The notes below the pieces were generated by a model. It ran no database searches. It had not been told where the DNA came from and saw nothing but the letters and a program-made list of their open reading frames with translations. A stretch of DNA of 64,000 nt from Candidatus Phycosocius spiralis (lineage in GTDB: Bacteria; Pseudomonadota; Alphaproteobacteria; Caulobacterales; Aquidulcibacteraceae), in assembly GCF_030158815.1 (NCBI RefSeq), contig NZ_BPFZ01000007.1, positions 1-64,000 of the forward strand. The letters are read 5' to 3'. Below are positions 1-64,000 of this stretch, one piece after another. A program made the translations under genes and the position numbers. Each line of letters begins with the position of its first letter. The first letter of the stretch is position 1.

Positions 1-1
1 G

Positions 2-526
2 ATATTGATTCCATTGGCGCTCAAACACGCGGGCCAAGACCCTGCGGTATCTTCAGGCGTGTTGGTAACTTTTGTAACTGACCTTGTTGTGGCCGAGCAA
101 ATTGAAGGGGCCTGTCGACTAATTGACAACCATCGTGGCCCTACTAAGCCATTGCTCAATCAATTGGTCAGAGATGCGCGATTGGCATTAAGTGCACCAG
201 GTGCTTTGGCACCTTGGCGAATAGCTGTTGGTGAAGCGGACAGATTTCCTGACCTTGCAGCATTTTTACGCAATGGTTTCATTGAACCAATTGAGCGCTC
301 GATTGAAAAATTGTTTGAGCGCTCTTTGGCAGCAAAAGAAGTCAGAGGGGCCAGTGCTGCAACCTTGAGCCGATTATTTTGTGCACCTGTTGCCGCGGTT
401 GCGATGATGCTGGCCACTTTTGGGGACGATGAAGATGCCGACTTCGATGTTGATCGCTTCTTAAGCGCTCATGTAGAAGGATTTTGGCGCGGATGGTCGG
501 TTAGTGAGCAAGTGTTAGATAGCTGA
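2..526 (+). CDS. TetR/AcrR-type transcriptional regulator, C-terminal part (5' truncated by window edge)
   Basis: Open frame running in from the left edge of the window; the N-terminal helix-turn-helix is outside. The visible ~174 residues are helical, with alternating hydrophobic and charged stretches and a late Trp-rich segment (FWRGW), as in the ligand-binding C-terminal domain of TetR/AcrR repressors. No DNA-binding motif is visible, so the assignment rests on the overall look of the domain. The gene ends 13 bp before the convergent glycosyltransferase gene. An alternative is another small helical regulator. What it controls cannot be told from this window. Confidence 0.5.
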   Translation: MLIPLALKHAGQDPAVSSGVLVTFVTDLVVAEQIEGACRLIDNHRGPTKPLLNQLVRDARLALSAPGALAPWRIAVGEADRFPDLAAFLRNGFIEPIERSIEKLFERSLAAKEVRGASAATLSRLFCAPVAAVAMMLATFGDDEDADFDVDRFLSAHVEGFWRGWSVSEQVLDS

Positions 527-539
527 TTCTAACATAGGT

Positions 540-1310
540 TTAAGCTCTACGGCCTAATCGCCTTTCCCAATATTTAGCTAGCCTGAGGTAGCGAAAAAAG
601 GCATAATTCATAGCTGTCATAAAGCCATAAAGGCCGCGAACGCAATGACGGCGCGTCACATAGGCTTTGAGAAAAGCCAATGGGAACTCCAGTATCAGAC
701 GTAAGGCAGAAAATGTTCGCCCCTTTTCGTCTATATCATCGGCTTGACTATCGCTATAGGCATTGAGTTTGATCAGTTCATCACCAAGGGATCGAACGGA
801 GCGATGTTCAATCATACCCGCTAAATGATGCACGGTTGTGCCAGGTAGAATATCCACCCGATCGTGGACGGGGGAGGTATTATAACGACCGATATCGCGG
901 TGGTAGAGCCGCACCGGACTTATGCGAAATGCCCAAGGATGGGGGTGAATTTCACCTGGAAACATTTCGATAATGTCGGTTTTGAATGCACATGGCGCTT
1001 GGTTATCCGTGCTCAGAGCCGATCGGATCGCTTCTTTCAGTTCATGCGTCACCACTTCATCGGCATCAATATTGAGCATCCAAGCATGGCGGCATTGATC
1101 TTCGCCAAATCGCTTTTGCGCTCCATAACCCGGCCAAGGATTATAAATCACCCGCGCGCCAAGGCTTTGTGCCAACTCAATCGTGCCATCGCTAGAGCCT
1201 GAATCAATCACCACAATATCGTCGGAGAGGTCGCGTACCGCTGCAATCGTTCGCTCAAGGCGATCGAATTCATTCTTGGTAATGATGAATATAGAAAGCG
1301 ATGCACTCAT
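540..1310 (-). CDS. Family 2 glycosyltransferase (WaaE/KdtX-like, LPS core type)
   Basis: 256 aa. The N-terminus has the GT-A fold signature: strand IFIITKNE, then IVVIDSGSSDGT, then the metal-binding acidic motif NIDADE at about residues 80-85. This pattern (TKNE near the start, short length, basic C-terminus ending RRLGRRA) matches the WaaE/KdtX group that adds glucose or a similar sugar to the lipopolysaccharide inner core. It is expected to act at the cytoplasmic face of the inner membrane. The ATG at 1310 follows a GAAGGGG ribosome site seven bases upstream. The family assignment is firm; the acceptor sugar is inferred only from family resemblance. Confidence 0.85.
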   Translation of the reverse strand: MSASLSIFIITKNEFDRLERTIAAVRDLSDDIVVIDSGSSDGTIELAQSLGARVIYNPWPGYGAQKRFGEDQCRHAWMLNIDADEVVTHELKEAIRSALSTDNQAPCAFKTDIIEMFPGEIHPHPWAFRISPVRLYHRDIGRYNTSPVHDRVDILPGTTVHHLAGMIEHRSVRSLGDELIKLNAYSDSQADDIDEKGRTFSALRLILEFPLAFLKAYVTRRHCVRGLYGFMTAMNYAFFRYLRLAKYWERRLGRRA

Positions 1311-1359
1311 GGCTGGACCCCTTCAGGCTGCTTAGCAGAGCTGGTGCGGACACGTCGAG

Positions 1360-2748
1360 ATGGGGCTCGCTTCTATACTCACAGCGCTCTATATCCCGAA
1401 CATGGGCGAGGATAGCGAACGTAATCGAATGTCTAGGAGGCTAACTCGGGTTGCACAAGTCGGCGTCAATATGGGCGCGGCAGCAGCCAGTTTTGGTGCG
1501 CTAAAATTATTTGGCAGCCAAGAGGGAGAGCGTGCAACCGCAATCGCGCTTCGCCAAGCTCTGGGTAAGACCCGTGGGCCGTTGATGAAGGTGGCACAAA
1601 TTCTTGCCACCATTCCAGACTTTTTACCGCCTGATTACGCCCAAGAACTGGCGGCTTTGCAAGCTAATGCACCCTCCATGGGCTGGTCATTTGTTAAGCG
1701 GCGGATGCGCGGTGAACTTGGGGCTAATTGGGAAAGTCAATTTGCCCAGTTTGAGACTGAAGCGGCCCATGCAGCCTCTCTGGGTCAGGTGCATCGCGCG
1801 ACGCTGCATGATGGCACACAAGTGGCTTGTAAGTTGCAATATCCAGAAATGTCTAGTGCAGTGGAATCCGATATTGGGCAATTAAAGTCACTGCTTGGCC
1901 TCTTTAAAACATTTGAACGCACCATTGATCCCACGGAAGCTGTCAATGAGGTTACCGATCGCTTGCGTGAGGAGCTCGACTATGGGCGTGAGCGTCAGCA
2001 TATGCGCCTTTATGGCAATTTACTGGCAAACCAGCCTGACATCGAATGTCCGCGGCCTATAGACGCCCTCTCCACGGGTCGATTGCTGACCATGACATGG
2101 CTTAGCGGTGCACCTCTTCTGAGCTTTAAGTCTGCCCCTCAACAAGAGCGAGATCGCATCGCAACCCTGTTATTCAACGCTTGGTGGATACCCATGATGC
2201 AAACCGGAGTAATTCATGGTGACCCGCATTTGGGTAATTATTCCCTAACTCCCGATGCGGCACGGCTGAATTTGCTAGATTTTGGATGTATACGGATTTT
2301 TCCAGCTCAATTTGTCTCAGGGGTTGTGCAACTCTATCGCTCCCTTGAGCGTGAAGATTTTGCAGGGACACTTGAGGCTTATGAGATTTGGGGCTTTAAA
2401 GGGCTTACACGCCCGCTGGCGGAGGCCTTGAATGTGTGGGCGCGCTTTATCTATGCACCCTTGTTGGACAATCGAAGTCGCACCGTGGCAGACGGTATTG
2501 CACCAGGGGAATACGGCCGCAGCCAAGCGTTTGAAGTACGAAACCTCTTAAAACAATATGGCCCAGTAAAACTGCCAAGGGAGTTTGTGTTCATGGACAG
2601 AGCGGCCATAGGCCTTGGGGCGGCCTTTCTGCATTTAGGGGCCAAGCTCAACTTTTATCAATTATTTCAAAACTCAATTGCAGATTATGATGAAGCCGCC
2701 TTGGCCAAACGGCAGAAAAAAGCCTTGGGTGCGGTTGGTCTTGGCTAA
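1360..2748 (+). CDS. ABC1/AarF (UbiB-type) atypical kinase family protein
   Basis: 462 aa. The ABC1 fold is recognisable: a KVAQ motif in the position of the family's KxGQ signature near residue 76, the Ala-rich loop AASLGQVHRA, the invariant Lys in QVACKLQYP, an ExD-like segment around LREELDYGRE, the catalytic loop HGDPHLGNY, and LLDFGC in place of DFG. Family members (UbiB, AarF, ADCK) are ATPases or kinases that support ubiquinone synthesis or lipid homeostasis. The KxGQ to KVAQ change alters the family signature. In-frame ATGs at 1402 and 1429 are possible alternative starts; none has a strong ribosome site. The gene stands alone and converges on the next one. Confidence 0.85.
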   Translation: MGLASILTALYIPNMGEDSERNRMSRRLTRVAQVGVNMGAAAASFGALKLFGSQEGERATAIALRQALGKTRGPLMKVAQILATIPDFLPPDYAQELAALQANAPSMGWSFVKRRMRGELGANWESQFAQFETEAAHAASLGQVHRATLHDGTQVACKLQYPEMSSAVESDIGQLKSLLGLFKTFERTIDPTEAVNEVTDRLREELDYGRERQHMRLYGNLLANQPDIECPRPIDALSTGRLLTMTWLSGAPLLSFKSAPQQERDRIATLLFNAWWIPMMQTGVIHGDPHLGNYSLTPDAARLNLLDFGCIRIFPAQFVSGVVQLYRSLEREDFAGTLEAYEIWGFKGLTRPLAEALNVWARFIYAPLLDNRSRTVADGIAPGEYGRSQAFEVRNLLKQYGPVKLPREFVFMDRAAIGLGAAFLHLGAKLNFYQLFQNSIADYDEAALAKRQKKALGAVGLG

Positions 2749-2778
2749 ACAAGATGTATCCTAAATAGCCCTTTGACC

Positions 2779-3639
2779 TCAATGCCCGTTCCGATCCAAA
2801 TGAGCCAAACAATCAGCCAAGCCTTCAACATAAGTCGGGAAAGCAGGTATCCATCCCAATTCTTGTTTTATCCTTAGGTTTGAGACGCGTTTACATTCGC
2901 TATAAAATCGCCGTCCCATCTCCGAGAGTTCAGCCTCTTCAAACGGAATTAAGGGTGGTGGTGTACGGCCTAAAAGCCGACAGGCTTCAACCACGACCTC
3001 ACCAGAGGTACAAGGATGATCATCGCATACATTGTATATGCGTCCGGGATTAGGTTGGGCGCAGCTCGCCATAAGGGCTGAAACAATATCGCATTGATGC
3101 ACGCGAGAAAACACCTGTCCGGGCTTGTCGATGCGCCGCGCCGTGCCGGCCAAAACTTGTTCTAATGCACTGCGCCCCGGCCCATAAATCCCTGGTAGTC
3201 GAAAGATATGAGCTTGAGGGGTTATGCTTTGCCAAGTCGTCTCCGTTTCGGCGCGGCGCTGGGCTTCGATGGACAAGGGGGTAGGGGTATCATCTTCACA
3301 AGCCCACCCACCTTGGCGGTCCCCATAAACCCCTGTGGTCGATAAATAGGCAATCCAGCTTGGGTGATACTGCTCCAAGGTGCGGGCCAAAGCGGTTATG
3401 GCTGGGTCACCATTGGGCCCAGGCGGGATAGATGCTAGAACATGTGTTGCTGCTTGGGCAGCACGTTCGAGAGCTGCGTTTAAGGTGCCGTCAAACAAGA
3501 TTGGCTCAATCCCTTGAGCGGTGAGCGCTCTGGCACGTAATGTGCTGCGGCAACTGCCCTTAACAATGGCCCCTTTTTGGGCCATAGCAAGGCCAAAGGC
3601 AGTTCCAACATAACCACATCCTAGTATCAAAACGTCCAT
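2779..3639 (-). CDS. NAD(P)-binding epimerase/SDR-like protein (YeeZ type)
   Basis: 286 aa. It starts with a Rossmann dinucleotide-binding loop, LGCGYVGTAFG (residues 6-16), then a mid-protein STTGVYGD segment at about residues 100-107, as in the short atypical epimerase family that includes E. coli YeeZ. An extended-SDR-like RLPGIYGPGR follows near residue 150. The substrate is unknown in this family. An AGGTG sequence sits just before the ATG at 3639. Its 3' end lies 30 bp from the convergent ABC1 kinase gene, so no operon partner is evident. Confidence 0.8.
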   Translation of the reverse strand: MDVLILGCGYVGTAFGLAMAQKGAIVKGSCRSTLRARALTAQGIEPILFDGTLNAALERAAQAATHVLASIPPGPNGDPAITALARTLEQYHPSWIAYLSTTGVYGDRQGGWACEDDTPTPLSIEAQRRAETETTWQSITPQAHIFRLPGIYGPGRSALEQVLAGTARRIDKPGQVFSRVHQCDIVSALMASCAQPNPGRIYNVCDDHPCTSGEVVVEACRLLGRTPPPLIPFEEAELSEMGRRFYSECKRVSNLRIKQELGWIPAFPTYVEGLADCLAHLDRNGH

Positions 3640-3716
3640 GTCACCTGCTTTGCCTCAGTTTTGCCGCTTAAACCCATCAAAAGCCAATCATAACCCTTAA
3701 CATGCACACCAAAGTC

Positions 3717-4382
3717 ATGAATTACAAACTTATACTCACTCTAACCGTGGCGTTAGCAACGCTAGCAGACCAAGCCTCCGCTGCAATAGATCCACGAGAT
3801 AGCGCACGTTTAGAAGCCTGTATCACCAAAGCCGAAACCAGGCCGGAGGAGGCGCGTGAAGATGGCCTGATTTGGCGCAGTCAGGGTGGGGCTCGTTTTG
3901 CTGAACAATGTGTCGCGATAGCTCAAATCGAAGGGGGGGATATTGCCGGTGGGGCAGAACGTCTGACTGTTTTGGCTTCGGCCCCTGATGCGGGCGATAG
4001 CGATCAGCGCGTGCTGATCATGGCGCGCGCAGCCAATGCATGGCTGATGATTGAAGCCTTTACCCCGGCGATGAATGTTCTTGATGCCGCCCTTAAACTC
4101 AAACCTGGTGAGCCTGACCTCTTGATTGATCGCGCGCGGGCCAAAGCAGGGCTTGGGCAGTGGGCAGAGGCAGAGGCTGATTTGACCTTGTGCTTGTCCG
4201 TTCGCCCGCTCGATGTGCTCGCTCTTCGCTTACGGGCGGAGACTTTGCTGCAACAAGAGGCCTATGATGCTGCAGATCGTGATTTAAACCAAGCCTTGCA
4301 ATTGGCCCCCAAGGACGTAGATAATTGGCTGGTACGCGGACGCATTCTTGAAGCCCGCCGTCTAGGCCGTGCCCCAGAGTGA
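3717..4382 (+). CDS. Exported tetratricopeptide-repeat protein
   Basis: About 221 aa from ATG 3717; an ATG at 3702 would add five residues. The N-terminus is a signal peptide (MNYK, then a hydrophobic core, cleavage probable after QASA). The mature part contains TPR-like helical pairs, clearest in the last ~110 residues (AFTPAMNVLDAALKLKP, then PLDVLALRLRAETLL, then AYDAADRDLNQALQLAP). It probably acts in the periplasm as a protein-binding scaffold. It has no enzymatic motif and the partner is unknown. The neighbour downstream is the MHS transporter, about 100 bp away. Confidence 0.75.
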   Translation: MNYKLILTLTVALATLADQASAAIDPRDSARLEACITKAETRPEEAREDGLIWRSQGGARFAEQCVAIAQIEGGDIAGGAERLTVLASAPDAGDSDQRVLIMARAANAWLMIEAFTPAMNVLDAALKLKPGEPDLLIDRARAKAGLGQWAEAEADLTLCLSVRPLDVLALRLRAETLLQQEAYDAADRDLNQALQLAPKDVDNWLVRGRILEARRLGRAPE

Positions 4383-4400
4383 AAAAATCACTGTACCCGA

Positions 4401-4487
4401 ATGAGCAACCCATTCCACACTGACTTGATTGCCAAAGCAGCCCCAGCTTATTGTGAGCCAGATACCAAGCAAGGGGACATCGAGTGA
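4401..4487 (+). CDS. Possible 28-aa leader/small ORF coupled to the MHS transporter
   Basis: ATG at 4401 opens a 28-codon frame (MSNPFHTDLIAKAAPAYC...) whose TGA overlaps the GTG start of the transporter in a GTGA arrangement. No clear ribosome site precedes it. The 4-nt overlap suggests translational coupling, but a chance frame of this length is quite possible. No family recognised. Confidence 0.25.
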   Translation: MSNPFHTDLIAKAAPAYCEPDTKQGDIE

Positions 4488-6151
4488 TACAGAGTGCGAC
4501 TTCATCGTCTCAAGAGCGTCAAAATCTTAAGCTTGTGGTCGCTGCCTCCGCCGCCGGCACAGTGTTTGAATGGTATGACTTTTTTATCTTTGGTCTGTTG
4601 GCTTCCGTGATGGGGCAGCATTTTTTCACTGGCTCTCCCCCTGCTGCCCAATTTATTTTTGCACTTTTAACTTTTGGAGTAGGCTTTGCAGCACGCCCCT
4701 TGGGCGCGTTGGTGTTTGGTGCGATAGGCGATACCAAGGGGCGAAAAGGCGCATTTTTAGTTACTATTTTGATGATGGGGGCATCCACATTCGCTGTGGG
4801 CCTGCTGCCCGACTTTGACCAGATTGGCATTTGGGCACCTATCTTGTTGGTGGCCCTACGCATTGCCCAAGGCTTTGCTTTGGGCGGGGAATATGGTGGG
4901 GCCGTGATTTATGTCGCCGAACATTCCCCCGCACATCGACGCGGCTGGAATACATCTTGGGTGCAAACCTCTGCAGCGGGTGGTTTGCTTTTGGCAATCT
5001 GTGTCGTGCTCCTCACCCGAATGGCATTGGGAGAAGAGTCTTTTCAAGCCTGGGGTTGGCGCTTACCTTTTTTGTTATCGGCTTTTTTGCTGGCCATCGC
5101 CTTGTGGATAAGGCTGCAATTAGAAGAAAGTCCGATGTTCCAAACGCTCAAAGCTGAAGGTGCAGCTTCAACTGCTCCATTGTCTGAGGCTTTTGGCAAT
5201 TGGGGTAATCTGAAGCTGATATTGCTTGCTTTGTTCAGTTTGATGATGGCACAAGGGGTCGTTTGGTATACCAGCTTCTTTTATGTTCAAGTTTTTTTGG
5301 AACGCCAATTAAAAGTTGATCCACAAACCATCAATGTGTGGCTCTTGACCATAACTACTCTTTCGGCAGCTCTTTATGTATTCTTTGGATGGCTTTCCGA
5401 TAAAGTGGGACGCAAGCCTGTCGTTTTATTTGGTATGGCTTTGGCCGGTTTGAGCTTTTTCCCAGGGTTTCACCAATTGACCAAAGCTGCCAATCCCGAT
5501 CTGGTCGCTGCCCAAACCGCAACCCCGGTGGTTGTGGTGGCCGATAAGGCGACCTGCTCAATTCAGTTCAATCCAGTTGGTAAGACCCCAGACGGTCGCG
5601 ATGCCTTTTCCTCCTCTTGCGATGTGGCTAAAAGTTTTTTGACGAATGCAGGTATTTCATATGATAATCGGCAAGCTCCGGCGGGTAGCCTTGCCTATAT
5701 TAGAATTGGAACGCACACCATCAAAAGTGTAGAAATCGGGAACTTAGACGCGCGAAGCCAAAAGGCTGCCAAGGACGCATTTACCAAGGAAGTGAAAGCT
5801 GCACTCAAGATTGCCAATTACCCGAACAAAGCCGATCCGGCTAAAATCAACCATGCTATGGTTATAACAATATTGATGGTGTTTGTTATCGCAGCTACAG
5901 CCCTTTATGGACCATTGGCAGCGGCATTAGTAGAATTATTTCCAACCCGAATTCGCTATACAGCCTTATCAGTGCCCTATCATGTGGGAACCGGCTTTTT
6001 TGGGGGCTTTATGCCTGCTGCTGGTGTGGCTATTGTTGCAACCAATGGCAATATGTACTCAGGACTTTGGTATCCTGTGATCATAACCGCTATTAGCATC
6101 ACCATTACCTTGGTCTTGCTTCCAGAAACCAAGGACCGTGCCATCGAGTAA
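4484..6151 (+). CDS. MFS transporter, metabolite:H+ symporter (MHS) type, with a ~110-aa soluble insert
   Basis: 555 aa, GTG start preceded by AAGGGGA. N-terminal hallmark GTVFEWYDFFIFG is the MHS (ProP/ShiA/KgtP) signature. The loop 2-3 motif GAIGDTKGRKGAF and the second-half copy GWLSDKVGRKP are the MFS A-motifs. FALGGEYGGA lies in helix 5. MHS proteins are usually about 430-450 aa. The extra length is a soluble segment at about residues 330-455 with a well-spaced Cys pair and no hydrophobic helix, before transport resumes at NHAMVITILMVF. MHS members import proline, betaine, shikimate, alpha-ketoglutarate or other small acids with protons. The substrate is not predictable here. Confidence 0.88.
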   Translation: MIQSATSSSQERQNLKLVVAASAAGTVFEWYDFFIFGLLASVMGQHFFTGSPPAAQFIFALLTFGVGFAARPLGALVFGAIGDTKGRKGAFLVTILMMGASTFAVGLLPDFDQIGIWAPILLVALRIAQGFALGGEYGGAVIYVAEHSPAHRRGWNTSWVQTSAAGGLLLAICVVLLTRMALGEESFQAWGWRLPFLLSAFLLAIALWIRLQLEESPMFQTLKAEGAASTAPLSEAFGNWGNLKLILLALFSLMMAQGVVWYTSFFYVQVFLERQLKVDPQTINVWLLTITTLSAALYVFFGWLSDKVGRKPVVLFGMALAGLSFFPGFHQLTKAANPDLVAAQTATPVVVVADKATCSIQFNPVGKTPDGRDAFSSSCDVAKSFLTNAGISYDNRQAPAGSLAYIRIGTHTIKSVEIGNLDARSQKAAKDAFTKEVKAALKIANYPNKADPAKINHAMVITILMVFVIAATALYGPLAAALVELFPTRIRYTALSVPYHVGTGFFGGFMPAAGVAIVATNGNMYSGLWYPVIITAISITITLVLLPETKDRAIE

Positions 6152-6251
6152 GTTTGAGCTATTCAAAATGCTGAAGCAGGCGCCAACTCTAAAGACTTGG
6201 TCTAGAGTTCACAAAAAGAAATTTAAAACAACTAATTCTTAGCTGTGCACG

Positions 6252-6266
6252 TTAATGGGTGTTAAC
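6252..6266 (+). promoter_or_regulatory. Possible CtrA-like half-site pair upstream of podJ-like gene
   Basis: TTAA, six bases, then TTAAC, about 160 bp before the podJ-like start. The CtrA consensus is TTAA-N7-TTAA, so the spacing is one base short. podJ in Caulobacter is a cell-cycle gene, which makes this plausible but not convincing. Confidence 0.3.
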
Positions 6267-6424
6267 GCCTCATTTACCATGACACCAGCACAAACACCTA
6301 TTCGGGACTTTCGCCGTCACAAAAGAGCTGTTCAAACCACGCAAAGCAGTGGATGGCAATGTGGAGGGTGATTGTTTTCAAGGATTTGTTGGAGATATCA
6401 CAGGGTGGATAAAGAGTAACTCAA

Positions 6425-9400
6425 ATGAGCGGACAGACGCCATCGAGTGTGAAGGGCTTAGAACCTAAAACACGTGAGGCCGCCAAAGACCTCGCGCGGC
6501 GCGAAGGCTTGACGCTTGGCGAGCTGCTGAATCGTTTGATTGCTGACATTGAAGAACCCAAACCAGAATCCAACCCACCCTCACAAATCCTTTCACAACC
6601 GGGGCTTGAAGGGGATCGTTTGACTACTGCTTTAGAGCAATTAACCCGCCGTTTGGAAGCCAGTGGCTTAGAAGTTGGGTCAAATTCGCCAGAAGAACAT
6701 GGATTTGAAGCCAAGGACACTTTACCTCCTGTTGCAATAGATGTTGGCAATAAAGCTACCCCAAGCCTTGGGGACAGCCTTGTGAAGAACACAGATGCGA
6801 CGCCAGAATCGATCGGACCTCCACCCTCGCTTCCTCAGGATTTGACTGAAGCTGAACACTTTTTGGTCGATAAGATCAGTCTGGATGGGACGAAAGAGCC
6901 TGAAACGGCCCATTTGGCCTCGATGCATGCGATGGAGGCAGTTTTACACGCGCTGAAGACGCAAATGACCGCGACCGAGAACCGTGTCGGGGAAATTGAA
7001 CACATCATCCAAGAGTCACTACAAACCCTTGATCGCAGTCTAGATCTGGTCACCCAGCGCTTAAGCTCCACTGAAACATTGGCTCAAGAGACCAATCGTA
7101 GATTTTTGGATGGGATGGTGGATTTATCTGCACGGATTACCTCGTTGGAATCTAATCCGGACATCAACCTACAAACGGGCGCAGGTCATTTTGAAAATCG
7201 AATAGCTCAGATCGAAAGCTTGTCGACCCAAGTAAAGGAAACCCTTGATCACACTATGGCAAAGCTTGGTGACCAAGCCGATCGAATTCAGGAATTCACC
7301 CAAGACAATGCCACCCGGATGGTCGATGCCCTGATTGAACTATCAGCCCGTATCACACAAGTAGAAGCCATTGGTACAACCGGTGATCTCAGGCTTGCCA
7401 TTGAAGCTTTGGAGTCCAAATCGGCACAAATCGCATCGCAAATGAGCGAATTAAGCACACGCTTGGGCGAAAAGGATAAAGACGCAAATACGCAAAGTGA
7501 AACGGCTATTTCAAGCAAAATTGATCGACGCTTTATCGATCTTGCGCAAGCATTAGCTGATCGGTTGGACGCTACTGATAAACGAAACCAAGAGGTTTTT
7601 GAACAGTTCAACAACCGCCTGATCCACGCCAATGATGACTTGAACTTGCGTATTACGCAGCTTGAAACACACAGCCAAACTGATGCTTCGTCTGAAATTC
7701 AAGATGTGAAAACGCGGTTGGAACACCTAAGCCGATTGATCGAAACACGCCTTTCCTCGTTTGAGGACCAAAATGGATCCAGTTTGGGTCAAGCGGGTGA
7801 ACGTTTGCATACACTTGCTGAAAGCTTAGGCCATAAACTTGATAGCAGCGAGATCCAGTCAACTCAAACCATGACTCTTCTCACCCAGCAAATGGATAAA
7901 TGGGCTGAACGCCTCCAGGCCAATCAGGAAGGCACTTTCACTAAGCTGACAAGCCGCCTTGAAGACCATGAGGCACGAACACAAGCTTTATTGGATGAAG
8001 TCCTTGGGCGTGTGCGCCATGAGATTAAAACAGCAGAAGATCGCACACAAAGGGCGGCGATGAGTTTGGCAGCGCGCATAGAAACTGTAGAACAAGCAAC
8101 AGTTGCACCTTATGCTGAAGCCATCTTGGACATTCCAAATATAGATGGAACCAGTTCTTCACTGGCGTTTGATCCTGACGCGATCAGTGCGATTGATGAT
8201 TATTCATTTGAGACTGGGCCAGGCTCATTTGGATCAACCAGTTACGAAGATCCTTTCGCAACGAGGGAACCAAACTTCACCCCACCCCTTAACGCGACTA
8301 ATCGTGGGAGAGTAGGTGGGTTTGGCTCCCCCTTTCCGTCGGAGGTTAGTGCGGACGGTTTATCAGATTCTCCACCAATGGATATCCAATATCTATCCGA
8401 AGAAGAAGTAAGGATTGGTGAAGACCAAGGCGATCCTACTCGGTCAGCCGATCAAGTGATTGACCTTGGACAAGAACTCATTGGCCCACCTTTGTTGGAC
8501 GTTCTGGAAGAGGAGGCTGAAAGCGCGTTTATAGATTTGGATCAGGACTGGGACGACTTGGTTCCCCTTCATGATCCCGATTCATCTTCATATCATAACC
8601 CAATTTCTGTCACATCGGCAGATGAAAGCGCCCTAGAAATTGACGCACCAGTTTTAAATGCCAAAAATCGTGATGAAGAAAAGTCCGGCCCAAAGAAGGC
8701 AAAATCGGCGCAAACTCAACGCAAGACACATGCGGTTAGGGGGAATAGTGCAACTCGGCAGGCCAAGTTAAAACCCAGCATGGCACCCGTGGCTATGGCT
8801 GCCGCACTTGTCACATCGGGTGCATTTGCAGTTTATAGTCTTGTGCAAACACCCGCAGAATTAAATCAAAAGCCTGACGTCCATAATCAAGACCCAGCTG
8901 ATAAGTTGTCCAATGCTGCCAACGTCGATCCGCTAAACCAAAGCGCTAGCCACTTAACGCCCGTTCCAGCCCCAATCTCAGCACAGCTTTCTGAATCCGC
9001 ACTTATGTCCAAAGAGGCTAAAGAAAAACCCAGCTTCAACCCACCCTCCAAAAGTGCACAGCAAGGACTGGAAAAAGCCCAATTCAATCCGCCACCACCA
9101 AACCAAGCTACCAAAGCGCGCTTCACCCAGCCCCCGATAGAAAGGACTAAACCAGATCCAATCAACGCGCGGATCACACCAAAGGCAGAGAGAAAAAGTG
9201 CCTCACCCACCCAGTCGGTCACAAAAGCCACAATAAACCAAAATTTAGACGTAACCCTATCGTCACCGGGCCAACTTCCAGTAACTTCTCCGTCACCCCA
9301 AGTACGAACTACGCCAAGTCTTACCCAGTCATCAAGGTCATTGTTTGAGCAAGCTCTTGCCCGCGAGCAGGTGGGTGATCTAGTTGGAAGCCTTGCTTTG

Positions 9401-9865
9401 CTCAATCGTGCTGTTGAGGCAGGTGATATGCTTGCTATGAACCGCTTGGCCAAAAAATATGAGACAGGTGATGGTGTGGCTAAAGATTTAGGTAAAGCGC
9501 GCGTTTTGACCGAACGCGCTGCGGCACGTGGAAGCTCTGAGGCTATGCATAATTTGGGGGTCTATTATGCGCAAGGCGATGGCGTTCCCAGCGATATGGC
9601 CCGTGCCGCAGACTATTTTCACCGTGCAGCGCGTCGAGGCATTGCAGATTCTCAATTTAATTTGGGGGCCATGGCGGAGCAGGGACTAGGCGGCCCCAAA
9701 TCGGATTTGCAAGCCTATTATTGGTACTCTATAGCCAGCAAAAGCGGTGATCAAGACGCCGAAGCCAAGGCCCGCGAAATCGGCAAACGCTTATCCAATG
9801 ATCAAAGAGCGGCGCAAGATAAGTTAGTCGCCCAATTCCGGCCAGAAATCAGCGCCCCAGAATAA
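6425..9865 (+). CDS. podJ: PodJ-like polar organelle development protein
   Basis: 1146 aa. The N-terminal segment VKGLEPKTREAAKDLARR, then GLTLGELLNRLI, is the hallmark start of PodJ homologues. Residues ~150-570 are long coiled coil with repeated LSARITxxE-type heptads. An acidic, proline-containing linker follows, then a basic stretch and a single membrane helix at about residues 786-808. The periplasmic part has a Pro/Ser/Gln-rich linker and three Sel1 (TPR-like) repeats from about residue 971 to 1110. PodJ marks the new pole and recruits pilus, holdfast and histidine-kinase factors in Caulobacter. This protein is longer than the Caulobacter one (about 974 aa) and stops soon after the Sel1 repeats, with no obvious terminal peptidoglycan-binding domain. 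The GH84 gene follows after 8 bp. Confidence 0.85.
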   Translation: MSGQTPSSVKGLEPKTREAAKDLARREGLTLGELLNRLIADIEEPKPESNPPSQILSQPGLEGDRLTTALEQLTRRLEASGLEVGSNSPEEHGFEAKDTLPPVAIDVGNKATPSLGDSLVKNTDATPESIGPPPSLPQDLTEAEHFLVDKISLDGTKEPETAHLASMHAMEAVLHALKTQMTATENRVGEIEHIIQESLQTLDRSLDLVTQRLSSTETLAQETNRRFLDGMVDLSARITSLESNPDINLQTGAGHFENRIAQIESLSTQVKETLDHTMAKLGDQADRIQEFTQDNATRMVDALIELSARITQVEAIGTTGDLRLAIEALESKSAQIASQMSELSTRLGEKDKDANTQSETAISSKIDRRFIDLAQALADRLDATDKRNQEVFEQFNNRLIHANDDLNLRITQLETHSQTDASSEIQDVKTRLEHLSRLIETRLSSFEDQNGSSLGQAGERLHTLAESLGHKLDSSEIQSTQTMTLLTQQMDKWAERLQANQEGTFTKLTSRLEDHEARTQALLDEVLGRVRHEIKTAEDRTQRAAMSLAARIETVEQATVAPYAEAILDIPNIDGTSSSLAFDPDAISAIDDYSFETGPGSFGSTSYEDPFATREPNFTPPLNATNRGRVGGFGSPFPSEVSADGLSDSPPMDIQYLSEEEVRIGEDQGDPTRSADQVIDLGQELIGPPLLDVLEEEAESAFIDLDQDWDDLVPLHDPDSSSYHNPISVTSADESALEIDAPVLNAKNRDEEKSGPKKAKSAQTQRKTHAVRGNSATRQAKLKPSMAPVAMAAALVTSGAFAVYSLVQTPAELNQKPDVHNQDPADKLSNAANVDPLNQSASHLTPVPAPISAQLSESALMSKEAKEKPSFNPPSKSAQQGLEKAQFNPPPPNQATKARFTQPPIERTKPDPINARITPKAERKSASPTQSVTKATINQNLDVTLSSPGQLPVTSPSPQVRTTPSLTQSSRSLFEQALAREQVGDLVGSLALLNRAVEAGDMLAMNRLAKKYETGDGVAKDLGKARVLTERAAARGSSEAMHNLGVYYAQGDGVPSDMARAADYFHRAARRGIADSQFNLGAMAEQGLGGPKSDLQAYYWYSIASKSGDQDAEAKAREIGKRLSNDQRAAQDKLVAQFRPEISAPE

Positions 9866-9873
9866 ATCCAGAC

Positions 9874-10941
9874 ATGGCCGAACCCAATCTAGGCATTATC
9901 GAAGGCTATTTTGGGCCACCTTGGCGTTGGGAAGATCGTTGCGCCGTCGTTGAGCAACTCGCCCCTGTGGGCTATCGTTTTTTTCATTATGCGCCCAAAG
10001 GGGATGCATTTTTACGTCGACGCTGGCAAGAAACCCATCCTCCAGAAGAAGCTAAACAAATCGCCCATTTTGTGAGCTTTTGTCAGGAAAAATCAGTTCG
10101 CGTTGGTATTGGCCTTAGTCCTTATGAAGCCTTTAATGATTTTCATCATGGTGTAAAGCAAGACTTCGTGCGTCGAATTAAAGACCTTGCCTCTCTAGGC
10201 ATAGATGACCTTGGTATTTTTTTTGACGATATGCATAGCCATTTGCCTGATTTAGCACAAAAACAAATTGAAATTATGCACTTAGCCAAAGAGAGCGCCC
10301 CAAATCTCAAGCTGGTTATGACCCCAACCTATTATTCCAATGATATGGTTTTAGACCGTGTGTTTGGGCCAAGGCCGCTTCATTATTTGGCTCAACTAGG
10401 GGCTGAACTTGATCCGGCGATTGATATGTATTGGACAGGCGAAGAAGTTTGTTCTTTGGAAATCTCACTTGGACATGTACAAGACATTGGCGCGGTGTTG
10501 GGTCGTAAGCCGCTATTATGGGATAATTACCCCGTCAATGACGGACCGCGGATGAGCGGGTTTTTACACTTACGTGGTTTTACTGGGCGTAGTGCGCGTT
10601 TGACTGATTGGACAGCAGGCCACGCGATCAATCCTGCCCTACAGCCTTATTTGACTTGTATTCCTGCTATGACGCTTGCTGATCTTTATCGTATGGGCGA
10701 TGCCTATTGCTATGGAGCCAGTGGGTTGGCTGCGGCACACAAGGTGCTGGGGCCACAGCTGGCTGAGATGGTTTGCGCGGATTTGATCAGTTTCCAAGAT
10801 GCTGGACTTAGTCAGCTTAGCCATCGACTGGAGGCCTTAAGCGAGCGATATCAATCTATCGACCACCCCGCCGCCCGCGAGATCGTGACTTGGCTTCAAC
10901 ATGGCTATGCGTGCTCGAGTGAGTTTGTCCAAACCCAATAA
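9874..10941 (+). CDS. GH84 family beta-N-acetylglucosaminidase (protein O-GlcNAcase-like)
   Basis: 355 aa, consisting of the catalytic domain only. It opens with GIIEGYFGPPWRWEDR, the GH84 signature strand. The paired catalytic aspartates are in GIFFDDMHS at about residues 116-120, where the first Asp polarises the substrate acetamido group and the second is acid/base. LVMTPTYYSND, MYWTGEEV and LLWDNYPVNDG are conserved sugar-binding segments. GH84 enzymes remove O-linked or terminal beta-GlcNAc. No signal peptide is visible, so it is probably cytoplasmic. It lies 8 bp after the podJ-like gene and is probably cotranscribed with it. The family is clear; the natural substrate is unknown. Confidence 0.85.
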   Translation: MAEPNLGIIEGYFGPPWRWEDRCAVVEQLAPVGYRFFHYAPKGDAFLRRRWQETHPPEEAKQIAHFVSFCQEKSVRVGIGLSPYEAFNDFHHGVKQDFVRRIKDLASLGIDDLGIFFDDMHSHLPDLAQKQIEIMHLAKESAPNLKLVMTPTYYSNDMVLDRVFGPRPLHYLAQLGAELDPAIDMYWTGEEVCSLEISLGHVQDIGAVLGRKPLLWDNYPVNDGPRMSGFLHLRGFTGRSARLTDWTAGHAINPALQPYLTCIPAMTLADLYRMGDAYCYGASGLAAAHKVLGPQLAEMVCADLISFQDAGLSQLSHRLEALSERYQSIDHPAAREIVTWLQHGYACSSEFVQTQ

Positions 10942-11060
10942 GTATGGCTTGGACTGGGTGATTGTGTTGGGAAAATCCGTATGGTCAGCCTTCATCTGGC
11001 TTAAAGGTTTGACAATGGATCGGTGATCAGTTGGTACAGATTACGCTTCCCATTCAGCCA

Positions 11061-11888
11061 CTAACCCTCACCCAACCCGTCGGGAACGCCGACCACATGA
11101 AAGCCCGCATCGACATGGACAATTTCTGCTGTCGTTGAACGACCAATGTCGGAAAGCAGCCATAACGCGCACCCTGCTATCCCCTCCATGGAAGTGTCTT
11201 CCTTCATCAATGACCATTCGCGCCCAGTATTGACTAAGCCCCGACCGCCTTGAATACCTGCCAAAGCCAAGGTGCGCATTGGGCCGGCACTAATGGCGTT
11301 GACCCGTATTCCGCTGGGCCCAAGGTCGCGTGCAATATAACGGGTAGCGGCTTCAAGAGCAGCTTTGGCTACCCCCATGACATTGTAGGAGGGCAATACC
11401 CGCTCGGCCCCCAAATAGGACAAGGTAATCATGGAGCCGCCTTGGCTCATCAATGGAGCGGCACGTTTCGCGCAAGCGACCCATGAGAAAGCGGAAATAT
11501 CCATCGTACGTAGAAAGTTTTCCCGCGTTGTATTTTCAACAAAAGAGCCTTTGAGTTCATTCTTGTCTGAGAAGGCGATGGCGTGCACCAAAAAGTCCAA
11601 GCCACCCCAGTGCTGGTTAATAGCAGCAAAAACGGCGTCCAAGGCTAGGTCATCGGTTACATCGCAAGGAAGGATTAAATCAGAACCAACACTTTGTGCC
11701 AAAGGTCGCATCCGCTTTTCAAGGGCTTCCCCCTGGTAGGTAAAAGCCAATTGAGCACCTTGTGCTGCCAATTGCTGGGCGATGCCCCACGCGATCGATT
11801 TTTCATTGGCAACACCCATGATCAGGCCTCGCTTCCCATTCATCAAGGTACCGTTTGGAAAAGTGGTTTGGGATGTAACGCTGCTCAT
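11061..11888 (-). CDS. fabI: Enoyl-[acyl-carrier-protein] reductase [NADH] FabI
   Basis: 275 aa. FabI is recognised by the modified Rossmann loop GLIMGVANEKSIAWGIAQ, the sequence HAIAFSDKNELKG, and the active-site Tyr and Lys in TLSYLGAERVLPSYNVMGVAKAAL (the FabI Y-x6-Y-x6-M-x2-K pattern). It catalyses the last, NADH-dependent reduction of each fatty-acid elongation cycle in the cytoplasm and is the triclosan target. A strong AGGAG ribosome site precedes the ATG at 11888. It appears monocistronic: the GH84 gene converges from the left and chrR lies 121 bp upstream. Confidence 0.96.
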   Translation of the reverse strand: MSSVTSQTTFPNGTLMNGKRGLIMGVANEKSIAWGIAQQLAAQGAQLAFTYQGEALEKRMRPLAQSVGSDLILPCDVTDDLALDAVFAAINQHWGGLDFLVHAIAFSDKNELKGSFVENTTRENFLRTMDISAFSWVACAKRAAPLMSQGGSMITLSYLGAERVLPSYNVMGVAKAALEAATRYIARDLGPSGIRVNAISAGPMRTLALAGIQGGRGLVNTGREWSLMKEDTSMEGIAGCALWLLSDIGRSTTAEIVHVDAGFHVVGVPDGLGEG

Positions 11889-12009
11889 GTGAGCTCCTGC
11901 CGCTGATATTGCTTAGTCCACGTGGGTGTCCACATGCTGTTTGGCGCTTCTTTGCCTTGTCTGCCCATAGGGTCAAGAGCTAAGTACGTCCTAAGTTGGG
12001 TTAAACGAC

Positions 12010-12657
12010 CTAGTGGCGGGTGAACAGACGTTGCAACATGCCCAGCGCACCGGTCAATGCAATATCGCCTTCTTCAATCACCAACGCGATACAGATACCG
12101 TTATCAAGGGCTATTGGATGGTGCACTTGACCGGGGCGCTTGATCGACAGATCGCCTGGTCCAAAACGCTCAATGCCATCCTCAAAGGCACCGCAGACCA
12201 CCAAAGTATATTCGGTGCCGGTGTGGTCATGTTGGGGTGACCCATGCCCTGGCTCAATCCGCACTAATTTGGCGCGCAGTTCACCGCCGGTTTCAAGGAC
12301 CATCGATTTCATACCCGGACCAACAAAGGTCCAACCCTGATATGCCGCTGCCTCAAGGCTGACGTCACGTAAGGGTTGAGGTAAGCGCAACAATTCATGA
12401 ATAGAGCGCCCGGCAGTCTGAGCTGCCTCCAGCGCTTGTGCTGTGATATCATCGAACCGATCAATTCGGGCCAGTACGCTTGATAGAAAATGCTCCGAGA
12501 CTGGTTCTGGGTTTTGGCCTTCTAAAGCTGCCCCGCCTATCATATCGCCAAGATTAAATGAATAAGACCTCATGCCTTTCAAGGCCGCTTGGGTTTCAAC
12601 CAGTAGACGCAATGAAGGGTCCACAGTCAGGAAGTCGTTAGAATTTGCCCCGATCAT
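12010..12657 (-). CDS. chrR: ChrR-type cupin anti-sigma factor lacking the N-terminal zinc ligands
   Basis: 215 aa. The C-terminal half is a ChrR cupin with its metal ligands in HDHTGTEYTLV (H-x-H-x4-E) and a later His in VHHP. The N-terminal anti-sigma part aligns with ChrR (SLRLLVETQAALKGMR against the family's ...LVATHLxLCxxCR), but the His and both Cys that bind zinc in Rhodobacter ChrR are replaced by Gln, Lys and Arg/Met. It lies 145 bp downstream of the ECF sigma gene on the same strand and should be its anti-sigma factor. In the family the pair responds to singlet oxygen and related stress. How release works without the zinc site is open. Confidence 0.85.
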   Translation of the reverse strand: MIGANSNDFLTVDPSLRLLVETQAALKGMRSYSFNLGDMIGGAALEGQNPEPVSEHFLSSVLARIDRFDDITAQALEAAQTAGRSIHELLRLPQPLRDVSLEAAAYQGWTFVGPGMKSMVLETGGELRAKLVRIEPGHGSPQHDHTGTEYTLVVCGAFEDGIERFGPGDLSIKRPGQVHHPIALDNGICIALVIEEGDIALTGALGMLQRLFTRH

Positions 12658-12802
12658 CGTCGTACCTTATTTATCCCAGTGGTCTTTTCTCGAGCTAAGC
12701 AATTGCTTGTGGCGTTTGGATTGTGTCAGCCTGTGCAGCAGCAATTAGGATAAGTGATATTGGTTGCCATTTGTTTACGTCAAGAAACTGTAGGTCTAAG
12801 CC

Positions 12803-13447
12803 TTAGTCTTGGCCATCAAGTTTTGATCTTAACTTTAAAAATGCCAGTCGCAGACGTGACTTGACCGTACCCAAGGGCAAACCCGTCTGTTGTGCGATTT
12901 CGCGATGGGATAGACCATCATAAAATGCTTGATGCAATAATTGTCTTTGTTCTGTTGGTAAATCAACCATGGCGGCGCGCACCAATCGATCACGTTCAGC
13001 GCCTAGCAAAGTGTGATCGGCAGCCTCTGATTCCGAGGGTTGTAACATTAGGTCATTGGGATCAAGCTCTGGCTTGGTGCTACGCCGAATGGCATCGATG
13101 CGTTTGTTGCGGGCGATACGAAACAGCCAGGTTGAGACTGACGCTTGGGTTCGGTCAAAGAGTTCGGCTTTGCGCCAAACTGTGACCATGACATCTTGGG
13201 CTAATTCCTCAGCCAATGGATTGTCCGCACCCAGCCGCATCAAATAGGCCTTCACGCGCGGCCCATAATAAGCGAACAATTCCCCATAAGCTACCTTATC
13301 CTTATGCTGAGCAACTGCTTGCATTAAATCGGCAAAGCGATCGCGTTGTGCGTCGCTTAAGAGCCCATTATTGGGTATAGTTGTGCTAGCGGCATGCTCA
13401 TGCGGCATGAGCTTAGACTTAGGAGGGGGGCTATCCGAATAGGACAT
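12803..13447 (-). CDS. rpoE: ECF RNA polymerase sigma factor, RpoE/ECF11 type
   Basis: 214 aa. Region 2 is LMRLGADNPLAEELAQDVMVTVWRKA..., with WLFRIARNKRIDAIRR for -10 recognition. Region 4 is LPTEQRQLLHQAFYDGLSHREIA..GLPLGTVKSRLRLAF, a clear helix-turn-helix. The pairing with a ChrR-cupin gene places it in the ECF11/RpoE group, which in Rhodobacter drives the singlet-oxygen response. The protein has an N-terminal extension of about 35 residues before region 2. A promoter matching the known ECF11 pattern lies just upstream, so autoregulation is likely. Confidence 0.9.
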   Translation of the reverse strand: MSYSDSPPPKSKLMPHEHAASTTIPNNGLLSDAQRDRFADLMQAVAQHKDKVAYGELFAYYGPRVKAYLMRLGADNPLAEELAQDVMVTVWRKAELFDRTQASVSTWLFRIARNKRIDAIRRSTKPELDPNDLMLQPSESEAADHTLLGAERDRLVRAAMVDLPTEQRQLLHQAFYDGLSHREIAQQTGLPLGTVKSRLRLAFLKLRSKLDGQD

Positions 13448-13483
13448 CAGAAAAAGCTACTTTCTTTAGGTACGCACAAGATC

Positions 13484-13512
13484 GCTTAGGTTTTACGTCT
13501 TGACTGAAATCA
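13484..13512 (-). promoter_or_regulatory. Putative ECF11-type autoregulatory promoter of rpoE-chrR
   Basis: On the minus strand the sequence reads TGATTT, 18 bases, then TAAGC, ending about 37 bp before the rpoE start codon. The Rhodobacter RpoE promoter pattern is TGATCC-N18/19-TAAGA. The match is exact in the first four bases of each element and in spacing. Confidence 0.6.
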
Positions 13513-14183
13513 AAGATGCGACAAACCGTTTCTATGAATGGTTAGACACGCTCTAGGTTTCCTTTAGAACCAGACGTCCTCAATTGCCAATTTGAAACTG
13601 CGTGCGTAATAAGCTACGCTCAAACCTAGAAGAACAGTATATCTTTATCCGCAATCGAATAATAGCTTGGACTCCTTGTGTATAGGCGGATTGAATAAAG
13701 ATAAAAGCGGTCTGGGTGCGAGGGTTCAGCTTGAAACAAGGCGTGGCGGCGTTAGCAGGTTAAACCGACACTAAAGCTTGGCCAGGCAGCAGATAGCACA
13801 ACATCACATGGAGTTAAAAGTTGCGTGCGTCGCTCAAGAGGCCAATGTGACTGTAAGTCCTTACACCTGCCTGCTGCAAAGCCATGAGATTCGGGTTGTC
13901 CTCAACGCCTAATCCTATTTAATGGGGTTTTTGATGGCCAAGAAATTCCGCCCCCTTAAATGAAACCTCAAACGGCGTGCGGCGAATAACCGCCACGAGC
14001 AGATCAAGGTTGCGAGCTTGCGTTTGCGTCACTTTCCCAACCATGCGCAAGGTTATGCACTTTGTCCGTTGGTCTCAACTTTGCGCCCTCAATCCCTATC
14101 TGTGCCCTGATAACATGGTCGCTGACAACCCCATCAAGGGGCAAAGCAATGAATGATCGCATGCCAGTGTGCCTCCCAAACGC
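13513..14183. other. Gene-poor intergenic stretch (about 670 bp)
   Basis: Between the rpoE promoter and the aldo/keto reductase stop. Both strands hold only short frames (at most about 50 codons) without ribosome sites. A 41-codon minus-strand frame at 13919-14044 (MVGKVTQTQARNLDLL...) is the best candidate but I cannot match it to a family. The region may be decayed coding DNA. Confidence 0.4.
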
Positions 14184-15224
14184 TTAGGGGCAAGGGTTTG
14201 GTGTTGTGGCGTGCAATTGTTCAACCGCTGCTTCCAGCTCAGGCGACCAAGCGACATCAAAGGCATCAATGTCATGGCGCAATTGCTCCATCGTGGTAGC
14301 ACCAATAATCACCGAAGCCATGAATTCTCGCGTCGCGCAGAATTTAAGCGCCAATTGCGCCGGGGTCAGGCCATGGTCGTGTGCAAGGTTAACATAGGAT
14401 TTGAGGGCCGCTTCTGCTCCAGGCCCTTCATAGCGTTGACCACGCTCAAACAATGTGCTGCGGGCACCGGGTGGGCGGGCACCGCCTAGATATTTGCCGG
14501 TGAGATAGCCTTGCGCCAGCGGCGAATAAGCCAATAGGCTGACATTTTCGCGTAGGCTGACTTCTGCCCCACCCATTTCAAAGGTACGGTTCACAAGATT
14601 ATAGGCATTTTGGATCGACACAATGCGTGGCAGGCCGTTACGTTGCGCCTCATCGACAAAGCGCATAACGCCCCAAGGTGTTTCGTTGGAGACACCAATA
14701 TGGCGGATCGCTCCTTTTTTGATCCACACATCTAAGGCGGCCAGCACCTCTTCAAACGAACTATAGTCGTTGGGATAATCCTTATAGCTCCAGCCGCCAA
14801 ACACATTGATGCGCCGATCCGGCCAATGGATTTGATAAAGGTCGATGTAATCGGTCTGCAGACGCTTGAGGCTATTTTCGACCGCCTCGTCAATGTTGGC
14901 TTTATTGACCCTTGACCCTGCTCCAGATGCCCTAAACCAATTCATGGCTGAGCGGCCGACCACTTTGGACGCCAAGAAAACCTTGTCCCGATTGCCGCGT
15001 GCTTTAAACCAACTGCCAATAATGCGCTCGGTAAAGCCGGCCGTCTCTGGGCGCGGTGGTATGGAATAAAGCTCTGCCGTATCAATGAAATTGACACCGT
15101 GCTCGAGCGCATAATCCATCTGGGCGTGACCTTCGGCCTCTGTATTTTGCTCGCCATAAGTCATGGTGCCAAGGCAGATCAGTGGCACAGTCAAACCGGT
15201 GCGGCCAAGGGGTTTTTGGATCAT
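14184..15224 (-). CDS. Aldo/keto reductase (Tas-like, NADP-dependent)
   Basis: 346 aa (beta/alpha)8 barrel. Visible are the N-terminal LGRTGLTVPLICLGTMTYGEQ, the catalytic Asp and Tyr in NFIDTAELYSIPP, the Lys in VFLASKVVG, and the His in YQIHWPDR. The C-terminus carries the NADP-binding part around VIIGATTMEQLRHDI. The close match to E. coli Tas (LGTMTxGEQN, and a long loop before the second barrel strand) makes this sub-family likely. It reduces small aldehydes or ketones in the cytoplasm; the substrate is unknown. AGGAG precedes the ATG. Confidence 0.9.
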   Translation of the reverse strand: MIQKPLGRTGLTVPLICLGTMTYGEQNTEAEGHAQMDYALEHGVNFIDTAELYSIPPRPETAGFTERIIGSWFKARGNRDKVFLASKVVGRSAMNWFRASGAGSRVNKANIDEAVENSLKRLQTDYIDLYQIHWPDRRINVFGGWSYKDYPNDYSSFEEVLAALDVWIKKGAIRHIGVSNETPWGVMRFVDEAQRNGLPRIVSIQNAYNLVNRTFEMGGAEVSLRENVSLLAYSPLAQGYLTGKYLGGARPPGARSTLFERGQRYEGPGAEAALKSYVNLAHDHGLTPAQLALKFCATREFMASVIIGATTMEQLRHDIDAFDVAWSPELEAAVEQLHATTPNPCP

Positions 15225-15251
15225 GGATCGGCTCCTAAAGGGTCAGGGAGT

Positions 15252-15929
15252 TTAGCGGCGGGTGGGCTTAAGGCCAAAGGACTTAGCGATGAACGGGGTT
15301 AGTCGGGCAGCGATACGCTCAGCGCCGATTGAATTGGGATGGATCCCATCGCTTTGATTAAGACTTGGGACAAGGGCAACGCCCTCTAAAACAAATGGGT
15401 CAAGCGCTACGGCGTATTTGGCTGCAAGTGTGGGATAAATTGCATCAAAGCGTTTGCGATAATCAGCGCCCCAATTGCTAGGTGCCCGCATGCCCAAAAG
15501 CGCTACCTTCAGCCCACGGGCTTTCGCGCGAACCAAAATAGCTTCAATCGCGCGCTTGGCATCTTCCGGGCTGCGCCCTTGGAGCATATCGTTGGCACCA
15601 ATAGCCAGGATAAGCCCATCGGTGTCACGGGGTACCGCAAAATCAAAACGCGCCAGCGCCCCAGCGCTGGTATCACCCGATAGCCCCGCATTGGCGATGC
15701 GCACCTGATAACCAGAGGCTTTTAACCGGGCTTCTAAGCGTGCCGGAAAAGCTTCGCTGCGCTTAATCCCAAAGCCAGCGGTAAGTGAATCGCCCAAGGC
15801 TACGATGCTATAGGGTCGCTGGGTAGCATTACTCGCCTGTGCGTTAATGCTTGGAACCCACAAACATGCCGCAACCCCACCTGTGACAAAGGCCCGGCGC
15901 ATGCGTGATTGAGGAGTCTTTAAGAGCAT
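15252..15929 (-). CDS. tesA: SGNH/GDSL hydrolase, TesA-like arylesterase/thioesterase I
   Basis: 225 aa with an N-terminal signal (basic RMRRAF, hydrophobic run, SINAQA), so periplasmic. The four SGNH blocks are present: VALGDSLTAG (nucleophile Ser), NAGLSGDT (Gly), ILAIGANDML (Asn) and SDGIHPNS (Asp-His). This matches TesA, a periplasmic lysophospholipase/acyl-CoA thioesterase/arylesterase. It is divergent from the ybbA/ybbP-type ABC genes with only 51 bp between, the same neighbourhood as in E. coli (tesA-ybbA-ybbP), which supports the call. A second ATG at 15902 is possible. Confidence 0.9.
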   Translation of the reverse strand: MLLKTPQSRMRRAFVTGGVAACLWVPSINAQASNATQRPYSIVALGDSLTAGFGIKRSEAFPARLEARLKASGYQVRIANAGLSGDTSAGALARFDFAVPRDTDGLILAIGANDMLQGRSPEDAKRAIEAILVRAKARGLKVALLGMRAPSNWGADYRKRFDAIYPTLAAKYAVALDPFVLEGVALVPSLNQSDGIHPNSIGAERIAARLTPFIAKSFGLKPTRR

Positions 15930-15980
15930 GGCGCTTATTTAATCCATTCCCCCCATTGCGACAGCCCCTTTCAGGATTAT

Positions 15981-16676
15981 GTGCAGTCTATGATCCAATC
16001 TGAAATCCTGCTTTCCCTAACCAATGTAACTTTGTCTCTGCCTGGCGTTGATGGGCCGGTTGCGATCTTAAAAGGTATTGATGGAGAAATCCGCGCGGGG
16101 GAGAGCGTTGCTATTACCGGGCGCTCTGGTTCTGGCAAGTCTAGCCTTTTGGCGGTGGCAACAGGTTTAGAGCCGGCCACATCGGGCTCGATCAAGCTCT
16201 TAGGCACTCAATTGGTTGGATTGAACGAGGATCAATTGGCCGCCGTGCGCCGGGGCCACATTGGCATTGTGTTTCAAGCCTTTCACCTATTACCCAATAT
16301 GACCGCCCTAGAAAATGTCGCGATCGCCCTTGAAACGGCCGACATTGCTACAGGCAAAGCCGCCCGCGACCGCGCCGCCCATGCGCTTGATCAAGTGGGC
16401 CTCCTTCATCGGCTCAAGCATTATCCAAGCCAGCTTTCGGGTGGGGAGCAGCAGCGCGTTGCCGTCGCACGGGCCACCGTGATTGAACCCAAATTGATTT
16501 TCGCCGATGAGCCGACCGGCAATCTCGATCAAGCGGCAGGCCAATTGGTGCGCGATCTATTGTTGAGTGCCGCGCGCAGTCAAGGTGCTGCTTTGGTCTT
16601 GGTGACCCATGAAGCGAGCCTAGCCGCCGCCTGTGATCGCATTATCCATTTGGATGATGGCAAGGTGGTTTCATGA
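15981..16676 (+). CDS. ABC transporter ATP-binding protein (YbbA/LolD type)
   Basis: 231 aa. It has Walker [10 protein letters not shown], the Q-loop in [18 protein letters not shown], signature [14 protein letters not shown], Walker [13 protein letters not shown] and the switch His in LVLVTHE. The [11 protein letters not shown] segment after the Q-loop is typical of the LolD/MacB/YbbA group that works with FtsX-like permeases. The start is GTG at 15981 with an AGGA nearby; an ATG at 15990 would remove three residues. Its stop overlaps the permease start (ATGA). The complex is thought to act on lipids or envelope substrates rather than importing solutes. Confidence 0.92.
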
Positions 16677-19207
16677 CCCGCTGGCGCTATGGCGCACGCA
16701 TTGCGCTGACCGAGCTACGCGGTGGCATTAAGGGCTTTCGCCTCTTTTTGGTCTGCCTGGCCATCGGGGTTGCCGCCATTGCCGCAGCGGGCAGTATGGC
16801 GCAGGCGTTTCGATCTGGACTGGATGCAGAGCAACGGCGGATATTGGGCGGTGACTTTGTGCTTGCCCTACGCCAACGTACGCCAAGCCCGCAACAGCTT
16901 GCGTTTTTTCAGGCACGAGGCACCATTTCCACCGCCATTGATAGCAATACGATGGGCGGCTCAGGGGGTGGGCGTCGCCTGATCCAATTACGCGCAGTCG
17001 ATCAGACCCACCCACTGGAAGGGACGATCACTTTGGCGCCCCAAGCGCCCTTGCAAGAGCTCTTAATGAAAAAAGACGGCGTGTGGGGTGGGGTGGCTGA
17101 ACAAGCTCTCCTCGACGCCTTTAAGCTCAAAGTGGGCGATACACTGGAGCTACCCTATGGCAAGGTGCAGATCCGCGCCGTCCTCCTGAAAGAGCCAGAC
17201 GCCTTGGGCCGTGGCTTTGCCTTTTCGCCGCGCTTGATGATTTCAACCAAGGCTCTACAGCCCCTAAATCTCGCCCAACCCGGTGCTTTGTTTTCGTCCG
17301 CTTTGCGGGTGAAACTCACCAATCCAAGCGCCGCCGCCCAGACCAAAGCAGCCTTTGAAAAGGCCTTTCCGTTGGATGCGACAAGCCTGCGCGATAAGGC
17401 GCGCTCAGCCGAAGGGTTTGATCGCGCGCTTGACCGGATGGAGCTCTTTTTGTCCTGCGTTGGCTTTGCAGCCTTGCTCGCGGGTGGTTTGGGCGTGGCG
17501 GGGGCCGTTCGGGGGCATTTACAAACCCGGCGTAGCTCAATCGCGATCCTAAAAGCGATGGGGGCATCGGGTGGCGATGTGCGCTTGGCCTATGGCATTC
17601 AAATCCTCTGCTTGGCTTGCTTGGGGGCATTGCTGGGCGTTATCTTGGGTGGTGCCGCACCATTTCTAACGTCTTGGGTCTATGGCAGCGCTTTGCCGAT
17701 CCCCATTGATCTCGCTCTTTTTCCAAAGCCTTTGGCCTCGGCCTTTGGCATTGGCCTTGTGTGCGCTTTTGCCTTTGCAGCCCTACCGCTTGGTGCCGCG
17801 CGCGCCACCCCGCCTTCTCATTTATTGCGTGGCGGCGATGACGATAGCCCATCGCCACTTCTGGAAAGAAGTGCTGCAGGCCTCGGCCTTGTGGCTTTGG
17901 TGGCTCTTTTTGCTTGGACAAGCCCTGACCCCGGCATGGCTGTACTATTGGCGATTGGGTCAGGCATCGGCTGGCTCGCCTTTTATGGTTTAGGAAAAGC
18001 CGCGCAAGTTTTGGCCCACCGGGCCCCACGTCCGGGTGGCGCGTTAGGATTAGGGCTTGCAGCCCTTGGGGGTCCAGGTTCTTTAGCCCCTACCGCAGCG
18101 CCCGCTTTAGGATTGGGCTTGGCGCTTTTGGTAGCACTTGGGCAAATCCAATCCAATTTGGTCGCCCAAGTTCGCGACACGGCACCCGCTAAAGCACCCA
18201 GTGTGGCCTATACCGAAATTCCCGATGCGAAGGCCGCGGCGTTTGATGCTTTGGTGCGCAAAACCTTGCCCGAATTGAAGGCCGAAGATTATGGCCGCAC
18301 GCCGGTGATGACGATCCGGGTCATCTCCCTAAATGGGCAAGAGATTGACGTTGAAAAAGTAAAGGCCTCCGAACGCTGGTTCGTTGAGCAGGAAATCGGC
18401 GCAACATGGCAAGCGACACTCCCGGCAAGTGCCAGAATCGTTGAGGGCGATTGGTGGCCGCGAAACTGGAACGACCCCACCGATGCGCGGGTTAGCGTTG
18501 AAGTGGACGCCGCCAAAGGCATTGGCGCCAAAGTGGGCGATCGGTTGGGCATTTTAGTGTCTGGCCGCGAAGTGGAAGCGCGCATTGATAATCTGCGCAA
18601 AGTCGATTGGGGTGGGTTTGGGGCCAATTTCGCACTGGTTTTTGCCCCCGGCGCTTTTGAAGGGGCGCAGTTTCGCCATTTTGCCATTGCACGCCTGACC
18701 CCCGCCCAAGAAACCAAAATGACTGCGGCCTTAGCGCTGGATTTTCCAGCCGTTGGCATCGTGCGTGTGCGTGAAGCACTCGCGGCAGCAGGGGATTTAT
18801 TCGAAAGCCTTGCCATCGCCATTCAGGCGATTGCGGCGGTGGCATTGGTCGCGGGCGCTGCCGCTGTCGCGGGCGCTTTGGCGGCGGGTAGTAGACGACG
18901 CCTTTATGAGGCCGCGATCATGAAAAGCCTTGGCGCAAGTCGGGCCCGTATTGTCGCGGCGATGGCGATTGAGCAGGCCTGCGCCGGGTTGATTGCCGCA
19001 CTCATTGGCTCAGGCCTGGGCCTGGGTGCGGCCTATTTCATCGTTACTGGGGCGCTGGAGGCGCAATGGGTGTTGGACTTGAGATTGGTTGGTTCTATTG
19101 TGTTTGCTGGCGTCTGCGCGTTCGCATTGATTGGGATCGTCCTAGGGTTCGCCGCCCTTGGTCGCCCGACTTATCGGGTCTTGTCTGCCGCAGTTGAATT
19201 TGGCTAG
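16673..19207 (+). CDS. ABC transporter permease, YbbP type (FtsX-like, large)
   Basis: 844 aa. Begins RWRYGARIALTELRGGIKGFRLFLVCLAIGVAAIAAAGS, the usual YbbP start with the first membrane helix. A large periplasmic domain follows (to about residue 250). Then come the first FtsX core (FVGFAALLAGGLGVAGAVRGHLQTRRSSIAILKAMGAS), further helices, a second periplasmic domain (residues ~500-700) and the second FtsX core (LYEAAIMKSLGASRARI). The duplicated FtsX architecture and length fit YbbP. The 4-bp overlap with the ATPase gene shows an operon. Together with the neighbouring TesA-like lipase this suggests a role in envelope lipid handling, which is inference. Confidence 0.9.
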   Translation: MTRWRYGARIALTELRGGIKGFRLFLVCLAIGVAAIAAAGSMAQAFRSGLDAEQRRILGGDFVLALRQRTPSPQQLAFFQARGTISTAIDSNTMGGSGGGRRLIQLRAVDQTHPLEGTITLAPQAPLQELLMKKDGVWGGVAEQALLDAFKLKVGDTLELPYGKVQIRAVLLKEPDALGRGFAFSPRLMISTKALQPLNLAQPGALFSSALRVKLTNPSAAAQTKAAFEKAFPLDATSLRDKARSAEGFDRALDRMELFLSCVGFAALLAGGLGVAGAVRGHLQTRRSSIAILKAMGASGGDVRLAYGIQILCLACLGALLGVILGGAAPFLTSWVYGSALPIPIDLALFPKPLASAFGIGLVCAFAFAALPLGAARATPPSHLLRGGDDDSPSPLLERSAAGLGLVALVALFAWTSPDPGMAVLLAIGSGIGWLAFYGLGKAAQVLAHRAPRPGGALGLGLAALGGPGSLAPTAAPALGLGLALLVALGQIQSNLVAQVRDTAPAKAPSVAYTEIPDAKAAAFDALVRKTLPELKAEDYGRTPVMTIRVISLNGQEIDVEKVKASERWFVEQEIGATWQATLPASARIVEGDWWPRNWNDPTDARVSVEVDAAKGIGAKVGDRLGILVSGREVEARIDNLRKVDWGGFGANFALVFAPGAFEGAQFRHFAIARLTPAQETKMTAALALDFPAVGIVRVREALAAAGDLFESLAIAIQAIAAVALVAGAAAVAGALAAGSRRRLYEAAIMKSLGASRARIVAAMAIEQACAGLIAALIGSGLGLGAAYFIVTGALEAQWVLDLRLVGSIVFAGVCAFALIGIVLGFAALGRPTYRVLSAAVEFG

Positions 19208-19258
19208 GCTTGACCTCGATCCATTCTTTCCATCAATAGGAGTGACGAACTCAAATCC

Positions 19259-20026
19259 CTAAACCAGAAAACGCGCCATCCAATTGGCGAAGCGGGTGTG
19301 GGCATCACGTGCTTTACTTGCTTCATATCGAAAGGTCGGGTTGACGGAGGTTTCTTCATCAAATGAATGGGTGGCACCGGGGTAAATGTGCGTCTCAACA
19401 TGGCAGCCCGTGTTGGATAAAAGCTCAGCGGCCTTAAGGGGTAGGCTAATGCCGGCGAGGCTATCATTTTGAGCCAAGATAAAGGCAGTTGGGATTGTCT
19501 TTGTCCAGCCGCGTGATAAGGTTTGTGCGCCAATCCCACACCATGGATAGACTAAAAAAGTAGTTTTTAGACCAGCAAATAGGTCATGGGGCAGAGCTTC
19601 CAAATGTGCGTGGCGGGCACATTCTTGACCCAGAGCTAACGCATCCATGATTGACCAAGCACCATGGCTCCAACCCGCTAGACCTAATCGAGCTTTATCA
19701 ACCCAGTTTTGGTTGCGTGCCCAATCGAGGGAGGCAAGTACATCGCCCGCCCGCTCCCGGCCCCAAAGTCGCATGCCGCTACACACCAATAAACGGGCTT
19801 CTAGGAGAGTGATACCGCGCGGCGCAAACGAATTGACCAGTATGGAAGCCACCCCACGCGCGGCCGCAGCGGTGGCGTAATGAGGTTGTGGCCCGTTAGC
19901 ATCGCCGCAGCCATGCAAATACACGACAGTAGGAAATGGCCCTGGACCTACTGGTTTCACAATACGGTAAAAAGGTGCAAAGCGTTCGGCGCGGGCTGCG
20001 AGCGTTTCAACGGGCAGCTTTCTCAT
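19259..20026 (-). CDS. Dienelactone hydrolase family alpha/beta hydrolase
   Basis: 255 aa alpha/beta hydrolase. VVYLHGCGD forms the oxyanion strand. The nucleophile elbow is LAGWSHGAW (Ser at about residue 120), the acid is probably Asp in LAQNDSLAG and the general base His is in GATHSFDE. The fold and the late THSFD segment are typical of dienelactone-hydrolase-like proteins, although the nucleophile here is Ser rather than Cys. No signal peptide is clear. It lies 17 bp after the purH stop on the same strand, so may be read with purH. The substrate is unknown. Confidence 0.82.
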   Translation of the reverse strand: MRKLPVETLAARAERFAPFYRIVKPVGPGPFPTVVYLHGCGDANGPQPHYATAAAARGVASILVNSFAPRGITLLEARLLVCSGMRLWGRERAGDVLASLDWARNQNWVDKARLGLAGWSHGAWSIMDALALGQECARHAHLEALPHDLFAGLKTTFLVYPWCGIGAQTLSRGWTKTIPTAFILAQNDSLAGISLPLKAAELLSNTGCHVETHIYPGATHSFDEETSVNPTFRYEASKARDAHTRFANWMARFLV

Positions 20027-20043
20027 GGCAGCTATCGCCCACT

Positions 20044-21630
20044 CTAATGACGGAAATGGCGCATGTTTGTGAATACCATAGTGATGCCTGCTTCATCGGC
20101 TGCCGCAATCACCTCATCATCGCGGATAGAGCCACCTGGTTGGATAACAGCGGTTGCACCCGCTTCAATGGCTTGGATCAAGCCATCTGCAAACGGGAAA
20201 AAGGCGTCAGATGCACAGGCCGATCCCATGGTCGCAGGCTTTGGCCACCCAGCTGTCTCTGCGGCCTCAACAGCGCGCACGGCAGCGATACGCGCGGAAT
20301 CGCGCCGGTTCATTTGCCCAGCTCCAATCCCCGCTGTTACGCCCTGTTTCGCATAGACAATAGCATTGGATTTAACATGCTTGGCGACCCGGAATGCAAA
20401 CAACATATCGCTGATTTCTTGAGGCGTTGGGGCGCGCTTGGTGACGATCTTTAGATCGGGCAAGGTGATGCGCCCCGTATCGCGGTTTTGCACCAAAAAG
20501 CCACCTGCCAATGTGCGCCAGGTCAAGCCCGCTTGGCTTGGGTCCGGGAGCCCGCCAGCCAGCAAAAGTCGCAAATTCTTCTTGGTTGCAAAAATAGCTT
20601 TAGCTTCTTCGTCGGCATCGGGCGCGATGACTACTTCGGTAAAAATCTTGATAATTTCTTCGGCGGCAGCGCCATCGAGTGTGCGGTTACACGCCACAAT
20701 CCCGCCAAAGGCCGAAACCGGATCACACGCCAGCGCGCGCTCATAGGCTTCTTTGAGGCTTTTACCCAATGCCACACCACAGGGATTGGCGTGTTTGATA
20801 ATCGCGACACCCGCCGCTTCATGGGCATCAAACTCAGCGACCAACTCATAGGCCGCATCGGTGTCATTCAAATTGTTATAGGATAATTCCTTGCCTTGCA
20901 GCTGGCGGGCGGTGGAAACGCCGGCCCGGTTCTCGGTCGTGCGGTAAAAGGCGGCGACTTGATGGGGATTCTCGCCATAGCGCAGGGTTTGGACTTTGGA
21001 TCCACCAAAGGCGCGCCAGTCTGGGCTATTTTCTCCGACCTGATCGGCGTACCAGTTTGAAATCGCGGCATCATAAACGGCGGTGCGGGCATAAGCTTTA
21101 GCGGCGAGCTTTTTGCGGGTGGCCTCAGTGGTGCCGCCAAGGTCCGCCATATCGCGTAAAACCGCTTTGACATCATCAAGGTCCGTCGCAACGGCGCACC
21201 ATCCAAAGTTCTTGGCACCCGCCCGGATCATCGCCGGGCCACCAATATCAATGTTCTCAACGCAGGTCTCAAAGTCCGAACCTGCCGCCAGGGTCGCTTC
21301 AAATGGATAGAGATTTACCCATAAGAGGTCGATGCCTGATATGCCATGCGCGCTCATCGCGCTTTGATGCTCTGGGTGGTCGCGCAAAGCTAGAAGCCCG
21401 CCATGTACATTGGGATGTAAGGTCTTAACCCGGCCATCCATCATTTCGGGAAAGCCCGTGATGTCAGCCACGTCCACAACCGAAAGCCCCGCAGCGGCGA
21501 GTGCTTTGCTGGTCCCGCCCGTTGAGATCAAGCGCACGCCTTGGCTTGCCAAATCCTTTGCCATCTCGATCAAGCCAGTCTTGTCCGAAACCGAAATAAG
21601 GGCAGTGCGGACAGGGCGGATCATAGACAT
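20044..21630 (-). CDS. purH: Bifunctional AICAR transformylase / IMP cyclohydrolase PurH
   Basis: 528 aa from the ATG at 21630, which has GGAG nine bases upstream; a longer frame to 21645 lacks such a site. The N-terminal IMP cyclohydrolase domain shows [22 protein letters not shown] and the DGRVKTLHP motif. The C-terminal AICAR formyltransferase domain has LRYGENPHQ and the catalytic [11 protein letters not shown], ending in [16 protein letters not shown]. It performs the last two steps of de novo purine synthesis (AICAR to IMP) in the cytoplasm. Full length, with no odd features. Confidence 0.97.
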
Positions 21631-21715
21631 GAGGATAGGCTCCAAACTGGGAGTAAAGGTAAGAAGTGCGCTTTATAGGGTGTGAATTGCGTGCTGGCGA
21701 CCTAGCCTTAACAGC

Positions 21716-22426
21716 CTAAAGCTTGGCCTTATGCTTTAGGGTTTTGACTTGATCGGCAGGATTGGGTGTTTTGGGCTTATAGTGACATAGGTTGGCGATC
21801 CCACAGCGCCAGCATGCGGGCTTGCGGGCATCACAGACATAGCGCCCATGCAGGATCAACCAATGGTGCGCGCCCTGTTTATAAGCGCTTGGTGTGACGC
21901 GATCTAAAATCGCTTCCACTTGGTCAGGCGTTTTGCCCGGAGCCAGACCTGTTCGATTGCTTACCCTAAAAATATGGGTATCGACCGCGATAGTGGGTTC
22001 ACCAAAGGCTTCGTTCAAAACAACATTAGCTGTCTTTCGGCCCACGCCTGGTAGGGCTGTTAATGCATCGCGGTCGCGGGGAACTTCGCCACCATGATGT
22101 TCAAGCAACAGACGAGATAGGGCTATGACATTTTTTGCCTTAATGCGCCAAAGACCGATGGTTTTGATGAAATCGGCCACTTTTTTTTCGCCCAAAGCTA
22201 CCATTTTAGCCGGGGTATCAGCAGCAGCAAAGAGCCCATTGGTGGCCTTATTGACGGCAATATCGGTGGTTTGTGCTGATAGTGCGACCGCCACCAGCAA
22301 AGTATAGGGGTTAGAATAATGCAATTCGGTTTTGGGATCAGGGCGCTCTTTAGCCAATTGGGCATAAAGGGCTGCGATTGCATCGCGCTTTAGCTTTGAC
22401 TTTGGGGCTTTGGCTGGGGTTTTCAT
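21716..22426 (-). CDS. nth: Endonuclease III (DNA glycosylase/AP lyase)
   Basis: 236 aa. The helix-hairpin-helix LPGVGRKTANVVLNEAFG carries the catalytic Lys, followed by AVDTHIFRVSNR with the catalytic Asp. The C-terminus has the four-cysteine iron-sulfur cluster loop (CDARKPACWRCGIANLC, spacing C-x6-C-x2-C-x5-C). It excises oxidised pyrimidines in base-excision repair. The N-terminal ~20 residues are Lys-rich, an extension common in alphaproteobacterial Nth. It is divergent from the DUF2244 gene, a frequent neighbour. Confidence 0.96.
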   Translation of the reverse strand: MKTPAKAPKSKLKRDAIAALYAQLAKERPDPKTELHYSNPYTLLVAVALSAQTTDIAVNKATNGLFAAADTPAKMVALGEKKVADFIKTIGLWRIKAKNVIALSRLLLEHHGGEVPRDRDALTALPGVGRKTANVVLNEAFGEPTIAVDTHIFRVSNRTGLAPGKTPDQVEAILDRVTPSAYKQGAHHWLILHGRYVCDARKPACWRCGIANLCHYKPKTPNPADQVKTLKHKAKL

Positions 22427-22535
22427 GGCACCGATTTAAGCAGCGAAGTCTTTATCGTATAGTCATGATGCGCCGTGGCAATACAGCCAGAATAAAGGCG
22501 CTGTCCTTTATCGTTTTTTGCGCTAGGTTATAGGC

Positions 22536-23081
22536 ATGAGCAGTCTGATCACAACGCTTGCGCAACCGCCTGAATTTTCCTCAGGCGATGCCATTTATAT
22601 GGATGCCGTGCTGCGTCCCAACCGTTCCTTGTCCAAGCGGGGCTTCCTGATCTTTATGCTGGCTTTGATTGCGATGAGCATCTCTGTCAGCTTAGTTTTT
22701 ATATCAATAGGTGCTTGGCCAATTGTTGGATTTTTTGGATTGGACGTCTTGTTGGTTTATTTGGCCTTTAAAGCCAATTTCAAGGCAGGCACGCGCGAAT
22801 GCGAGACCGTCAAGGTCAGCGCTTCACAGATTGCTATTTCCAAGACTTGCCCTAAGGGGCGAGTGGGCTGGTGGCGCGTCCCGCCTAGTTTTGCGCGCGT
22901 GGTGATTGAAGAGCACAAGGCCGATGAAGCCAAAGTTGTGTTAGCCGCCGGGGGTGGGGAATTGCCTTTGGCCAATTGCCTTTCCTCGGATGAGCGACGC
23001 GCGTTTGGTGCCGCCCTTAAGGTCGCCTTGCATCAAGCGCGTAGCGAACGTTACGCGACTGAAACCTCAGTTTACCTTTAG
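22536..23081 (+). CDS. DUF2244 family integral membrane protein
   Basis: 181 aa. Contains [16 protein letters not shown], two adjacent membrane helices (residues ~35-85, with [20 protein letters not shown]), then a soluble C-terminal half with [13 protein letters not shown]. The order LRPNRSLS, paired helices, GAWPVxGFfGLDV is diagnostic of DUF2244. Function is unknown in the family. It is divergently transcribed from nth with about 110 bp between. Glyoxalase I follows after 19 bp, so the two may form one unit. Confidence 0.85.
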
Positions 23082-23100
23082 CAGGGTGAAAGGCTGGATT

Positions 23101-23571
23101 ATGGACTATTTGCATACGATGATCCGCGTTGGAAATTTAGACGCAGCTCTTGATTTTTTCTGCGGCGGTTTGGGATTGATCGAAGTGCGCCGAACCCAAA
23201 ATGAGCAGGGGCGCTTTACTTTGGTGTTTTTAGCAACACAAGGTGATGCGGAACGCTTTAAGGCCCATGCCGAAACCTCCACACCTGGCTTGCCAGCAGG
23301 CTTTCCGATGCTGGAGCTAACCCATAATTGGGATGAAGTGACTTATGAGGGTGGTCGAAATTTTGGCCATTTGGCTTACCGCGTTGATGATATTTATACT
23401 TTATGCGCCCATCTTGCTGCCCGTGGCGTAGTGATTAACCGGCCACCCCGCGATGGCCATATGGCCTTTGTCCGCTCGCCTGATGGCATATCGGTAGAAT
23501 TGCTCCAGAAAGGACAACCCCTTGCCCCGCAAGAACCTTGGGTGAGTGCACCCAATCAAGGGGTTTGGTAA
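23101..23571 (+). CDS. gloA: Lactoylglutathione lyase (glyoxalase I), VOC family
   Basis: 156 aa from the ATG at 23101 (the open frame runs further upstream but overlaps DUF2244). [18 protein letters not shown] is the family start with the first metal ligand His5. The other ligands are the Glu in MLELTHNW, the His in [11 protein letters not shown] and the Glu in [10 protein letters not shown], matching E. coli GloA His5/Glu56/His74/Glu122. It converts the methylglyoxal-glutathione hemithioacetal to S-lactoylglutathione. The next gene starts 3 bp after its stop. Confidence 0.93.
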
Positions 23572-23574
23572 CAA

Positions 23575-24546
23575 ATGCTCAAACGTCACAAGCCTTGGCA
23601 AGCTTTAAGAGCACTGATGATGATGGGTTTAGCGGGTCTGAGCGTCACCGCTTGCAGCACAGACATGCCCAAGGCCGTGGCGGAAGCGCGATATAGGTCC
23701 AATACCTCAGCCTTTATCAGCCTTAGTGACGGGGTTAGGTTGCATGTGCGCGATGAAGGCCCACGCGATGGCCCGGTCTTGATACTTGCCCATGGTTCCA
23801 ACGCCTCGCTTCATACCTGGGAGCGTTGGGTAGAGGTCTTGAAGGCAAACTGGCGATTGATCAGCTTTGATTTTCCGGGCCACGGCCTAACCGGGCCATC
23901 TAAAAGTCGGCGTTATGATGGGGCAAGCTATGTGCAGGTGGTTGATGAATTGGCCCAGTATTTTGGCGTCAGCCGATTTGTTCTCGCAGGTCATTCTATG
24001 GGGGGTGGTGTGGCATGGCGCTATGCTTTAGCGCACCCCGAAAAATTATCCGGTCTCATTTTGGTAGATGCAGCAGGTTACCCAAGAGAAACGAAGGCCA
24101 TACCGCTTGTGTTTCGCATCGCGCGCGCACCGATATTAGGGGAAGCCTTATCAGTGTGCACCACCAAAGGCATGATTGCGGCCAATTTGAAACAGGTTAT
24201 GGTCGATGATGCTTTGGTAACGCCCCATATGGTGCAGCGTTATTATGACCTACTCATGCGCGAAGGTAACCGACAAGCGACCTTGGACAGAATGCGCGCC
24301 AAACCCAATCTGCCCGACGCTTATCAATCGATTCCAACTATTAAAGTGCCTACTTTAATTCTGTGGGGGGAGGAAGATCCATGGATCCCCCTCTCAGACG
24401 CCCGCCGCTTTGCCCGAGAGATTAAAGGCGCAAAGTTCGTAAGCTATCCAGGCATTGGCCATCTGCCGCAAGAGGAAATGCCAAAGGAAACAGCGCTGGT
24501 AGTAGGCAACTTCCTACAGCATATTGAAGCTGTCACATCACCATAA
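23575..24546 (+). CDS. Alpha/beta hydrolase, probable lipoprotein
   Basis: 323 aa. N-terminal signal with a lipobox-like LSVTAC (Cys at about residue 27), suggesting lipid anchoring to the envelope. The hydrolase core has ILAHGSNASLHTW (oxyanion HG), FDFPGHGLTG, nucleophile elbow LAGHSMGGGVA (Ser at about residue 142), acid Asp in LWGEEDPWIP and base His in PGIGHLPQEE. It resembles lipases or epoxide-hydrolase-like esterases. It sits directly after gloA and may be cotranscribed. The substrate is unknown. Confidence 0.83.
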   Translation: MLKRHKPWQALRALMMMGLAGLSVTACSTDMPKAVAEARYRSNTSAFISLSDGVRLHVRDEGPRDGPVLILAHGSNASLHTWERWVEVLKANWRLISFDFPGHGLTGPSKSRRYDGASYVQVVDELAQYFGVSRFVLAGHSMGGGVAWRYALAHPEKLSGLILVDAAGYPRETKAIPLVFRIARAPILGEALSVCTTKGMIAANLKQVMVDDALVTPHMVQRYYDLLMREGNRQATLDRMRAKPNLPDAYQSIPTIKVPTLILWGEEDPWIPLSDARRFAREIKGAKFVSYPGIGHLPQEEMPKETALVVGNFLQHIEAVTSP

Positions 24547-24589
24547 AGCCCTAAGCGTGACATTAGGGAATTAGATCTCATGCAATGTG

Positions 24590-24608
24590 CTGTCACCAAA
24601 TGTGACAG
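24590..24608. repeat. Short perfect inverted repeat upstream of glmS
   Basis: CTGTCAC, five bases, GTGACAG; 82 bp before the glmS start codon. There is no T-run, so an operator or a processing hairpin is as likely as a terminator of the preceding gene. Confidence 0.4.
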
Positions 24609-24690
24609 AGATAAGGCTGGTCTTATTGGACTATGCTTTCTATTAGCGTGGAGAATGATTGACCATGTTTGACTTAAAGGACGCTTCGGC

Positions 24691-26514
24691 ATGTGCGGCA
24701 TCATTGGAATTCTGGGTCAACAAGGTGTTACGGCACGCTTAATAGAAGCGCTAAAGCGGTTAGAATATCGCGGCTATGATAGTGCTGGCGTTGCCACTTT
24801 GGTGGATGGCCTCATTGAAAGACGCCGGGCGCATGGCAAGATCAAGAACCTTGAAGATGTATTGGTCCAAAAACCTTTGGCAGGGCTAACCGGCATCGGT
24901 CATACCAGATGGGCGACCCATGGTGCGCCTACAACCCGCAATGCCCACCCCCATGCCACTACCCGCGTGGCAGTGGTGCACAACGGCATCATCGAAAATT
25001 TTCGTACTTTACGCAGCGAACTTGAGGCCGAGGGTCGTATTTTTGATTCAGAAACGGACACAGAAGTCATTACCCAATTGATCTCACTCGCTTTAGAGCT
25101 TGGGGCCAATCCAAAAGAAGCGGTCGTTGAAGCGCTTAAACGGGTACGTGGGGCTTTTGCGATTGCCTGCTTATTTGCTGGCGAAAATGATCTTCTTATC
25201 GGCGCACGGCAAGGCAGCCCCTTAGTCGTTGGTGTAGGTGAGGGTGAGATGTATTTGGGCTCGGACGGTATTGCCGTTGCGCCTTTTACCAACCGCGTCA
25301 TTTATCTCGATGAAGGCGATCTTGTTGTGCTAACCCGCACCAGTCACGCGATTTATGATGCGGGTCACCAGCCTGTAACCCGTGAGGTCAAATCTGTTGC
25401 CGCAAGTGCTGCTGCGGTCGAAAAAGGCAATTATCGTCATTATATGCAAAAGGAAATTCATGAGGAGCCTGACGCTGCTGCCCGCACCATAGGTCATTAT
25501 ATTGATCCTTTGGAAGAAACATTAGCTTTACCCAATTGTGGTGTCGATTTTGCTGTTATTGACCAATTGTGGATCGTGGGTTGCGGCACCGCTTATCTCG
25601 CGGGTCGGGTTGGCGAATATTGGTTTGAGCAAGTGGCGGGCCTCGCCTGTGAAGTCGATATCGCCTCTGAATTTCGCTACCGCGAACCCGTAGCTGCAGG
25701 TCGGGCAGCGGCTTTATTCATCTCCCAATCTGGGGAAACCGCCGATACGCTCGAAGCACTTCGCCTTTGTAAACGTAAGGGCTGGAAGACCATCGCTGTT
25801 GTTAATGTGCCTGAAAGTTCGATTGCGCGCGAGGCTGATGCAATCCTACCGACCCTCGCCGGCCCCGAAATTGGCGTGGCTTCTACAAAGGCCTTTGTTG
25901 CGCAATTATCAGCTTTGGCCGCAATTGCAGTTGCCGCTGCACGGACGCGTCAAAAAATCGACCGCGGGGAAGAGCGCCACCTCTGCCATCTACTCATGGA
26001 AACGCCGCGCCTGATAGGTGAAGCAATAAAAGTTGAAGCCGCTATTGCCGCTGCCGCTAAAGAGTCCAGCCACGCTCGCTCCATCATCTATATTGGGCGG
26101 GGCATGTCTTATCCGATCGCACTGGAAGCTGCCTTAAAGCTGAAAGAAATCAGTTATATCCATGCTGAAGGCTATGCGGCGGGGGAGCTGAAACATGGCC
26201 CTATCGCGCTTATCGATGAAGTGACGCCGGTGTTTGCGATCGCGCCTTATGATCATTTGTTTGAAAAAACGATTTCTAACGTGCAAGAAATTGCGGCACG
26301 CAAAGGCCGTGTGACATTATTCTCTGATGCGCAAGGCATTGAAGAAGCAGGTGATGTCGCGCGCCATGTGATTGAAGCCCCCAAAGCCGATCCCTTCGTG
26401 GCACCCATCGTTTATTCACCCTTGATTCATTTGTTGGCTTACCATGTTGCCTTAGCCAAGGGCACAGACGTCGACCAGCCGCGCAATCTGGCAAAATCAG
26501 TGACCGTTGAGTGA
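24691..26514 (+). CDS. glmS: Glutamine-fructose-6-phosphate aminotransferase (isomerizing)
   Basis: 607 aa, the usual length. Starts MCGIIGILG, so the catalytic N-terminal Cys is exposed after Met removal. The glutaminase domain carries GHTRWATHGAP and VHNGIIEN. Two SIS domains follow (ISQSGETADTLEALR and the second around IGRGMSYPIALEAALKLKEISYIHAEGY), and the end is DQPRNLAKSVTVE. It makes glucosamine-6-phosphate, the entry to UDP-GlcNAc for peptidoglycan and LPS. No ribozyme-like leader is seen upstream. It converges with tkt. Confidence 0.97.
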   Translation: MCGIIGILGQQGVTARLIEALKRLEYRGYDSAGVATLVDGLIERRRAHGKIKNLEDVLVQKPLAGLTGIGHTRWATHGAPTTRNAHPHATTRVAVVHNGIIENFRTLRSELEAEGRIFDSETDTEVITQLISLALELGANPKEAVVEALKRVRGAFAIACLFAGENDLLIGARQGSPLVVGVGEGEMYLGSDGIAVAPFTNRVIYLDEGDLVVLTRTSHAIYDAGHQPVTREVKSVAASAAAVEKGNYRHYMQKEIHEEPDAAARTIGHYIDPLEETLALPNCGVDFAVIDQLWIVGCGTAYLAGRVGEYWFEQVAGLACEVDIASEFRYREPVAAGRAAALFISQSGETADTLEALRLCKRKGWKTIAVVNVPESSIAREADAILPTLAGPEIGVASTKAFVAQLSALAAIAVAAARTRQKIDRGEERHLCHLLMETPRLIGEAIKVEAAIAAAAKESSHARSIIYIGRGMSYPIALEAALKLKEISYIHAEGYAAGELKHGPIALIDEVTPVFAIAPYDHLFEKTISNVQEIAARKGRVTLFSDAQGIEEAGDVARHVIEAPKADPFVAPIVYSPLIHLLAYHVALAKGTDVDQPRNLAKSVTVE

Positions 26515-26826
26515 TTTGGTGTCTGAACGGATGCATCACAACGTTCCACCAATCAATTCATGAAAATGGATCGGCTTGGAACCGTCAACCAGCTCCATTG
26601 CCATCCGGTAAGCTTGATGATTGGACACGCCTAAGTCGAAAAACGGGTCTTGGTCCTACATCGGACGCCTTATTCCGTGTGTCCCCATGCACCTGAGGTG
26701 CATGGGGACATATGGATCCAACAGTATCGTCTCACGTTTCTAGATATGGTGCGTCCACCAAGCCACCCTGTAGAACAAGCACGCGCTTTGATGGGTATTC
26801 TCAGAAAAGAACAAGGGGTGTCATTT
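26515..26826. other. Convergent intergenic region glmS/tkt
   Basis: 312 bp between two gene ends. Contains the strong palindrome at 26680-26710; no coding sequence supported. Confidence 0.6.
26680..26710. terminator. Perfect 14-bp inverted repeat, possible bidirectional terminator
   Basis: TGTCCCCATGCACC, loop TGA, then the exact reverse complement. Lies between the convergent ends of glmS and tkt. There is no T-tract on either side, so a bidirectional terminator or an extragenic palindromic element are both possible. Confidence 0.5.
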
Positions 26827-28797
26827 TCAATCAAGGCCAAGCACAGCGGCACAAATCGCCTCAGACGTAATGCCAAAATGCGCATAAAGCTCTTGATAGG
26901 GCCCAGAAGCGCCAAAGCCTTTCATGCCGATAAACATGCCTTGTGGCCCGATCCAACGATCCCAACCAAAACGCACAGCCGCTTCAATCGCAATCTTGGG
27001 CAGATCACCCCCCAGCACCTCATTTTGGTATTCAAAAGTTTGGGCCTCAAATAATTCAAGGCAGGGTGCTGAAACTACCCGCACCCCGATGCCGCGCTGT
27101 GCCAACTGAGTTTGTGCTTTCATAGCAAGCTCAACTTCAGAACCTGTGGCGATGAGAACCGCTTTTTCTGGGTGCTGGGCAGGGGACATGACATATGCAC
27201 CCTGCGCGCTGCGATTGATGGGCGAGCCCTCACAGCGTTGGAATGAAAGCTTTTGACGAGTGAGCGATAAAACAGAAGGAGATTGCTCGGCCAAAATAGC
27301 CAATTCCCAACATTCGGCGACTTCAACAGGGTCGCAGGGACGAAATACCAACACATTGGGGATGGCACGCAAGGAGGCGAGCGTTTCAACGGGTTGGTGG
27401 GTCGGCCCGTCTTCGCCGAGACCAATACTATCGTGTGTCAATACATGAATGGTGCGTACACCCATCAATGCACCTAAACGCAATGCGGGGCGCAGATAGT
27501 CGGCAAAGACTAAAAAGGTTCCTGAATAAGGAAGGACCCCCCCATGAAGGGCCATACCGTTCATGGCAGCTGCCATGGCGTGTTCGCGCACGCCATAATG
27601 CACATAGCGCTCCTGATAAGCATTGGGACCAAAGGCCTTCATGCCAGCGACCTTGGTATTGACTGAGCCTGTCAAATCGGCAGAGCCACCCATCAGGCAA
27701 TCTAATTCAGGTACCAACACTTCTAAAGCCGCGCCAGAACTTTCCCGTGTGGCAAGGCTTGGAGCGTGTTGAGCTATCTCTGCACAATGCGCTTTGATCA
27801 AGTTGCGCAATGGTACAGGGTCGATTTTGGTTTCGATTAGATCTTCAAACGCTGCGCGGTTTGGATGTTGCGCTAGGCGCTTGTGCCAAGCGGCGTGCGC
27901 TTTAGCTCCTTTTTGACCAGCCGCACGCCAAGTGGCACCAATCTCTTCTGGCACCACAAAGGGGGCGTGGGGCCAATTGAGGGCCGCCCGTGTCGCTGCT
28001 ATTTCCTGCATACCCAGTGGGGATCCGTGGGTCTTTGCGGTCCCGGCTAAGTTTGGTGCACCAAATCCGATTTGGGTTCGACACGCGATTAAGCTTGGCT
28101 TCACGGAAACAATGGCTGCCGCCATCGCAGCTTCAAGGGCTTCGGGATCATGGCCGTCGACGCGCACCGCTTCCCAACCTGCGGCCTTAAAACGCAAGAG
28201 CTGATCGCCAGATTCCGCAACCGATAGTGCCCCGTCAATTGAGATCTCATTGTCGTCCCATAAGACGATAAGGCGATTGAGATTTAGATGACCGGCTAAA
28301 GAAATCGCCTCTTGGCTGATGCCCTCCATCAGATCGCCGTCGGAAGCAATCACCCAGGTGCGGTGATCGCACAGGTCAGCGCCCCAGTTTGCGCGCAGAT
28401 GCGCTTCTGCCATGGCCATACCAACAGCTGTTGAAATACCCTGACCCAGTGGCCCAGTCGTCGTCTCAACGCCTTGGACATGGCCATATTCAGGATGACC
28501 CGCTGTGAGCGCGCCTATTTGCCGAAACGCCTTGAGCTGTTCGATCGTCATGGCTTCATAGCCTGTTAAATGCAGCAAAGAATAGATCAACATCGATCCA
28601 TGTCCCGCCGATAAAACGAACCGATCACGGTCTGGCCAATTGGGCGCATGCGCATCAAATTTTAAGAATTTGGTAAAGAGTACAGTCGCGACATCTGCCA
28701 TTCCCATGGGCATACCTGGGTGTCCAGAATTTGCAGCCTGAACGCTATCCATGGAAAGAAAGCGAATGGCATTGGCAAGGTCAGTATGGGACGGCAT
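26827..28797 (-). CDS. tkt: Transketolase
   Basis: 656 aa. ANSGHPGMPMGMAD is the N-terminal transketolase motif. The thiamine diphosphate motif is GDGDLMEG-like (ASDGDLMEGISQEA...NLIVLWDDNEISIDG). The C-terminal half has FVREHAM-type YGVREHAMAAAMNGMALHGG and THDSIGLGEDGPTHQPVE. It transfers two-carbon units between sugar phosphates in the pentose phosphate pathway. Full length. An AGGAAAG site precedes the ATG. Confidence 0.97.
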   Translation of the reverse strand: MPSHTDLANAIRFLSMDSVQAANSGHPGMPMGMADVATVLFTKFLKFDAHAPNWPDRDRFVLSAGHGSMLIYSLLHLTGYEAMTIEQLKAFRQIGALTAGHPEYGHVQGVETTTGPLGQGISTAVGMAMAEAHLRANWGADLCDHRTWVIASDGDLMEGISQEAISLAGHLNLNRLIVLWDDNEISIDGALSVAESGDQLLRFKAAGWEAVRVDGHDPEALEAAMAAAIVSVKPSLIACRTQIGFGAPNLAGTAKTHGSPLGMQEIAATRAALNWPHAPFVVPEEIGATWRAAGQKGAKAHAAWHKRLAQHPNRAAFEDLIETKIDPVPLRNLIKAHCAEIAQHAPSLATRESSGAALEVLVPELDCLMGGSADLTGSVNTKVAGMKAFGPNAYQERYVHYGVREHAMAAAMNGMALHGGVLPYSGTFLVFADYLRPALRLGALMGVRTIHVLTHDSIGLGEDGPTHQPVETLASLRAIPNVLVFRPCDPVEVAECWELAILAEQSPSVLSLTRQKLSFQRCEGSPINRSAQGAYVMSPAQHPEKAVLIATGSEVELAMKAQTQLAQRGIGVRVVSAPCLELFEAQTFEYQNEVLGGDLPKIAIEAAVRFGWDRWIGPQGMFIGMKGFGASGPYQELYAHFGITSEAICAAVLGLD

Positions 28798-28977
28798 CTG
28801 ATTTTAGCTTTCCTGCTAGAAACGCGGATTTGCTTATAGGACTCGTTCTTGGCAAACAATGGCTTGTGGCATGGGTCGCGTCGCGCCAGTGCGCTCGTGA
28901 GGGCCGTAGCCGCGCTACGTCCAGTTTTGACGTCAACATAATTCACAAGGGTCTTGTAGAAATCAGGAGATCCCTTC

Positions 28978-29379
28978 ATGACAATTCTTGCTTATCCACA
29001 GTCCCGCCGCAATTCCAAAGCGCCAAAAGTGCCTAGCCCCGTATTAGTAGCACCGCCAACAGGGGCTTTGTTGAATGTTATCTTATCGTATGCCGACTTG
29101 TGTGAAGACATTGGTGGGGGCTTATCATTGTTGCGAGTCAGTGCACGACGCATGGCCGATGTTGTGATTGTCCAGACTTTGGGCCGTGAAGTGTCGCGCT
29201 TGAGGGAAGTTTCCATCATCTGGAATGATGAAAGCAGTGAAATTCATACCATCTTGGATGCGGCTAGCCCTCCTGGGATTGAAGAGGGGTGGTATGAGCC
29301 CCAATTTGAACTTACTGATTTCGCTTTGGCCTATCTGGCCAAGGAGATGGCCCTCGACTCCCAAGTCAAAGCGAGCTAA
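28978..29379 (+). CDS. Hypothetical protein, 133 aa
   Basis: Strong AGGAGA site seven bases before the ATG at 28978, so the frame is very likely translated. N-terminus is Pro/Ser/Lys-rich (residues 1-30); the rest is mixed alpha/beta with an acidic middle (WNDESSEIH) and FALAYLAKEMAL near the end. No signal, membrane helix or family motif recognised. It lies 105 bp before the chvI-like gene on the same strand; a link with that signalling system is only a guess. Confidence 0.6.
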   Translation: MTILAYPQSRRNSKAPKVPSPVLVAPPTGALLNVILSYADLCEDIGGGLSLLRVSARRMADVVIVQTLGREVSRLREVSIIWNDESSEIHTILDAASPPGIEEGWYEPQFELTDFALAYLAKEMALDSQVKAS

Positions 29380-29484
29380 TGATTGTAAGATTATGCAGTT
29401 CGCCTCTGCATTAACACTCAATTTGCCTTATTCTTGCCCTTGAAGGGGTAACATGCGGCCACAAACCACCTTATAGCATAAAGC

Positions 29485-30195
29485 ATGACGACAATTGCCT
29501 TGGTCGATGACGACGAAAACATTCGTGCTTCACTTGTAATATTGTTTCAAAGTGAAGGCTATGAGGTGCGCACTTATCCCGATGGTGCCACTGCACTTCC
29601 TGCTCTTATTGCTGACCCTCCTGACATAGCGATCTTGGACATCAAAATGCCAAGGATGGACGGGGTTGAATTATTGCGCCGTGTCCGCGAAAGTTCTGAT
29701 GTTCCAGTTATCTTTCTGACCTCAAAAGATGATGAGATCGATGAGGTCATTGGCTTTTCAGTCGGCGCTGACGATTTCATCCGTAAACCCTTCTCAACCC
29801 GCTTGCTTTCAGAGCGTGTCAAGGCAGTGCTGCGCCGTTCGAGACCTTTAGACTCCCCTGAAGAAGGGGATCAACCACTTGATGGTGATAAAAAGATTGT
29901 CACGCGTGGGTCGTTGACCATGGATCCAAACCGACATGCTTCCTTCTGGAAAGGTAAGCCTGTACGTCTGACTGTAACCGAATTCTTGTTGTTGCAAGCA
30001 CTTGCGCACCGTCCAGGTTTTGTCAAAAGTCGCGATCAGCTTATGGATGCAGCCTATGATGACAGTGTGTATGTGGATGATCGCACGATCGATAGTCACG
30101 TAAAGCGGGTACGCAAAAAATTCCGAGAAGTCGATGGCGAGTTTGATGCCATCGAGACATTGTATGGGGTTGGGTATCGCTATAAAGAAGCCTAA
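29485..30195 (+). CDS. chvI: Two-component response regulator, ChvI type (OmpR family)
   Basis: 236 aa. Receiver with acidic pocket [14 protein letters not shown], phospho-acceptor Asp in [14 protein letters not shown], and Lys in [15 protein letters not shown]. The C-terminal winged helix is [30 protein letters not shown]...[17 protein letters not shown], ending [12 protein letters not shown]. The phrase [17 protein letters not shown] is characteristic of ChvI/ExoR-linked regulators in Alphaproteobacteria. The kinase gene overlaps its 3' end. Confidence 0.9.
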
Positions 30196-31783
30196 ACACA
30201 ACGCTACAGAGTCCTTTGGCAAAACCCAAAGGCGCCATAGGCGTGGCGGGATTGCGGGCATCATCTTTATTGCAAATTTCGCCGGCATCCTCATTTTGGT
30301 GCTGGGTTCGCTTTTGTTCAATGAGTTAAGATCTGGTCTGACCAAGGCACGCATGGAAGCGCTACGCGCTCAAGGTTCCACCATTGCCAGTGTGATCGCA
30401 GAAGCGGCCATTCCACCTGACGCGTTGCCCGCATTGGATGAAATGCGTGCCCGTGCAATCTTGCGGCAATTAACGCGTGAGCCAGGCGCAAGGCTACGCT
30501 TGTTTGATCGAGAACTTAGACCAATTGCTGATAGTTCAGTCTTAGATGACACTGTCGAGGTCCGCCAACTCCCTCCCCTAGGCCCAGCAGCACCAGATGT
30601 GGTTGACGTAGCCGACCGCGCGGTCGCCAATGCTCGGGTCTTTATTCAAGGGGCCAGTGACGACCCACACAAAGCGCTCATCCGGGAAATCTCAACAGCC
30701 TTACAAGGTCAAGTCGTTCAAAGTGAACGCTTTGACGAGAATGGGCGACGGGTTGTTTCGGTCACAGTACCCATCCAGCGTATACGCGCGGTGGTTGGCG
30801 TTTTAACACTTGAAAGTAGCGATGTATCTGAAATTGTTGATGCCGAGCGTCGTGCACTTTACCCCTTCATTTTATCGGCCATATTGGTCACCGCACTTTC
30901 TGCCACCTTATTGGCGTGGTCGATTGCAGTGCCCTTACGCCGACTGGCCGCTGCCGCTGATGATGTCCGCCGTGGACGCGCACAGGCCCTGGGGGCGGAC
31001 AAACTCCGCCAGCGTCCCGATGAGATTGGTGACTTAGCTGATGCCTTGGCCGCCATGACACAAACACTGCAAGATCGTATCAATGCCAATGAAAGTTTTG
31101 CTGCCGATGTGGCGCATGAGATTAAAAATCCGCTAGCGGCCATACGCAACGCCGCTGAATTATTACCGCGCGCGACAAGCGAGGAAAGTAAAGCAAAACT
31201 TGAATCCATAATCCTTTCAGATGCACGACGCGTTGATCGTCTGGTCACTGACATTGCCAATGCCTCGCGCCTAGATGCCGAACTAGCGCGTGCCAGCCAG
31301 AAAAAATTTGCAATGGCGGATATGATTGATGACATGGGTCGGGTTTATGCATCCATAGCACATGCGCACCAAGTTAAGATCATTGTTCAGCATACAGACG
31401 AAACCGATCGATTATTGGTTAGCGCCCGCGAAGAAGCCATTTCTCGTGTTCTAACAAATTTACTCGACAATGCTTTGTCCTTTTCCCCAGCCCAAGCTAA
31501 CATTTATTTGCGCGGGACGCGCGAACATGAAAAGGTGTGTGTCCAAGTAGAAGATGAAGGCCCAGGTATCCCGCAAGAAGCCCTGCAAAGTGTATTCAAA
31601 CGCTTTTACACCCATCGTCCAACCAGTGTCGGCGAAGAAGGCCAAGCCGCCTTTGGCAAACATTCAGGCTTGGGCCTTGCCATCGCCCGACAAATAGCCG
31701 AAAGTCACGGCGGGATTTTGTGGGTTGAAAATCGCACCGAGGGCCAAGGTGCCCGCTTTGTCCTTGAGTTACCAGCGGCTTAG
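30164..31783 (+). CDS. chvG: Sensor histidine kinase, ChvG type
   Basis: About 539 aa from ATG 30164, overlapping the response-regulator gene by 32 bp; the exact start is uncertain. The first membrane helix ([21 protein letters not shown]) and the second ([22 protein letters not shown]) enclose a periplasmic sensor domain of about 210 residues with the ChvG-type [18 protein letters not shown] start. A HAMP segment follows, then the H-box [22 protein letters not shown]-box [10 protein letters not shown], and G-boxes VEDEGPGIP and [16 protein letters not shown]. In rhizobia and Caulobacter this system senses envelope or acid stress. Confidence 0.9.
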
Positions 31784-31928
31784 TGGGCATCCAGTTTACG
31801 GATTTGCAGATCGTTTTGCATTCACCTTGTATCAGTTCGGGTTTAACCAATGAGGGACTGCTCTCAGCGAAGTTCAGTTGCGAGGATCTGTTTGATTGGG
31901 TGTTGTGAGCAAAATTGGCGTTTTGTTA

Positions 31929-31947
31929 TCAATGACTTTGTCATTGA
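31929..31947. repeat. Perfect 8-bp inverted repeat in the chvG/glnD convergent gap
   Basis: TCAATGAC, TTT, GTCATTGA, in the 257-bp gap between two convergent genes. No clear T-tract. It may be a weak terminator. Confidence 0.35.
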
Positions 31948-32040
31948 AATTGAATCGATATGTCTTTAGCAATGATTGGGCGCGAAGCCTATCTGTGGCA
32001 TGAGGTCAGATCACACCATAATCACTCAAAGGGATAGGCT

Positions 32041-34899
32041 TTAGCGTCGACTACTGGCGCGTGCTTTGGCTAAAGTGCGCTTTGCGATTAGGCTTGGACC
32101 ATCTCGGAGGTCAGCATCACCCAAGACACCCATCAGGCGTGCCTTTAAAGTTGCGATCACGCGTGGGTCACGAACTTTCAGGCCACCACGATCACGCAGA
32201 TAGAAAGCATCGTTGGCGCGTTCGCCTACACTATCAATATGGGCCGAAGTGACATTGAGAGCCTCATCCTCAAACACTTGTGCCAAATCCGCCAATAGGC
32301 CTGGCCGGTCGCGTCCAGAAATCTCCACTATGGTGTCAAAAGCTGCGCCATCATTATCAATTGTGATGACAGGCTCGATGGCAAAAACTGCAACGCGATT
32401 GGTCGGTTTTTTGGGATGCAAGCTTGCATGTACCTGCGCAGAGGGCTTTCCAGTTGAAAGCGCCTCTTTCAGGTGGGCAAACAGGCGTTCAATTGTATCG
32501 GGTCTATGTTCGCCAAACGCACAGCCCGACTGATCTTGCAGCGCAAATATGTCAAAAGCAGTTCCTCCCTTAGAGGTATAGATGCGCGCATCAATCACAT
32601 TTGCGCCTACCTGAGCGAAGACGGCTGTTAAAGCAGCAAAAAGGCCAGACTGATCGGGGCAATACACCAATATTTCAGTTGCACCCCGATAAGGGGCAAG
32701 GCGGCTTGCTAACCAAACGTCTGTGTTTGCTTGCAGGGCTTTGGCGATCTCGTGGCCGTGCCAGACTTGTTGCTCCGAATCAAAACCAAGCCAATATGCG
32801 TCCTCAAGATTACTGAAAAACTGGGATAAGATTGGATCGCTCAAGGCTTGGGTACGTCGTTCATCGGCTTGAGCTTTTAAATGGCGTCGAACAAATCGTT
32901 CATCAGAACGACCGCCACGTAAACTTGCCTCCGTGAGTTTATAAAGATCGCGCAGTAATTGTGCTTTCCAGTCGTTCCAAACACCTGGTCCCACGGCGCG
33001 AATGTCCGCAACGGTAAGGATCAATAATAAGCGGAGTTTTTCAAGTGTGCCAATTGTGGAGGCGAAATCGGTTACCGTCTTTGGATCACCAATATCGCGG
33101 CGCTGGGCAACCTCGCTCATGATTAAATGGTGACCAACAAGCCAAGCCACAAGCTCTGTTTCCGCTTCATCCAACCTTAAGCGTCGGCAAGCCATCGTAG
33201 CAGCTTTGGCACCTTCGATCTGTTGATCGCCTTCACCTTTACCGACATCATGGAGCAGCATAGCTAAATAAAGTGCGCGTCGATTGGCGATTTTTGGGAA
33301 TAATTCGGTTGCAACTGGAAGTTCTTGATACAGGCGGGCGTTTTCAATGTCAGACAAATTGGCTATGCCGCGCAAAGTATGCTCATCAACGGTAAAATGA
33401 TGATACATATTGAATTGGGTTTGCCCTACTATACGGCCAAATTCTGGTATCAGCTTGCCCAATAATCCGGCCTCATTCAGGAGACCTAGTGCGCGAGCAG
33501 GATTTTTTGGGGAAGCGATTAACTCTAGAAAGCTTGCAATGGCTTTTGGGTCTTCACGCATCTGGCGCCCCTTTGGTGCCAAGCGCGAAACCAATGCTAA
33601 GGCTCTGGGATCGATGTCCAAATCCAGTTGATCGGCCAGCTTAAATATGTCGATTAATGAGGAAAGATCGTTTTCCACATTTTGGGGGTCTGCAAAACCA
33701 ATGCGGTTTCTATCTTCAACAAAGCGCGGATCGGCAAGCGGTTTGCTTTTGTTAGCGGCGACAAAAAAGCGCGATAACCGACGCGGGCTGGCTTTCTGGC
33801 GATCCAGCTCCAAACGGGCAGACAGGATGCGTGTCAAGGAACCGACTTGCTTGGTGACTAAAAAATAGCGTTTCATAAAGCGCTCAACCGCAGGGTTATC
33901 GGCCCGGTCACCATAGCCCATTCGACGCGCCATTTCAGGCTGCAAATCAAAGGTCAAACGCTCTTCGGCGCGCCCAGTCAGAAAATGCAAATGGCACCGC
34001 ACCGTCCACAAGAACTCAGCAGCTTGGTTAAACTGCTTCATATCTTCGGGCGTGAAAATGCCCTTTTCGACAAATTGGCCGGTGTCATCGGTGGCGTGAA
34101 TGTATTTGGCGATCCAAAAGAGCGTATGTAAATCGCGCAAGCCACCCTTACCGTCTTTGATGTTGGGTTCAACCATATAGCGGCTTTCGCCGGTTCGCCG
34201 ATGTCGGTTATCGCGTTCAGCCAGCTTGGCCGCCACAAAATCAGCAGCTGTGCCTTCAAACAAGTCTTTGCGCAGGCGAACTTCTAGCTCACGGAATAAG
34301 AGACGGTCGCCGCACACAAATCGGGTTTCTAGTACTGAGGTTCGGATTGTCATATCTTCTCGCGCCGCACGCAGACATTCAGATATCGTGCGCGAGGCGT
34401 GGCCAACTTTCAGCCCCATATCCCAAAGCATATAAAGCATATATTCAATCACGCTTTCGGCCCATACCGCATCGCGGATCGGACGGACAAACATGAGATC
34501 AACGTCCGAAGAGGGTGCCATGGAATTGCGGCCATAACCGCCAGTAGCACAGACGCTTAGCCGCTCAGCTGCTGTAGGATTGCGCGCGCGTATCACATGT
34601 GTCGTCGTAAAATCATATAGGGCCGCGATCACTTGATCTTGCACGGCCGCCAGAAGATGGGAGCAATCAAGCCCTCCTGCCCCGCTTTCCAGCCTTTCTT
34701 GCGCGATCCAACGACCCCGCATGAATGCCCCTTTTAACAGCTCCAGAGCTCTGGTGCGGGTGGCCTTGTCATCGCCTAAATGATCTAAGGCGGCTGCGTT
34801 CAATTGCACACGAAGCCGATCGCCATCCACCACAGTCTCAATCGACCAGGGTTTTAACCGGTACTGCTTTGGCTTGGGTTTGGGTTGGGGTTTTGACAT
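32041..34899 (-). CDS. glnD: [Protein-PII] uridylyltransferase/uridylyl-removing enzyme
   Basis: 952 aa. The nucleotidyltransferase motif GGYGRNSMAPSSDVDLMFV is at about residues 130-150. A central HD domain follows (HVDEHTLR, then LLHDVGKGEGDQ). Two C-terminal ACT domains start near ATEILVYCPDQSGLFAAL and VEISGRDRPGLLADLAQVF. GlnD senses glutamine and uridylylates or deuridylylates PII proteins to set nitrogen status. All domains are present in normal order. The C-terminus is basic. It appears to be monocistronic here. Confidence 0.96.
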   Translation of the reverse strand: MSKPQPKPKPKQYRLKPWSIETVVDGDRLRVQLNAAALDHLGDDKATRTRALELLKGAFMRGRWIAQERLESGAGGLDCSHLLAAVQDQVIAALYDFTTTHVIRARNPTAAERLSVCATGGYGRNSMAPSSDVDLMFVRPIRDAVWAESVIEYMLYMLWDMGLKVGHASRTISECLRAAREDMTIRTSVLETRFVCGDRLLFRELEVRLRKDLFEGTAADFVAAKLAERDNRHRRTGESRYMVEPNIKDGKGGLRDLHTLFWIAKYIHATDDTGQFVEKGIFTPEDMKQFNQAAEFLWTVRCHLHFLTGRAEERLTFDLQPEMARRMGYGDRADNPAVERFMKRYFLVTKQVGSLTRILSARLELDRQKASPRRLSRFFVAANKSKPLADPRFVEDRNRIGFADPQNVENDLSSLIDIFKLADQLDLDIDPRALALVSRLAPKGRQMREDPKAIASFLELIASPKNPARALGLLNEAGLLGKLIPEFGRIVGQTQFNMYHHFTVDEHTLRGIANLSDIENARLYQELPVATELFPKIANRRALYLAMLLHDVGKGEGDQQIEGAKAATMACRRLRLDEAETELVAWLVGHHLIMSEVAQRRDIGDPKTVTDFASTIGTLEKLRLLLILTVADIRAVGPGVWNDWKAQLLRDLYKLTEASLRGGRSDERFVRRHLKAQADERRTQALSDPILSQFFSNLEDAYWLGFDSEQQVWHGHEIAKALQANTDVWLASRLAPYRGATEILVYCPDQSGLFAALTAVFAQVGANVIDARIYTSKGGTAFDIFALQDQSGCAFGEHRPDTIERLFAHLKEALSTGKPSAQVHASLHPKKPTNRVAVFAIEPVITIDNDGAAFDTIVEISGRDRPGLLADLAQVFEDEALNVTSAHIDSVGERANDAFYLRDRGGLKVRDPRVIATLKARLMGVLGDADLRDGPSLIAKRTLAKARASSRR

Positions 34900-34950
34900 G
34901 TTTGATCAAGCGCATAGAAATTTTGATTTGTCGTTAGTCCGTCTAGAGCC

Positions 34951-35448
34951 TTAGGTAGGAAGTGGTGCCCAAAACTGCTTCAGCTTAAAGCCTGAATGTG
35001 CCCCAGTATCGGCATGAAACCAAGCGATACCTGAGGTTGGCAAATGCTCCATCAATTTGGTTTGGCCAGCCTCAACACCCCGGTCACCCTTCATCAAGCG
35101 GCGCGCCAGATCGTGCAAGCCTGGGTTATGAGCGATCAGGATTGCAGATGAATGCATGCACTGTTCTAAGGCCCTTAGATAATTGGCAGGTGAAGCCAAA
35201 TAGAGCGCACGCGACATTTCGACAGGCGTTTTGGGGAAAGCTGTTGTGCACGCGTCCCAGGTTTGGCTAGCGCGCAATGCGGTTGAAACCAAAGCTAGAT
35301 CAGGGAGAAAGCCTGCTGCTTTCAACCGCAAAGCTTGAGCACTGGCTTGTGCTGCTCCAAACGGCGTTAAGCCACGGCAAAAGTCATCGCGTGCTTCAAG
35401 GGGTCGAACCGCTTTGCCATGACGGAAGAGCACCAATTCTGAGAGCAT
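34951..35448 (-). CDS. Histidine phosphatase family protein, SixA-like
   Basis: 165 aa from the ATG at 35448, chosen because GGAG lies upstream; a longer frame reaches 35466 without a site. LVLFRHGKAVRP holds the catalytic RHG triplet, and AILIAHNPGLHDLARRL provides the second His and neighbouring Asn typical of SixA. SixA dephosphorylates His-phosphotransfer or PTS-type proteins in the cytoplasm. The target is unknown here. It is 51 bp upstream of glnD on the same strand. Confidence 0.85.
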   Translation of the reverse strand: MLSELVLFRHGKAVRPLEARDDFCRGLTPFGAAQASAQALRLKAAGFLPDLALVSTALRASQTWDACTTAFPKTPVEMSRALYLASPANYLRALEQCMHSSAILIAHNPGLHDLARRLMKGDRGVEAGQTKLMEHLPTSGIAWFHADTGAHSGFKLKQFWAPLPT

Positions 35449-35646
35449 TGACCAAAGTCTCCACATGAAAGGGGTTCAGTGATCGTTGCGCACCCCCGCT
35501 TTGTCAAGTTAGCGCGGACTGCAAGAAAATCAGCGCGGTTTGTCGGCGATGTCGAAATCGACCCATGCTCAAGTGTCATGCCCATGAGATCACCCTCCGC
35601 TTTCTGGCAAAGGCGATCTTGGAATAGGACAAAAGGAGCAAGTTGT

Positions 35647-36090
35647 ATGACAGAATTAGTAGGCAAACTCAGACCACCACTTTGGCTGATGGTAGTCGCA
35701 GGGCTTGGATTGGCTTGGAACTTTTTTGGTGTATTGCAGTTTTTCACCACGCTTAATCCCAGTTTAGAAAGTCTGATGGCGCAGGGCCTGACGCCCGATC
35801 AAGCGGCCGTTATGGTGTCGATCCCGTTTTGGATGAAGCTGGCTTTTGCAATTGGGGTTTTTGGTGGCGTTTTGGGCTCAACCCTTTTGGTGTTCCAGAC
35901 CCCAGTGACACGACCCATCTTGTTATTGTCACTCCTTAGCTATTGCGCGCTTTATGTGGGCGATATCACCCATGGTGTGTTTGCGGCCTTAGGGACCAGT
36001 CAAGTGATCGTCCTTACCACCGTTGTCGCCATCGCAGCAGCTTTGCTGTGGGTCGCCCACTTTTCTAACAAACAACGCCTTTTGGCCTAA
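35647..36090 (+). CDS. Small four-helix membrane protein
   Basis: 147 aa from ATG 35647, which follows AAAAGGAG at proper spacing (the open frame extends further but without support). Four hydrophobic helices are predicted by eye: LWLMVVAGLGLAWNFFGVLQF, KLAFAIGVFGGVLGSTLLVF, ILLLSLLSYCALYVGDI and VIVLTTVVAIAAALLWVA. A short loop holds ESLMAQGLTPDQAAVM. No known transporter motif is seen. It is followed 56 bp later by the YCII gene and the ECF sigma gene, suggesting a three-gene operon. Confidence 0.75.
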   Translation: MTELVGKLRPPLWLMVVAGLGLAWNFFGVLQFFTTLNPSLESLMAQGLTPDQAAVMVSIPFWMKLAFAIGVFGGVLGSTLLVFQTPVTRPILLLSLLSYCALYVGDITHGVFAALGTSQVIVLTTVVAIAAALLWVAHFSNKQRLLA

Positions 36091-36146
36091 TCTCACCTCT
36101 CGACCAGACTTTGGGTCTGAGTCATAACTTAAAAAGGAGAACTACC

Positions 36147-36518
36147 ATGCAATTCATGCTGATTATGAACGAAACCGAAGCCGAAAGATCCAAGCGCGAC
36201 GACCCAGCTACAGCCGGGGCTTATTGGGGCGGTTGGACAGCCTTCGTTGGCGCGTTACAGCAATCTGGCATCATCATTAATGGGGATGGCCTGCAGCCAC
36301 CCCATACCGCGACGACGCTGCGCATCCGCGATGGCAAAAGGGTGGTCCAGGATGGCCCATTTGCCGATACCAAAGAGCAATTAGGCGGTTACTTCATTAT
36401 TGAAGTGCCGGATCTCGATGCCGCACTCGAATGGGCGGCCAAATCTCCGGCGGCCAGCGCGGGCTCGGTTGAAGTGCGCCCTGTCATGCCCCCGCGTTCT
36501 ACCGCGCCTGCGGGCTAA
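36147..36518 (+). CDS. YCII/DGPF-domain protein
   Basis: 123 aa from ATG 36147, preceded by AAAAAGGAGAACTACC. MQFMLIMNETEAE is the typical start. VVQDGPFADTKEQLGGYFIIEVPDLDAALEWAAKSP carries the DGPF motif after which the family is named. Small, cytoplasmic, ferredoxin-like fold related to muconolactone isomerase. Such proteins are regular partners of ECF42-type sigma factors and are thought to be their targets or modulators. The sigma gene starts 2 bp after its stop. Confidence 0.9.
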   Translation: MQFMLIMNETEAERSKRDDPATAGAYWGGWTAFVGALQQSGIIINGDGLQPPHTATTLRIRDGKRVVQDGPFADTKEQLGGYFIIEVPDLDAALEWAAKSPAASAGSVEVRPVMPPRSTAPAG

Positions 36519-36520
36519 GC

Positions 36521-37777
36521 ATGGTCGGTGGCCGCACCCGGTCGACGGAAGTGGCGCAAGCTGCTTCAGTCGAAGCTGTTGTTGTGGCGACGGCGCGCAA
36601 TTCTTATGGCCGTCTCGTAGCGCTCTTGGCGGCCCGTGATGGCGATCTGGCTGCCAGTGAAGATGCCTTATCGGAAGCATTTGCAGCGGCCCTACAAACC
36701 TGGCCCAGACGTGGCATACCGACCAATCCCGACGCTTGGCTTTTGACCACCGCGCGCAACCGCCTGATCAATACCCACCGGCATGAGGCCGTTAAGCTGC
36801 GCGGCATGGACGAGATTTTGCGAAGGATGGACGCCCCCTCTGCAACTGCGGCGCCCATCCCGGATCAACGCCTCAGTCTTTTGTTTGTGTGCGCGCACCC
36901 CGCCATTCAAGAAGATATGCGCACGCCGCTCATGCTCCAGACCATATTAGGCCTCGATGCCGCCCAGATCGCCTCTGCCTTTTTGGTCTCGCCAACGACC
37001 ATGGGCCAACGGTTGGTGCGGGCCAAAGCCAAGATTAAGGCCGCGGGCATTGGCTTTAAAATTCCAGACCTCGACGCCCTACCCGGTCGCTTGGACGAAG
37101 TTTTGTCGGCGATTTATGCAGCCTTTGGGACTTCCTTTGATGCCGTCGCAGGGTCAGATGACCACAATATCTCATTGGCTGACGAGGCGATTTTTCTCGC
37201 GCGTTTGGTCGTTTCACTTTTACCGCAAGAGCCAGAGGCTTTTGGTCTCTTGGCGCTGATGCTCTATGTCGATGCGCGCAAGGGCGCGCGCTGGGGGCCT
37301 GAGGGCGAATTTGTACCCCTCAAGAATCAAGACGCAAAGCTATGGGAGCGCGCGAAGATTATCGAAGCCGAAGGATTGTTGGCGCGTGCCTCCAAGCTCA
37401 ACCGCCTTGGTCGGTTTCAGATCGAAGCCGCGATCCAGTCGATCCACATTCAAGCCCCAATCACGGGTGCCACCAATTGGGCGGCGCTACGCTCCTTCCA
37501 TGAACTTCTGCTGACCCATCGGCCCAGTATCGGCGCCTTTGTTAGCTATGCGGCTGTCCTACAAGCCATGGGGCAAGGGCGCGCGGCACTTGAGGTCTTG
37601 TTCAGCCTCAATACCGCCGATGTCAGCACCTATCAGCCTTATTGGGTGACCTTGGCGGCGGCCCATCGCGGGTGTCAGGAAGCGGCGGCAGCGGCGATAG
37701 CGATGGAGCGCGCGATAGGGTTGACGGAGAACACGAAGGTGCGGGCGTTTTTGTTGGGGGAGCGGGAAGGCGGGTAA
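36521..37777 (+). CDS. ECF42-type RNA polymerase sigma factor with C-terminal TPR-like extension
   Basis: 418 aa. Sigma region 2 is in EDALSEAFAAALQTWPRRGIPTNPDAWLLTTARNRLINTHRH. Region 4 is ALMLQTILGLDAAQIASAFLVSPTTMGQRLVRAKAKI. The remaining ~230 residues are a helical extension (HRPSIGAFVSYAAVLQAMGQGRAALEVL and similar pairs), standard for ECF42. These factors have no classical anti-sigma protein; the extension is needed for activity. Linkage with a DGPF protein is the normal context. Signal and regulon are unknown. Confidence 0.9.
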   Translation: MVGGRTRSTEVAQAASVEAVVVATARNSYGRLVALLAARDGDLAASEDALSEAFAAALQTWPRRGIPTNPDAWLLTTARNRLINTHRHEAVKLRGMDEILRRMDAPSATAAPIPDQRLSLLFVCAHPAIQEDMRTPLMLQTILGLDAAQIASAFLVSPTTMGQRLVRAKAKIKAAGIGFKIPDLDALPGRLDEVLSAIYAAFGTSFDAVAGSDDHNISLADEAIFLARLVVSLLPQEPEAFGLLALMLYVDARKGARWGPEGEFVPLKNQDAKLWERAKIIEAEGLLARASKLNRLGRFQIEAAIQSIHIQAPITGATNWAALRSFHELLLTHRPSIGAFVSYAAVLQAMGQGRAALEVLFSLNTADVSTYQPYWVTLAAAHRGCQEAAAAAIAMERAIGLTENTKVRAFLLGEREGG

Positions 37778-37930
37778 GCAATCCGCTCCGTGCGGTAGGA
37801 TGCATTCCAACCATGGGATGCACCATTGTCAAGCAATTCTTAAGATCGCTAATGTTTGTCCGCAGCCAAAGCACTTGGAACGGCTTCAGGCCGCACTCTG
37901 CTTGCCTTGAAGCCACCCGACAATTGTCTC

Positions 37931-37993
37931 TGCGCAAGATGGGGGGTCAAGGGGCGCGCCTATGGCGCGCCCCTTGACGCCCTATCTTGCGCG
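37931..37993. repeat. Long extragenic palindrome, about 29-bp stem
   Basis: The core is a perfect 15-bp inverted repeat (GTCAAGGGGCGCGCC, loop TAT, reverse complement) at 37946-37978. Pairing continues outward through one G-G mismatch and one G-T pair to GCGCAAGAT/ATCTTGCGC at 37932-37940 and 37984-37992. The total is about 29 paired positions with a 3-nt loop. Confidence 0.85.
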
Positions 37994-38008
37994 CTCAAAC
38001 TCGACTTA

Positions 38009-38042
38009 AGCCTTTGCGCAGGCAGAGCATAGCGCAAAGGCT
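38009..38042. repeat. Second hairpin, 11-bp stem, next to the long palindrome
   Basis: AGCCTTTGCGC, 12-nt loop, then GCGCAAAGGCT. Flanking ACTTA/TAAGT could extend the stem across a 3-nt bulge. It lies 16 bp after the long palindrome. Confidence 0.7.
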
Positions 38043-38117
38043 GTCTAAGTAGAATACGCTAAATCTAACCTCACAGCGAACGCGATAGTGCTGTCCTGAC
38101 GAACCGCACCCTACGCC

Positions 38118-39431
38118 CTAATGCAGCTTAAATTTCGGTCGGATGATATGGTTGACATGGCCGATGATGATGAGGGTCAGGCCGCGCCACCAGCCGTGGA
38201 TGGCGATCAGATGCATGCGGTAAAGCGACTGATAGACCATGCGGGCGACCCAGCCCTCAACACGCATACGCCCGCCAACCAAATTACCCATGAGGCTGCC
38301 CACTGTTGAAAAGCGGCTAAGCGATACCAGCGAGCCATGGTCGTGATAGACAAAATCCTGTTGTGGCTGGCCCGCTTGTGCGCGCACCAGATTATGGAAG
38401 ACTTGGCTGGCCATTTGGTGGGCCGATTGCGCACGCGGCGGAATGGGGCGGTCGCGGCCGGGCAGCATGCAGGAAGCGCAATCGCCCAGCGCATAAATGC
38501 GGTCGTCGCAGGTGGTCTGTAGCGTTGGGCGAACGACGATTTGGTTGCCGCGAGTCAGCTCCAGATCGCCCAAGGTGCGAATTTCTTCAGCACCCTTTAC
38601 CCCGGCAGCCCACACAATCAGATTGGCCGCAATCACGGCCCCGGTGCCGGTATGAACCTCGTTTTTGGCAAGCTTCACCACTTGGGTATTGTCGAGCACA
38701 TTGACGCCCAATTTCTCCAACTCAAGCTTGGCACTTTCGGCGAGCTTCTCATCCAAAGCGGGTAATATTCGAGGGCCAGCTTCAATCAGCGATACTTCAA
38801 GCTTGGATTCATCAAACACCTCGAGGCCGTAATGGCGCAGTGCTTTGGCGGCATTATACAGTTCTGCAGCAAGCTCCACCCCTGTGGCACCGCCACCAAC
38901 AATACAGATGCGCACGGCGGCCTGCGTATCGCCCGTCTGATGGGCGTGGTTGGTGCGCAGGCAGGCGTTGAGTAGTTTTTGTCTAAAGCGGTCGGCTTGC
39001 GGGCGGTCTTCGAGAAACATCGCGTGTTCGCGCACACCCGGCACGCCAAAATCGTTTGAAATCCCGCCCATTGCGAGGACCAGATAATCATAGCGAATGC
39101 TATGTCGAGCGATGATCTCCTCACCGCGTTCGTCTAATAAGGGTGCGGTGGTTATGGTGCGGGCGATCCGATCGACACTTTCAAGGCTGCCATTGAAAAA
39201 CCGATAGCCCCAGCGCACGGCATGGCCGCCATAGCCCACTTCATCCAGATTGGCATCGAGCGAACCTGCCGCCACTTCGTGCAATAAGGGCTTCCAGACA
39301 TGGGTCAAATTCCGGTCGATCAGGATGATGTCATGGTCTTTGCGGCCATAGCGCGAGCCGAGCAAACGAACGAGCTCTAAGCCCCCGGCGCCCCCGCCAA
39401 CGACTACAATTTGTGTCTTTCTCTGACCCAC
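38118..39431 (-). CDS. ndh: Type II NADH dehydrogenase (NDH-2), FAD-dependent
   Basis: 437 aa, GTG start with GGGGG seven bases upstream. First dinucleotide site IVVVGGGAGGLELVRLLG (FAD), second ICIVGGGATGVELAAEL (NADH). The YALGDCASC segment is the FAD-contacting motif, and RAQSAHQMA the quinone-side sequence typical of NDH-2. The C-terminal helices (VYQSLYRMHLIAIHGWWRGLTLIIIGHVN) attach the enzyme to the inner membrane. It passes electrons from NADH to quinone without pumping protons. Confidence 0.93.
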   Translation of the reverse strand: MGQRKTQIVVVGGGAGGLELVRLLGSRYGRKDHDIILIDRNLTHVWKPLLHEVAAGSLDANLDEVGYGGHAVRWGYRFFNGSLESVDRIARTITTAPLLDERGEEIIARHSIRYDYLVLAMGGISNDFGVPGVREHAMFLEDRPQADRFRQKLLNACLRTNHAHQTGDTQAAVRICIVGGGATGVELAAELYNAAKALRHYGLEVFDESKLEVSLIEAGPRILPALDEKLAESAKLELEKLGVNVLDNTQVVKLAKNEVHTGTGAVIAANLIVWAAGVKGAEEIRTLGDLELTRGNQIVVRPTLQTTCDDRIYALGDCASCMLPGRDRPIPPRAQSAHQMASQVFHNLVRAQAGQPQQDFVYHDHGSLVSLSRFSTVGSLMGNLVGGRMRVEGWVARMVYQSLYRMHLIAIHGWWRGLTLIIIGHVNHIIRPKFKLH

Positions 39432-39885
39432 CCAATTCCCCCTTAGACCGCGACATAGCGTCCATTGACCTTATCAGTGTAGCGCCTGACTACTCAAGCT
39501 TGAACGTGAGCTTCATTACGTGCGCGGGGTGTTTGCGTCATGCAGTGGCGCTTTATGTCGGTCCATTGTTGCATTTTCCCGCACAAGTCCTGATCCATCA
39601 TGCAATGAGCAGTAATGCACAAAACCCACTGTGTTATTGTGAAATAGGTGGATGGTATGGGATGATTATAAAAATGGGTGGCAGCCTGATTGGTACTTCT
39701 AAACTGTCCATCACGCACATCAAAAGCAGTGCAATTATAAGCCTCGAGAATAATAATGGCGGTATAATTCAGTATGTGTACCGCCCCGGACTGAGGAATA
39801 GGCGTACCGTGGATTTGACCTTAAGCGCTGATTTTGTCACAACGCCGCACCATCCACTAACCCCCCTATGATAAATGAGACTTGA
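39432..39885. other. Intergenic region upstream of lysK and NDH-2 genes (divergent)
   Basis: 454 bp. Expected to hold promoters for both divergent genes. A plus-strand frame at 39413-39871 covers it but overlaps the NDH-2 start and has no family features. No other structure seen. Confidence 0.5.
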
Positions 39886-41460
39886 ATGCAAGATCGTGCA
39901 TTATTGGCTGGCGATGCCAAAGCTTGGCCGTTTGAACAAGCACGTTTACTGCTGGACCGCGTAAAGAAGACCGGCAGGCAAAGCCCAATTATCTTTGAAA
40001 CCGGCTATGGCCCATCAGGCTTGCCGCATCTTGGGACATTTGGCGAAGTCGTGCGGACAACGATGGTGCGTCAGGCCTTCATTGCGCTGACCAATGGCAC
40101 AATTGAAACCAAGCTGATCTGCGTCAGCGATGATATGGATGGCATGCGCAAAGTGCCTGATAATGTGCCAAACTCAGAGGCACTGGCCCTCTATCTACAA
40201 ATGCCCTTAACCGATGTGCCCGACCCATTTGGCACACACGAGGGCTTTGCCCAGCATAATAATGCGCGCTTGCGCGGCTTTCTCGATAGTTTTGGCTTTG
40301 ATTATGAATTCAAATCGGCGACACAGCTTTACCGCTCCGGCGCATTTGATGCGACCTTGCTGCGCGCGCTAGAACATTACGACGCCATTATGGGCGTGAT
40401 GCTTCCGACTTTGGGCGAGGAACGCCGTAACACCTATAGCCCGTTTTTGCCGATCTCGCCTACCTCGGGTCGCGTGCTTTATGTGCCGTTGAAGGCTAAA
40501 GACCCCAAGGCTGGCACCATAACCTTTCGCGATGAAGACGGCACCGATGTGACCATGTCTGTGACCGGTGGGAAGGTCAAAATGCAGTGGAAACCCGACT
40601 TTGGCATGCGTTGGGCCGCTTTGGGTGTCGATTTTGAAATGTATGGCAAAGACCATCAAACCAATGGTCCGATCTATTCCAAGATTTGTCGGATATTAGG
40701 GGCTGAGCCGCCAGTTCAATATTGCTATGAGTTGTTCTTGGACCAAAATGGCGAAAAGATCAGCAAATCCAAAGGCAATGGGATTTCAGTTGAGCAATGG
40801 CTGAGCTATGCGCCTCCTGAAAGTCTTTCGCTCTATAATTATCAAAAGCCGCGGGTAGCCAAAAAGCTCTATTTTGACGTGATCCCACGTGCGGTTGACG
40901 AATACATCCAATTTCTCGATGCCTTCTGGCGCGAGGAGCCCGCCAAGCAGCTGGAAAACCCGGTTTGGCATATACATAATGGCAATCCGCCACGCCATAG
41001 TTCACCCATTAGCTTTGGCCTTTTACTCAACCTGGTCTCAGCCGCCAATGCATCAACAACAGAGGTTTTATGGGGCTTTATCAAGCGCTACGCGCCGCAA
41101 GCCACGCCCGAGACCCAACCCTTGCTCAACCAATTGGCCGGGTTTGCGATTGCCTATTACCGCGACTTTATTGAGCCCACCAAAAAGTTCCGTGCGCCAT
41201 CAGACCAAGAGCGCGCAGCGATTTTAGACCTTCTAGGCCAATTGGATGCACTATCGTGCGATCAAATGGATGGGGACAGCATCCAAACCATGGTGTTTGA
41301 GGTTGGCAAATCCAACGGCTTTGAAAACCTGCGCGATTGGTTCAAAGCCCTCTATGAAGTTCTGCTTGGCCAAGAGCAAGGCCCTCGTTTTGGTGGCTTT
41401 GTGGCGCTTTTTGGGGTTAAAGAAACCATGGCACTGATCCGAGAAAGACTAGCTTTATGA
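39886..41460 (+). CDS. lysK: Class I lysyl-tRNA synthetase
   Basis: 524 aa. The class I HIGH motif appears as [12 protein letters not shown] (residues ~43-54) and the KMSKS motif as [10 protein letters not shown] (residues ~290). The class I LysRS-specific segments [12 protein letters not shown]-like ([17 protein letters not shown]) and [17 protein letters not shown] are clear. The enzyme charges tRNA-Lys; this archaeal-type form replaces the class II LysRS in many Alphaproteobacteria. A 37-codon frame overlaps its stop. Confidence 0.95.
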
Positions 41461-41570
41461 GGGTACGCCTGCACATTGCAACCTATGAAGAGATAGGCGA
41501 TTTGGGGCGACATGGCAGAGATGAAGCTTTTTATGGCGACACCCTTGGACGCTTGATCGGAGACATGTGA
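41457..41570 (+). CDS. Possible 37-aa small protein coupled to lysK
   Basis: ATG overlaps the lysK stop (ATGA). The 37 residues ([17 protein letters not shown]...) are mixed charged and hydrophobic with no recognisable motif. Coupled translation is possible given the 4-nt overlap, but a chance frame cannot be excluded. Confidence 0.35.
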
Positions 41571-41910
41571 AGCCAATACTGGTTGAGGCTAACCACTTCA
41601 GCATGGGGATCGACACCCCATCGATTAATGATTGCCAATTTGAACCAGAAAAATCCCACTTTCATCCTGGTAATGAATTTCTATTTCGACCTATTTAGAT
41701 GATTTAATGGTAGGTTGATCCTCATTACGTTAGGTCACCACCTAGGCCTAAGGCATTGTATCGCTGTTGCGCTTTCAATGGATTGAAATGAGCAACAAGC
41801 CCGACAATGTCAGTGCGATCCAATTACTTAACGATGGAAAATTCCTAAAGGATCCAAAAGCCCCGTTAGACTTGATTAACCTTAAACACCTTGACGCAGC
41901 AGGCTCAAAC
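41571..41910. other. Intergenic region lysK/flaF
   Basis: 340 bp at the convergent ends of lysK and flaF. AT-rich; a 75-codon plus-strand frame at 41767 overlaps flaF and is not supported. No strong hairpin seen. Confidence 0.5.
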
Positions 41911-42297
41911 CTATTCAGCCGATTGCAAAACCGGGGAATTTGTTTCGATTTGGCTGGCAAGTCCTTGCATTATGGACCGATTAACATCGATTAAGGGCTC
42001 GACTGATTCGCCTTTTTGCATGACTTCACTGGAATAACGACTAACCCATAGGCTAAGCGAAATGATGGATGCGCGCAGAGTCTCAGGCAGGGCGTTGGTT
42101 GAAGACATGCAATCGCTGGCCATAAACGACCATACGCGACGATTCCAATCAATCGCATCCATCCGCTTACCAATTTCATAGCGGGGAAGATCTTGAATTT
42201 CGATCAGGGCCCGCGTGACTTGTCCAAACAAACGATACTCTAGCTCACGCGGCGTCTCGACCCGTTGCTGCGCTGTCTGATAGGCTCTCAAAGACAT
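41911..42297 (-). CDS. flaF: Flagellar biosynthesis regulator FlaF
   Basis: 128 aa. [31 protein letters not shown] and [38 protein letters not shown] are the conserved FlaF blocks. FlaF acts with FlbT in alphaproteobacteria to control flagellin translation and secretion; FlaF promotes flagellin export while FlbT represses flagellin mRNA. The start overlaps the 3' end of flbT by 53 bp, the usual tight coupling. No flagellin gene is adjacent on this side. Confidence 0.93.
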
Positions 42298-42697
42298 GTT
42301 TTATACCTTCTAAATTCAGCCTTGCGGCTTCGAATTCCATTAGCTTTCTGCACCGCGTGAGCGCTTTATAATACTCACCAGACATGACTTCACGCGAGAT
42401 ATTAACACATTCTTCCAAAACCGATGGGACACGCACTACACCCATAAATTCGGTCATACGCAATGCAAACTCATTATATTGTTCAGGTGTTTCGTGGCCT
42501 TGCAGATACATGAGCATGATCGGTAGATAGATTCTGCGGGCAGGGGTATTGGCTTCTTCGAGTTGCATTATGTCTTTTTCACGCAATACAGAGGCTTTGT
42601 TTTGAAGTAACAAAGTGGTGCGACGATCCCCATTTTGCACCACAGCACCATTTAGCACGATTTTTTCATTCGGCTTTAGGGACAGTTTCAGTGGCAT
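42245..42697 (-). CDS. flbT: Flagellar biosynthesis repressor FlbT
   Basis: 150 aa. [44 protein letters not shown] is the FlbT signature; [14 protein letters not shown] follows. FlbT binds the flagellin mRNA leader and destabilises it until the hook is complete. AAGGAGC sits nine bases before the ATG. flaF overlaps downstream. Upstream, after about 225 bp, lies the divergent terC gene rather than flagellin genes, so the pair is separated from fliC. Confidence 0.95.
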
Positions 42698-42922
42698 TAT
42701 CAGCTCCTTAGTGCCTACTGCGCTTCACGAGGAATCATCGGAACGATGTATCTAAGCGCAATTTCCTCAAACATACTAAACAAACGTGGTTAACGAATGC
42801 CTTATCACACTTTCACATGCAAGTTCATGCACCATGGATTGATTTGATCTGTTTGTCATTGGTCATATTGCTTGACCAAACCTGCCCCAACGGGCAACCA
42901 ACCCATAAAGGGGTACCCTTAA

Positions 42923-43678
42923 TTGACCGATTGGTTTACATGGATGGCATCTGCCGATGGCTGGGCGTCATTGGCGATTTTGACGTTGCTAGAAATTGTA
43001 TTGGGGATCGACAATGTCATTTTTATCTCCATCGCGGCGTCAAAATTGCCAAAAGAACAACAGGTAAACGCGCGCAGAATGGGTTTGGCCCTAGCACTTT
43101 TTTTACGCATCCTGCTTTTATCGATGTTGGTATGGCTTGCCGGACTAACCAAGCCATTGTTCGCCTTGTTCGGCCATGCATTCTCTGCCCGAGATTTGAT
43201 CCTGATTTTGGGCGGGGGTTACCTCCTCTACAAAGCGACGATTGAAATTGGCGAATTGGTCCGCGCCAAAAGGGTAGAAGACCATGCAGGCCCAAAGACT
43301 AAATCTTCACAAATGATGATCGTAGTCGCTCAAATTGCCGTGATTGACGTCATTTTTGCCCTTGATTCGATTGTGACTGCGATTGGGATGTCGAGCAATT
43401 TGGCGATCATGGTCACAGCCGTTGTGATCGCCATTGCGGTGATGATGTTTGCCAGTGAAACAGCCTCAGCCTTTATTGACAAATATGAGACCACAAAAAT
43501 GCTGGCCCTCGCTTTTTTGTTGATTGTCGGCATGGTTCTGGTGGCCGATGGCTTTGGCCAACATATTGAACGTACCTATCTTTACGCCGCGATCGCCTTC
43601 TCGGTGCTGGTCGAAAGCCTCAACATTGTGGCGAAACAAAGAAATGCCCGCGAGGGACAGGATGGTGAGGGGATATAG
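42923..43678 (+). CDS. TerC family integral membrane protein
   Basis: 251 aa. TTG start at 42923, chosen because it restores the family N-terminus before DGWASLAILTLLEIVLGIDNVIF; GGGG lies ten bases upstream. GIDNVIFISI and FALDSIVTAIGM are the two TerC repeats bearing conserved acidic residues in the membrane; ETASAFIDK and VLVADGFG complete the family. About seven helices. TerC proteins are linked to metal (manganese) export and metalation of secreted proteins. It is the last host-like gene before the GC-rich island. Confidence 0.92.
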   Translation: MTDWFTWMASADGWASLAILTLLEIVLGIDNVIFISIAASKLPKEQQVNARRMGLALALFLRILLLSMLVWLAGLTKPLFALFGHAFSARDLILILGGGYLLYKATIEIGELVRAKRVEDHAGPKTKSSQMMIVVAQIAVIDVIFALDSIVTAIGMSSNLAIMVTAVVIAIAVMMFASETASAFIDKYETTKMLALAFLLIVGMVLVADGFGQHIERTYLYAAIAFSVLVESLNIVAKQRNAREGQDGEGI

Positions 43679-43903
43679 AGGGTGAAAGCCATAGACGCGC
43701 ATGGGACCGCGACCCCGCTTCTTCGTGAAAACGGGGGCATCATTACACACGTGTGATCATGGGTTTTGGCCAGCTCCGTGGCGGGGGTAAAGGTGGTGGC
43801 CTTGATCGGCTTTTCTGGATGATCTGAACCGCCATGGCATCGTACATGGCGTTGGGTTCTGTGCCACAGCCGGCCATCACACGGGGATGTTGAGGTGGAG
43901 CCA

Positions 43904-44251
43904 TCAACAAGCCATGACGGCGTCGCGCCAGCGTGAAGGCCAGGCGCCGCGCCCTGTTAATCGGATCATGCAGTCGTTGTAGTTCCAGCTGTAGGAGCGG
44001 CTCTTCTGTGCAAGGCGGCGTGTCGCGCCCACGCCAGCCCCGATGGCGGCGCCCTGGCCGGCATGTCCGGAAAACGACCCCACGACGGCCCCTCGCGCAG
44101 CACCACGGGCCGCCCCCGTGGAGGTTGGCGTCGATCGTGCGGCGTTCCTCGTATAGGCCTCGCAGGATTGGCTTTTGGTCTGTGCGAGCGCCGTCTCGGC
44201 GGTGAGCAAGCAGCCAGCTGTCAGCACTACGGCCGCAAGCAAATGCTTCAT
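43904..44251 (-). CDS. Small exported glycine-zipper protein
   Basis: 115 aa. A clear signal peptide (MKHLLAAVVLTAGCLLTAETALA) precedes a Cys-containing segment (SCEAYTRNAARS) and a glycine-zipper stretch (GAARGAARGAVVGSFSGHAGQGAAIGAGVGATRR), then WNYNDCM. Such proteins are small envelope proteins of unknown role; the two Cys may pair. It is GC-rich and marks the left part of the foreign island. The last ~20 residues (after NDCM) do not look family-like, so the 3' end may be damaged. Confidence 0.6.
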   Translation of the reverse strand: MKHLLAAVVLTAGCLLTAETALAQTKSQSCEAYTRNAARSTPTSTGAARGAARGAVVGSFSGHAGQGAAIGAGVGATRRLAQKSRSYSWNYNDCMIRLTGRGAWPSRWRDAVMAC

Positions 44252-44319
44252 GGTCCTCCCCCTCGGTTCTCCGCCCTAAGGGCGGACAAAGCACCTGTGG
44301 CCAACGCTCCAGTATGAAC

Positions 44320-44450
44320 GAATGCCCAATATCAATCTGGAGCAGAACTTTGGCTGAAGCTTAGCGGGATAGCAAACGGTCTCGAACTGTGAGGCTATCG
44401 ATATCGTCAATGTTATCGACGTGATAATGTCGAAGCCATGCGAAGGCGCT
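44320..44450. repeat. Direct repeat copy A bracketing the DUF3604 module
   Basis: Starts GAATGCCCAA and contains AAGCTTAG, GGATAGCAA, AACTGT, TGTTATCG, CGTGAT and ATGTCGAAG in the same order and spacing as copy B at 48413. Identity by eye is about 65-70% with a few 1-nt gaps. It lies 69 bp upstream of the glycine-zipper start on that gene's strand. Confidence 0.75.
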
Positions 44451-44595
44451 CATGCGATCCGGCTGTTTCTCCGGGTACGCCCCAAGGTCTGACCTTGCAC
44501 GTAATGCCCCGATATCCGGGTTGGCGGCGGTGGGCATGGCGCCGCTTTCGACACACCTTTGCGTGATCACCGGGAACGGCGCCGCCGCCATCGCT

Positions 44596-45585
44596 TCAGA
44601 AGAATGCCGCGACCCGCTCGAACATCCAGTAACTGGCAATGCCGCCTATGGCGTAGGCGGGCAGCACCGCAGCCCAGCGCGGATCGGTCGGCCCGGTAAC
44701 GCGGCGCACCAGCGCGGCGGCTGCGAGCAGCGCGGCCACGAACAGCAACTGCCCGATTTCGACGCCGACGTTGAAGAACAACAGGGCCAGCGGAATGCTG
44801 TTCTGCGGCAGGCCGACTTCGGCCAACGCGCCGGCAAAGCCGAGGCCATGGAGCAGGCCGAAGCTGAAGGCGATCAGCCAGGGCTTGCGGACCGCAAGGC
44901 TTGTGCGGCCCTGCTGCCGGTGCAGGATCTCCGCGGCGACGAACACGATCGACAGGGCGATGATCGCTTCGACCGGTGGCCCCGGCACCTTCAGCACGCC
45001 CAGGGTCGCCAGCGCCAGCGTGATCGAATGGGCGATGGTGAAGGCGGTGATGGTCAGCAGAAGCTTGCGCCGGCTGTCGACCAACATGACGAGGCCGGCC
45101 ACGAACAGGAGGTGATCGATGCCCTGCCAGATATGCTCGATGCCGAGCAGGGTATAGCTGCTCACCACCTCCCATGGCCCCGGGCTGGCGGCGGCGGTGA
45201 ACACCGGGTTGGCCGGGTTCAGCCGCTCCAGTTGCTCGGTGCCGTCGCTGCGCGCCATGCGAACCAGCACGTCGACCGGCACCAGCGCCAGGCCAGCAAA
45301 ACCGATATCCCTTCCCGTCAGTCCGCCGGGTACGGCGATGCGCCAGCGCTGTACGGTCGCGCCGCGGGCATAGATGCCACTGTGGGGCGTGACGTCCCGT
45401 GTGCCCGGGGGGAACACCGGCTGCAGCTTCAGCACCTTGCTCTCGTCCAGCGCCGGCACTTTCCAGAGCACATCGTAATAGCCGCCGCCGCGCTCGATCA
45501 GTTGTAGATAGGCCGGCTTGAACTCGTCGGCGGTCGCCGGCAGGGCGAATAGCAGGGCCAGCCAGAACAGCATGGTCCTGATCAC
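44596..45585 (-). CDS. HupE/UreJ family membrane protein
   Basis: 329 aa. A signal peptide or first helix is followed by a periplasmic domain of about 130 residues (to about residue 140), then six or so helices. The HupE/UreJ motifs are seen: GIEHIWQGIDHLLFVAGL, ITAFTIAHSITLALA, FGLLHGLGFAGAL and FFNVGVEIGQLLFV, with conserved His and Asp residues in the membrane. HupE/UreJ proteins are nickel or cobalt permeases; this long form with an extracytoplasmic domain is of unknown substrate. The GTG start overlaps the isomerase stop (GTGA), so the two are cotranslated. Confidence 0.88.
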   Translation of the reverse strand: MIRTMLFWLALLFALPATADEFKPAYLQLIERGGGYYDVLWKVPALDESKVLKLQPVFPPGTRDVTPHSGIYARGATVQRWRIAVPGGLTGRDIGFAGLALVPVDVLVRMARSDGTEQLERLNPANPVFTAAASPGPWEVVSSYTLLGIEHIWQGIDHLLFVAGLVMLVDSRRKLLLTITAFTIAHSITLALATLGVLKVPGPPVEAIIALSIVFVAAEILHRQQGRTSLAVRKPWLIAFSFGLLHGLGFAGALAEVGLPQNSIPLALLFFNVGVEIGQLLFVAALLAAAALVRRVTGPTDPRWAAVLPAYAIGGIASYWMFERVAAFF

Positions 45586-46391
45586 CGGCCGGCCACCTCG
45601 ACTTTGTAACGCTTGCGGAGCGCCGCGTATCGTGCGGCGGCCGCAGTCTGGCGGCGATCATTCTCCCATTCGCGCTGAACCTCGGTGCGGATGACGGCGA
45701 GTGGCGGCGTTTCTGCCGGCACGCGCGCTGACAGGCGAACGAGGTGCTGGCCGTAGCCAGACGCCACCGGGCCCTGCCAGCCCCCGATCGGCATCGTCGC
45801 CAGTTCACTGGCCAGGACGCCGCCAAAGTCGCGGGCGACGCGGTCGAGCGGTTCGCCGTTGATGCGGCGCGGCAGCAGCGTTTCCGCACCCAGCCGGTCC
45901 GCGTCGCCCCCCGCATCCAAGGCGGCCCTCAACGCCGCGGCATCGGCGCCGACGGGCAGCAGGACCTGTTTGAAACTCACCACCGCAGGACGACGGAACC
46001 GGTCGGGGTGCGCCTTCAGATAGGCGGCAAGATCGGCTTCGGTTGGCGCGCTGCTGTCTTCCTCCTCGGCGATCAGTTCGTACTTCTGGCGCACCCGGCG
46101 CTTGATCACGGCGTCGTCACGGTCCAGGCCCATCACCACGCCTTCGCGATACAGGATTTCGTCGCGCACCCGCGCCTCGATGATCGCGTCGCGCTCCTGC
46201 GGCGTCGGCGGGCGGCCCCACCGCTGGCGGAACTGGTCCTGCATGGCCGCCACCTCAGCGGCGCCGACACGGATGATTTCGCCGCTGCCGCCGCCACCGC
46301 CGGGTGTAACGACGCCGTGGAGGGCGAACAGCAGCAGCCCCAGCGCCAAGAAATGCACCAGTGGCTCGCGAAGCAATCCTCGCAACGACAT
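45582..46391 (-). CDS. Parvulin-like peptidyl-prolyl isomerase, membrane-anchored
   Basis: 269 aa. One N-terminal helix (FLALGLLLFALHGVV) anchors a periplasmic protein. The SurA/PpiC-like chaperone part (RPPTPQERDAIIEARVRDEILYREG) is followed by a rotamase-like segment (RPAVVSFKQVLLPVG... FGGVLASELATMPIGGWQGPVASGYGQHLVRL). It ends with EWENDRRQTAAAARYAALRKRY. It is sandwiched between DUF3604 (19 bp upstream) and HupE (overlap). A role in folding the exported DUF3604 protein is inference from context. Confidence 0.85.
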   Translation of the reverse strand: MSLRGLLREPLVHFLALGLLLFALHGVVTPGGGGGSGEIIRVGAAEVAAMQDQFRQRWGRPPTPQERDAIIEARVRDEILYREGVVMGLDRDDAVIKRRVRQKYELIAEEEDSSAPTEADLAAYLKAHPDRFRRPAVVSFKQVLLPVGADAAALRAALDAGGDADRLGAETLLPRRINGEPLDRVARDFGGVLASELATMPIGGWQGPVASGYGQHLVRLSARVPAETPPLAVIRTEVQREWENDRRQTAAAARYAALRKRYKVEVAGR

Positions 46392-46410
46392 TGCGTCAGC
46401 CTATCGGGCT

Positions 46411-48294
46411 TCAGGACGGCGTGTACCAGATGGGGGAAGTGAAGGCGCGTTCCTGGTGGATGAGCTGCGCCTCGGCCGGCGCCGGCACCTTGAACCGCAC
46501 CTGGTCGTACGCCGTCCAGCGCGGGGTCGGGATTTCCAGCACGCGGACATAATAGACGGCGCGCTGCTTGGGGTCGAAGCCGGGGTCCCTCCACAGTCCG
46601 ACCAGTTCGGCAGCGCCGATGCTGTTGCTGTAGGTGGCAGTCTTGAGATTGACGGTGTTGCCCACCGCCGGCAGCTTGCCATTCGCGCCGGGCTTGCGGG
46701 CGCCCGCCCATTTGACCTCATAGACCTGTTCATGGGTCTGGCCCCGGGCATCGACCCAGCCCTTGATCACCTGCACCCGGTCGAGATTGGCGCCCTGCGG
46801 GTCCTTCATCGCGGCAACCAGGAAGGTAGGGGCCTTGCCGGCCGGGGCGGGCTTCAGGTCGCCGCCCATCGGCACGCCACGGGTATAGCCGGCCCTGACG
46901 AGATTGCCGAGGTCGGCGGCGGCAAAGTCATAGCCGCCAAAGAAACGTACCGTCATGCGCGGGCCGGTGGTAGCAAAGGTTTCGCGCCGCTGCATCGCGT
47001 CCCACAACGCCTCGCGCGTGTTGGCTTTGGCCCAGACGCCCATGTAGCCGGCGGCGGTCGTATCAAAGCTCAAAAACTGCTTGTTGAAGGGCCGCGTCAT
47101 CCGATCGGCCGACGGCTCGATCGACGCCAGCTTGCCCCAGTAATTATTCTCCTCGGCCGCAGATAGGGCGGTGTGGGTATCGGTGCCGGCATTGGCGCCG
47201 ATCTTGAACGGATTGGCACCCAGCGTGCCCTGCAGCCTGAGGCCGCTCTTCAAGGCCTCCCGCCAATATTCGGTGCGAACCATGCCGGGCTCCTTGAGCA
47301 CGCCGTTCAGATTGCCCCGGTCCCACAGGTCCCAATTTGCGAATTCATCGTTCGGGCTCAGACTGGGGTGGCTTTCCGACTGACCCTTCATCTGGGTCAA
47401 CTCGACCAGCGGCTCCCAACGCTGGCGCGCAGAAGCGTATTCACGCGTCATCGGCGAGCGGTCGAAGCGGGTTTCCTCGAACATCCGCCCGTTCGACAGA
47501 TTGCCGTTGTGGGGGATGGCCAGCGCCTTGCCGCCGGTCTTGGCTTCATAGTCCGCCATCCACTTCCACAACCCTTCCGGATCCTGGGTCTCGAAGGACG
47601 TGAGCGGGAGCACTTGGCCGGCCTTGTCGGCCCCGTCGCGCAGGACGACATTGCGGTGCAGATTGTTCCCGTCATCGGCATTCACCGTCCACTCATAGCC
47701 GATCATTGCGGTGAACTTGCCCGGTTCGTTGTATCGGTCGGCGATCTCGATCGTCCGCTTCCAAGCGGAGACCATCCACTTGGGATCCGTCATGGCCTTT
47801 GGCAGCTGCTGGGCCACCTGCAAGTCCACCGCTTCCAGCATCACTTTGTTGCGCAGGTTCGCGTCCGAACTCTTGAGGGCGGCATTCATTCGCTTCAGGA
47901 ATTCGTCGTTTCCGATCATCTCGGGATTGCCGGAACGGATTTCGCTGATGGTTCCCATCCCGTCGGAATGGTCAGTGATCACCATCCAGTCGAGCGCGCG
48001 GTTCAGCTTCGCCTTCTGCCCGCTGTTGGATGTCACTTCGTCGCCGCGCGCGAAACGGAAGGCATCCTCCGGACCGAGGATCGCGCCGTCGATGCCCGCG
48101 TCCGCCGACCAGCCGGTGTGGACATGGGTGTCGCCGAAATAGGCGCGGTCGGGATAGGCGGTATCCTTGACCTCGCCGCTGCCGGTGACCTGCTTGACTT
48201 GGCCCTCGGCAATGGCCTGAATGGTTCGACCGAAGCTGCCCAGCAGCAAGGTTGAGCCGAGCAACAGCACGGCAACGGCAGATGAAATGCGCAT
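46411..48294 (-). CDS. DUF3604 family exported protein (PHP-like hydrolase)
   Basis: 627 aa from the ATG at 48294, which has GGGAGGGA upstream and starts a good signal peptide (MRISSAVAVLLLGSTLLLG); the frame extends to 48345 without support. Metal-type motifs follow: YFGDTHVHTGWSAD, MVITDHSDGMGT, MIGYEWTV, AIPHNGNLSNG and AGTDTHTALSA, as in PHP/amidohydrolase-like phosphoesterases. Predicted to be a periplasmic metallohydrolase; the reaction is unknown. First gene of a three-gene operon with the isomerase and HupE-like protein. Confidence 0.88.
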   Translation of the reverse strand: MRISSAVAVLLLGSTLLLGSFGRTIQAIAEGQVKQVTGSGEVKDTAYPDRAYFGDTHVHTGWSADAGIDGAILGPEDAFRFARGDEVTSNSGQKAKLNRALDWMVITDHSDGMGTISEIRSGNPEMIGNDEFLKRMNAALKSSDANLRNKVMLEAVDLQVAQQLPKAMTDPKWMVSAWKRTIEIADRYNEPGKFTAMIGYEWTVNADDGNNLHRNVVLRDGADKAGQVLPLTSFETQDPEGLWKWMADYEAKTGGKALAIPHNGNLSNGRMFEETRFDRSPMTREYASARQRWEPLVELTQMKGQSESHPSLSPNDEFANWDLWDRGNLNGVLKEPGMVRTEYWREALKSGLRLQGTLGANPFKIGANAGTDTHTALSAAEENNYWGKLASIEPSADRMTRPFNKQFLSFDTTAAGYMGVWAKANTREALWDAMQRRETFATTGPRMTVRFFGGYDFAAADLGNLVRAGYTRGVPMGGDLKPAPAGKAPTFLVAAMKDPQGANLDRVQVIKGWVDARGQTHEQVYEVKWAGARKPGANGKLPAVGNTVNLKTATYSNSIGAAELVGLWRDPGFDPKQRAVYYVRVLEIPTPRWTAYDQVRFKVPAPAEAQLIHQERAFTSPIWYTPS

Positions 48295-48412
48295 CCTAAT
48301 TCCCTCCCGTTGGACAGGTCTACGCAACTGCAGCGCCGTCGGCATAGCCTTGCAAATAGGCTCGACCCATATGCCTCGCGATGTTCGCCGATGAACGCGA
48401 CAATGGCCTTTG

Positions 48413-48550
48413 GAATGCCCAAGCTCACGCTGGATCGGACCTTGCCTTAAGCTTAGGAGGATAGCAATTGCTATGAAACTGTCAAGATACTGATGCCATG
48501 GGTGTTATCGGCGTGATGATGTCGAAGTCATCAAGAGGGCGCGGTGATGC
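48413..48550. repeat. Direct repeat copy B bracketing the DUF3604 module
   Basis: Counterpart of copy A at 44320: GAATGCCCAA, AAGCTTAG, GGATAGCAA, AACTGT, TGTTATCG, CGTGAT and ATGTCGAAG in order. It lies 119 bp upstream of the DUF3604 start and 26 bp from the IS left end. It may be a shared promoter region or the end repeats of an inserted segment. Confidence 0.75.
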
Positions 48551-48638
48551 TGAACTCGGCAAGGCAACTTGAAATGTGGACTTGTAACGGTTTTGTTCCG
48601 GGTGGTGAGATGTAAATCACCTAATCAGGAGTAGAATC

Positions 48639-48935
48639 ATGACACAGGTATACGGAGAAGAGTTTCGTCGTGAGGCGGTGCGTTTGGCATTGACCAGCGG
48701 TTTGACGCGTGAGCGTGTGGCGGCCGATCTTGGGATTGGCAAGTCGACGCTGGGCAAGTGGATCCAATTAGCAGGGAGACATGATGGCGAGGGCATCAGG
48801 TCAGCACCGGGCAATTTGCCGACAGACTTTGACTTGTTGAAAGAGAACGAACGGCTTCGTCATGAAAACAAGGTTCTGCGCGAGGAGAGGGAGATCTTAA
48901 AAAAGGCCACTGCCTTCTTCGCGAGCCAAAAGTGA
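48639..48935 (+). CDS. IS3-family transposase OrfA
   Basis: 98 aa. EEFRREAVRLALTSGLTRERVAADLGIGKSTLGKWIQ is the helix-turn-helix that binds the IS ends; LLKENERLRHENKVLREEREILKKATAFFA is the leucine zipper. AGGAG lies upstream of the ATG. The AAAAAAG heptamer near the end allows -1 frameshifting into orfB. OrfA alone regulates transposition. Confidence 0.92.
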   Translation: MTQVYGEEFRREAVRLALTSGLTRERVAADLGIGKSTLGKWIQLAGRHDGEGIRSAPGNLPTDFDLLKENERLRHENKVLREEREILKKATAFFASQK

Positions 48936-49792
48936 TGCGATTTGCGTTCATCCAGAAATGGCGTCATATCTGGCGCATTGAAACGATGTGCCGGGTCATG
49001 GACGTCACGGCGCGCGGCTTTCGGGCTTGAGTCAACCGGCCCATGAGCACGCGGGTGCGTGGCGACATGCGGCTGCTAGCCCATATCAAAGACCAATACA
49101 CCCAATCTCTTGGAACCTATGGCCGATCTCGCATGACGGCAGAGCTCAAGGAAATTGGTTTGAAGGTTGGAGAAAGGCGGGTGGGTCGGTTGATGCGTAT
49201 CCATGGTGTCGTCCCGGTTCGGACGCACCGTTACAAAGTCACGACTGACAGCAATCACAAACATGGATATGCCGAAAACCTCTTGGCGTGCGACTTTCAG
49301 GCTGATGGTCCCAATCAGAAATGGGCAGGCGATATCAGTTATATCTGGACAGCTGAAGGCTGGCTCTATCTGGCCGTCGTTCTGGACCTTCATTCACGCC
49401 TCGTAATCGGCTGGGCAGTCAGTGACCGGATGAAAAAAGACCTCGCAATCAGGGCATTCGATATGGCTGCACGGCTGCGTAATCCCCCACCTGGGTGTAT
49501 CTTCCATAGCGACCGCGGCAGTCAATACGCTTCGGGTGATTACCAGAAGCGCCTTGGTGCCTACACAATGAAACCGTCCATGAGCGCAACCGGGAATTGC
49601 TACGACAACTCCGCCGTCGAGACATTCTTCAAGACCATCAAAGCCGAACCGATCTGGCGGTACCGCTGGGCCACACGCAAGCAAGCCCATACAGCCATCT
49701 TTGAATACATCAATGGCTTTTATAATCCGCGCCGCCGACACTCATACTTGGGCGGCATCAGCCCACTGGCTTTCGAAGCAAAAGTGGCCTAA
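48935..49792 (+). pseudogene. IS3-family transposase OrfB (rve/DDE integrase) with in-frame TGA
   Basis: The frame opens at the ATG overlapping the orfA stop (TGATG) and is the -1 frame reached from the A6G site. The TGA at 49028-49030 falls where relatives have a Trp (RAxVNRP), so a TGG to TGA change is likely. After it the frame is open to 49792, and the ATG at 49043 begins a 249-aa product. The catalytic triad is intact: Asp in KWAGDISYIW, Asp in VVLDLHSR and Glu in SAVETFFKTIK. Loss of the N-terminal part should prevent a full OrfAB transposase. Confidence 0.85.
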
Positions 49793-49975
49793 CAAGAGAT
49801 ACCACACCGGAACGAAACCGTTACAAGTCCAGCTCCAGCCAAATGGTTCGCGCAGAGGTGCGGATGCCGGACGCAAGCCGTGTCCGGGTGACGAGACAAA
49901 TACCGGCGAACTGCTCAATGCGCATCGGCGGGCCTTCACTCAGTTTGGATGTTTGCCCGCCGCGGCCGCCACGGT

Positions 49976-51670
49976 CTATTTGCGGCGATAGATCGTATGG
50001 CCTTCCTTGATCGTTTCCTCGACCTTGATCTGGTCGATTGTTTCTGGATCGACCGCGGTCGGATCGGCCGAAAGGATCACGAAATCGGCAAGCTTGCCGA
50101 CCTTCAGCGAGCCTTTCCGGTCTTCCTCGTAATGCTGATAGGCAGGCCAGATCGTCATCGCCTTAAGGCCAGTCATAACGTCGACCCGCTGCGATGCCCC
50201 AAGGATATCGCCGCTGCGCGAACGACGCGTGACCGTGGCATCGAGCACCCGCATTGAGTCTGGGAAGGCAACCGGCGCATCGTGGTGCGTGGTGAAGATC
50301 ATCTTGCGCTCGCGGACCCAGCCGGTGGGAGAGATATTGTCGGCATCGACTGGGCCGATCGTGTGATCACGGTGCCAGTCGCCCCAGTAGAAGGTGTGCA
50401 TCGGGAATAACGAGGGGATCACGCCGAGCCGGTCGAAGGACGCGATCTGGTCCTTGCGCAGGAACTGGCCGTGGATCAGCACCGGCCGGCGGTCACCCTT
50501 GCCGTGGTGCTTTTCGGCCTGCCCGAGCGCGGCGATCAGCAGGTCGCTCGCCGCCTCGCCGTTGGAATGGGTCAGCAGCTGGACATTATTGGCATAGGCC
50601 CAGTCGACCGCATCGAACACCTGTTCGCGGGTGGCGGCCGGATAGCCGACATAGTCAGGCGGATATTCGCCCACGGGGGCGAAATAGGGATGATCGCGCC
50701 AGGCGGTGAAGCCTTGCGGCGAACCGTCGATGGTGAGCTTGCCGCCCCCCACGCGGAAGCGCTTGACGTAATCGGGCGAAGACTTGGCCTTGGCCATGTC
50801 GCGGTCAACCAGCACGTCGATGTAGGCGACCACGTCGATCGGCAACAGGCCCGCGCCCGCCGCTCCTTCGAGCTGAGCGATCGTGCCTGCAGTGGCGCGG
50901 CCTTCCTGAGCGGTGGTGTAGCCGAATCGAGCCCAAAGGTCGGTGCCGGACTTGACGATCCCCAGCACCGCTTCGCCGTCGAACACCGTGAACATCTTGC
51001 CCAGGCTCATGAAATGGGCGGTTTCCTCGAACACCCCGTCAGGTTCGCCATCGCTTCGCTTCCGGATGATGCCGCCTTCAGGGGAGGGCGTTTTGCGGGT
51101 GATGCCGAGCTTGGCGAGCCCGACCGAATTGGTCGCGCCGAAATGCCCGGACTGGTGGATGAGATAGATCGGGATTGTGGTCGAAATCGCGTCGAGATCG
51201 TCGCGGGTCGGGTGGCGAGCCTCGGCGAGACTGGCATTGTCGTAGCCAAAGCCGAGGATGATACCATACCGGTCGACCATCGCCTGGTTGTCCTTGATCC
51301 ACTGGCGGATCACTGTGATCATGGAAGGAATGTCCTTCACATCACCATCGGGGGGAGCGAGCAGATTGGCGCTCATCGCTTGCAAACCGCCGCCGGTGAC
51401 ATGACCGTGGGCGTCGACAAAACCGGGTAGCAACGTTCTCCCTGCGAGGCCGATGACCTCGGTTTTGGGCCCCTTGAATTTCATCACCTCGGCGACGCTA
51501 CCGACCGCGACGATCTTGCCGTCATCCTCGGCGATCGCCTCGGCGCGCATTGCCTCGTCCTCCATGGTGATGATCGGCCCGCCGGTCCAGATCCGGTCGG
51601 CGTTCTGAGCTAGCGCCGTGCTAGCGGAGGATGCCAGCAGTGCCAGTGCGGTCAAACGGAATGCGCGCAT
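49976..51670 (-). CDS. Exported amidohydrolase, YtcJ-like
   Basis: 564 aa with a signal peptide (FRLTALALLASSASTALA), so periplasmic. It belongs to the amidohydrolase superfamily: VIGLAGRTLLPGFVDAHGHVTG gives the first metal His pair, and LLTHSNGEAASDLLI and PVLIHGQFLRKDQI the further His residues; the C-terminal part KVGKLADFVILSADP is typical. YtcJ-like proteins hydrolyse C-N bonds of unknown substrates. AAGGGGA precedes the ATG. GC-rich, part of the island, and downstream of the IS. The porin fragment behind it may once have been a partner. Confidence 0.9.
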   Translation of the reverse strand: MRAFRLTALALLASSASTALAQNADRIWTGGPIITMEDEAMRAEAIAEDDGKIVAVGSVAEVMKFKGPKTEVIGLAGRTLLPGFVDAHGHVTGGGLQAMSANLLAPPDGDVKDIPSMITVIRQWIKDNQAMVDRYGIILGFGYDNASLAEARHPTRDDLDAISTTIPIYLIHQSGHFGATNSVGLAKLGITRKTPSPEGGIIRKRSDGEPDGVFEETAHFMSLGKMFTVFDGEAVLGIVKSGTDLWARFGYTTAQEGRATAGTIAQLEGAAGAGLLPIDVVAYIDVLVDRDMAKAKSSPDYVKRFRVGGGKLTIDGSPQGFTAWRDHPYFAPVGEYPPDYVGYPAATREQVFDAVDWAYANNVQLLTHSNGEAASDLLIAALGQAEKHHGKGDRRPVLIHGQFLRKDQIASFDRLGVIPSLFPMHTFYWGDWHRDHTIGPVDADNISPTGWVRERKMIFTTHHDAPVAFPDSMRVLDATVTRRSRSGDILGASQRVDVMTGLKAMTIWPAYQHYEEDRKGSLKVGKLADFVILSADPTAVDPETIDQIKVEETIKEGHTIYRRK

Positions 51671-51873
51671 GAAATTCCCCTTACCTTTTCAATATAGTCC
51701 ACCGAAAAAGGGCGAGCAAAGGCTAATTGCGTGACCGAACGACAAAACCACTTATTCAGTGTTCGGAGGTCCACAAAGCCCACAAATCATCTTGATCGTT
51801 CCCGAAGGCGCAATATCATTATCATCGCAGAAAATGGTGATCAATGATCAGCAAAAAATCGGTCTCCGTATTG

Positions 51874-52560
51874 CTAGAAATTGAAGACGAGATTGACGTA
51901 CCCTCCGGTCCACGCCGGGACGCCGCCCGGCACTGTGTTCTCGATTCCCTCACCCGGTTCTGAGATCGTGGCTCCAGCCGATAAAAATAGATTGCGAGTG
52001 ATGACTCTATTGTATTCGAGGAAAATGTCGTCTGAGACGTGAGAGGCCGTGACCCCGGCGACAACATTGGGCAGATCGCCGCCGGTCCCGAAATCGACGC
52101 GTTCGGCCTGTCCGAATTGCAACGGACTGCGCAGTTGGTTGGCGTCGATTCTGGTCAAGCGTAGCGTCAACGTGTCCTTGGGCGACGGCTGCACCCGGAA
52201 GGCTACGCCGTGCGCACGCACGTTTGAATTGATGAACACCATCGAGGACTTGGACCCGGTCGACCACGCACTGGGCGAGCCTTCGTAGAACAACGGATCG
52301 AACCGCTCGAGCCCGGGCGTGTCGGGATCGTCGCCCGAGAATGTCTGGAAGCTGTAGGTGATCGAGGGGCGCCACTTGGCTTTTGCGAAGGTATAGCCCA
52401 CCTGCACCCGTCCGGCCCAGGCCGATTGATCGATCCGGTTGTTCCACTGGTAGGTACCGTCAATCGCGAAAAGCCAGTTTTCCAGCGCGCCCTTGAGTTT
52501 GCCGGTGCCCGCATAGAAATTGACCGTGTTGGTGCCGTCACGCATGGCCTTTGCTATGAC
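51874..52560 (-). pseudogene. Outer-membrane porin (alginate-export/beta-barrel type), 3' fragment
   Basis: About 229 residues of alternating beta-strands (WLFAIDGTYQWNNRID, AWAGRVQVGYTFAK, WRPSITYSFQTFSGDDP, HGVAFRVQPSPKDTLTLRLTRID), ending ...GGYVNLVFNF with the C-terminal Phe needed for BAM-dependent insertion. The N-terminal half and signal peptide are missing. The frame runs instead into integrase sequence at about 52560, so this is a truncated gene joined to foreign DNA. The fused frame extends to 52698 but the product would lack a signal peptide. Confidence 0.75.
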
Positions 52561-52870
52561 CAGCCCACCTTTTCCGGCCAAAGCTTTTACCCGTTCACTC
52601 GGGCTCTCAGATAAGTCGACGCCCTTGGTCGCCTCGGTGATGACTTCGCGCGCGGTTGCGCGCTGCTTCAGGAGTCCAAGGCAAACCGTGTTCGCCAATT
52701 GTCATCCAGCGTTGTTGACGGATGACGCGATACTTTACGCAATAGGTCTTCCGGCCACTCGACGAGATCCGAAGCATGAAACCACGCAGCTCAATATCCC
52801 AAATCCGCGTGTCCCCAGTCTCCGGCGGCATCGCTGAATCGACAAATCGCTTATTGATTTTTGCCTTCAA
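52560..52870 (-). pseudogene. Tyrosine-type phage/island integrase, N-terminal stump with frameshift
   Basis: Starts MKAKINKRFVDSAMPPETGD, then IWDIELRGFMLRI and KTYCVKYRVIRQQRWMTIGEHG, the arm-binding domain of P4-like tyrosine integrases (DUF4102). The frame breaks at about 52646 and continues in another frame (REVITEATKGVDLSE). The core-binding and catalytic domains are absent; the sequence joins a porin fragment. It lies about 240 bp from a tRNA-Thr remnant, the normal int-att layout. Confidence 0.85.
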
Positions 52871-53110
52871 AACGTCTTACAAAGTTAACTTCCTATGCCA
52901 TATTTATGCTATCAATCGACCCCATCACGCGACACCATCATCTCAAAAATGGCGAAGTTTGGACCGATTTTCAGCTTTTTTTGCTACCAATTTGCTACCA
53001 AATGGGAAAAATTCAGTAACAAGCTGTCCCATAATATTAGAAGAAAATCTATGTGACACAATATATTATGAAAAATTGTGACAAGCCGTGAAAACGCGAA
53101 AAAACGAGGG

Positions 53111-53162
53111 CCTCACTGTTGGTAATGATGGGGTCGCAAGTTCAATCCTGTTTGCAGCACCA
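53111..53162 (+). other. tRNA-Thr(GGT) 3'-half remnant, probable att site
   Basis: The sequence reads as an anticodon arm with loop TTGGTAA (anticodon GGT), then GGGGTC, then a T-arm with TTCAATC and the end GCAGCACCA, matching the 3' half of tRNA-Thr. Stems carry mismatches and there is no D-arm or 5' acceptor strand, so it is not a functional tRNA. Position next to the integrase stump suggests an attachment-site copy. Confidence 0.6.
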
Positions 53163-53189
53163 GTGTTTTCAATGGCTTATGTCTAAAAG

Positions 53190-53409
53190 ATAATGCGTTC
53201 ATCCCATCCAGTCGCCCCAGAGCTTGATTAGCCCGGTCCAATAAGGCGAACAGGGGCTCCAACTGAAGCGGCGGATTGGGCGGTAAGGGCGGCGGAATAA
53301 AGGCGCGCACCACTTCCCCACCAGCGACCGTTTCACGGTGTTGGCCCAGCCGATTTGAAGGGCTAATATCAAATGATGCGGAGGTTGGACTATTCACACA
53401 CGCGTTCAT
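53190..53409 (-). pseudogene. Fic family protein, N-terminal fragment
   Basis: About 70 residues resemble the Fic_N domain: GGEVVRAFIPPPLPPNPPLQLEPLFALLDRANQALGRLDG. Similarity stops after RLDGMNAL at about 53190, right beside the att-like tRNA remnant; the frame continues to 53113 through that remnant. The catalytic HPFxxGNGR domain is missing. The gene was probably cut by integration or excision at the att site. No good ribosome site. Confidence 0.7.
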
Positions 53410-53555
53410 AGCGAAAGTCGTTATTAAAGGAAAGCAGCTTTTACGTTATTAGGAAAGGCACATTGTAGAGATATCGAAACAACTCAATCCGACACAATGG
53501 AATGTAGATACCAAACATGCGCCACAAAGCCCGTTTGCTAACCATAATCTGGAAA

Positions 53556-53876
53556 TTACTGCCGCCACCAAGGTTTTTTTGGTGCGTTGGCTTTATTGAT
53601 GGTGTCTATGATTGAGATCGCCGCTTCTCGGCGTGCATCGCACAATTCGAGATCGGCACTTTGTTGAACCGAAAAAGCCGCCAGCGCACCAATTGTTAGA
53701 CCATCCGTGCTTGGCCGCTCAGTCCTTGGGCAGGTTTTGATGGTTTCTGGCACCGTTACGCTCAGGCTGGGTGCTGGCGTTGCGCAGGCCGTCAATGCCA
53801 TTACCCCAAGCAGCGGCAACATCAGGGGGTACAAACGCATCAGCCGATGGGAGCGCTTCAATTTCTTTTGTGACAT
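53556..53876 (-). CDS. Rz1-like outer-membrane spanin lipoprotein
   Basis: 106 aa from the ATG at 53876, which has GAGG at good spacing. Basic start (MSQKKLKRSHRLMR), hydrophobic core and lipobox VMALTAC, followed by a Pro- and Thr-rich mature part. It lies out of frame inside and beyond the 3' half of the Rz-like gene (158-bp overlap), the classic Rz/Rz1 arrangement. Expected to span the periplasm with Rz and fuse the membranes at lysis. Confidence 0.7.
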   Translation of the reverse strand: MSQKKLKRSHRLMRLYPLMLPLLGVMALTACATPAPSLSVTVPETIKTCPRTERPSTDGLTIGALAAFSVQQSADLELCDARREAAISIIDTINKANAPKKPWWRQ

Positions 53877-54084
53877 ACTGCACCTCATGCGTAATACGCC
53901 TTTCTGTCTGCGTCACACGGTCTATCGCTTTGGCGGTGGCTTTGCTGACCAAGGCTTCTGCCTGTGCTACCTTGGCAGCTTGTTTGGCTTTTGCGACTTG
54001 GGTTGTAAGAAACGTCATGTAGCCAGAGAGAATACATAAAGCCAAAAGCAAAAAGCCAATGAGATATGCTTTCCAATGGATCAT
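53719..54084 (-). CDS. Rz-like inner-membrane spanin
   Basis: 121 aa from the ATG at 54084, which overlaps the endolysin stop (ATGA). N-terminal helix (IGFLLLALCILSGYMTFL) then a long coiled coil (AKAKQAAKVAQAEALVSKATAKAIDRVTQTERRITHEVQ), the i-spanin architecture. The product is followed out of frame by the Rz1-like lipoprotein gene. No sequence family is certain; the call rests on topology and gene order. Confidence 0.7.
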   Translation of the reverse strand: MIHWKAYLIGFLLLALCILSGYMTFLTTQVAKAKQAAKVAQAEALVSKATAKAIDRVTQTERRITHEVQYVTKEIEALPSADAFVPPDVAAAWGNGIDGLRNASTQPERNGARNHQNLPKD

Positions 54085-54608
54085 GCGACACCGACATCTT
54101 CTAAAGCCACAGCCCTGACTTCGTTGATGCGACGGAACCACCCTTTGCCAAACGTGGCAAAAGTTCGCAGTTGCGATACAAAAGAAGCGCGCCGGGCCAT
54201 GATAGCTTGAACCAAAGATCCTGAAGGAAGTGTGGTGGCCGCTTCAATCGTACGCGGTCCGATTATGCCATCGTCTTTTAGACCACAGGCAAGTTGCAGA
54301 TAACGAATGGCCCGATGAACGCCGCTATTCACAGCCAAATCTAAAACCGCATAATCCACACCAACAGGCAAATTATCGCCGCGTATGGCATCCCAATACA
54401 TCAATTTATAAATGGAGCTGACTTCATTGTATTTGATGTTGGCAACCGATTGAATTGGCAGCTTTGCGTTACGCCTAAACGAATCATATACCGCCTGAGT
54501 GACACCGAAATTTGTAGCCCCACCTGGGTCTTTTGGGTGATCAACAAACCCACCTTCATGCTTTAAAATGCGGGGCAAAAGCTCTAAAAATCTATTGGTT
54601 TTTTTCAT
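54081..54608 (-). CDS. Phage-type endolysin, GH108 family
   Basis: 175 aa from the ATG at 54608 (GAGG six bases upstream); an ATG at 54614 is too close to that site. ILKHEGGFVDHPKDPGGATNFGVTQAVYD is the GH108 signature with the catalytic Glu in HEGG. GVDYAVLDLAVNSGVHRAIRYLQ and the peptidoglycan-binding-like part DGIIGPRTIEAA follow. It cleaves peptidoglycan once the holin opens the membrane. No signal peptide. Enzymes of this type (COG3926) also serve gene transfer agent lysis. Confidence 0.9.
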   Translation of the reverse strand: MKKTNRFLELLPRILKHEGGFVDHPKDPGGATNFGVTQAVYDSFRRNAKLPIQSVANIKYNEVSSIYKLMYWDAIRGDNLPVGVDYAVLDLAVNSGVHRAIRYLQLACGLKDDGIIGPRTIEAATTLPSGSLVQAIMARRASFVSQLRTFATFGKGWFRRINEVRAVALEDVGVA

Positions 54609-54897
54609 GTTCATCCTCGTTCACGTTCACTTCGACGGCTCCAGCTTTCAAAGAGAATGAACTGATGCCGTCTTTAGTAAGAAACAGGGCAAGCCCAATC
54701 ATGAAAATATTGGCTAAAAGCGCGATACCCAGCCATTGCACCCGCGCTTCTGCCGTCTCAATCGGCCAGCCACCGCGCCACAAAATCAACACCAACCCCA
54801 CCGCCGATAAAGTCAAAGGAATAGGTGCAGCAATCCGAATACCTTCTCCAATCCAAGGCCAACCGGGAAATTTACCGGGAAATTTAAATGTATTCAT
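54592..54897 (-). CDS. Putative holin, two membrane helices
   Basis: 101 aa. Helices around IAAPIPLTLSAVGLVLILW and WLGIALLANIFMIGLALFL, with a charged tail (NVNEDEHEKNQ). Small size, two helices, acidic C-terminus and position directly upstream of an endolysin (17-23 bp overlap) indicate a holin, though no family motif is diagnostic. Confidence 0.65.
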   Translation of the reverse strand: MNTFKFPGKFPGWPWIGEGIRIAAPIPLTLSAVGLVLILWRGGWPIETAEARVQWLGIALLANIFMIGLALFLTKDGISSFSLKAGAVEVNVNEDEHEKNQ

Positions 54898-54980
54898 GAT
54901 ATGACTTCCTGCATGGCTCTATCAAGCTCACCTAAAGGTGTGGCGGTGATCTTGAGTTGACCTGCCATGACCTGACTCAC
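54894..54980 (-). CDS. Possible small ORF overlapping the holin start
   Basis: GTG at 54980 (or ATG 54968) to a TGA that overlaps the holin ATG (ATGA). About 24-28 residues (MAGQLKITATPLGELDRAM...). It may be the 3' end of a lost upstream gene. No family recognised. Confidence 0.3.
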   Translation of the reverse strand: MSQVMAGQLKITATPLGELDRAMQEVIS

Positions 54981-55550
54981 CACAAAGCTAAGTTCGCTTT
55001 AGGCTAGGGGGAGATTGATTGGGTTAGTCTAATCCGGCCGGAGGAAATGGTGGATAAAGTTTAAAGCAGAAAGCCGATTTTGTTTGCTGGAAGCAAGAAT
55101 TTGGTGCTAACAAGCGTTTTGACCATCTTGCCTAGACCATGGTACACAAGATGACGAAATATGTAATCATGAATAAGATGAAAGTTTACACAGAATTGGC
55201 TAAGTAACTAGTGTCGAAGCCTTATTCTATCCAATTAACACGATGGCGAACAAGATGGACTGGAGAGTTTTGCAAATTGATGACAAAGGAGCTTGTGAAG
55301 CATCTAACCTAGCGACGGATGATGATTTAAAACCACTATTGTGTGGTTCGCCATGCATTTTCACTTTGATTTCCCGCCTGGTTCATAGATAAAAATTTAG
55401 AGCCTTGGAATGTTTTAGTTTGGCTGAATTCATACGACCTCTGATACCTTAAAGGGCCATCAAATGCACTGAGGTTTGTCCAATCATTTGAATTCGATAT
55501 TGTTCAATTGTCTTAACCACAAATGGAAAGTAAAACTCTCATCTTCGATT
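54898..55550. other. AT-rich gene-free stretch (about 650 bp)
   Basis: Between the lysis cassette and the TacA-like gene. Apart from the small ORF at its left edge I see no coding sequence, strong hairpin or repeat. It should contain the promoter of the lysis cassette. Confidence 0.5.
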
Positions 55551-57050
55551 TTATCCAGCCGCTTGGGTTATATGCTCAACAAGATCATATTCTTTCAACT
55601 TGCGGTACAGTGTAGAACGCCCAATGCCAAGACGACGGGCAACTTCTGTCATGTGTCCAGCGTAAAGATCAATCGCACATTCAATCAAGTCGCGCTCAAT
55701 TTGCTCCAAGGTGCGCAAATGGCCGGCCGGATCAAAGATAGCAACTGAACTTGTGTGGTCTAGGGCCGCCGCTAACCCATCGCCTTTCGCGGGCATATTG
55801 GCTAGGTCTAGGCCAATTGGTGCCCCTTGAGACGTCTTGGGCGCATCATTTTCCCCGCTCTGCACTGGAAAATGAGGTAATGCCATTTGAATATGGGGAA
55901 AATCCTCTGGCTGAAGAAAATCTCCATCACTGAGAACAACCGCCCGAAACACCGCATTCTCTAATTGTCGGACATTACCTGGCCAGTCAAATTTTTGCAG
56001 CATCATCAAGGCGTGAGGTGAGATACCCAAAACGCACTTACCCTCTTCGGCATTGATCCGGGTTACAAAATGCTTCACCAAATCTTGGATATCTTCCATG
56101 CGATCACGCAGTGGCGGCACGTCGATGGGAAATACATTAAGGCGATAATAGAGATCCTCACGAAACCTCCCTTCCGCTACCAGTTTGGCCAAATCCTTAT
56201 TGGTTGCAGCAATCATGCGCACATCAAGCTTGATTGGGCGCTTGGAGCCAATTGGATCAACCTCACCCTCTTGGAGAGCACGTAACAATTTCACTTGCAT
56301 GTCCAATGGCAGCTCACCAACTTCATCAAGGAATAGCGTGCCCCCGGCTGCCTCTTGGAACTTACCTAAATGACGCTCATGCGCACCGGTAAAAGCCCCT
56401 TTTTCATGGCCAAACAAAATGCTTTCCACAAGGTTTTCAGGTATTGCGCCACAATTAACGGTTATGATCGGGCGTCCGGATCGCTCACTTTCGCCATGGA
56501 TCGCTCGGGCAATCACTTCCTTACCCACACCACTTTCGCCCAAGATTAGCACGGGAATGTTAGATGCAGCTGCGCGTTGACCCAAGCGAATGACCTGACG
56601 CATCGCGAAAGCCCCCGCTACCATGTCAATAAAAGTGAACGTGCCTGTAGCTTTTTTCTTGAGCCGTTTGACCTCTCCAGATAATTCCCCCACTTTAAGC
56701 GCGTTGCGAATAGAAACCAATACACGCTCTGGGCTTGCAGGCTTTACAAAAAAATCTGATGCGCCAGCTTGCATCGCCTTAACAACGGTGTCGATGCCCC
56801 CTGAGGCCGTTAACACAATAATGGGCAGATCATCGCGTTTAGTTCTGATTGCAGCCAAAGCTTCCATGCCAGATACACCAGGCATGATCAAATCTAACAA
56901 GACGACATCCACGGCTGGATCCAAGGCTTGTGCGATGGCTTGTGCGCCATCCTCGGCAGAGCGCGTCGCAAACCCTTGGCGCTCAACTGCGGCCTGTAGC
57001 AAACGACGTTGCGATGGATCGTCATCGACGATCAGCACGGTCTTACTCAT
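55551..57050 (-). CDS. Sigma-54-dependent response regulator, TacA-like
   Basis: 499 aa from the ATG at 57050, where MSKTVLIVDDDPSQRR begins a standard receiver; the longer frame to 57107 is unsupported. Phospho-acceptor Asp in VVLLDLIMPGVSG. The AAA+ domain has Walker A GESGVGKE, GAFTGA (sigma-54 contact) and Walker B TLFLDEVGELP. The C-terminal Fis-type HTH is HMTEVARRLGIGRSTLYRKLKEY. The layout and receiver sequence resemble Caulobacter TacA, which drives stalk and polarity genes. Other NtrC-type regulators cannot be excluded. Confidence 0.88.
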   Translation of the reverse strand: MSKTVLIVDDDPSQRRLLQAAVERQGFATRSAEDGAQAIAQALDPAVDVVLLDLIMPGVSGMEALAAIRTKRDDLPIIVLTASGGIDTVVKAMQAGASDFFVKPASPERVLVSIRNALKVGELSGEVKRLKKKATGTFTFIDMVAGAFAMRQVIRLGQRAAASNIPVLILGESGVGKEVIARAIHGESERSGRPIITVNCGAIPENLVESILFGHEKGAFTGAHERHLGKFQEAAGGTLFLDEVGELPLDMQVKLLRALQEGEVDPIGSKRPIKLDVRMIAATNKDLAKLVAEGRFREDLYYRLNVFPIDVPPLRDRMEDIQDLVKHFVTRINAEEGKCVLGISPHALMMLQKFDWPGNVRQLENAVFRAVVLSDGDFLQPEDFPHIQMALPHFPVQSGENDAPKTSQGAPIGLDLANMPAKGDGLAAALDHTSSVAIFDPAGHLRTLEQIERDLIECAIDLYAGHMTEVARRLGIGRSTLYRKLKEYDLVEHITQAAG

Positions 57051-57291
57051 TCTACCCACCAATTTCTGACTATTAGATTGTTCAACTCTCGGCCTCCTAG
57101 AAATCACATTTTTATAAGCTAAGGACCAGTTCTGTCGTTGTGTCTAAGGACCGGATGTAAAGGCTGGCTTAAAATGGCACACAAGATCTTCATAAACTGC
57201 ACATCCTACCCCTTGACCAAAGCCAGCCACAACGCCATGCCCACAGGGGTACACCCATCCCATTCAAACCAACATTATATAGGCCCGTTTC

Positions 57292-58383
57292 ATGCCAGTT
57301 ACCCCGCTTCCCGGTATTCTAGATATTGCCCCCTATAAGGGTGGAGAAGCCGTCATTGCCGGCATTGAAAGGCCTTGGAAACTCTCCTCTAACGAAAATC
57401 CATTGGGCTGTAGCCCTTTAGCGCAACACGCCTATCAAACTGCGGCAAAGGATTTAGCCACTTATCCAGACGGCGATCATGCCAAGTTACGTGAAGCCAT
57501 TGCCCAGCTTTATGGTTTGGATCGCCACCGCATCATGTGCGGCAATGGTTCAGATGAGATTTTCCAGCTCCTGGGGCGGGCTTTTCTTGATCAAGGCGAT
57601 GAAGTGGTGCAATCCGAACATGGATTTCTGGTTTATCGACTAACAGCACAGCAGGCTGGGGCGGTATGTATTTCTGCGCCTGAAACACATCTAACAGCGA
57701 ATGTTGACGCTTTATTGGCCTGTGTCACCGCTAAGACAAAACTCCTTTTCTTGGCCAATCCGAATAATCCCACAGGCACCTATTTGCCCTACGCCCAGAT
57801 TAAACGCCTTCACGCCGACTTGCCCGAACATGTGCTCCTTGTTCTTGATGCGGCTTATAGTGAATATGTTCTTAGCAATGATTATGCATCGGGGTTGGAG
57901 CTGGCAGGTGAGGCCAACAATGTATTGATGACGCGTACCTTTTCCAAAATCCATGGTTTGGCCGCGGCCCGTGTGGGCTGGTGTTATGGACCCCAAATTG
58001 TCATTGATGCACTCAACCGCGTGCGGGGGCCATTCAATGTAAGTGCGCCTGGCCTAGCTGCCGCAGAAGCAGCAATTTTGGACCATGCATTTTGCAATCA
58101 AAGCATCGCGTTCAATAGCCAGTGGCTGGACTGGATGAGTCGTCATATCGCAGAAATTGGTTTGGATGTTGTACCCAGTGTTGGCAATTTTATATTGGTG
58201 AAATTTCCAAGCCAAAGCTCTAAATCCGCGTCCATGGCAGACAGCTTTCTGCGTTCACGCGGGGTGATTGTCAGGCCAGTGCGTGCCTATGGGCTTGATG
58301 ATTATCTGCGCATTTCTATAGGCCTTGAAACCCCCAACCGCTTGGTGGTCTCTAGTCTTGAAGAATTTATGGGCCAGCCATGA
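57292..58383 (+). CDS. hisC: Histidinol-phosphate aminotransferase (or aromatic aminotransferase)
   Basis: 363 aa PLP enzyme of fold type I. KLSSNENPLGCSP is the N-terminal substrate-binding loop of HisC. FLANPNNPTGTY, LLVLDAAYSEYV and the PLP-Lys in TRTFSKIHGLAAARVGW follow. The gene overlaps the prephenate dehydrogenase start by 4 bp (ATGA). This pairing suggests that the enzyme works in tyrosine/phenylalanine synthesis as well as, or instead of, histidine synthesis. Confidence 0.92.
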   Translation: MPVTPLPGILDIAPYKGGEAVIAGIERPWKLSSNENPLGCSPLAQHAYQTAAKDLATYPDGDHAKLREAIAQLYGLDRHRIMCGNGSDEIFQLLGRAFLDQGDEVVQSEHGFLVYRLTAQQAGAVCISAPETHLTANVDALLACVTAKTKLLFLANPNNPTGTYLPYAQIKRLHADLPEHVLLVLDAAYSEYVLSNDYASGLELAGEANNVLMTRTFSKIHGLAAARVGWCYGPQIVIDALNRVRGPFNVSAPGLAAAEAAILDHAFCNQSIAFNSQWLDWMSRHIAEIGLDVVPSVGNFILVKFPSQSSKSASMADSFLRSRGVIVRPVRAYGLDDYLRISIGLETPNRLVVSSLEEFMGQP

Positions 58384-59303
58384 AACTTGATGCCAAGGTG
58401 AATATGGCCATCATAGGCATAGGTCTTATCGGATCCTCCTTGGCTAGAGCCGTTCATCATTATGATCTTGCTGAACGTGTTGCCCTATATGATTTGGATC
58501 CTTTAGTACGTCAGCGCGCCCAAGAGCTTGGGTTGGGGATGGTGTGTGAAACCGTGGTCCAAGCAGTTAAAGACGCCGAGCTTGTTGTCTTGTGCACCCC
58601 ACCTAGTAGCATTGCAGAGATTGGAAGCCAAATTGTCGGGGCCCTAAAGCTGGGGGCCATCTTAACCGATGTTAGCTCTGTCAAAGTTGCGATGATTGAT
58701 CAATTGGCACCAATCGTACCTGACCATTGTTTTTTTGTGCCAGGACATCCGATAGCAGGAGCGGAGAGGTCGGGCCCCGATGCTGGCTTTGCCAGTTTGT
58801 TTGTCAATCGTTGGGCGATTTTAACCCCGCTTAACGATAGTCGCCATGGCTATGGTGAAGCGGTGGTGCGTCTTTCACGTTTGTGGGAAGCTATGGGCGC
58901 TAAGGTCGAATTAATGGACCCTATGCGCCATGATCAGGTGCTGGCAATGACCAGCCACTTACCCCATCTGATCGCCTTTTGTTTGGTCGCGACGGCGCAG
59001 GATATGGAAACACTTACCGATAGCGAAGTGGTTAAGTATTCCGCCGGCGGATTTCGTGACTTCACAAGGATTGCCGCTTCTGACCCAACCATGTGGCGGG
59101 ATGTTTTTTTATTGAACAAAGATGCGATCTTAGATCTATTGGGACGCTTTTCAGAAGATTTAACAGCCCTGCGGCGCGCAATCCGGTGGAGCGATGGGGC
59201 GACCTTGTTTTCGACATTTGAACGCGCCCGCAAAATGCGCCGAGATGTTATTGATGCCGGACAAGATGTTGATGCCCCCAATTTTGGACGCGATCGCCGC
59301 TGA
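58380..59303 (+). CDS. tyrA: Prephenate/arogenate dehydrogenase
   Basis: 307 aa. The dinucleotide-binding motif IIGIGLIGSSLARAV is at the start; VPGHPIAGAERSGPDAG is the TyrA active-site segment with the catalytic His; AMTSHLPHLIAF and SAGGFRDFTRIAASDP complete the family. It oxidises and decarboxylates prephenate (or arogenate) towards tyrosine using NAD(P). Translationally coupled to hisC. Confidence 0.95.
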   Translation: MKLDAKVNMAIIGIGLIGSSLARAVHHYDLAERVALYDLDPLVRQRAQELGLGMVCETVVQAVKDAELVVLCTPPSSIAEIGSQIVGALKLGAILTDVSSVKVAMIDQLAPIVPDHCFFVPGHPIAGAERSGPDAGFASLFVNRWAILTPLNDSRHGYGEAVVRLSRLWEAMGAKVELMDPMRHDQVLAMTSHLPHLIAFCLVATAQDMETLTDSEVVKYSAGGFRDFTRIAASDPTMWRDVFLLNKDAILDLLGRFSEDLTALRRAIRWSDGATLFSTFERARKMRRDVIDAGQDVDAPNFGRDRR

Positions 59304-59404
59304 TTTGGTGCTGGTTTTGATCAAATGGATCCATCATGGCATTTGGAATCCTATTGCCTAGTCTTAAGCTAGGTGCCCCAAGCCTTATGGCAAAGATAGC
59401 AAAA

Positions 59405-59421
59405 TAAACCAATCATTAACC
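59405..59421 (+). promoter_or_regulatory. Near-consensus CtrA box upstream of tipF-like gene
   Basis: TAAA, seven bases, TTAACC: one mismatch to TTAA-N7-TTAAC. It lies about 50 bp before the GTG start, at a position suited to transcription control. Confidence 0.5.
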
Positions 59422-59471
59422 AGTTCAGTCTTGATGTTGAAAGGTCATTCTAGCACTTTCGGGAGAAACCC

Positions 59472-60701
59472 GTGCAAGCCCTAGTTCACATCTTCATATT
59501 TTTGATCTACGCCATAGCGGGCATTGGACTTGGCGCTTATTCGCATTTTGTCGCTGAAGTCAGCACGGCGGTGAGTGTGTGTATGGGTGGGCTGCTATGC
59601 GTGGCTTCTGGGCTTTTTCATCTGGCTTTTGCACCACGAAGGTCGAACTTGTCTAAGGAAGAGCGGCTCGGTCTTGATCGTGAGTTACAGGCAATTAAGG
59701 ACAGCCAAACGGCCACCCATCAGGAAATCGAAGCGCTAAAGACCCATGTCGTTGAAGATGCGACTACGCGCGAAGCCAAATTTACCCGCGAAGTACAACA
59801 GCTAGCTACCTTGCTCAATCATTATATTCAAGGCGGCGAGAAAAGATCCAACCCTTCTGGTCAAGACAATCCTGCCACTGCCCCCCAACGTTCAGATCAA
59901 AGCTTGCTTTCAGCGATACGCTCTGCGCTGGAAGAAAACCGGGTTGAGCTGCATTTGCAACCTATCGTGGCGCTACCTCAACGCAAAATCGTCTATTATG
60001 AGGGTTTTACACGCCTGCGCGACCCATCTGGCGCTGTTATTCTTCCAAGTGAATTCATGCGTGTTGCCGAACCATCCGGCTTGGTTGGGGAGATTGATAA
60101 CATGCTTCTTTTACGCTGTGTGCAAATTGCGCGCCGTTTAATCAAGCATGATCGTCGCATGGCCATCTTTTGCAATATTTCAACCACCAGTCTGGCAGAT
60201 GAGACCTTCTTTCCCCAATTCATGACGTTTTTGCGCGACAATCGAGACCTTGCAGGTTCGATAATCTTTGAACTGTCCCGTCATTCCTTTGAAAAAATTG
60301 CAATGGTGGCAGAGCGAAATATGGGCCGCTTGTTTGACTTAGGGTTCCGCTTTTCCCTTGACCGTTGTGACACGATCGATCTTGATTTGCGCAAACTAGA
60401 ACGAATGGGCGTTCGCTATGTGAAAATCTCTGGCGAAAAATTAGTCCAACAATTGGTAGAAACCAAAACATTACCAGTCACTGGGCTTAATAGAGAGTTT
60501 GACCCTGCCGACGTTTCAGCAGTTTTCTCACGCTATGGTGTTGAATTAATTGCTGATCGCGTGGAATCAGAGCGTACCATTGTTGAGATCTTAGAACTTG
60601 ACATTACCCACGCCCAAGGAAATTTGTTCGGCCGGCCGCGATCAAGCACAGATGTTCTCAATGCTGCAAACGAAGCACCGCGCCTTCGCATGGTGAGTTA
60701 G
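59472..60701 (+). CDS. tipF: TipF-like EAL-domain protein (flagellar positioning)
   Basis: 409 aa, GTG start. Two N-terminal helices (IFIFLIYAIAGIGLGAYSHF and VSVCMGGLLCVASGLFHLAF), then a coiled coil (residues ~60-125) and a degenerate EAL domain: the EAL triplet reads EGF in YYEGFTRLRDPSG, FCNISTTSL follows, and DRCDTIDLDLRKL replaces the DDFG segment. This layout matches Caulobacter TipF, which binds c-di-GMP and recruits flagellar parts to the new pole rather than degrading the nucleotide. Catalytic activity is unlikely here. Confidence 0.85.
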   Translation: MQALVHIFIFLIYAIAGIGLGAYSHFVAEVSTAVSVCMGGLLCVASGLFHLAFAPRRSNLSKEERLGLDRELQAIKDSQTATHQEIEALKTHVVEDATTREAKFTREVQQLATLLNHYIQGGEKRSNPSGQDNPATAPQRSDQSLLSAIRSALEENRVELHLQPIVALPQRKIVYYEGFTRLRDPSGAVILPSEFMRVAEPSGLVGEIDNMLLLRCVQIARRLIKHDRRMAIFCNISTTSLADETFFPQFMTFLRDNRDLAGSIIFELSRHSFEKIAMVAERNMGRLFDLGFRFSLDRCDTIDLDLRKLERMGVRYVKISGEKLVQQLVETKTLPVTGLNREFDPADVSAVFSRYGVELIADRVESERTIVEILELDITHAQGNLFGRPRSSTDVLNAANEAPRLRMVS

Positions 60702-60704
60702 CCC

Positions 60705-60722
60705 CCTAGGCACTTGCCTAGG
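60705..60722. terminator. Hairpin just after the tipF-like gene
   Basis: CCTAGGCA, CT, TGCCTAGG, beginning four bases after the stop codon. A perfect 8-bp stem without a T-run; a terminator is possible. Confidence 0.4.
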
Positions 60723-60825
60723 AGTGACCTCAAGGCAATTAAGCCTGCTTTCTGACAATGTAACGCAATCTTGCTGCTGGAATGGCTGAGGTGCCTTAGA
60801 CCAAGTCTAACCGCTATTTCATTTC

Positions 60826-61218
60826 AGTCTAAGGATTGCGCAAGAACTGTCTGCTTGCATCAGGGCCAGTGGGCAACAAGTCAGTAAGTCACAACGGTGT
60901 TTGCTTTGCGCTTTGAAGCAAAAGCCCCTCTGCACTTGCCCCAAGACATGCGCGCCAGCCTATTGGCGCAGCTGGATCACTCCGGAGAAGATGTGTTAGA
61001 CAGCTTCGCGCAAGTTTATCGAACTCAATTACATAAACACCCCGTGAAAGCAAATGCAAGATGCCCGTACCCGGCTACACAAATTGCTTGATAGCGCCAG
61101 CAAGCCGCCACCGCGCAAGAAAACCAGACCCAGCCGCGCAACCTTTAAAATGCGCTTAGACTATAAAATCTAGCACGGTAGCGTTAAACAGCTGCGTGGT
61201 AGGAGCGAGTATCAATAA
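60826..61218 (+). pseudogene. arfB: Decayed arfB (alternative ribosome-rescue factor / peptidyl-tRNA hydrolase)
   Basis: Pieces of ArfB are found in order across several frames. IAQELSACIRASG then QQVSKS corresponds to the start with the GPGGQxVNK motif, but Pro-Gly-Gly is lost. ALRFEAKAPLHLPQDMRASL... is the following helix region. DARTRLHKLL, then KPPPRKKTRPSRATFKMRLD, an in-frame TAG, and HGSVKQLRGR match the basic ribosome-binding tail. At least two frameshifts, one stop and the missing GGQ show it is nonfunctional. ArfB hydrolyses peptidyl-tRNA on stalled ribosomes. Confidence 0.8.
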
Positions 61219-61273
61219 AGGATGGGGCTATCTTTTACCTCGAACGTCGATACCGCCACCGATCCTGATTTAT

Positions 61274-61477
61274 TTATAGGAGCTGGAGTTCAGAAGCTGC
61301 TGTCTTACCGCGCTCGGTCTTCAGCTCGAAACTAATTTTTTGGCCGTCATTGAGACCATTAAGCCCTGATTGCTCTACCGCACTGATGTGCACAAACACA
61401 TCGCCGCCACCCCCGTCAGGTTGTATAAAGCCATAGCCTTTGGTTGCGTTAAACCACTTAACAACTCCGGTCGCCAT
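61274..61477 (-). CDS. Cold-shock protein, CspA family
   Basis: 67 aa from the ATG at 61477 (an adjacent ATG at 61480 is equally possible), with AGGAAAGGG upstream. [21 protein letters not shown] and [13 protein letters not shown] carry the RNP1 and RNP2 nucleic-acid-binding motifs of a single OB-fold cold-shock domain. It acts as an RNA chaperone in the cytoplasm. It sits downstream of rpoD on the same strand with a 319-bp gap, leaving room for its own promoter and leader. Confidence 0.93.
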
Positions 61478-61480
61478 CAT

Positions 61481-61796
61481 GGGACCCTTTCCTTCTGTCG
61501 GGCCGCATCGCTTGCTTACAGCCACTGTGACCATGCGATATCCGGCACGGCATTCGGCATCTTAGAAGCATGGAAGGACGCCAAGATGGCCCCAATTTGG
61601 GGTAGATTCTAGGCGACGATGGTACCAGGTTCGTCGATCACAGTCTGATTAGCATAGTCAACATAATGAGACAAACTAAAAACGATCCCACTTGATCAAG
61701 TTAGTTTGAACAAGCAAATAAGCAAAGACAAACCAGATGAAACCATGTTGCAGTCTGTTTCCATATACACCCATTTTGCTTTCGTATTTGAGAAGA
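61481..61796. other. Intergenic region rpoD/cspA
   Basis: 316 bp between the rpoD stop and the cold-shock gene, both on the minus strand. Presumably the cspA promoter and long 5' leader; no structure was confirmed by eye. Confidence 0.5.
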
Positions 61797-63758
61797 CTAA
61801 TTATCGAGGAAGCTACGAAGTTTACGCGACCTAGAAGGGTGCTTAAGCTTGCGCAACGCCTTGGCTTCGATTTGTCGGATGCGTTCGCGTGTTACACTGA
61901 ACTGCTGGCCGACTTCTTCAAGCGTATGATCGGTGTTCATCCCAATGCCAAAGCGCATCCGAAGCACGCGTTCTTCGCGCGGGGTCAAACTTGCTAATAC
62001 ACGCGTTGTGGTCTCACGTAGATTGGACTGAATGGCAGCTTCCACTGGCAAAATCGCATTCTTATCTTCGATGAAATCGCCCAAATGGCTGTCTTCCTCA
62101 TCACCGATGGGCGTTTCAAGGCTGATGGGCTCCTTAGCGATTTTCATCACCTTGCGGACTTTTTCTAGCGGCAAGCCGAGCTTTTCGGATAATTCTTCTG
62201 GCGTAGGTTCGCGGCCGATCTCATGGAGCATTTGGCGAGACGTACGCACCAACTTATTGATCGTCTCAATCATATGCACCGGGATACGAATGGTGCGCGC
62301 TTGGTCCGCAATCGAGCGGGTAATGGCTTGGCGGATCCACCAAGTGGCGTAGGTGGAGAATTTATAGCCACGGCGATATTCAAACTTATCCACTGCCTTC
62401 ATCAAGCCAATATTGCCTTCTTGGATCAGGTCCAAGAATTGCAAACCTCGGTTGGTATATTTCTTCGCAATCGAGATCACCAGACGCAGATTGGCTTCTA
62501 CCATTTCCTTTTTTGCTTGACGCGCCTCACGTTCGCCCTTTTGCACGGTTTGGACGATTCGTCGGAATTCATCGATGGGTACACCTGTTTCTTGCGCCAG
62601 CGCATAGATTTCAGAGCGGATTTCTTCCACACGATCGCGCTGGTCGACACCAAAACGTGTCCAGGTCTTCGATTTATCCTTGACCCTATCGGTCCAGTTA
62701 GGGTCCATCTCGTGACCTTGATACTCATGGGCAAAATCAGGGCGCGCGACGCCACAACTTTCTGCCAAACGCATCAACTTGCCTTCAAGACCGATGGAGC
62801 GTTTGTTGATCGTATAGAGTTGCTCAACAAGTGCCTCGATACGTGCATTATTGAGTTTAAGGCTTTTTAGTTCTTCGATGATGCTATTTTGCAATACGTC
62901 CATGGCGATCATGTCATCTTGGGTGATAGAGACACCACGGATACGCGCATCCAATGAGCGATCTTTGAGGGCGCGGAAAGCGTCAAAATGGGCAGCCACC
63001 GTGTCCAAAATGGTCATAATGCCTTCGCGCAATTCGCCTTCCATCGCCGACATCGAGAGAGCAGCACCCTCATCATCTTCTGCCTCTGAGCGGGCGACGC
63101 GGGCCGCACGGGCGGCGTCTTCATCCTCTTCATCTTCATTGCTGACGATGATTTCTTCTTCTTCTTCTTCCTCTTCATCAACCACAGGGGGCGCATTTTC
63201 GGCACCATAGGTTGCTTCCAAGTCGATGATTTCACGCAACAACACCCGTCCAGTTTGCAACTCATCGCGCCATACCATGATGGCTTCAAAGGTTAGCGGG
63301 CTTTCGCATAGGCCGCGGATCATCGCATCGCGACCGGCCTCGATCCTTTTGGCGATGGCGATTTCACCCTCGCGCGATAAAAGCTCAACCGCACCCATTT
63401 CGCGTAAATACATGCGGACGGGATCGTCGGTGCGATCTTGGCCTTCTTTGGTATTGCCGGTTTGTATCACGATAGCTGAACTGGACGAGGACACAGTTGT
63501 CACTTCGCCACTGTCATCTTGGCTATCATCTTCAGCTTCAATCAGATTAACGCCCATCTCACTGAGCTGGGCCATCACATCTTCAATCTGCTCAGAGGTG
63601 AAATCTTCTGAAGGCAAGATTTTATTAAGCTCATCGACTGTGACCCAGCCACGCAGCTTACCCGCCTTGATGAATTTCTTTACCGCCGCATTGTTTAAGT
63701 CCAGAAGTGGCGCATCGGGGGCCTCTGCTGATTGCGCTTCTTCAACTTTTTCTACCAT
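61797..63758 (-). CDS. rpoD: Primary sigma factor RpoD (sigma-70)
   Basis: 653 aa from the ATG at 63758, which has AGAGG about ten bases upstream; frames reaching 63785 and 63836 lack a site. Region 1.1 starts [24 protein letters not shown] long acidic non-conserved insert ([21 protein letters not shown]) is typical of alphaproteobacteria. Region 2 is [32 protein letters not shown]. Region 4 is [26 protein letters not shown]. It directs housekeeping transcription. Confidence 0.97.
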
Positions 63759-64000
63759 GAATGTGCCGCCTCTTGGTTTCGCCATGTCGTCACATGACGC
63801 ACCTAATTGCTGAAAAGGGCTTTGCTGGTTAGACATCCATCATCCAGCACGAACCCATTTTGCGCCCATCGCCGACCTCCTGCTAAGGCCCGCTTGTGGG
63901 TGCTATAAAGTGCTGCCTTAACCACAGCTATGTTGTTTGCGAACGCTCTTCGCGCCATCCATCCCATTAATCAACTGCGGGCAAATCAAGCCCGACTAAA
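63759..64000. other. Region upstream of rpoD to window end
   Basis: About 240 bp, presumably the rpoD promoter. No coding sequence I can support; in many relatives dnaG lies next on this side. Confidence 0.4.

Follow-up and report, generated by a model that had tools for sequence, protein, structure and literature searches.

How exported metalloenzymes are supplied with their proper metal is still debated in general, and no system is known to us in which a single family of exported hydrolases comes with a metal-delivering permease and a chaperone of its own. The HupE proteins known so far take metal up into the cytoplasm, and the nickel permeases with a HupE domain carry an H-x5-D-H motif in the first membrane helix of that domain. 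The closest described relatives of the locus considered here are the anglerases Ang-1 and Ang-2, HupE_UreJ_2 permeases whose metal-binding domain begins with an N-terminal His (Nat Commun 2025, PMC12537917, PDB 9GCE). Ang-1 is characterised by nanomolar affinity for Cu/Ni; the article names V. cholerae ZrgA (8F1B) as the closest fold for the anglerase domain and cites HupE/UreJ as known nickel permeases. ZrgA belongs to the ZrgABCDE zinc uptake system of vibrios, in which it is a separate soluble protein accompanied by ZrgC, described as an ABC ATPase, and ZrgB, described as a MacB-like permease (PMC9820375, PMC9817125). DUF3604 is little studied; its name is scarcely present, and its accession PF12228 absent, in the open literature searched.

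Within the window (the whole 64,000-nucleotide stretch of Candidatus Phycosocius spiralis DNA that was analysed), three minus-strand genes encode a DUF3604 protein (46411-48294; 627 aa; PF12228, E 2e-228; ATG after a purine-rich stretch), a parvulin-like protein (45582-46391; 269 aa; PF13145 Rotamase_2, E 5e-15) and a HupE protein of the N-domain type (44596-45585; PF13795 HupE_UreJ_2, E 1e-49). The DUF3604 and parvulin genes are separated by 19 bp and the parvulin and HupE genes overlap by 4 bp, which is the tight linkage stated in the original prediction. The block had also been called GC-rich and foreign, and this description holds: the GC content of the trio is 65.8% versus 52.1% for positions 1-43700 of the window, its GC3 is 0.81-0.87 compared with 0.44-0.57 for the FlbT and TerC genes, and DUF3604 was found in one of nine genomes of the genus, that of the window itself, and in none of the eight congeners. 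An amidohydrolase gene (49976-51670) with 62.5% GC lies beyond an IS3-family insertion sequence (48577-49831, plus strand) that has 25-bp inverted ends; this element is situated just upstream of the promoter region of the operon and is outside the cassette. No hydrogenase or urease genes were present among the eight scanned neighbouring proteins of the window. No description of the trio was found in the literature searched; the linkage may already show in gene-neighbourhood databases such as STRING.

The three genes co-occur almost perfectly in two genome samples. Trio-type HupE was found in 17 of 299 genomes of the phylum (20 matches of 307-473 bits, the next at 189) and trio-type parvulin in the same 17 (20 matches of 214-351 bits, the next at 74), and DUF3604 occurred in all of these, in G162 as a decayed fragment only, and in two others. 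The Fisher p was 8e-26, or 1e-24 without the genome of the window, both values being uncorrected for the tree and thus ignoring shared ancestry; where a genome yielded more first-look candidates, the searches scored only its best 7 to 12. In a second phylum, whose sample was centred on a genome chosen for carrying DUF3604, this family was detected in 3 of 198 genomes and the parvulin in the same three, with HupE or a variant of it beside each parvulin (2 of 197 without the chosen centre, p 5e-5). A full DUF3604 gene lay at most 1 kb away at 18 of 20 parvulin-HupE pair loci. The original prediction would have been refuted if the three genes were rarely adjacent in other genomes, and the co-occurrence does not refute it. 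The order and strand of the parvulin and HupE genes were the same in 43 of 43 pairs; L132, which fell under the script threshold and is outside this count, shows the same order on its map. Sequence distances were correlated between parvulin and HupE (r 0.70), DUF3604 and parvulin (0.49), and DUF3604 and HupE (0.38), with none of 2000 permutations as high (L029 excluded). No fourth conserved gene was found, the best neighbour being present at 5 of 44 pair loci.

The company is mostly kept even where DUF3604 stands alone. L001, a duplicate of the window, was dropped. Among 49 DUF3604 genomes, representing 48 of the 56 loci whose fetched flanks contain no pair (L019, L021, L048, L059, L068, L070, L073 and L074 were left out) together with L029, which has a local pair, 37 carried trio-type HupE elsewhere, seven carried a Bacteroidota variant, and five, all metagenome bins, had no trio-type HupE. 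When 20 of the 37 were examined, the parvulin was beside HupE in 19, the exception being L192, and next to another DUF3604 copy in eight. The remaining 12 had no DUF3604 within a few kb around HupE, and 11 of these had the parvulin. In G262 the pair is ca. 41 kb from the nearest DUF3604, and several genomes (for example G174, G262, G075 and G220) share one pair among two or three DUF3604 copies; G122, which has a divergent DUF3604, has no trio-type partner. G122, the five bins, L192 and the distance in G262 speak against a single unit. The patterns as a whole suggest that the DUF3604, parvulin and HupE genes form one conserved functional unit.

The DUF3604 protein matches PF12228 with 759.9 bits against a curated cut-off of 20.4, over profile positions 3-591 of 591. 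A Sec-type signal peptide was recognised by eye, in line with the exported hydrolase originally predicted, and residues H57 x H59, D65, D108-H109, E201, H213, H262, E298 and D372 x H374 are invariant in 47 sequences. Read by eye, the order HxH, TDH, H, H, E, DxH, TTGP is similar to that of the CehA/McbA carbaryl-type metallohydrolases (NF038032), but the NF038032 match is 20.7 bits, under the 80-bit NCBIfam cut-off (such sub-threshold matches occur in 18 of the 47 members, the best at E 3e-5), and unlike those enzymes DUF3604 constitutes its own family with a C-terminal beta-sandwich-like region. An AlphaFold2 model of the protein (pLDDT 91) gave no Foldseek match in the PDB at E ≤1e-3, the weak matches listed being mostly beta-sandwich proteins. 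An invariant HxH, DH, H, H, E, DxH pattern was noted when the protein was considered as a PHP-type trinuclear hydrolase. A PHP fold is not claimed, since none appeared among the 50 matches listed of 1259 and since the DUF3604 profile, when compared with an alignment of CehA (3 rows) and one of PHP (12 rows), gave short stretches only, with probabilities of 4% and 1%. Because of these negative comparisons, the metallohydrolase class is assigned from the motif order read by eye and the sub-threshold NCBIfam match. Tat export is unlikely: an RR-like motif was found in one of 104 proteins, outside the signal peptide, in a partial check that relied on start codons guessed by a script and in which a number of rows start after the signal. 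DUF3604 thus appears to be a Sec-exported putative metallohydrolase, which may be lipid-anchored in some close relatives.

The parvulin-like protein seems, as judged by eye, to be membrane-anchored by its N-terminal segment, and the PF13145 Rotamase domain is present in 23 of 23 such proteins. Which His residues of parvulins are catalytic is known; in the trio-type proteins the first of them is replaced by a nearly invariant Gln (Q142), which aligns opposite the ARHILV His of HP0175, while the second, H216, opposite the FGYH His, is retained. The protein resembles the SurA/PrsA/HP0175-type chaperones in its Rotamase_2 domain, its N-terminal membrane anchor and its profile match to all three, but differs from them in this Gln and in having a dedicated genomic partner. 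The membrane parvulin of the original prediction is therefore probably real, in a degenerate form.

HupE matches PF13795 in 22 of 22 relatives, and the HupE_UreJ Pfam as well. Its membrane part contains an invariant H151-x5-D157-H158, H186 and H246-G247, with E276 near-invariant (22 sequences). It shares these domains and the H-x5-D-H motif with the HupE/UreJ nickel permeases but has in addition a periplasmic N-domain of ca. 110 residues, which is ZrgA-like: in a Foldseek comparison with the PDB, ranks 1, 2 and 4 were ZrgA structures 8ezw/8f1b (probability 1.00, E 1.1e-3 to 1.0e-2, target TM-score 0.54-0.56), although no match of the HupE model reached E ≤1e-3, the ZrgA match lying just above it. 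The inferred mature N-terminus is Asp20 in HupE of the window; of 64 trio-type relatives, 42 have His in this position and the other 22 have Asp. Cleavage sites were read by pattern and by eye with all 64 viewed, the pattern being able to return only His, Asp or nothing and returning nothing for none of the rows. His and Asp changed nine times on the tree, at least three of these changes being forced by supported branches. The invariant residues and the His/Asp N-terminus look like metal ligands.

The architecture of signal peptide, periplasmic beta domain and HupE_UreJ_2 membrane part is that of the anglerases as they are described in PMC12537917, and the N-terminal His of the majority of the relatives is also shared with them. 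In contrast, the N-domain is ca. 110 rather than ca. 175 residues long, HupE of the window begins with Asp instead of His, and the described neighbours of Ang-1 are DUF4198, indigoidine A-like and PfkB genes, whereas those of the trio HupE are the parvulin and DUF3604; the main text of that article contains no mention of DUF3604, PpiC or peptidyl-prolyl. The N-domain did not match 9GCE at E up to 1, nor, as a profile, up to 10. The positive control L105, an Ang-1-type protein beside DUF4198, matched 9gce at E 2e-28, and it aligns to HupE of the window over the membrane part and trivial stretches only. The trio HupE would extend the newly proposed anglerase class to another type of N-domain, in which the presumed metal-binding N-terminus switches naturally between His and Asp.

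Seven Bacteroidota genomes have, in place of HupE, a protein of 707-761 aa whose N-domain is related, and the operon reads parvulin, N-domain protein, ABC ATPase, MacB/FtsX and ZnuA in all seven. Like the Zrg system, this variant possesses an ABC ATPase together with a MacB-like permease, and HupE for its part resembles Zrg in its ZrgA-like N-domain fold; the cassette of the window, unlike Zrg, carries a hydrolase and a parvulin, and no ABC ATPase or MacB-like permease was found among the scanned neighbours of its trio. The H/D pattern, the N-domain fold and the Bacteroidota link to ZnuA and MacB together argue for a metal-type permease, one of the two options (metal or substrate) in the original prediction, which had also noted the extracytoplasmic domain.

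We hypothesise that the trio is a folding and metal-handling unit for the exported hydrolase, a proposal to which we give an even chance. DUF3604 would reach the periplasm unfolded and metal-free, probably needing several metal ions. Anchored in the inner membrane, the parvulin-like protein would serve as the chaperone of DUF3604; its isomerase activity is probably slight or absent. HupE would act as an anglerase-like metal handler, its ZrgA-like domain with His or Asp first capturing a transition metal, for which zinc, manganese and nickel/cobalt are candidates, and its membrane part moving the metal across the inner membrane, and the pair would secure the correct metal loading of DUF3604. 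The chaperone role, the identity of the metal, the direction of transport and the substrate of the hydrolase are what we infer here. The original prediction had offered, as one reading of the locus, a metal-dependent periplasmic hydrolase with its own folding factor and metal or substrate permease; the gene linkage in that reading stands, and an exported hydrolase, a degenerate membrane parvulin and a metal-type permease are probable. More tentatively, and as less likely than not, we suggest that a permease bearing a metal-fishing domain (His or Asp N-terminus) and a non-catalytic parvulin may constitute a dedicated periplasmic metallation and folding machine for one exported hydrolase family, the same job being done in some Bacteroidota by a MacB-type ABC transporter and ZnuA. 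As a separate observation, HupE import into the cytoplasm alone does not serve a periplasmic enzyme, which speaks against a metal-loading reading.

Other explanations deserve consideration. The original prediction had the trio bracketed by diverged direct repeats, and these exist on the minus strand at 44320-44439, downstream of HupE and upstream of a gene for a small exported glycine-zipper protein (43904-44251, minus strand, 66% GC), and at 48413-48531, upstream of DUF3604. The copies share 73% identity across 120 bp (BLASTN E 2e-13; local-alignment score 80 versus a maximum of 26 among 500 mononucleotide shuffles) and 4.1 kb apart with the trio between them. Their GC content of 46-48%, set against the foreign composition inside, could suggest a mobile unit with the repeats as its ends. 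This is extremely improbable: copies with 73% identity have drifted too far apart to stem from a recent insertion, no recognised recombinase gene lies between the copies, and the foreign GC goes on outside the repeat-to-repeat span on both sides, as in the glycine-zipper gene. Both copies are, moreover, upstream of a same-strand gene, and the second contains a promoter-like TTGACA-16-TATCCT at 48485-48458 (two such sites were found in the region, 0.7 expected). The repeats are thus more probably duplicated promoter regions than the brackets of a mobile block, the glycine-zipper gene possibly being the unit driven by the first. No further copies were found in the fetched loci except pieces of the own genome; a search of the own genome was insensitive, for it did not recover the 73% copy that was already known. 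That the three genes travel together as a selfish operon, having no shared function, would agree with the foreign composition and patchy presence of the window copy in its genus. We regard it as very unlikely, since all three are kept where DUF3604 and the pair are apart, as in G262 and in the 12 of 20 examined genomes described above, and since DUF3604-pair loci come from records titled as Pseudomonadota taxa, Bacteroidota, Planctomycetota, Acidobacteria and Nitrospirae.

Two functional alternatives assign HupE a different task. DUF3604 may hydrolyse an extracellular metal-binding compound or ester, with HupE taking up the freed metal and the parvulin helping envelope assembly; the ZnuA-like and MacB-type ABC genes of the Bacteroidota gene run and the resemblance of the HupE N-domain to a zinc-uptake protein are consistent with such metal acquisition. 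It is nevertheless unlikely in our judgement, because the presence of two or three DUF3604 copies per pair in several genomes fits an accessory role of the pair better, and because among the other neighbours a sulfatase cluster is the most frequent, at 25 of 98 DUF3604 loci. That same cluster, along with DUF1254/DUF1214 and Phenol_MetA_deg clusters (eight loci each), all three being named from one representative apiece, and an amidohydrolase cluster shared by the window and three further loci, would fit a catabolic unit whose permease carries a hydrolysis product or an accompanying ion rather than a metal. Against this quite improbable possibility are the ligand-like residues of HupE and the metal ABC system that Bacteroidota carry in the same place. 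A Cation_efflux cluster in nine loci came from one genus only (Microbulbifer) and was not counted as evidence.

The near-constant company of two envelope proteins places DUF3604 in a definite setting, in which its assay becomes open to testing. If the proposal of a folding and metal-handling unit is true, a permease and a chaperone devoted to it would offer a tractable model for the metal supply to exported metalloenzymes.

The DUF3604 gene (46411-48294), the parvulin-like gene (45582-46391) and the HupE_UreJ_2 gene (44596-45585), together called the trio or cassette, all lie on the minus strand, with a 19-bp gap between the first two and a 4-bp overlap between the last two. DUF3604 and HupE_UreJ_2 exceed their Pfam cut-offs by a wide margin, the parvulin-like gene has a clear Rotamase_2 match, and the coordinates agree with the tight linkage originally predicted. 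The prediction that the block is GC-rich and foreign was likewise borne out; the GC content of the trio was 65.8% versus 52.1% on the left (window 1-43700) and 49.1% on the right (53000-64000), and DUF3604 was present in only one of the nine genomes of the genus, the window's own. The cassette, therefore, most likely arrived horizontally. An IS3-family element (48577-49831), whose 25-bp inverted ends are 96% complementary, lies close to the DUF3604 promoter region, on its upstream side, with no obvious target duplication in the bases at its flanks. Near it are a GC-rich Amidohydro_3 gene (49976-51670), which may be a loose partner, with homologues also near DUF3604 in loci L027, L028 and L033 (4/98 loci counting the window), and a partial Alginate_exp outer-membrane protein gene (51874-52698), which matches only positions 207-331 of the 395-position family and is possibly a truncated remnant. 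The second DUF3604 match in the same genome was a 64-position fragment on contig 23 (L194, ca. 3220-3432), a decayed N-terminal remnant; a gene close to it resembles, by eye, that of a TonB-dependent receptor.

The original prediction also described the trio as bracketed by diverged direct repeats. The repeats exist (44320-44439, copy 1; 48413-48531, copy 2), with 73% identity across 120 bp, far above chance. Both copies are located upstream of minus-strand genes, a glycine-zipper gene for copy 1 and DUF3604 for copy 2, and copy 2 contains TTGACA-16-TATCCT (promoter-like sites in 4.9 kb: 2 observed vs 0.7 expected). The repeats thus appear to be copies of a duplicated promoter/leader region; ends of a mobile unit are disfavoured because each copy precedes a same-strand gene and copy 2 carries a promoter-like site. 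No further copies were found in the fetched loci except those belonging to the window's own genome. A DNA search of that genome with the repeat recovered the query alone and missed even the known 73% copy, so diverged copies may escape it.

The trio is one genetic unit. We searched 299 genomes spread evenly across the phylum, including the window's own, for HupE, parvulin and DUF3604, limiting the scoring in the HupE and parvulin profile searches to the top 7 or 8 initial candidates of each genome. The profile for trio-type HupE (bearing the N-domain, as in the window), built from 22 relatives, gave 20 matches in 17 genomes, scoring 307-473 bits; the strongest match below these had 189 bits and lay mainly over the membrane part. 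Parvulins like the window's own gave 20 matches (214-351 bits; next match, 74 bits) in the identical 17 genomes. DUF3604 matches were obtained in 19 genomes, namely all 17 with the parvulin-HupE pair, G122 and G031 (Fisher p = 8e-26, or 1e-24 minus the window's genome, with kinship uncorrected). A full DUF3604 gene was found within 1 kb of the pair in 18 of the 20 pair loci, placed upstream, downstream or converging, and the predicted adjacency is thus seen in other genomes. In G262, ca. 41 kb separated the pair from the nearest DUF3604, and in G162 only a stop-bearing DUF3604 fragment adjoined the pair. G031 had only short DUF3604 and HupE pieces, side by side at 8040-8486 of L133, as though most of the cassette had been lost by deletion. 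The divergent 680-aa DUF3604 of G122 (L193:5958-8000), with an N-terminal membrane anchor by eye, had no trio-type parvulin or HupE and a different gene setting, clustering with acyl-CoA dehydrogenase-, thiolase- and ketosteroid-dehydrogenase-like genes (named by eye).

A second sample comprised 198 Bacteroidota genomes, including its centre G317 (Christiangramia), which was picked for carrying DUF3604. DUF3604 and trio-type parvulin were found in the identical three genomes (p = 8e-7; 2/197 and p = 5e-5 minus the centre). The HupE gene and DUF3604 adjoin the parvulin in the two non-centre genomes; in G317, a Bacteroidota variant replaces ordinary HupE beside it. Among 80 loci fetched by DUF3604 similarity, 24 contained the pair inside the fetched stretch. 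Checking 49 genomes for distant HupE (48 without the pair in the fetched locus, and that of L029) revealed trio-type HupE elsewhere in 37, the variant in 7 and no trio-type HupE in five (G299, G309, G313, G326 and G330), all titled metagenome bins. When HupE surroundings were fetched for 20 of the 37, parvulin adjoined HupE in 19 (exception, L192); an additional DUF3604 copy was beside the pair in 8, and none was within the few kb fetched in 12. Parvulin and HupE were co-stranded, parvulin first, in 43/43 pairs. Distance matrices of 41 sets were correlated (r = 0.70, 0.49 and 0.38; 0/2000 permutations as high), to which shared ancestry and joint transfer contribute.

The structure prediction for DUF3604 had a mean pLDDT of 91. 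Residues H57, H59, D65, D108, H109, E201, H213, H262, E298, D372 and H374 were kept in 47 relatives, and their order looks, by eye, like that of the metal ligands of CehA/PHP-type hydrolases. Formal tests of this kinship were weak or negative: NF038032 matched 18/47 members below threshold (best E 3e-5), HH comparison gave probabilities of 4% with CehA and 1% with PHP, and the model had no PDB match at E ≤ 1e-3. With starts guessed by script and several rows beginning after the signal, complete N-termini look Sec-type, several close relatives have a lipobox, and an RR-like motif occurred in 1/104 proteins, outside any signal. Rotamase_2 matched 23/23 trio-type parvulins. In the profile alignment with HP0175, a nearly invariant Q142 lies opposite the ARHILV histidine and an invariant H216 opposite the second histidine; the protein may be a dedicated chaperone whose isomerase activity is weak or absent.

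In HupE, H151, D157, H158, H186, H246 and G247 were kept in 22 relatives, and E276 was nearly invariant. Its AlphaFold2 model (pLDDT 88) has a beta-rich N-domain of ca. 110 residues, whose best PDB matches were the Vibrio cholerae zinc protein ZrgA, apo and zinc-bound (probability 1.00, E 1.1e-3 to 1.0e-2). According to a 2025 paper on the anglerases, HupE_UreJ_2 permeases with a metal-binding N-domain, the Ang-1 domain is likewise closest in structure to ZrgA (8F1B) and binds copper and nickel via its N-terminal histidine (PMC12537917). The trio N-domain differs in sequence, with no match to the Ang-1 domain (9GCE), whereas an Ang-1-type protein beside DUF4198 (L105), the positive control, matched 9GCE at E 2e-28. 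That gene (L105:928-2070) is divergent from the DUF4198 gene (L105:114-1145), an arrangement also reported in the anglerase paper. With the cleavage site placed by pattern and eye, the first mature residue was His in 42/64 and Asp in 22/64 trio-type HupE proteins, the window's having Asp; a quick tree gave 9 His/Asp changes, of which branches with good support force at least 3.

The most probable way for these proteins to cooperate is as follows. DUF3604 would be exported unfolded, the membrane-anchored parvulin-like protein would help it fold, and the HupE protein would capture and move a transition metal, so that DUF3604 gets loaded. Here, we infer the folding help, the metal's identity and the direction of transport. 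The main weakness is that, because known HupE proteins import metal, a periplasmic enzyme would gain only via hand-over by the N-domain or via export. The trio may instead be a metal-acquisition system, or a catabolic unit in which the permease carries a product; the latter is consistent with a sulfatase cluster being the commonest other neighbour (25/98 DUF3604 loci). In the accessible open literature, DUF3604 was named in one paper, on Chlamydia transposon mutants, PF12228 was not found, and the trio was not described in work on HupE, UreJ, CehA, ZrgA or anglerases; DUF3604 and PpiC have 0 occurrences in the main text of the anglerase paper (PMC12537917). Novelty is provisional, since this scope is the open literature.

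A hint at what HupE handles comes from the Bacteroidota variant (L166-L172; L029:6-5756), found in four Christiangramia, one Robertkochia, one Robiginitalea and one Bacteroidia bin; ordinary HupE occurs in other Bacteroidota (L025, G480 and G544). In 7/7 genomes, parvulin is followed, closely packed on one strand, by a 707-761-aa protein, an ABC ATPase, a MacB/FtsX-like permease and a ZnuA-like protein (names from a Pfam scan of one member each; ZnuA E 2e-37, but weak in L172 at 36 bits, where the contig ends within it). DUF3604 genes were within the same fetched stretch in 4/7. The 707-761-aa protein shares the N-domain with HupE (64-71 bits to the HupE profile) and has a different membrane part, with no Pfam match in the one member scanned. 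In the Zrg papers on vibrio zinc uptake, ZrgA is described as working with a MacB-like permease and an ATPase (PMC9820375, PMC9817125), and the variant likewise carries both. The variant looks like a Zrg-like metal transporter replacing HupE, and of the independent hints it points most strongly to metal, possibly zinc, as the business of the HupE slot.
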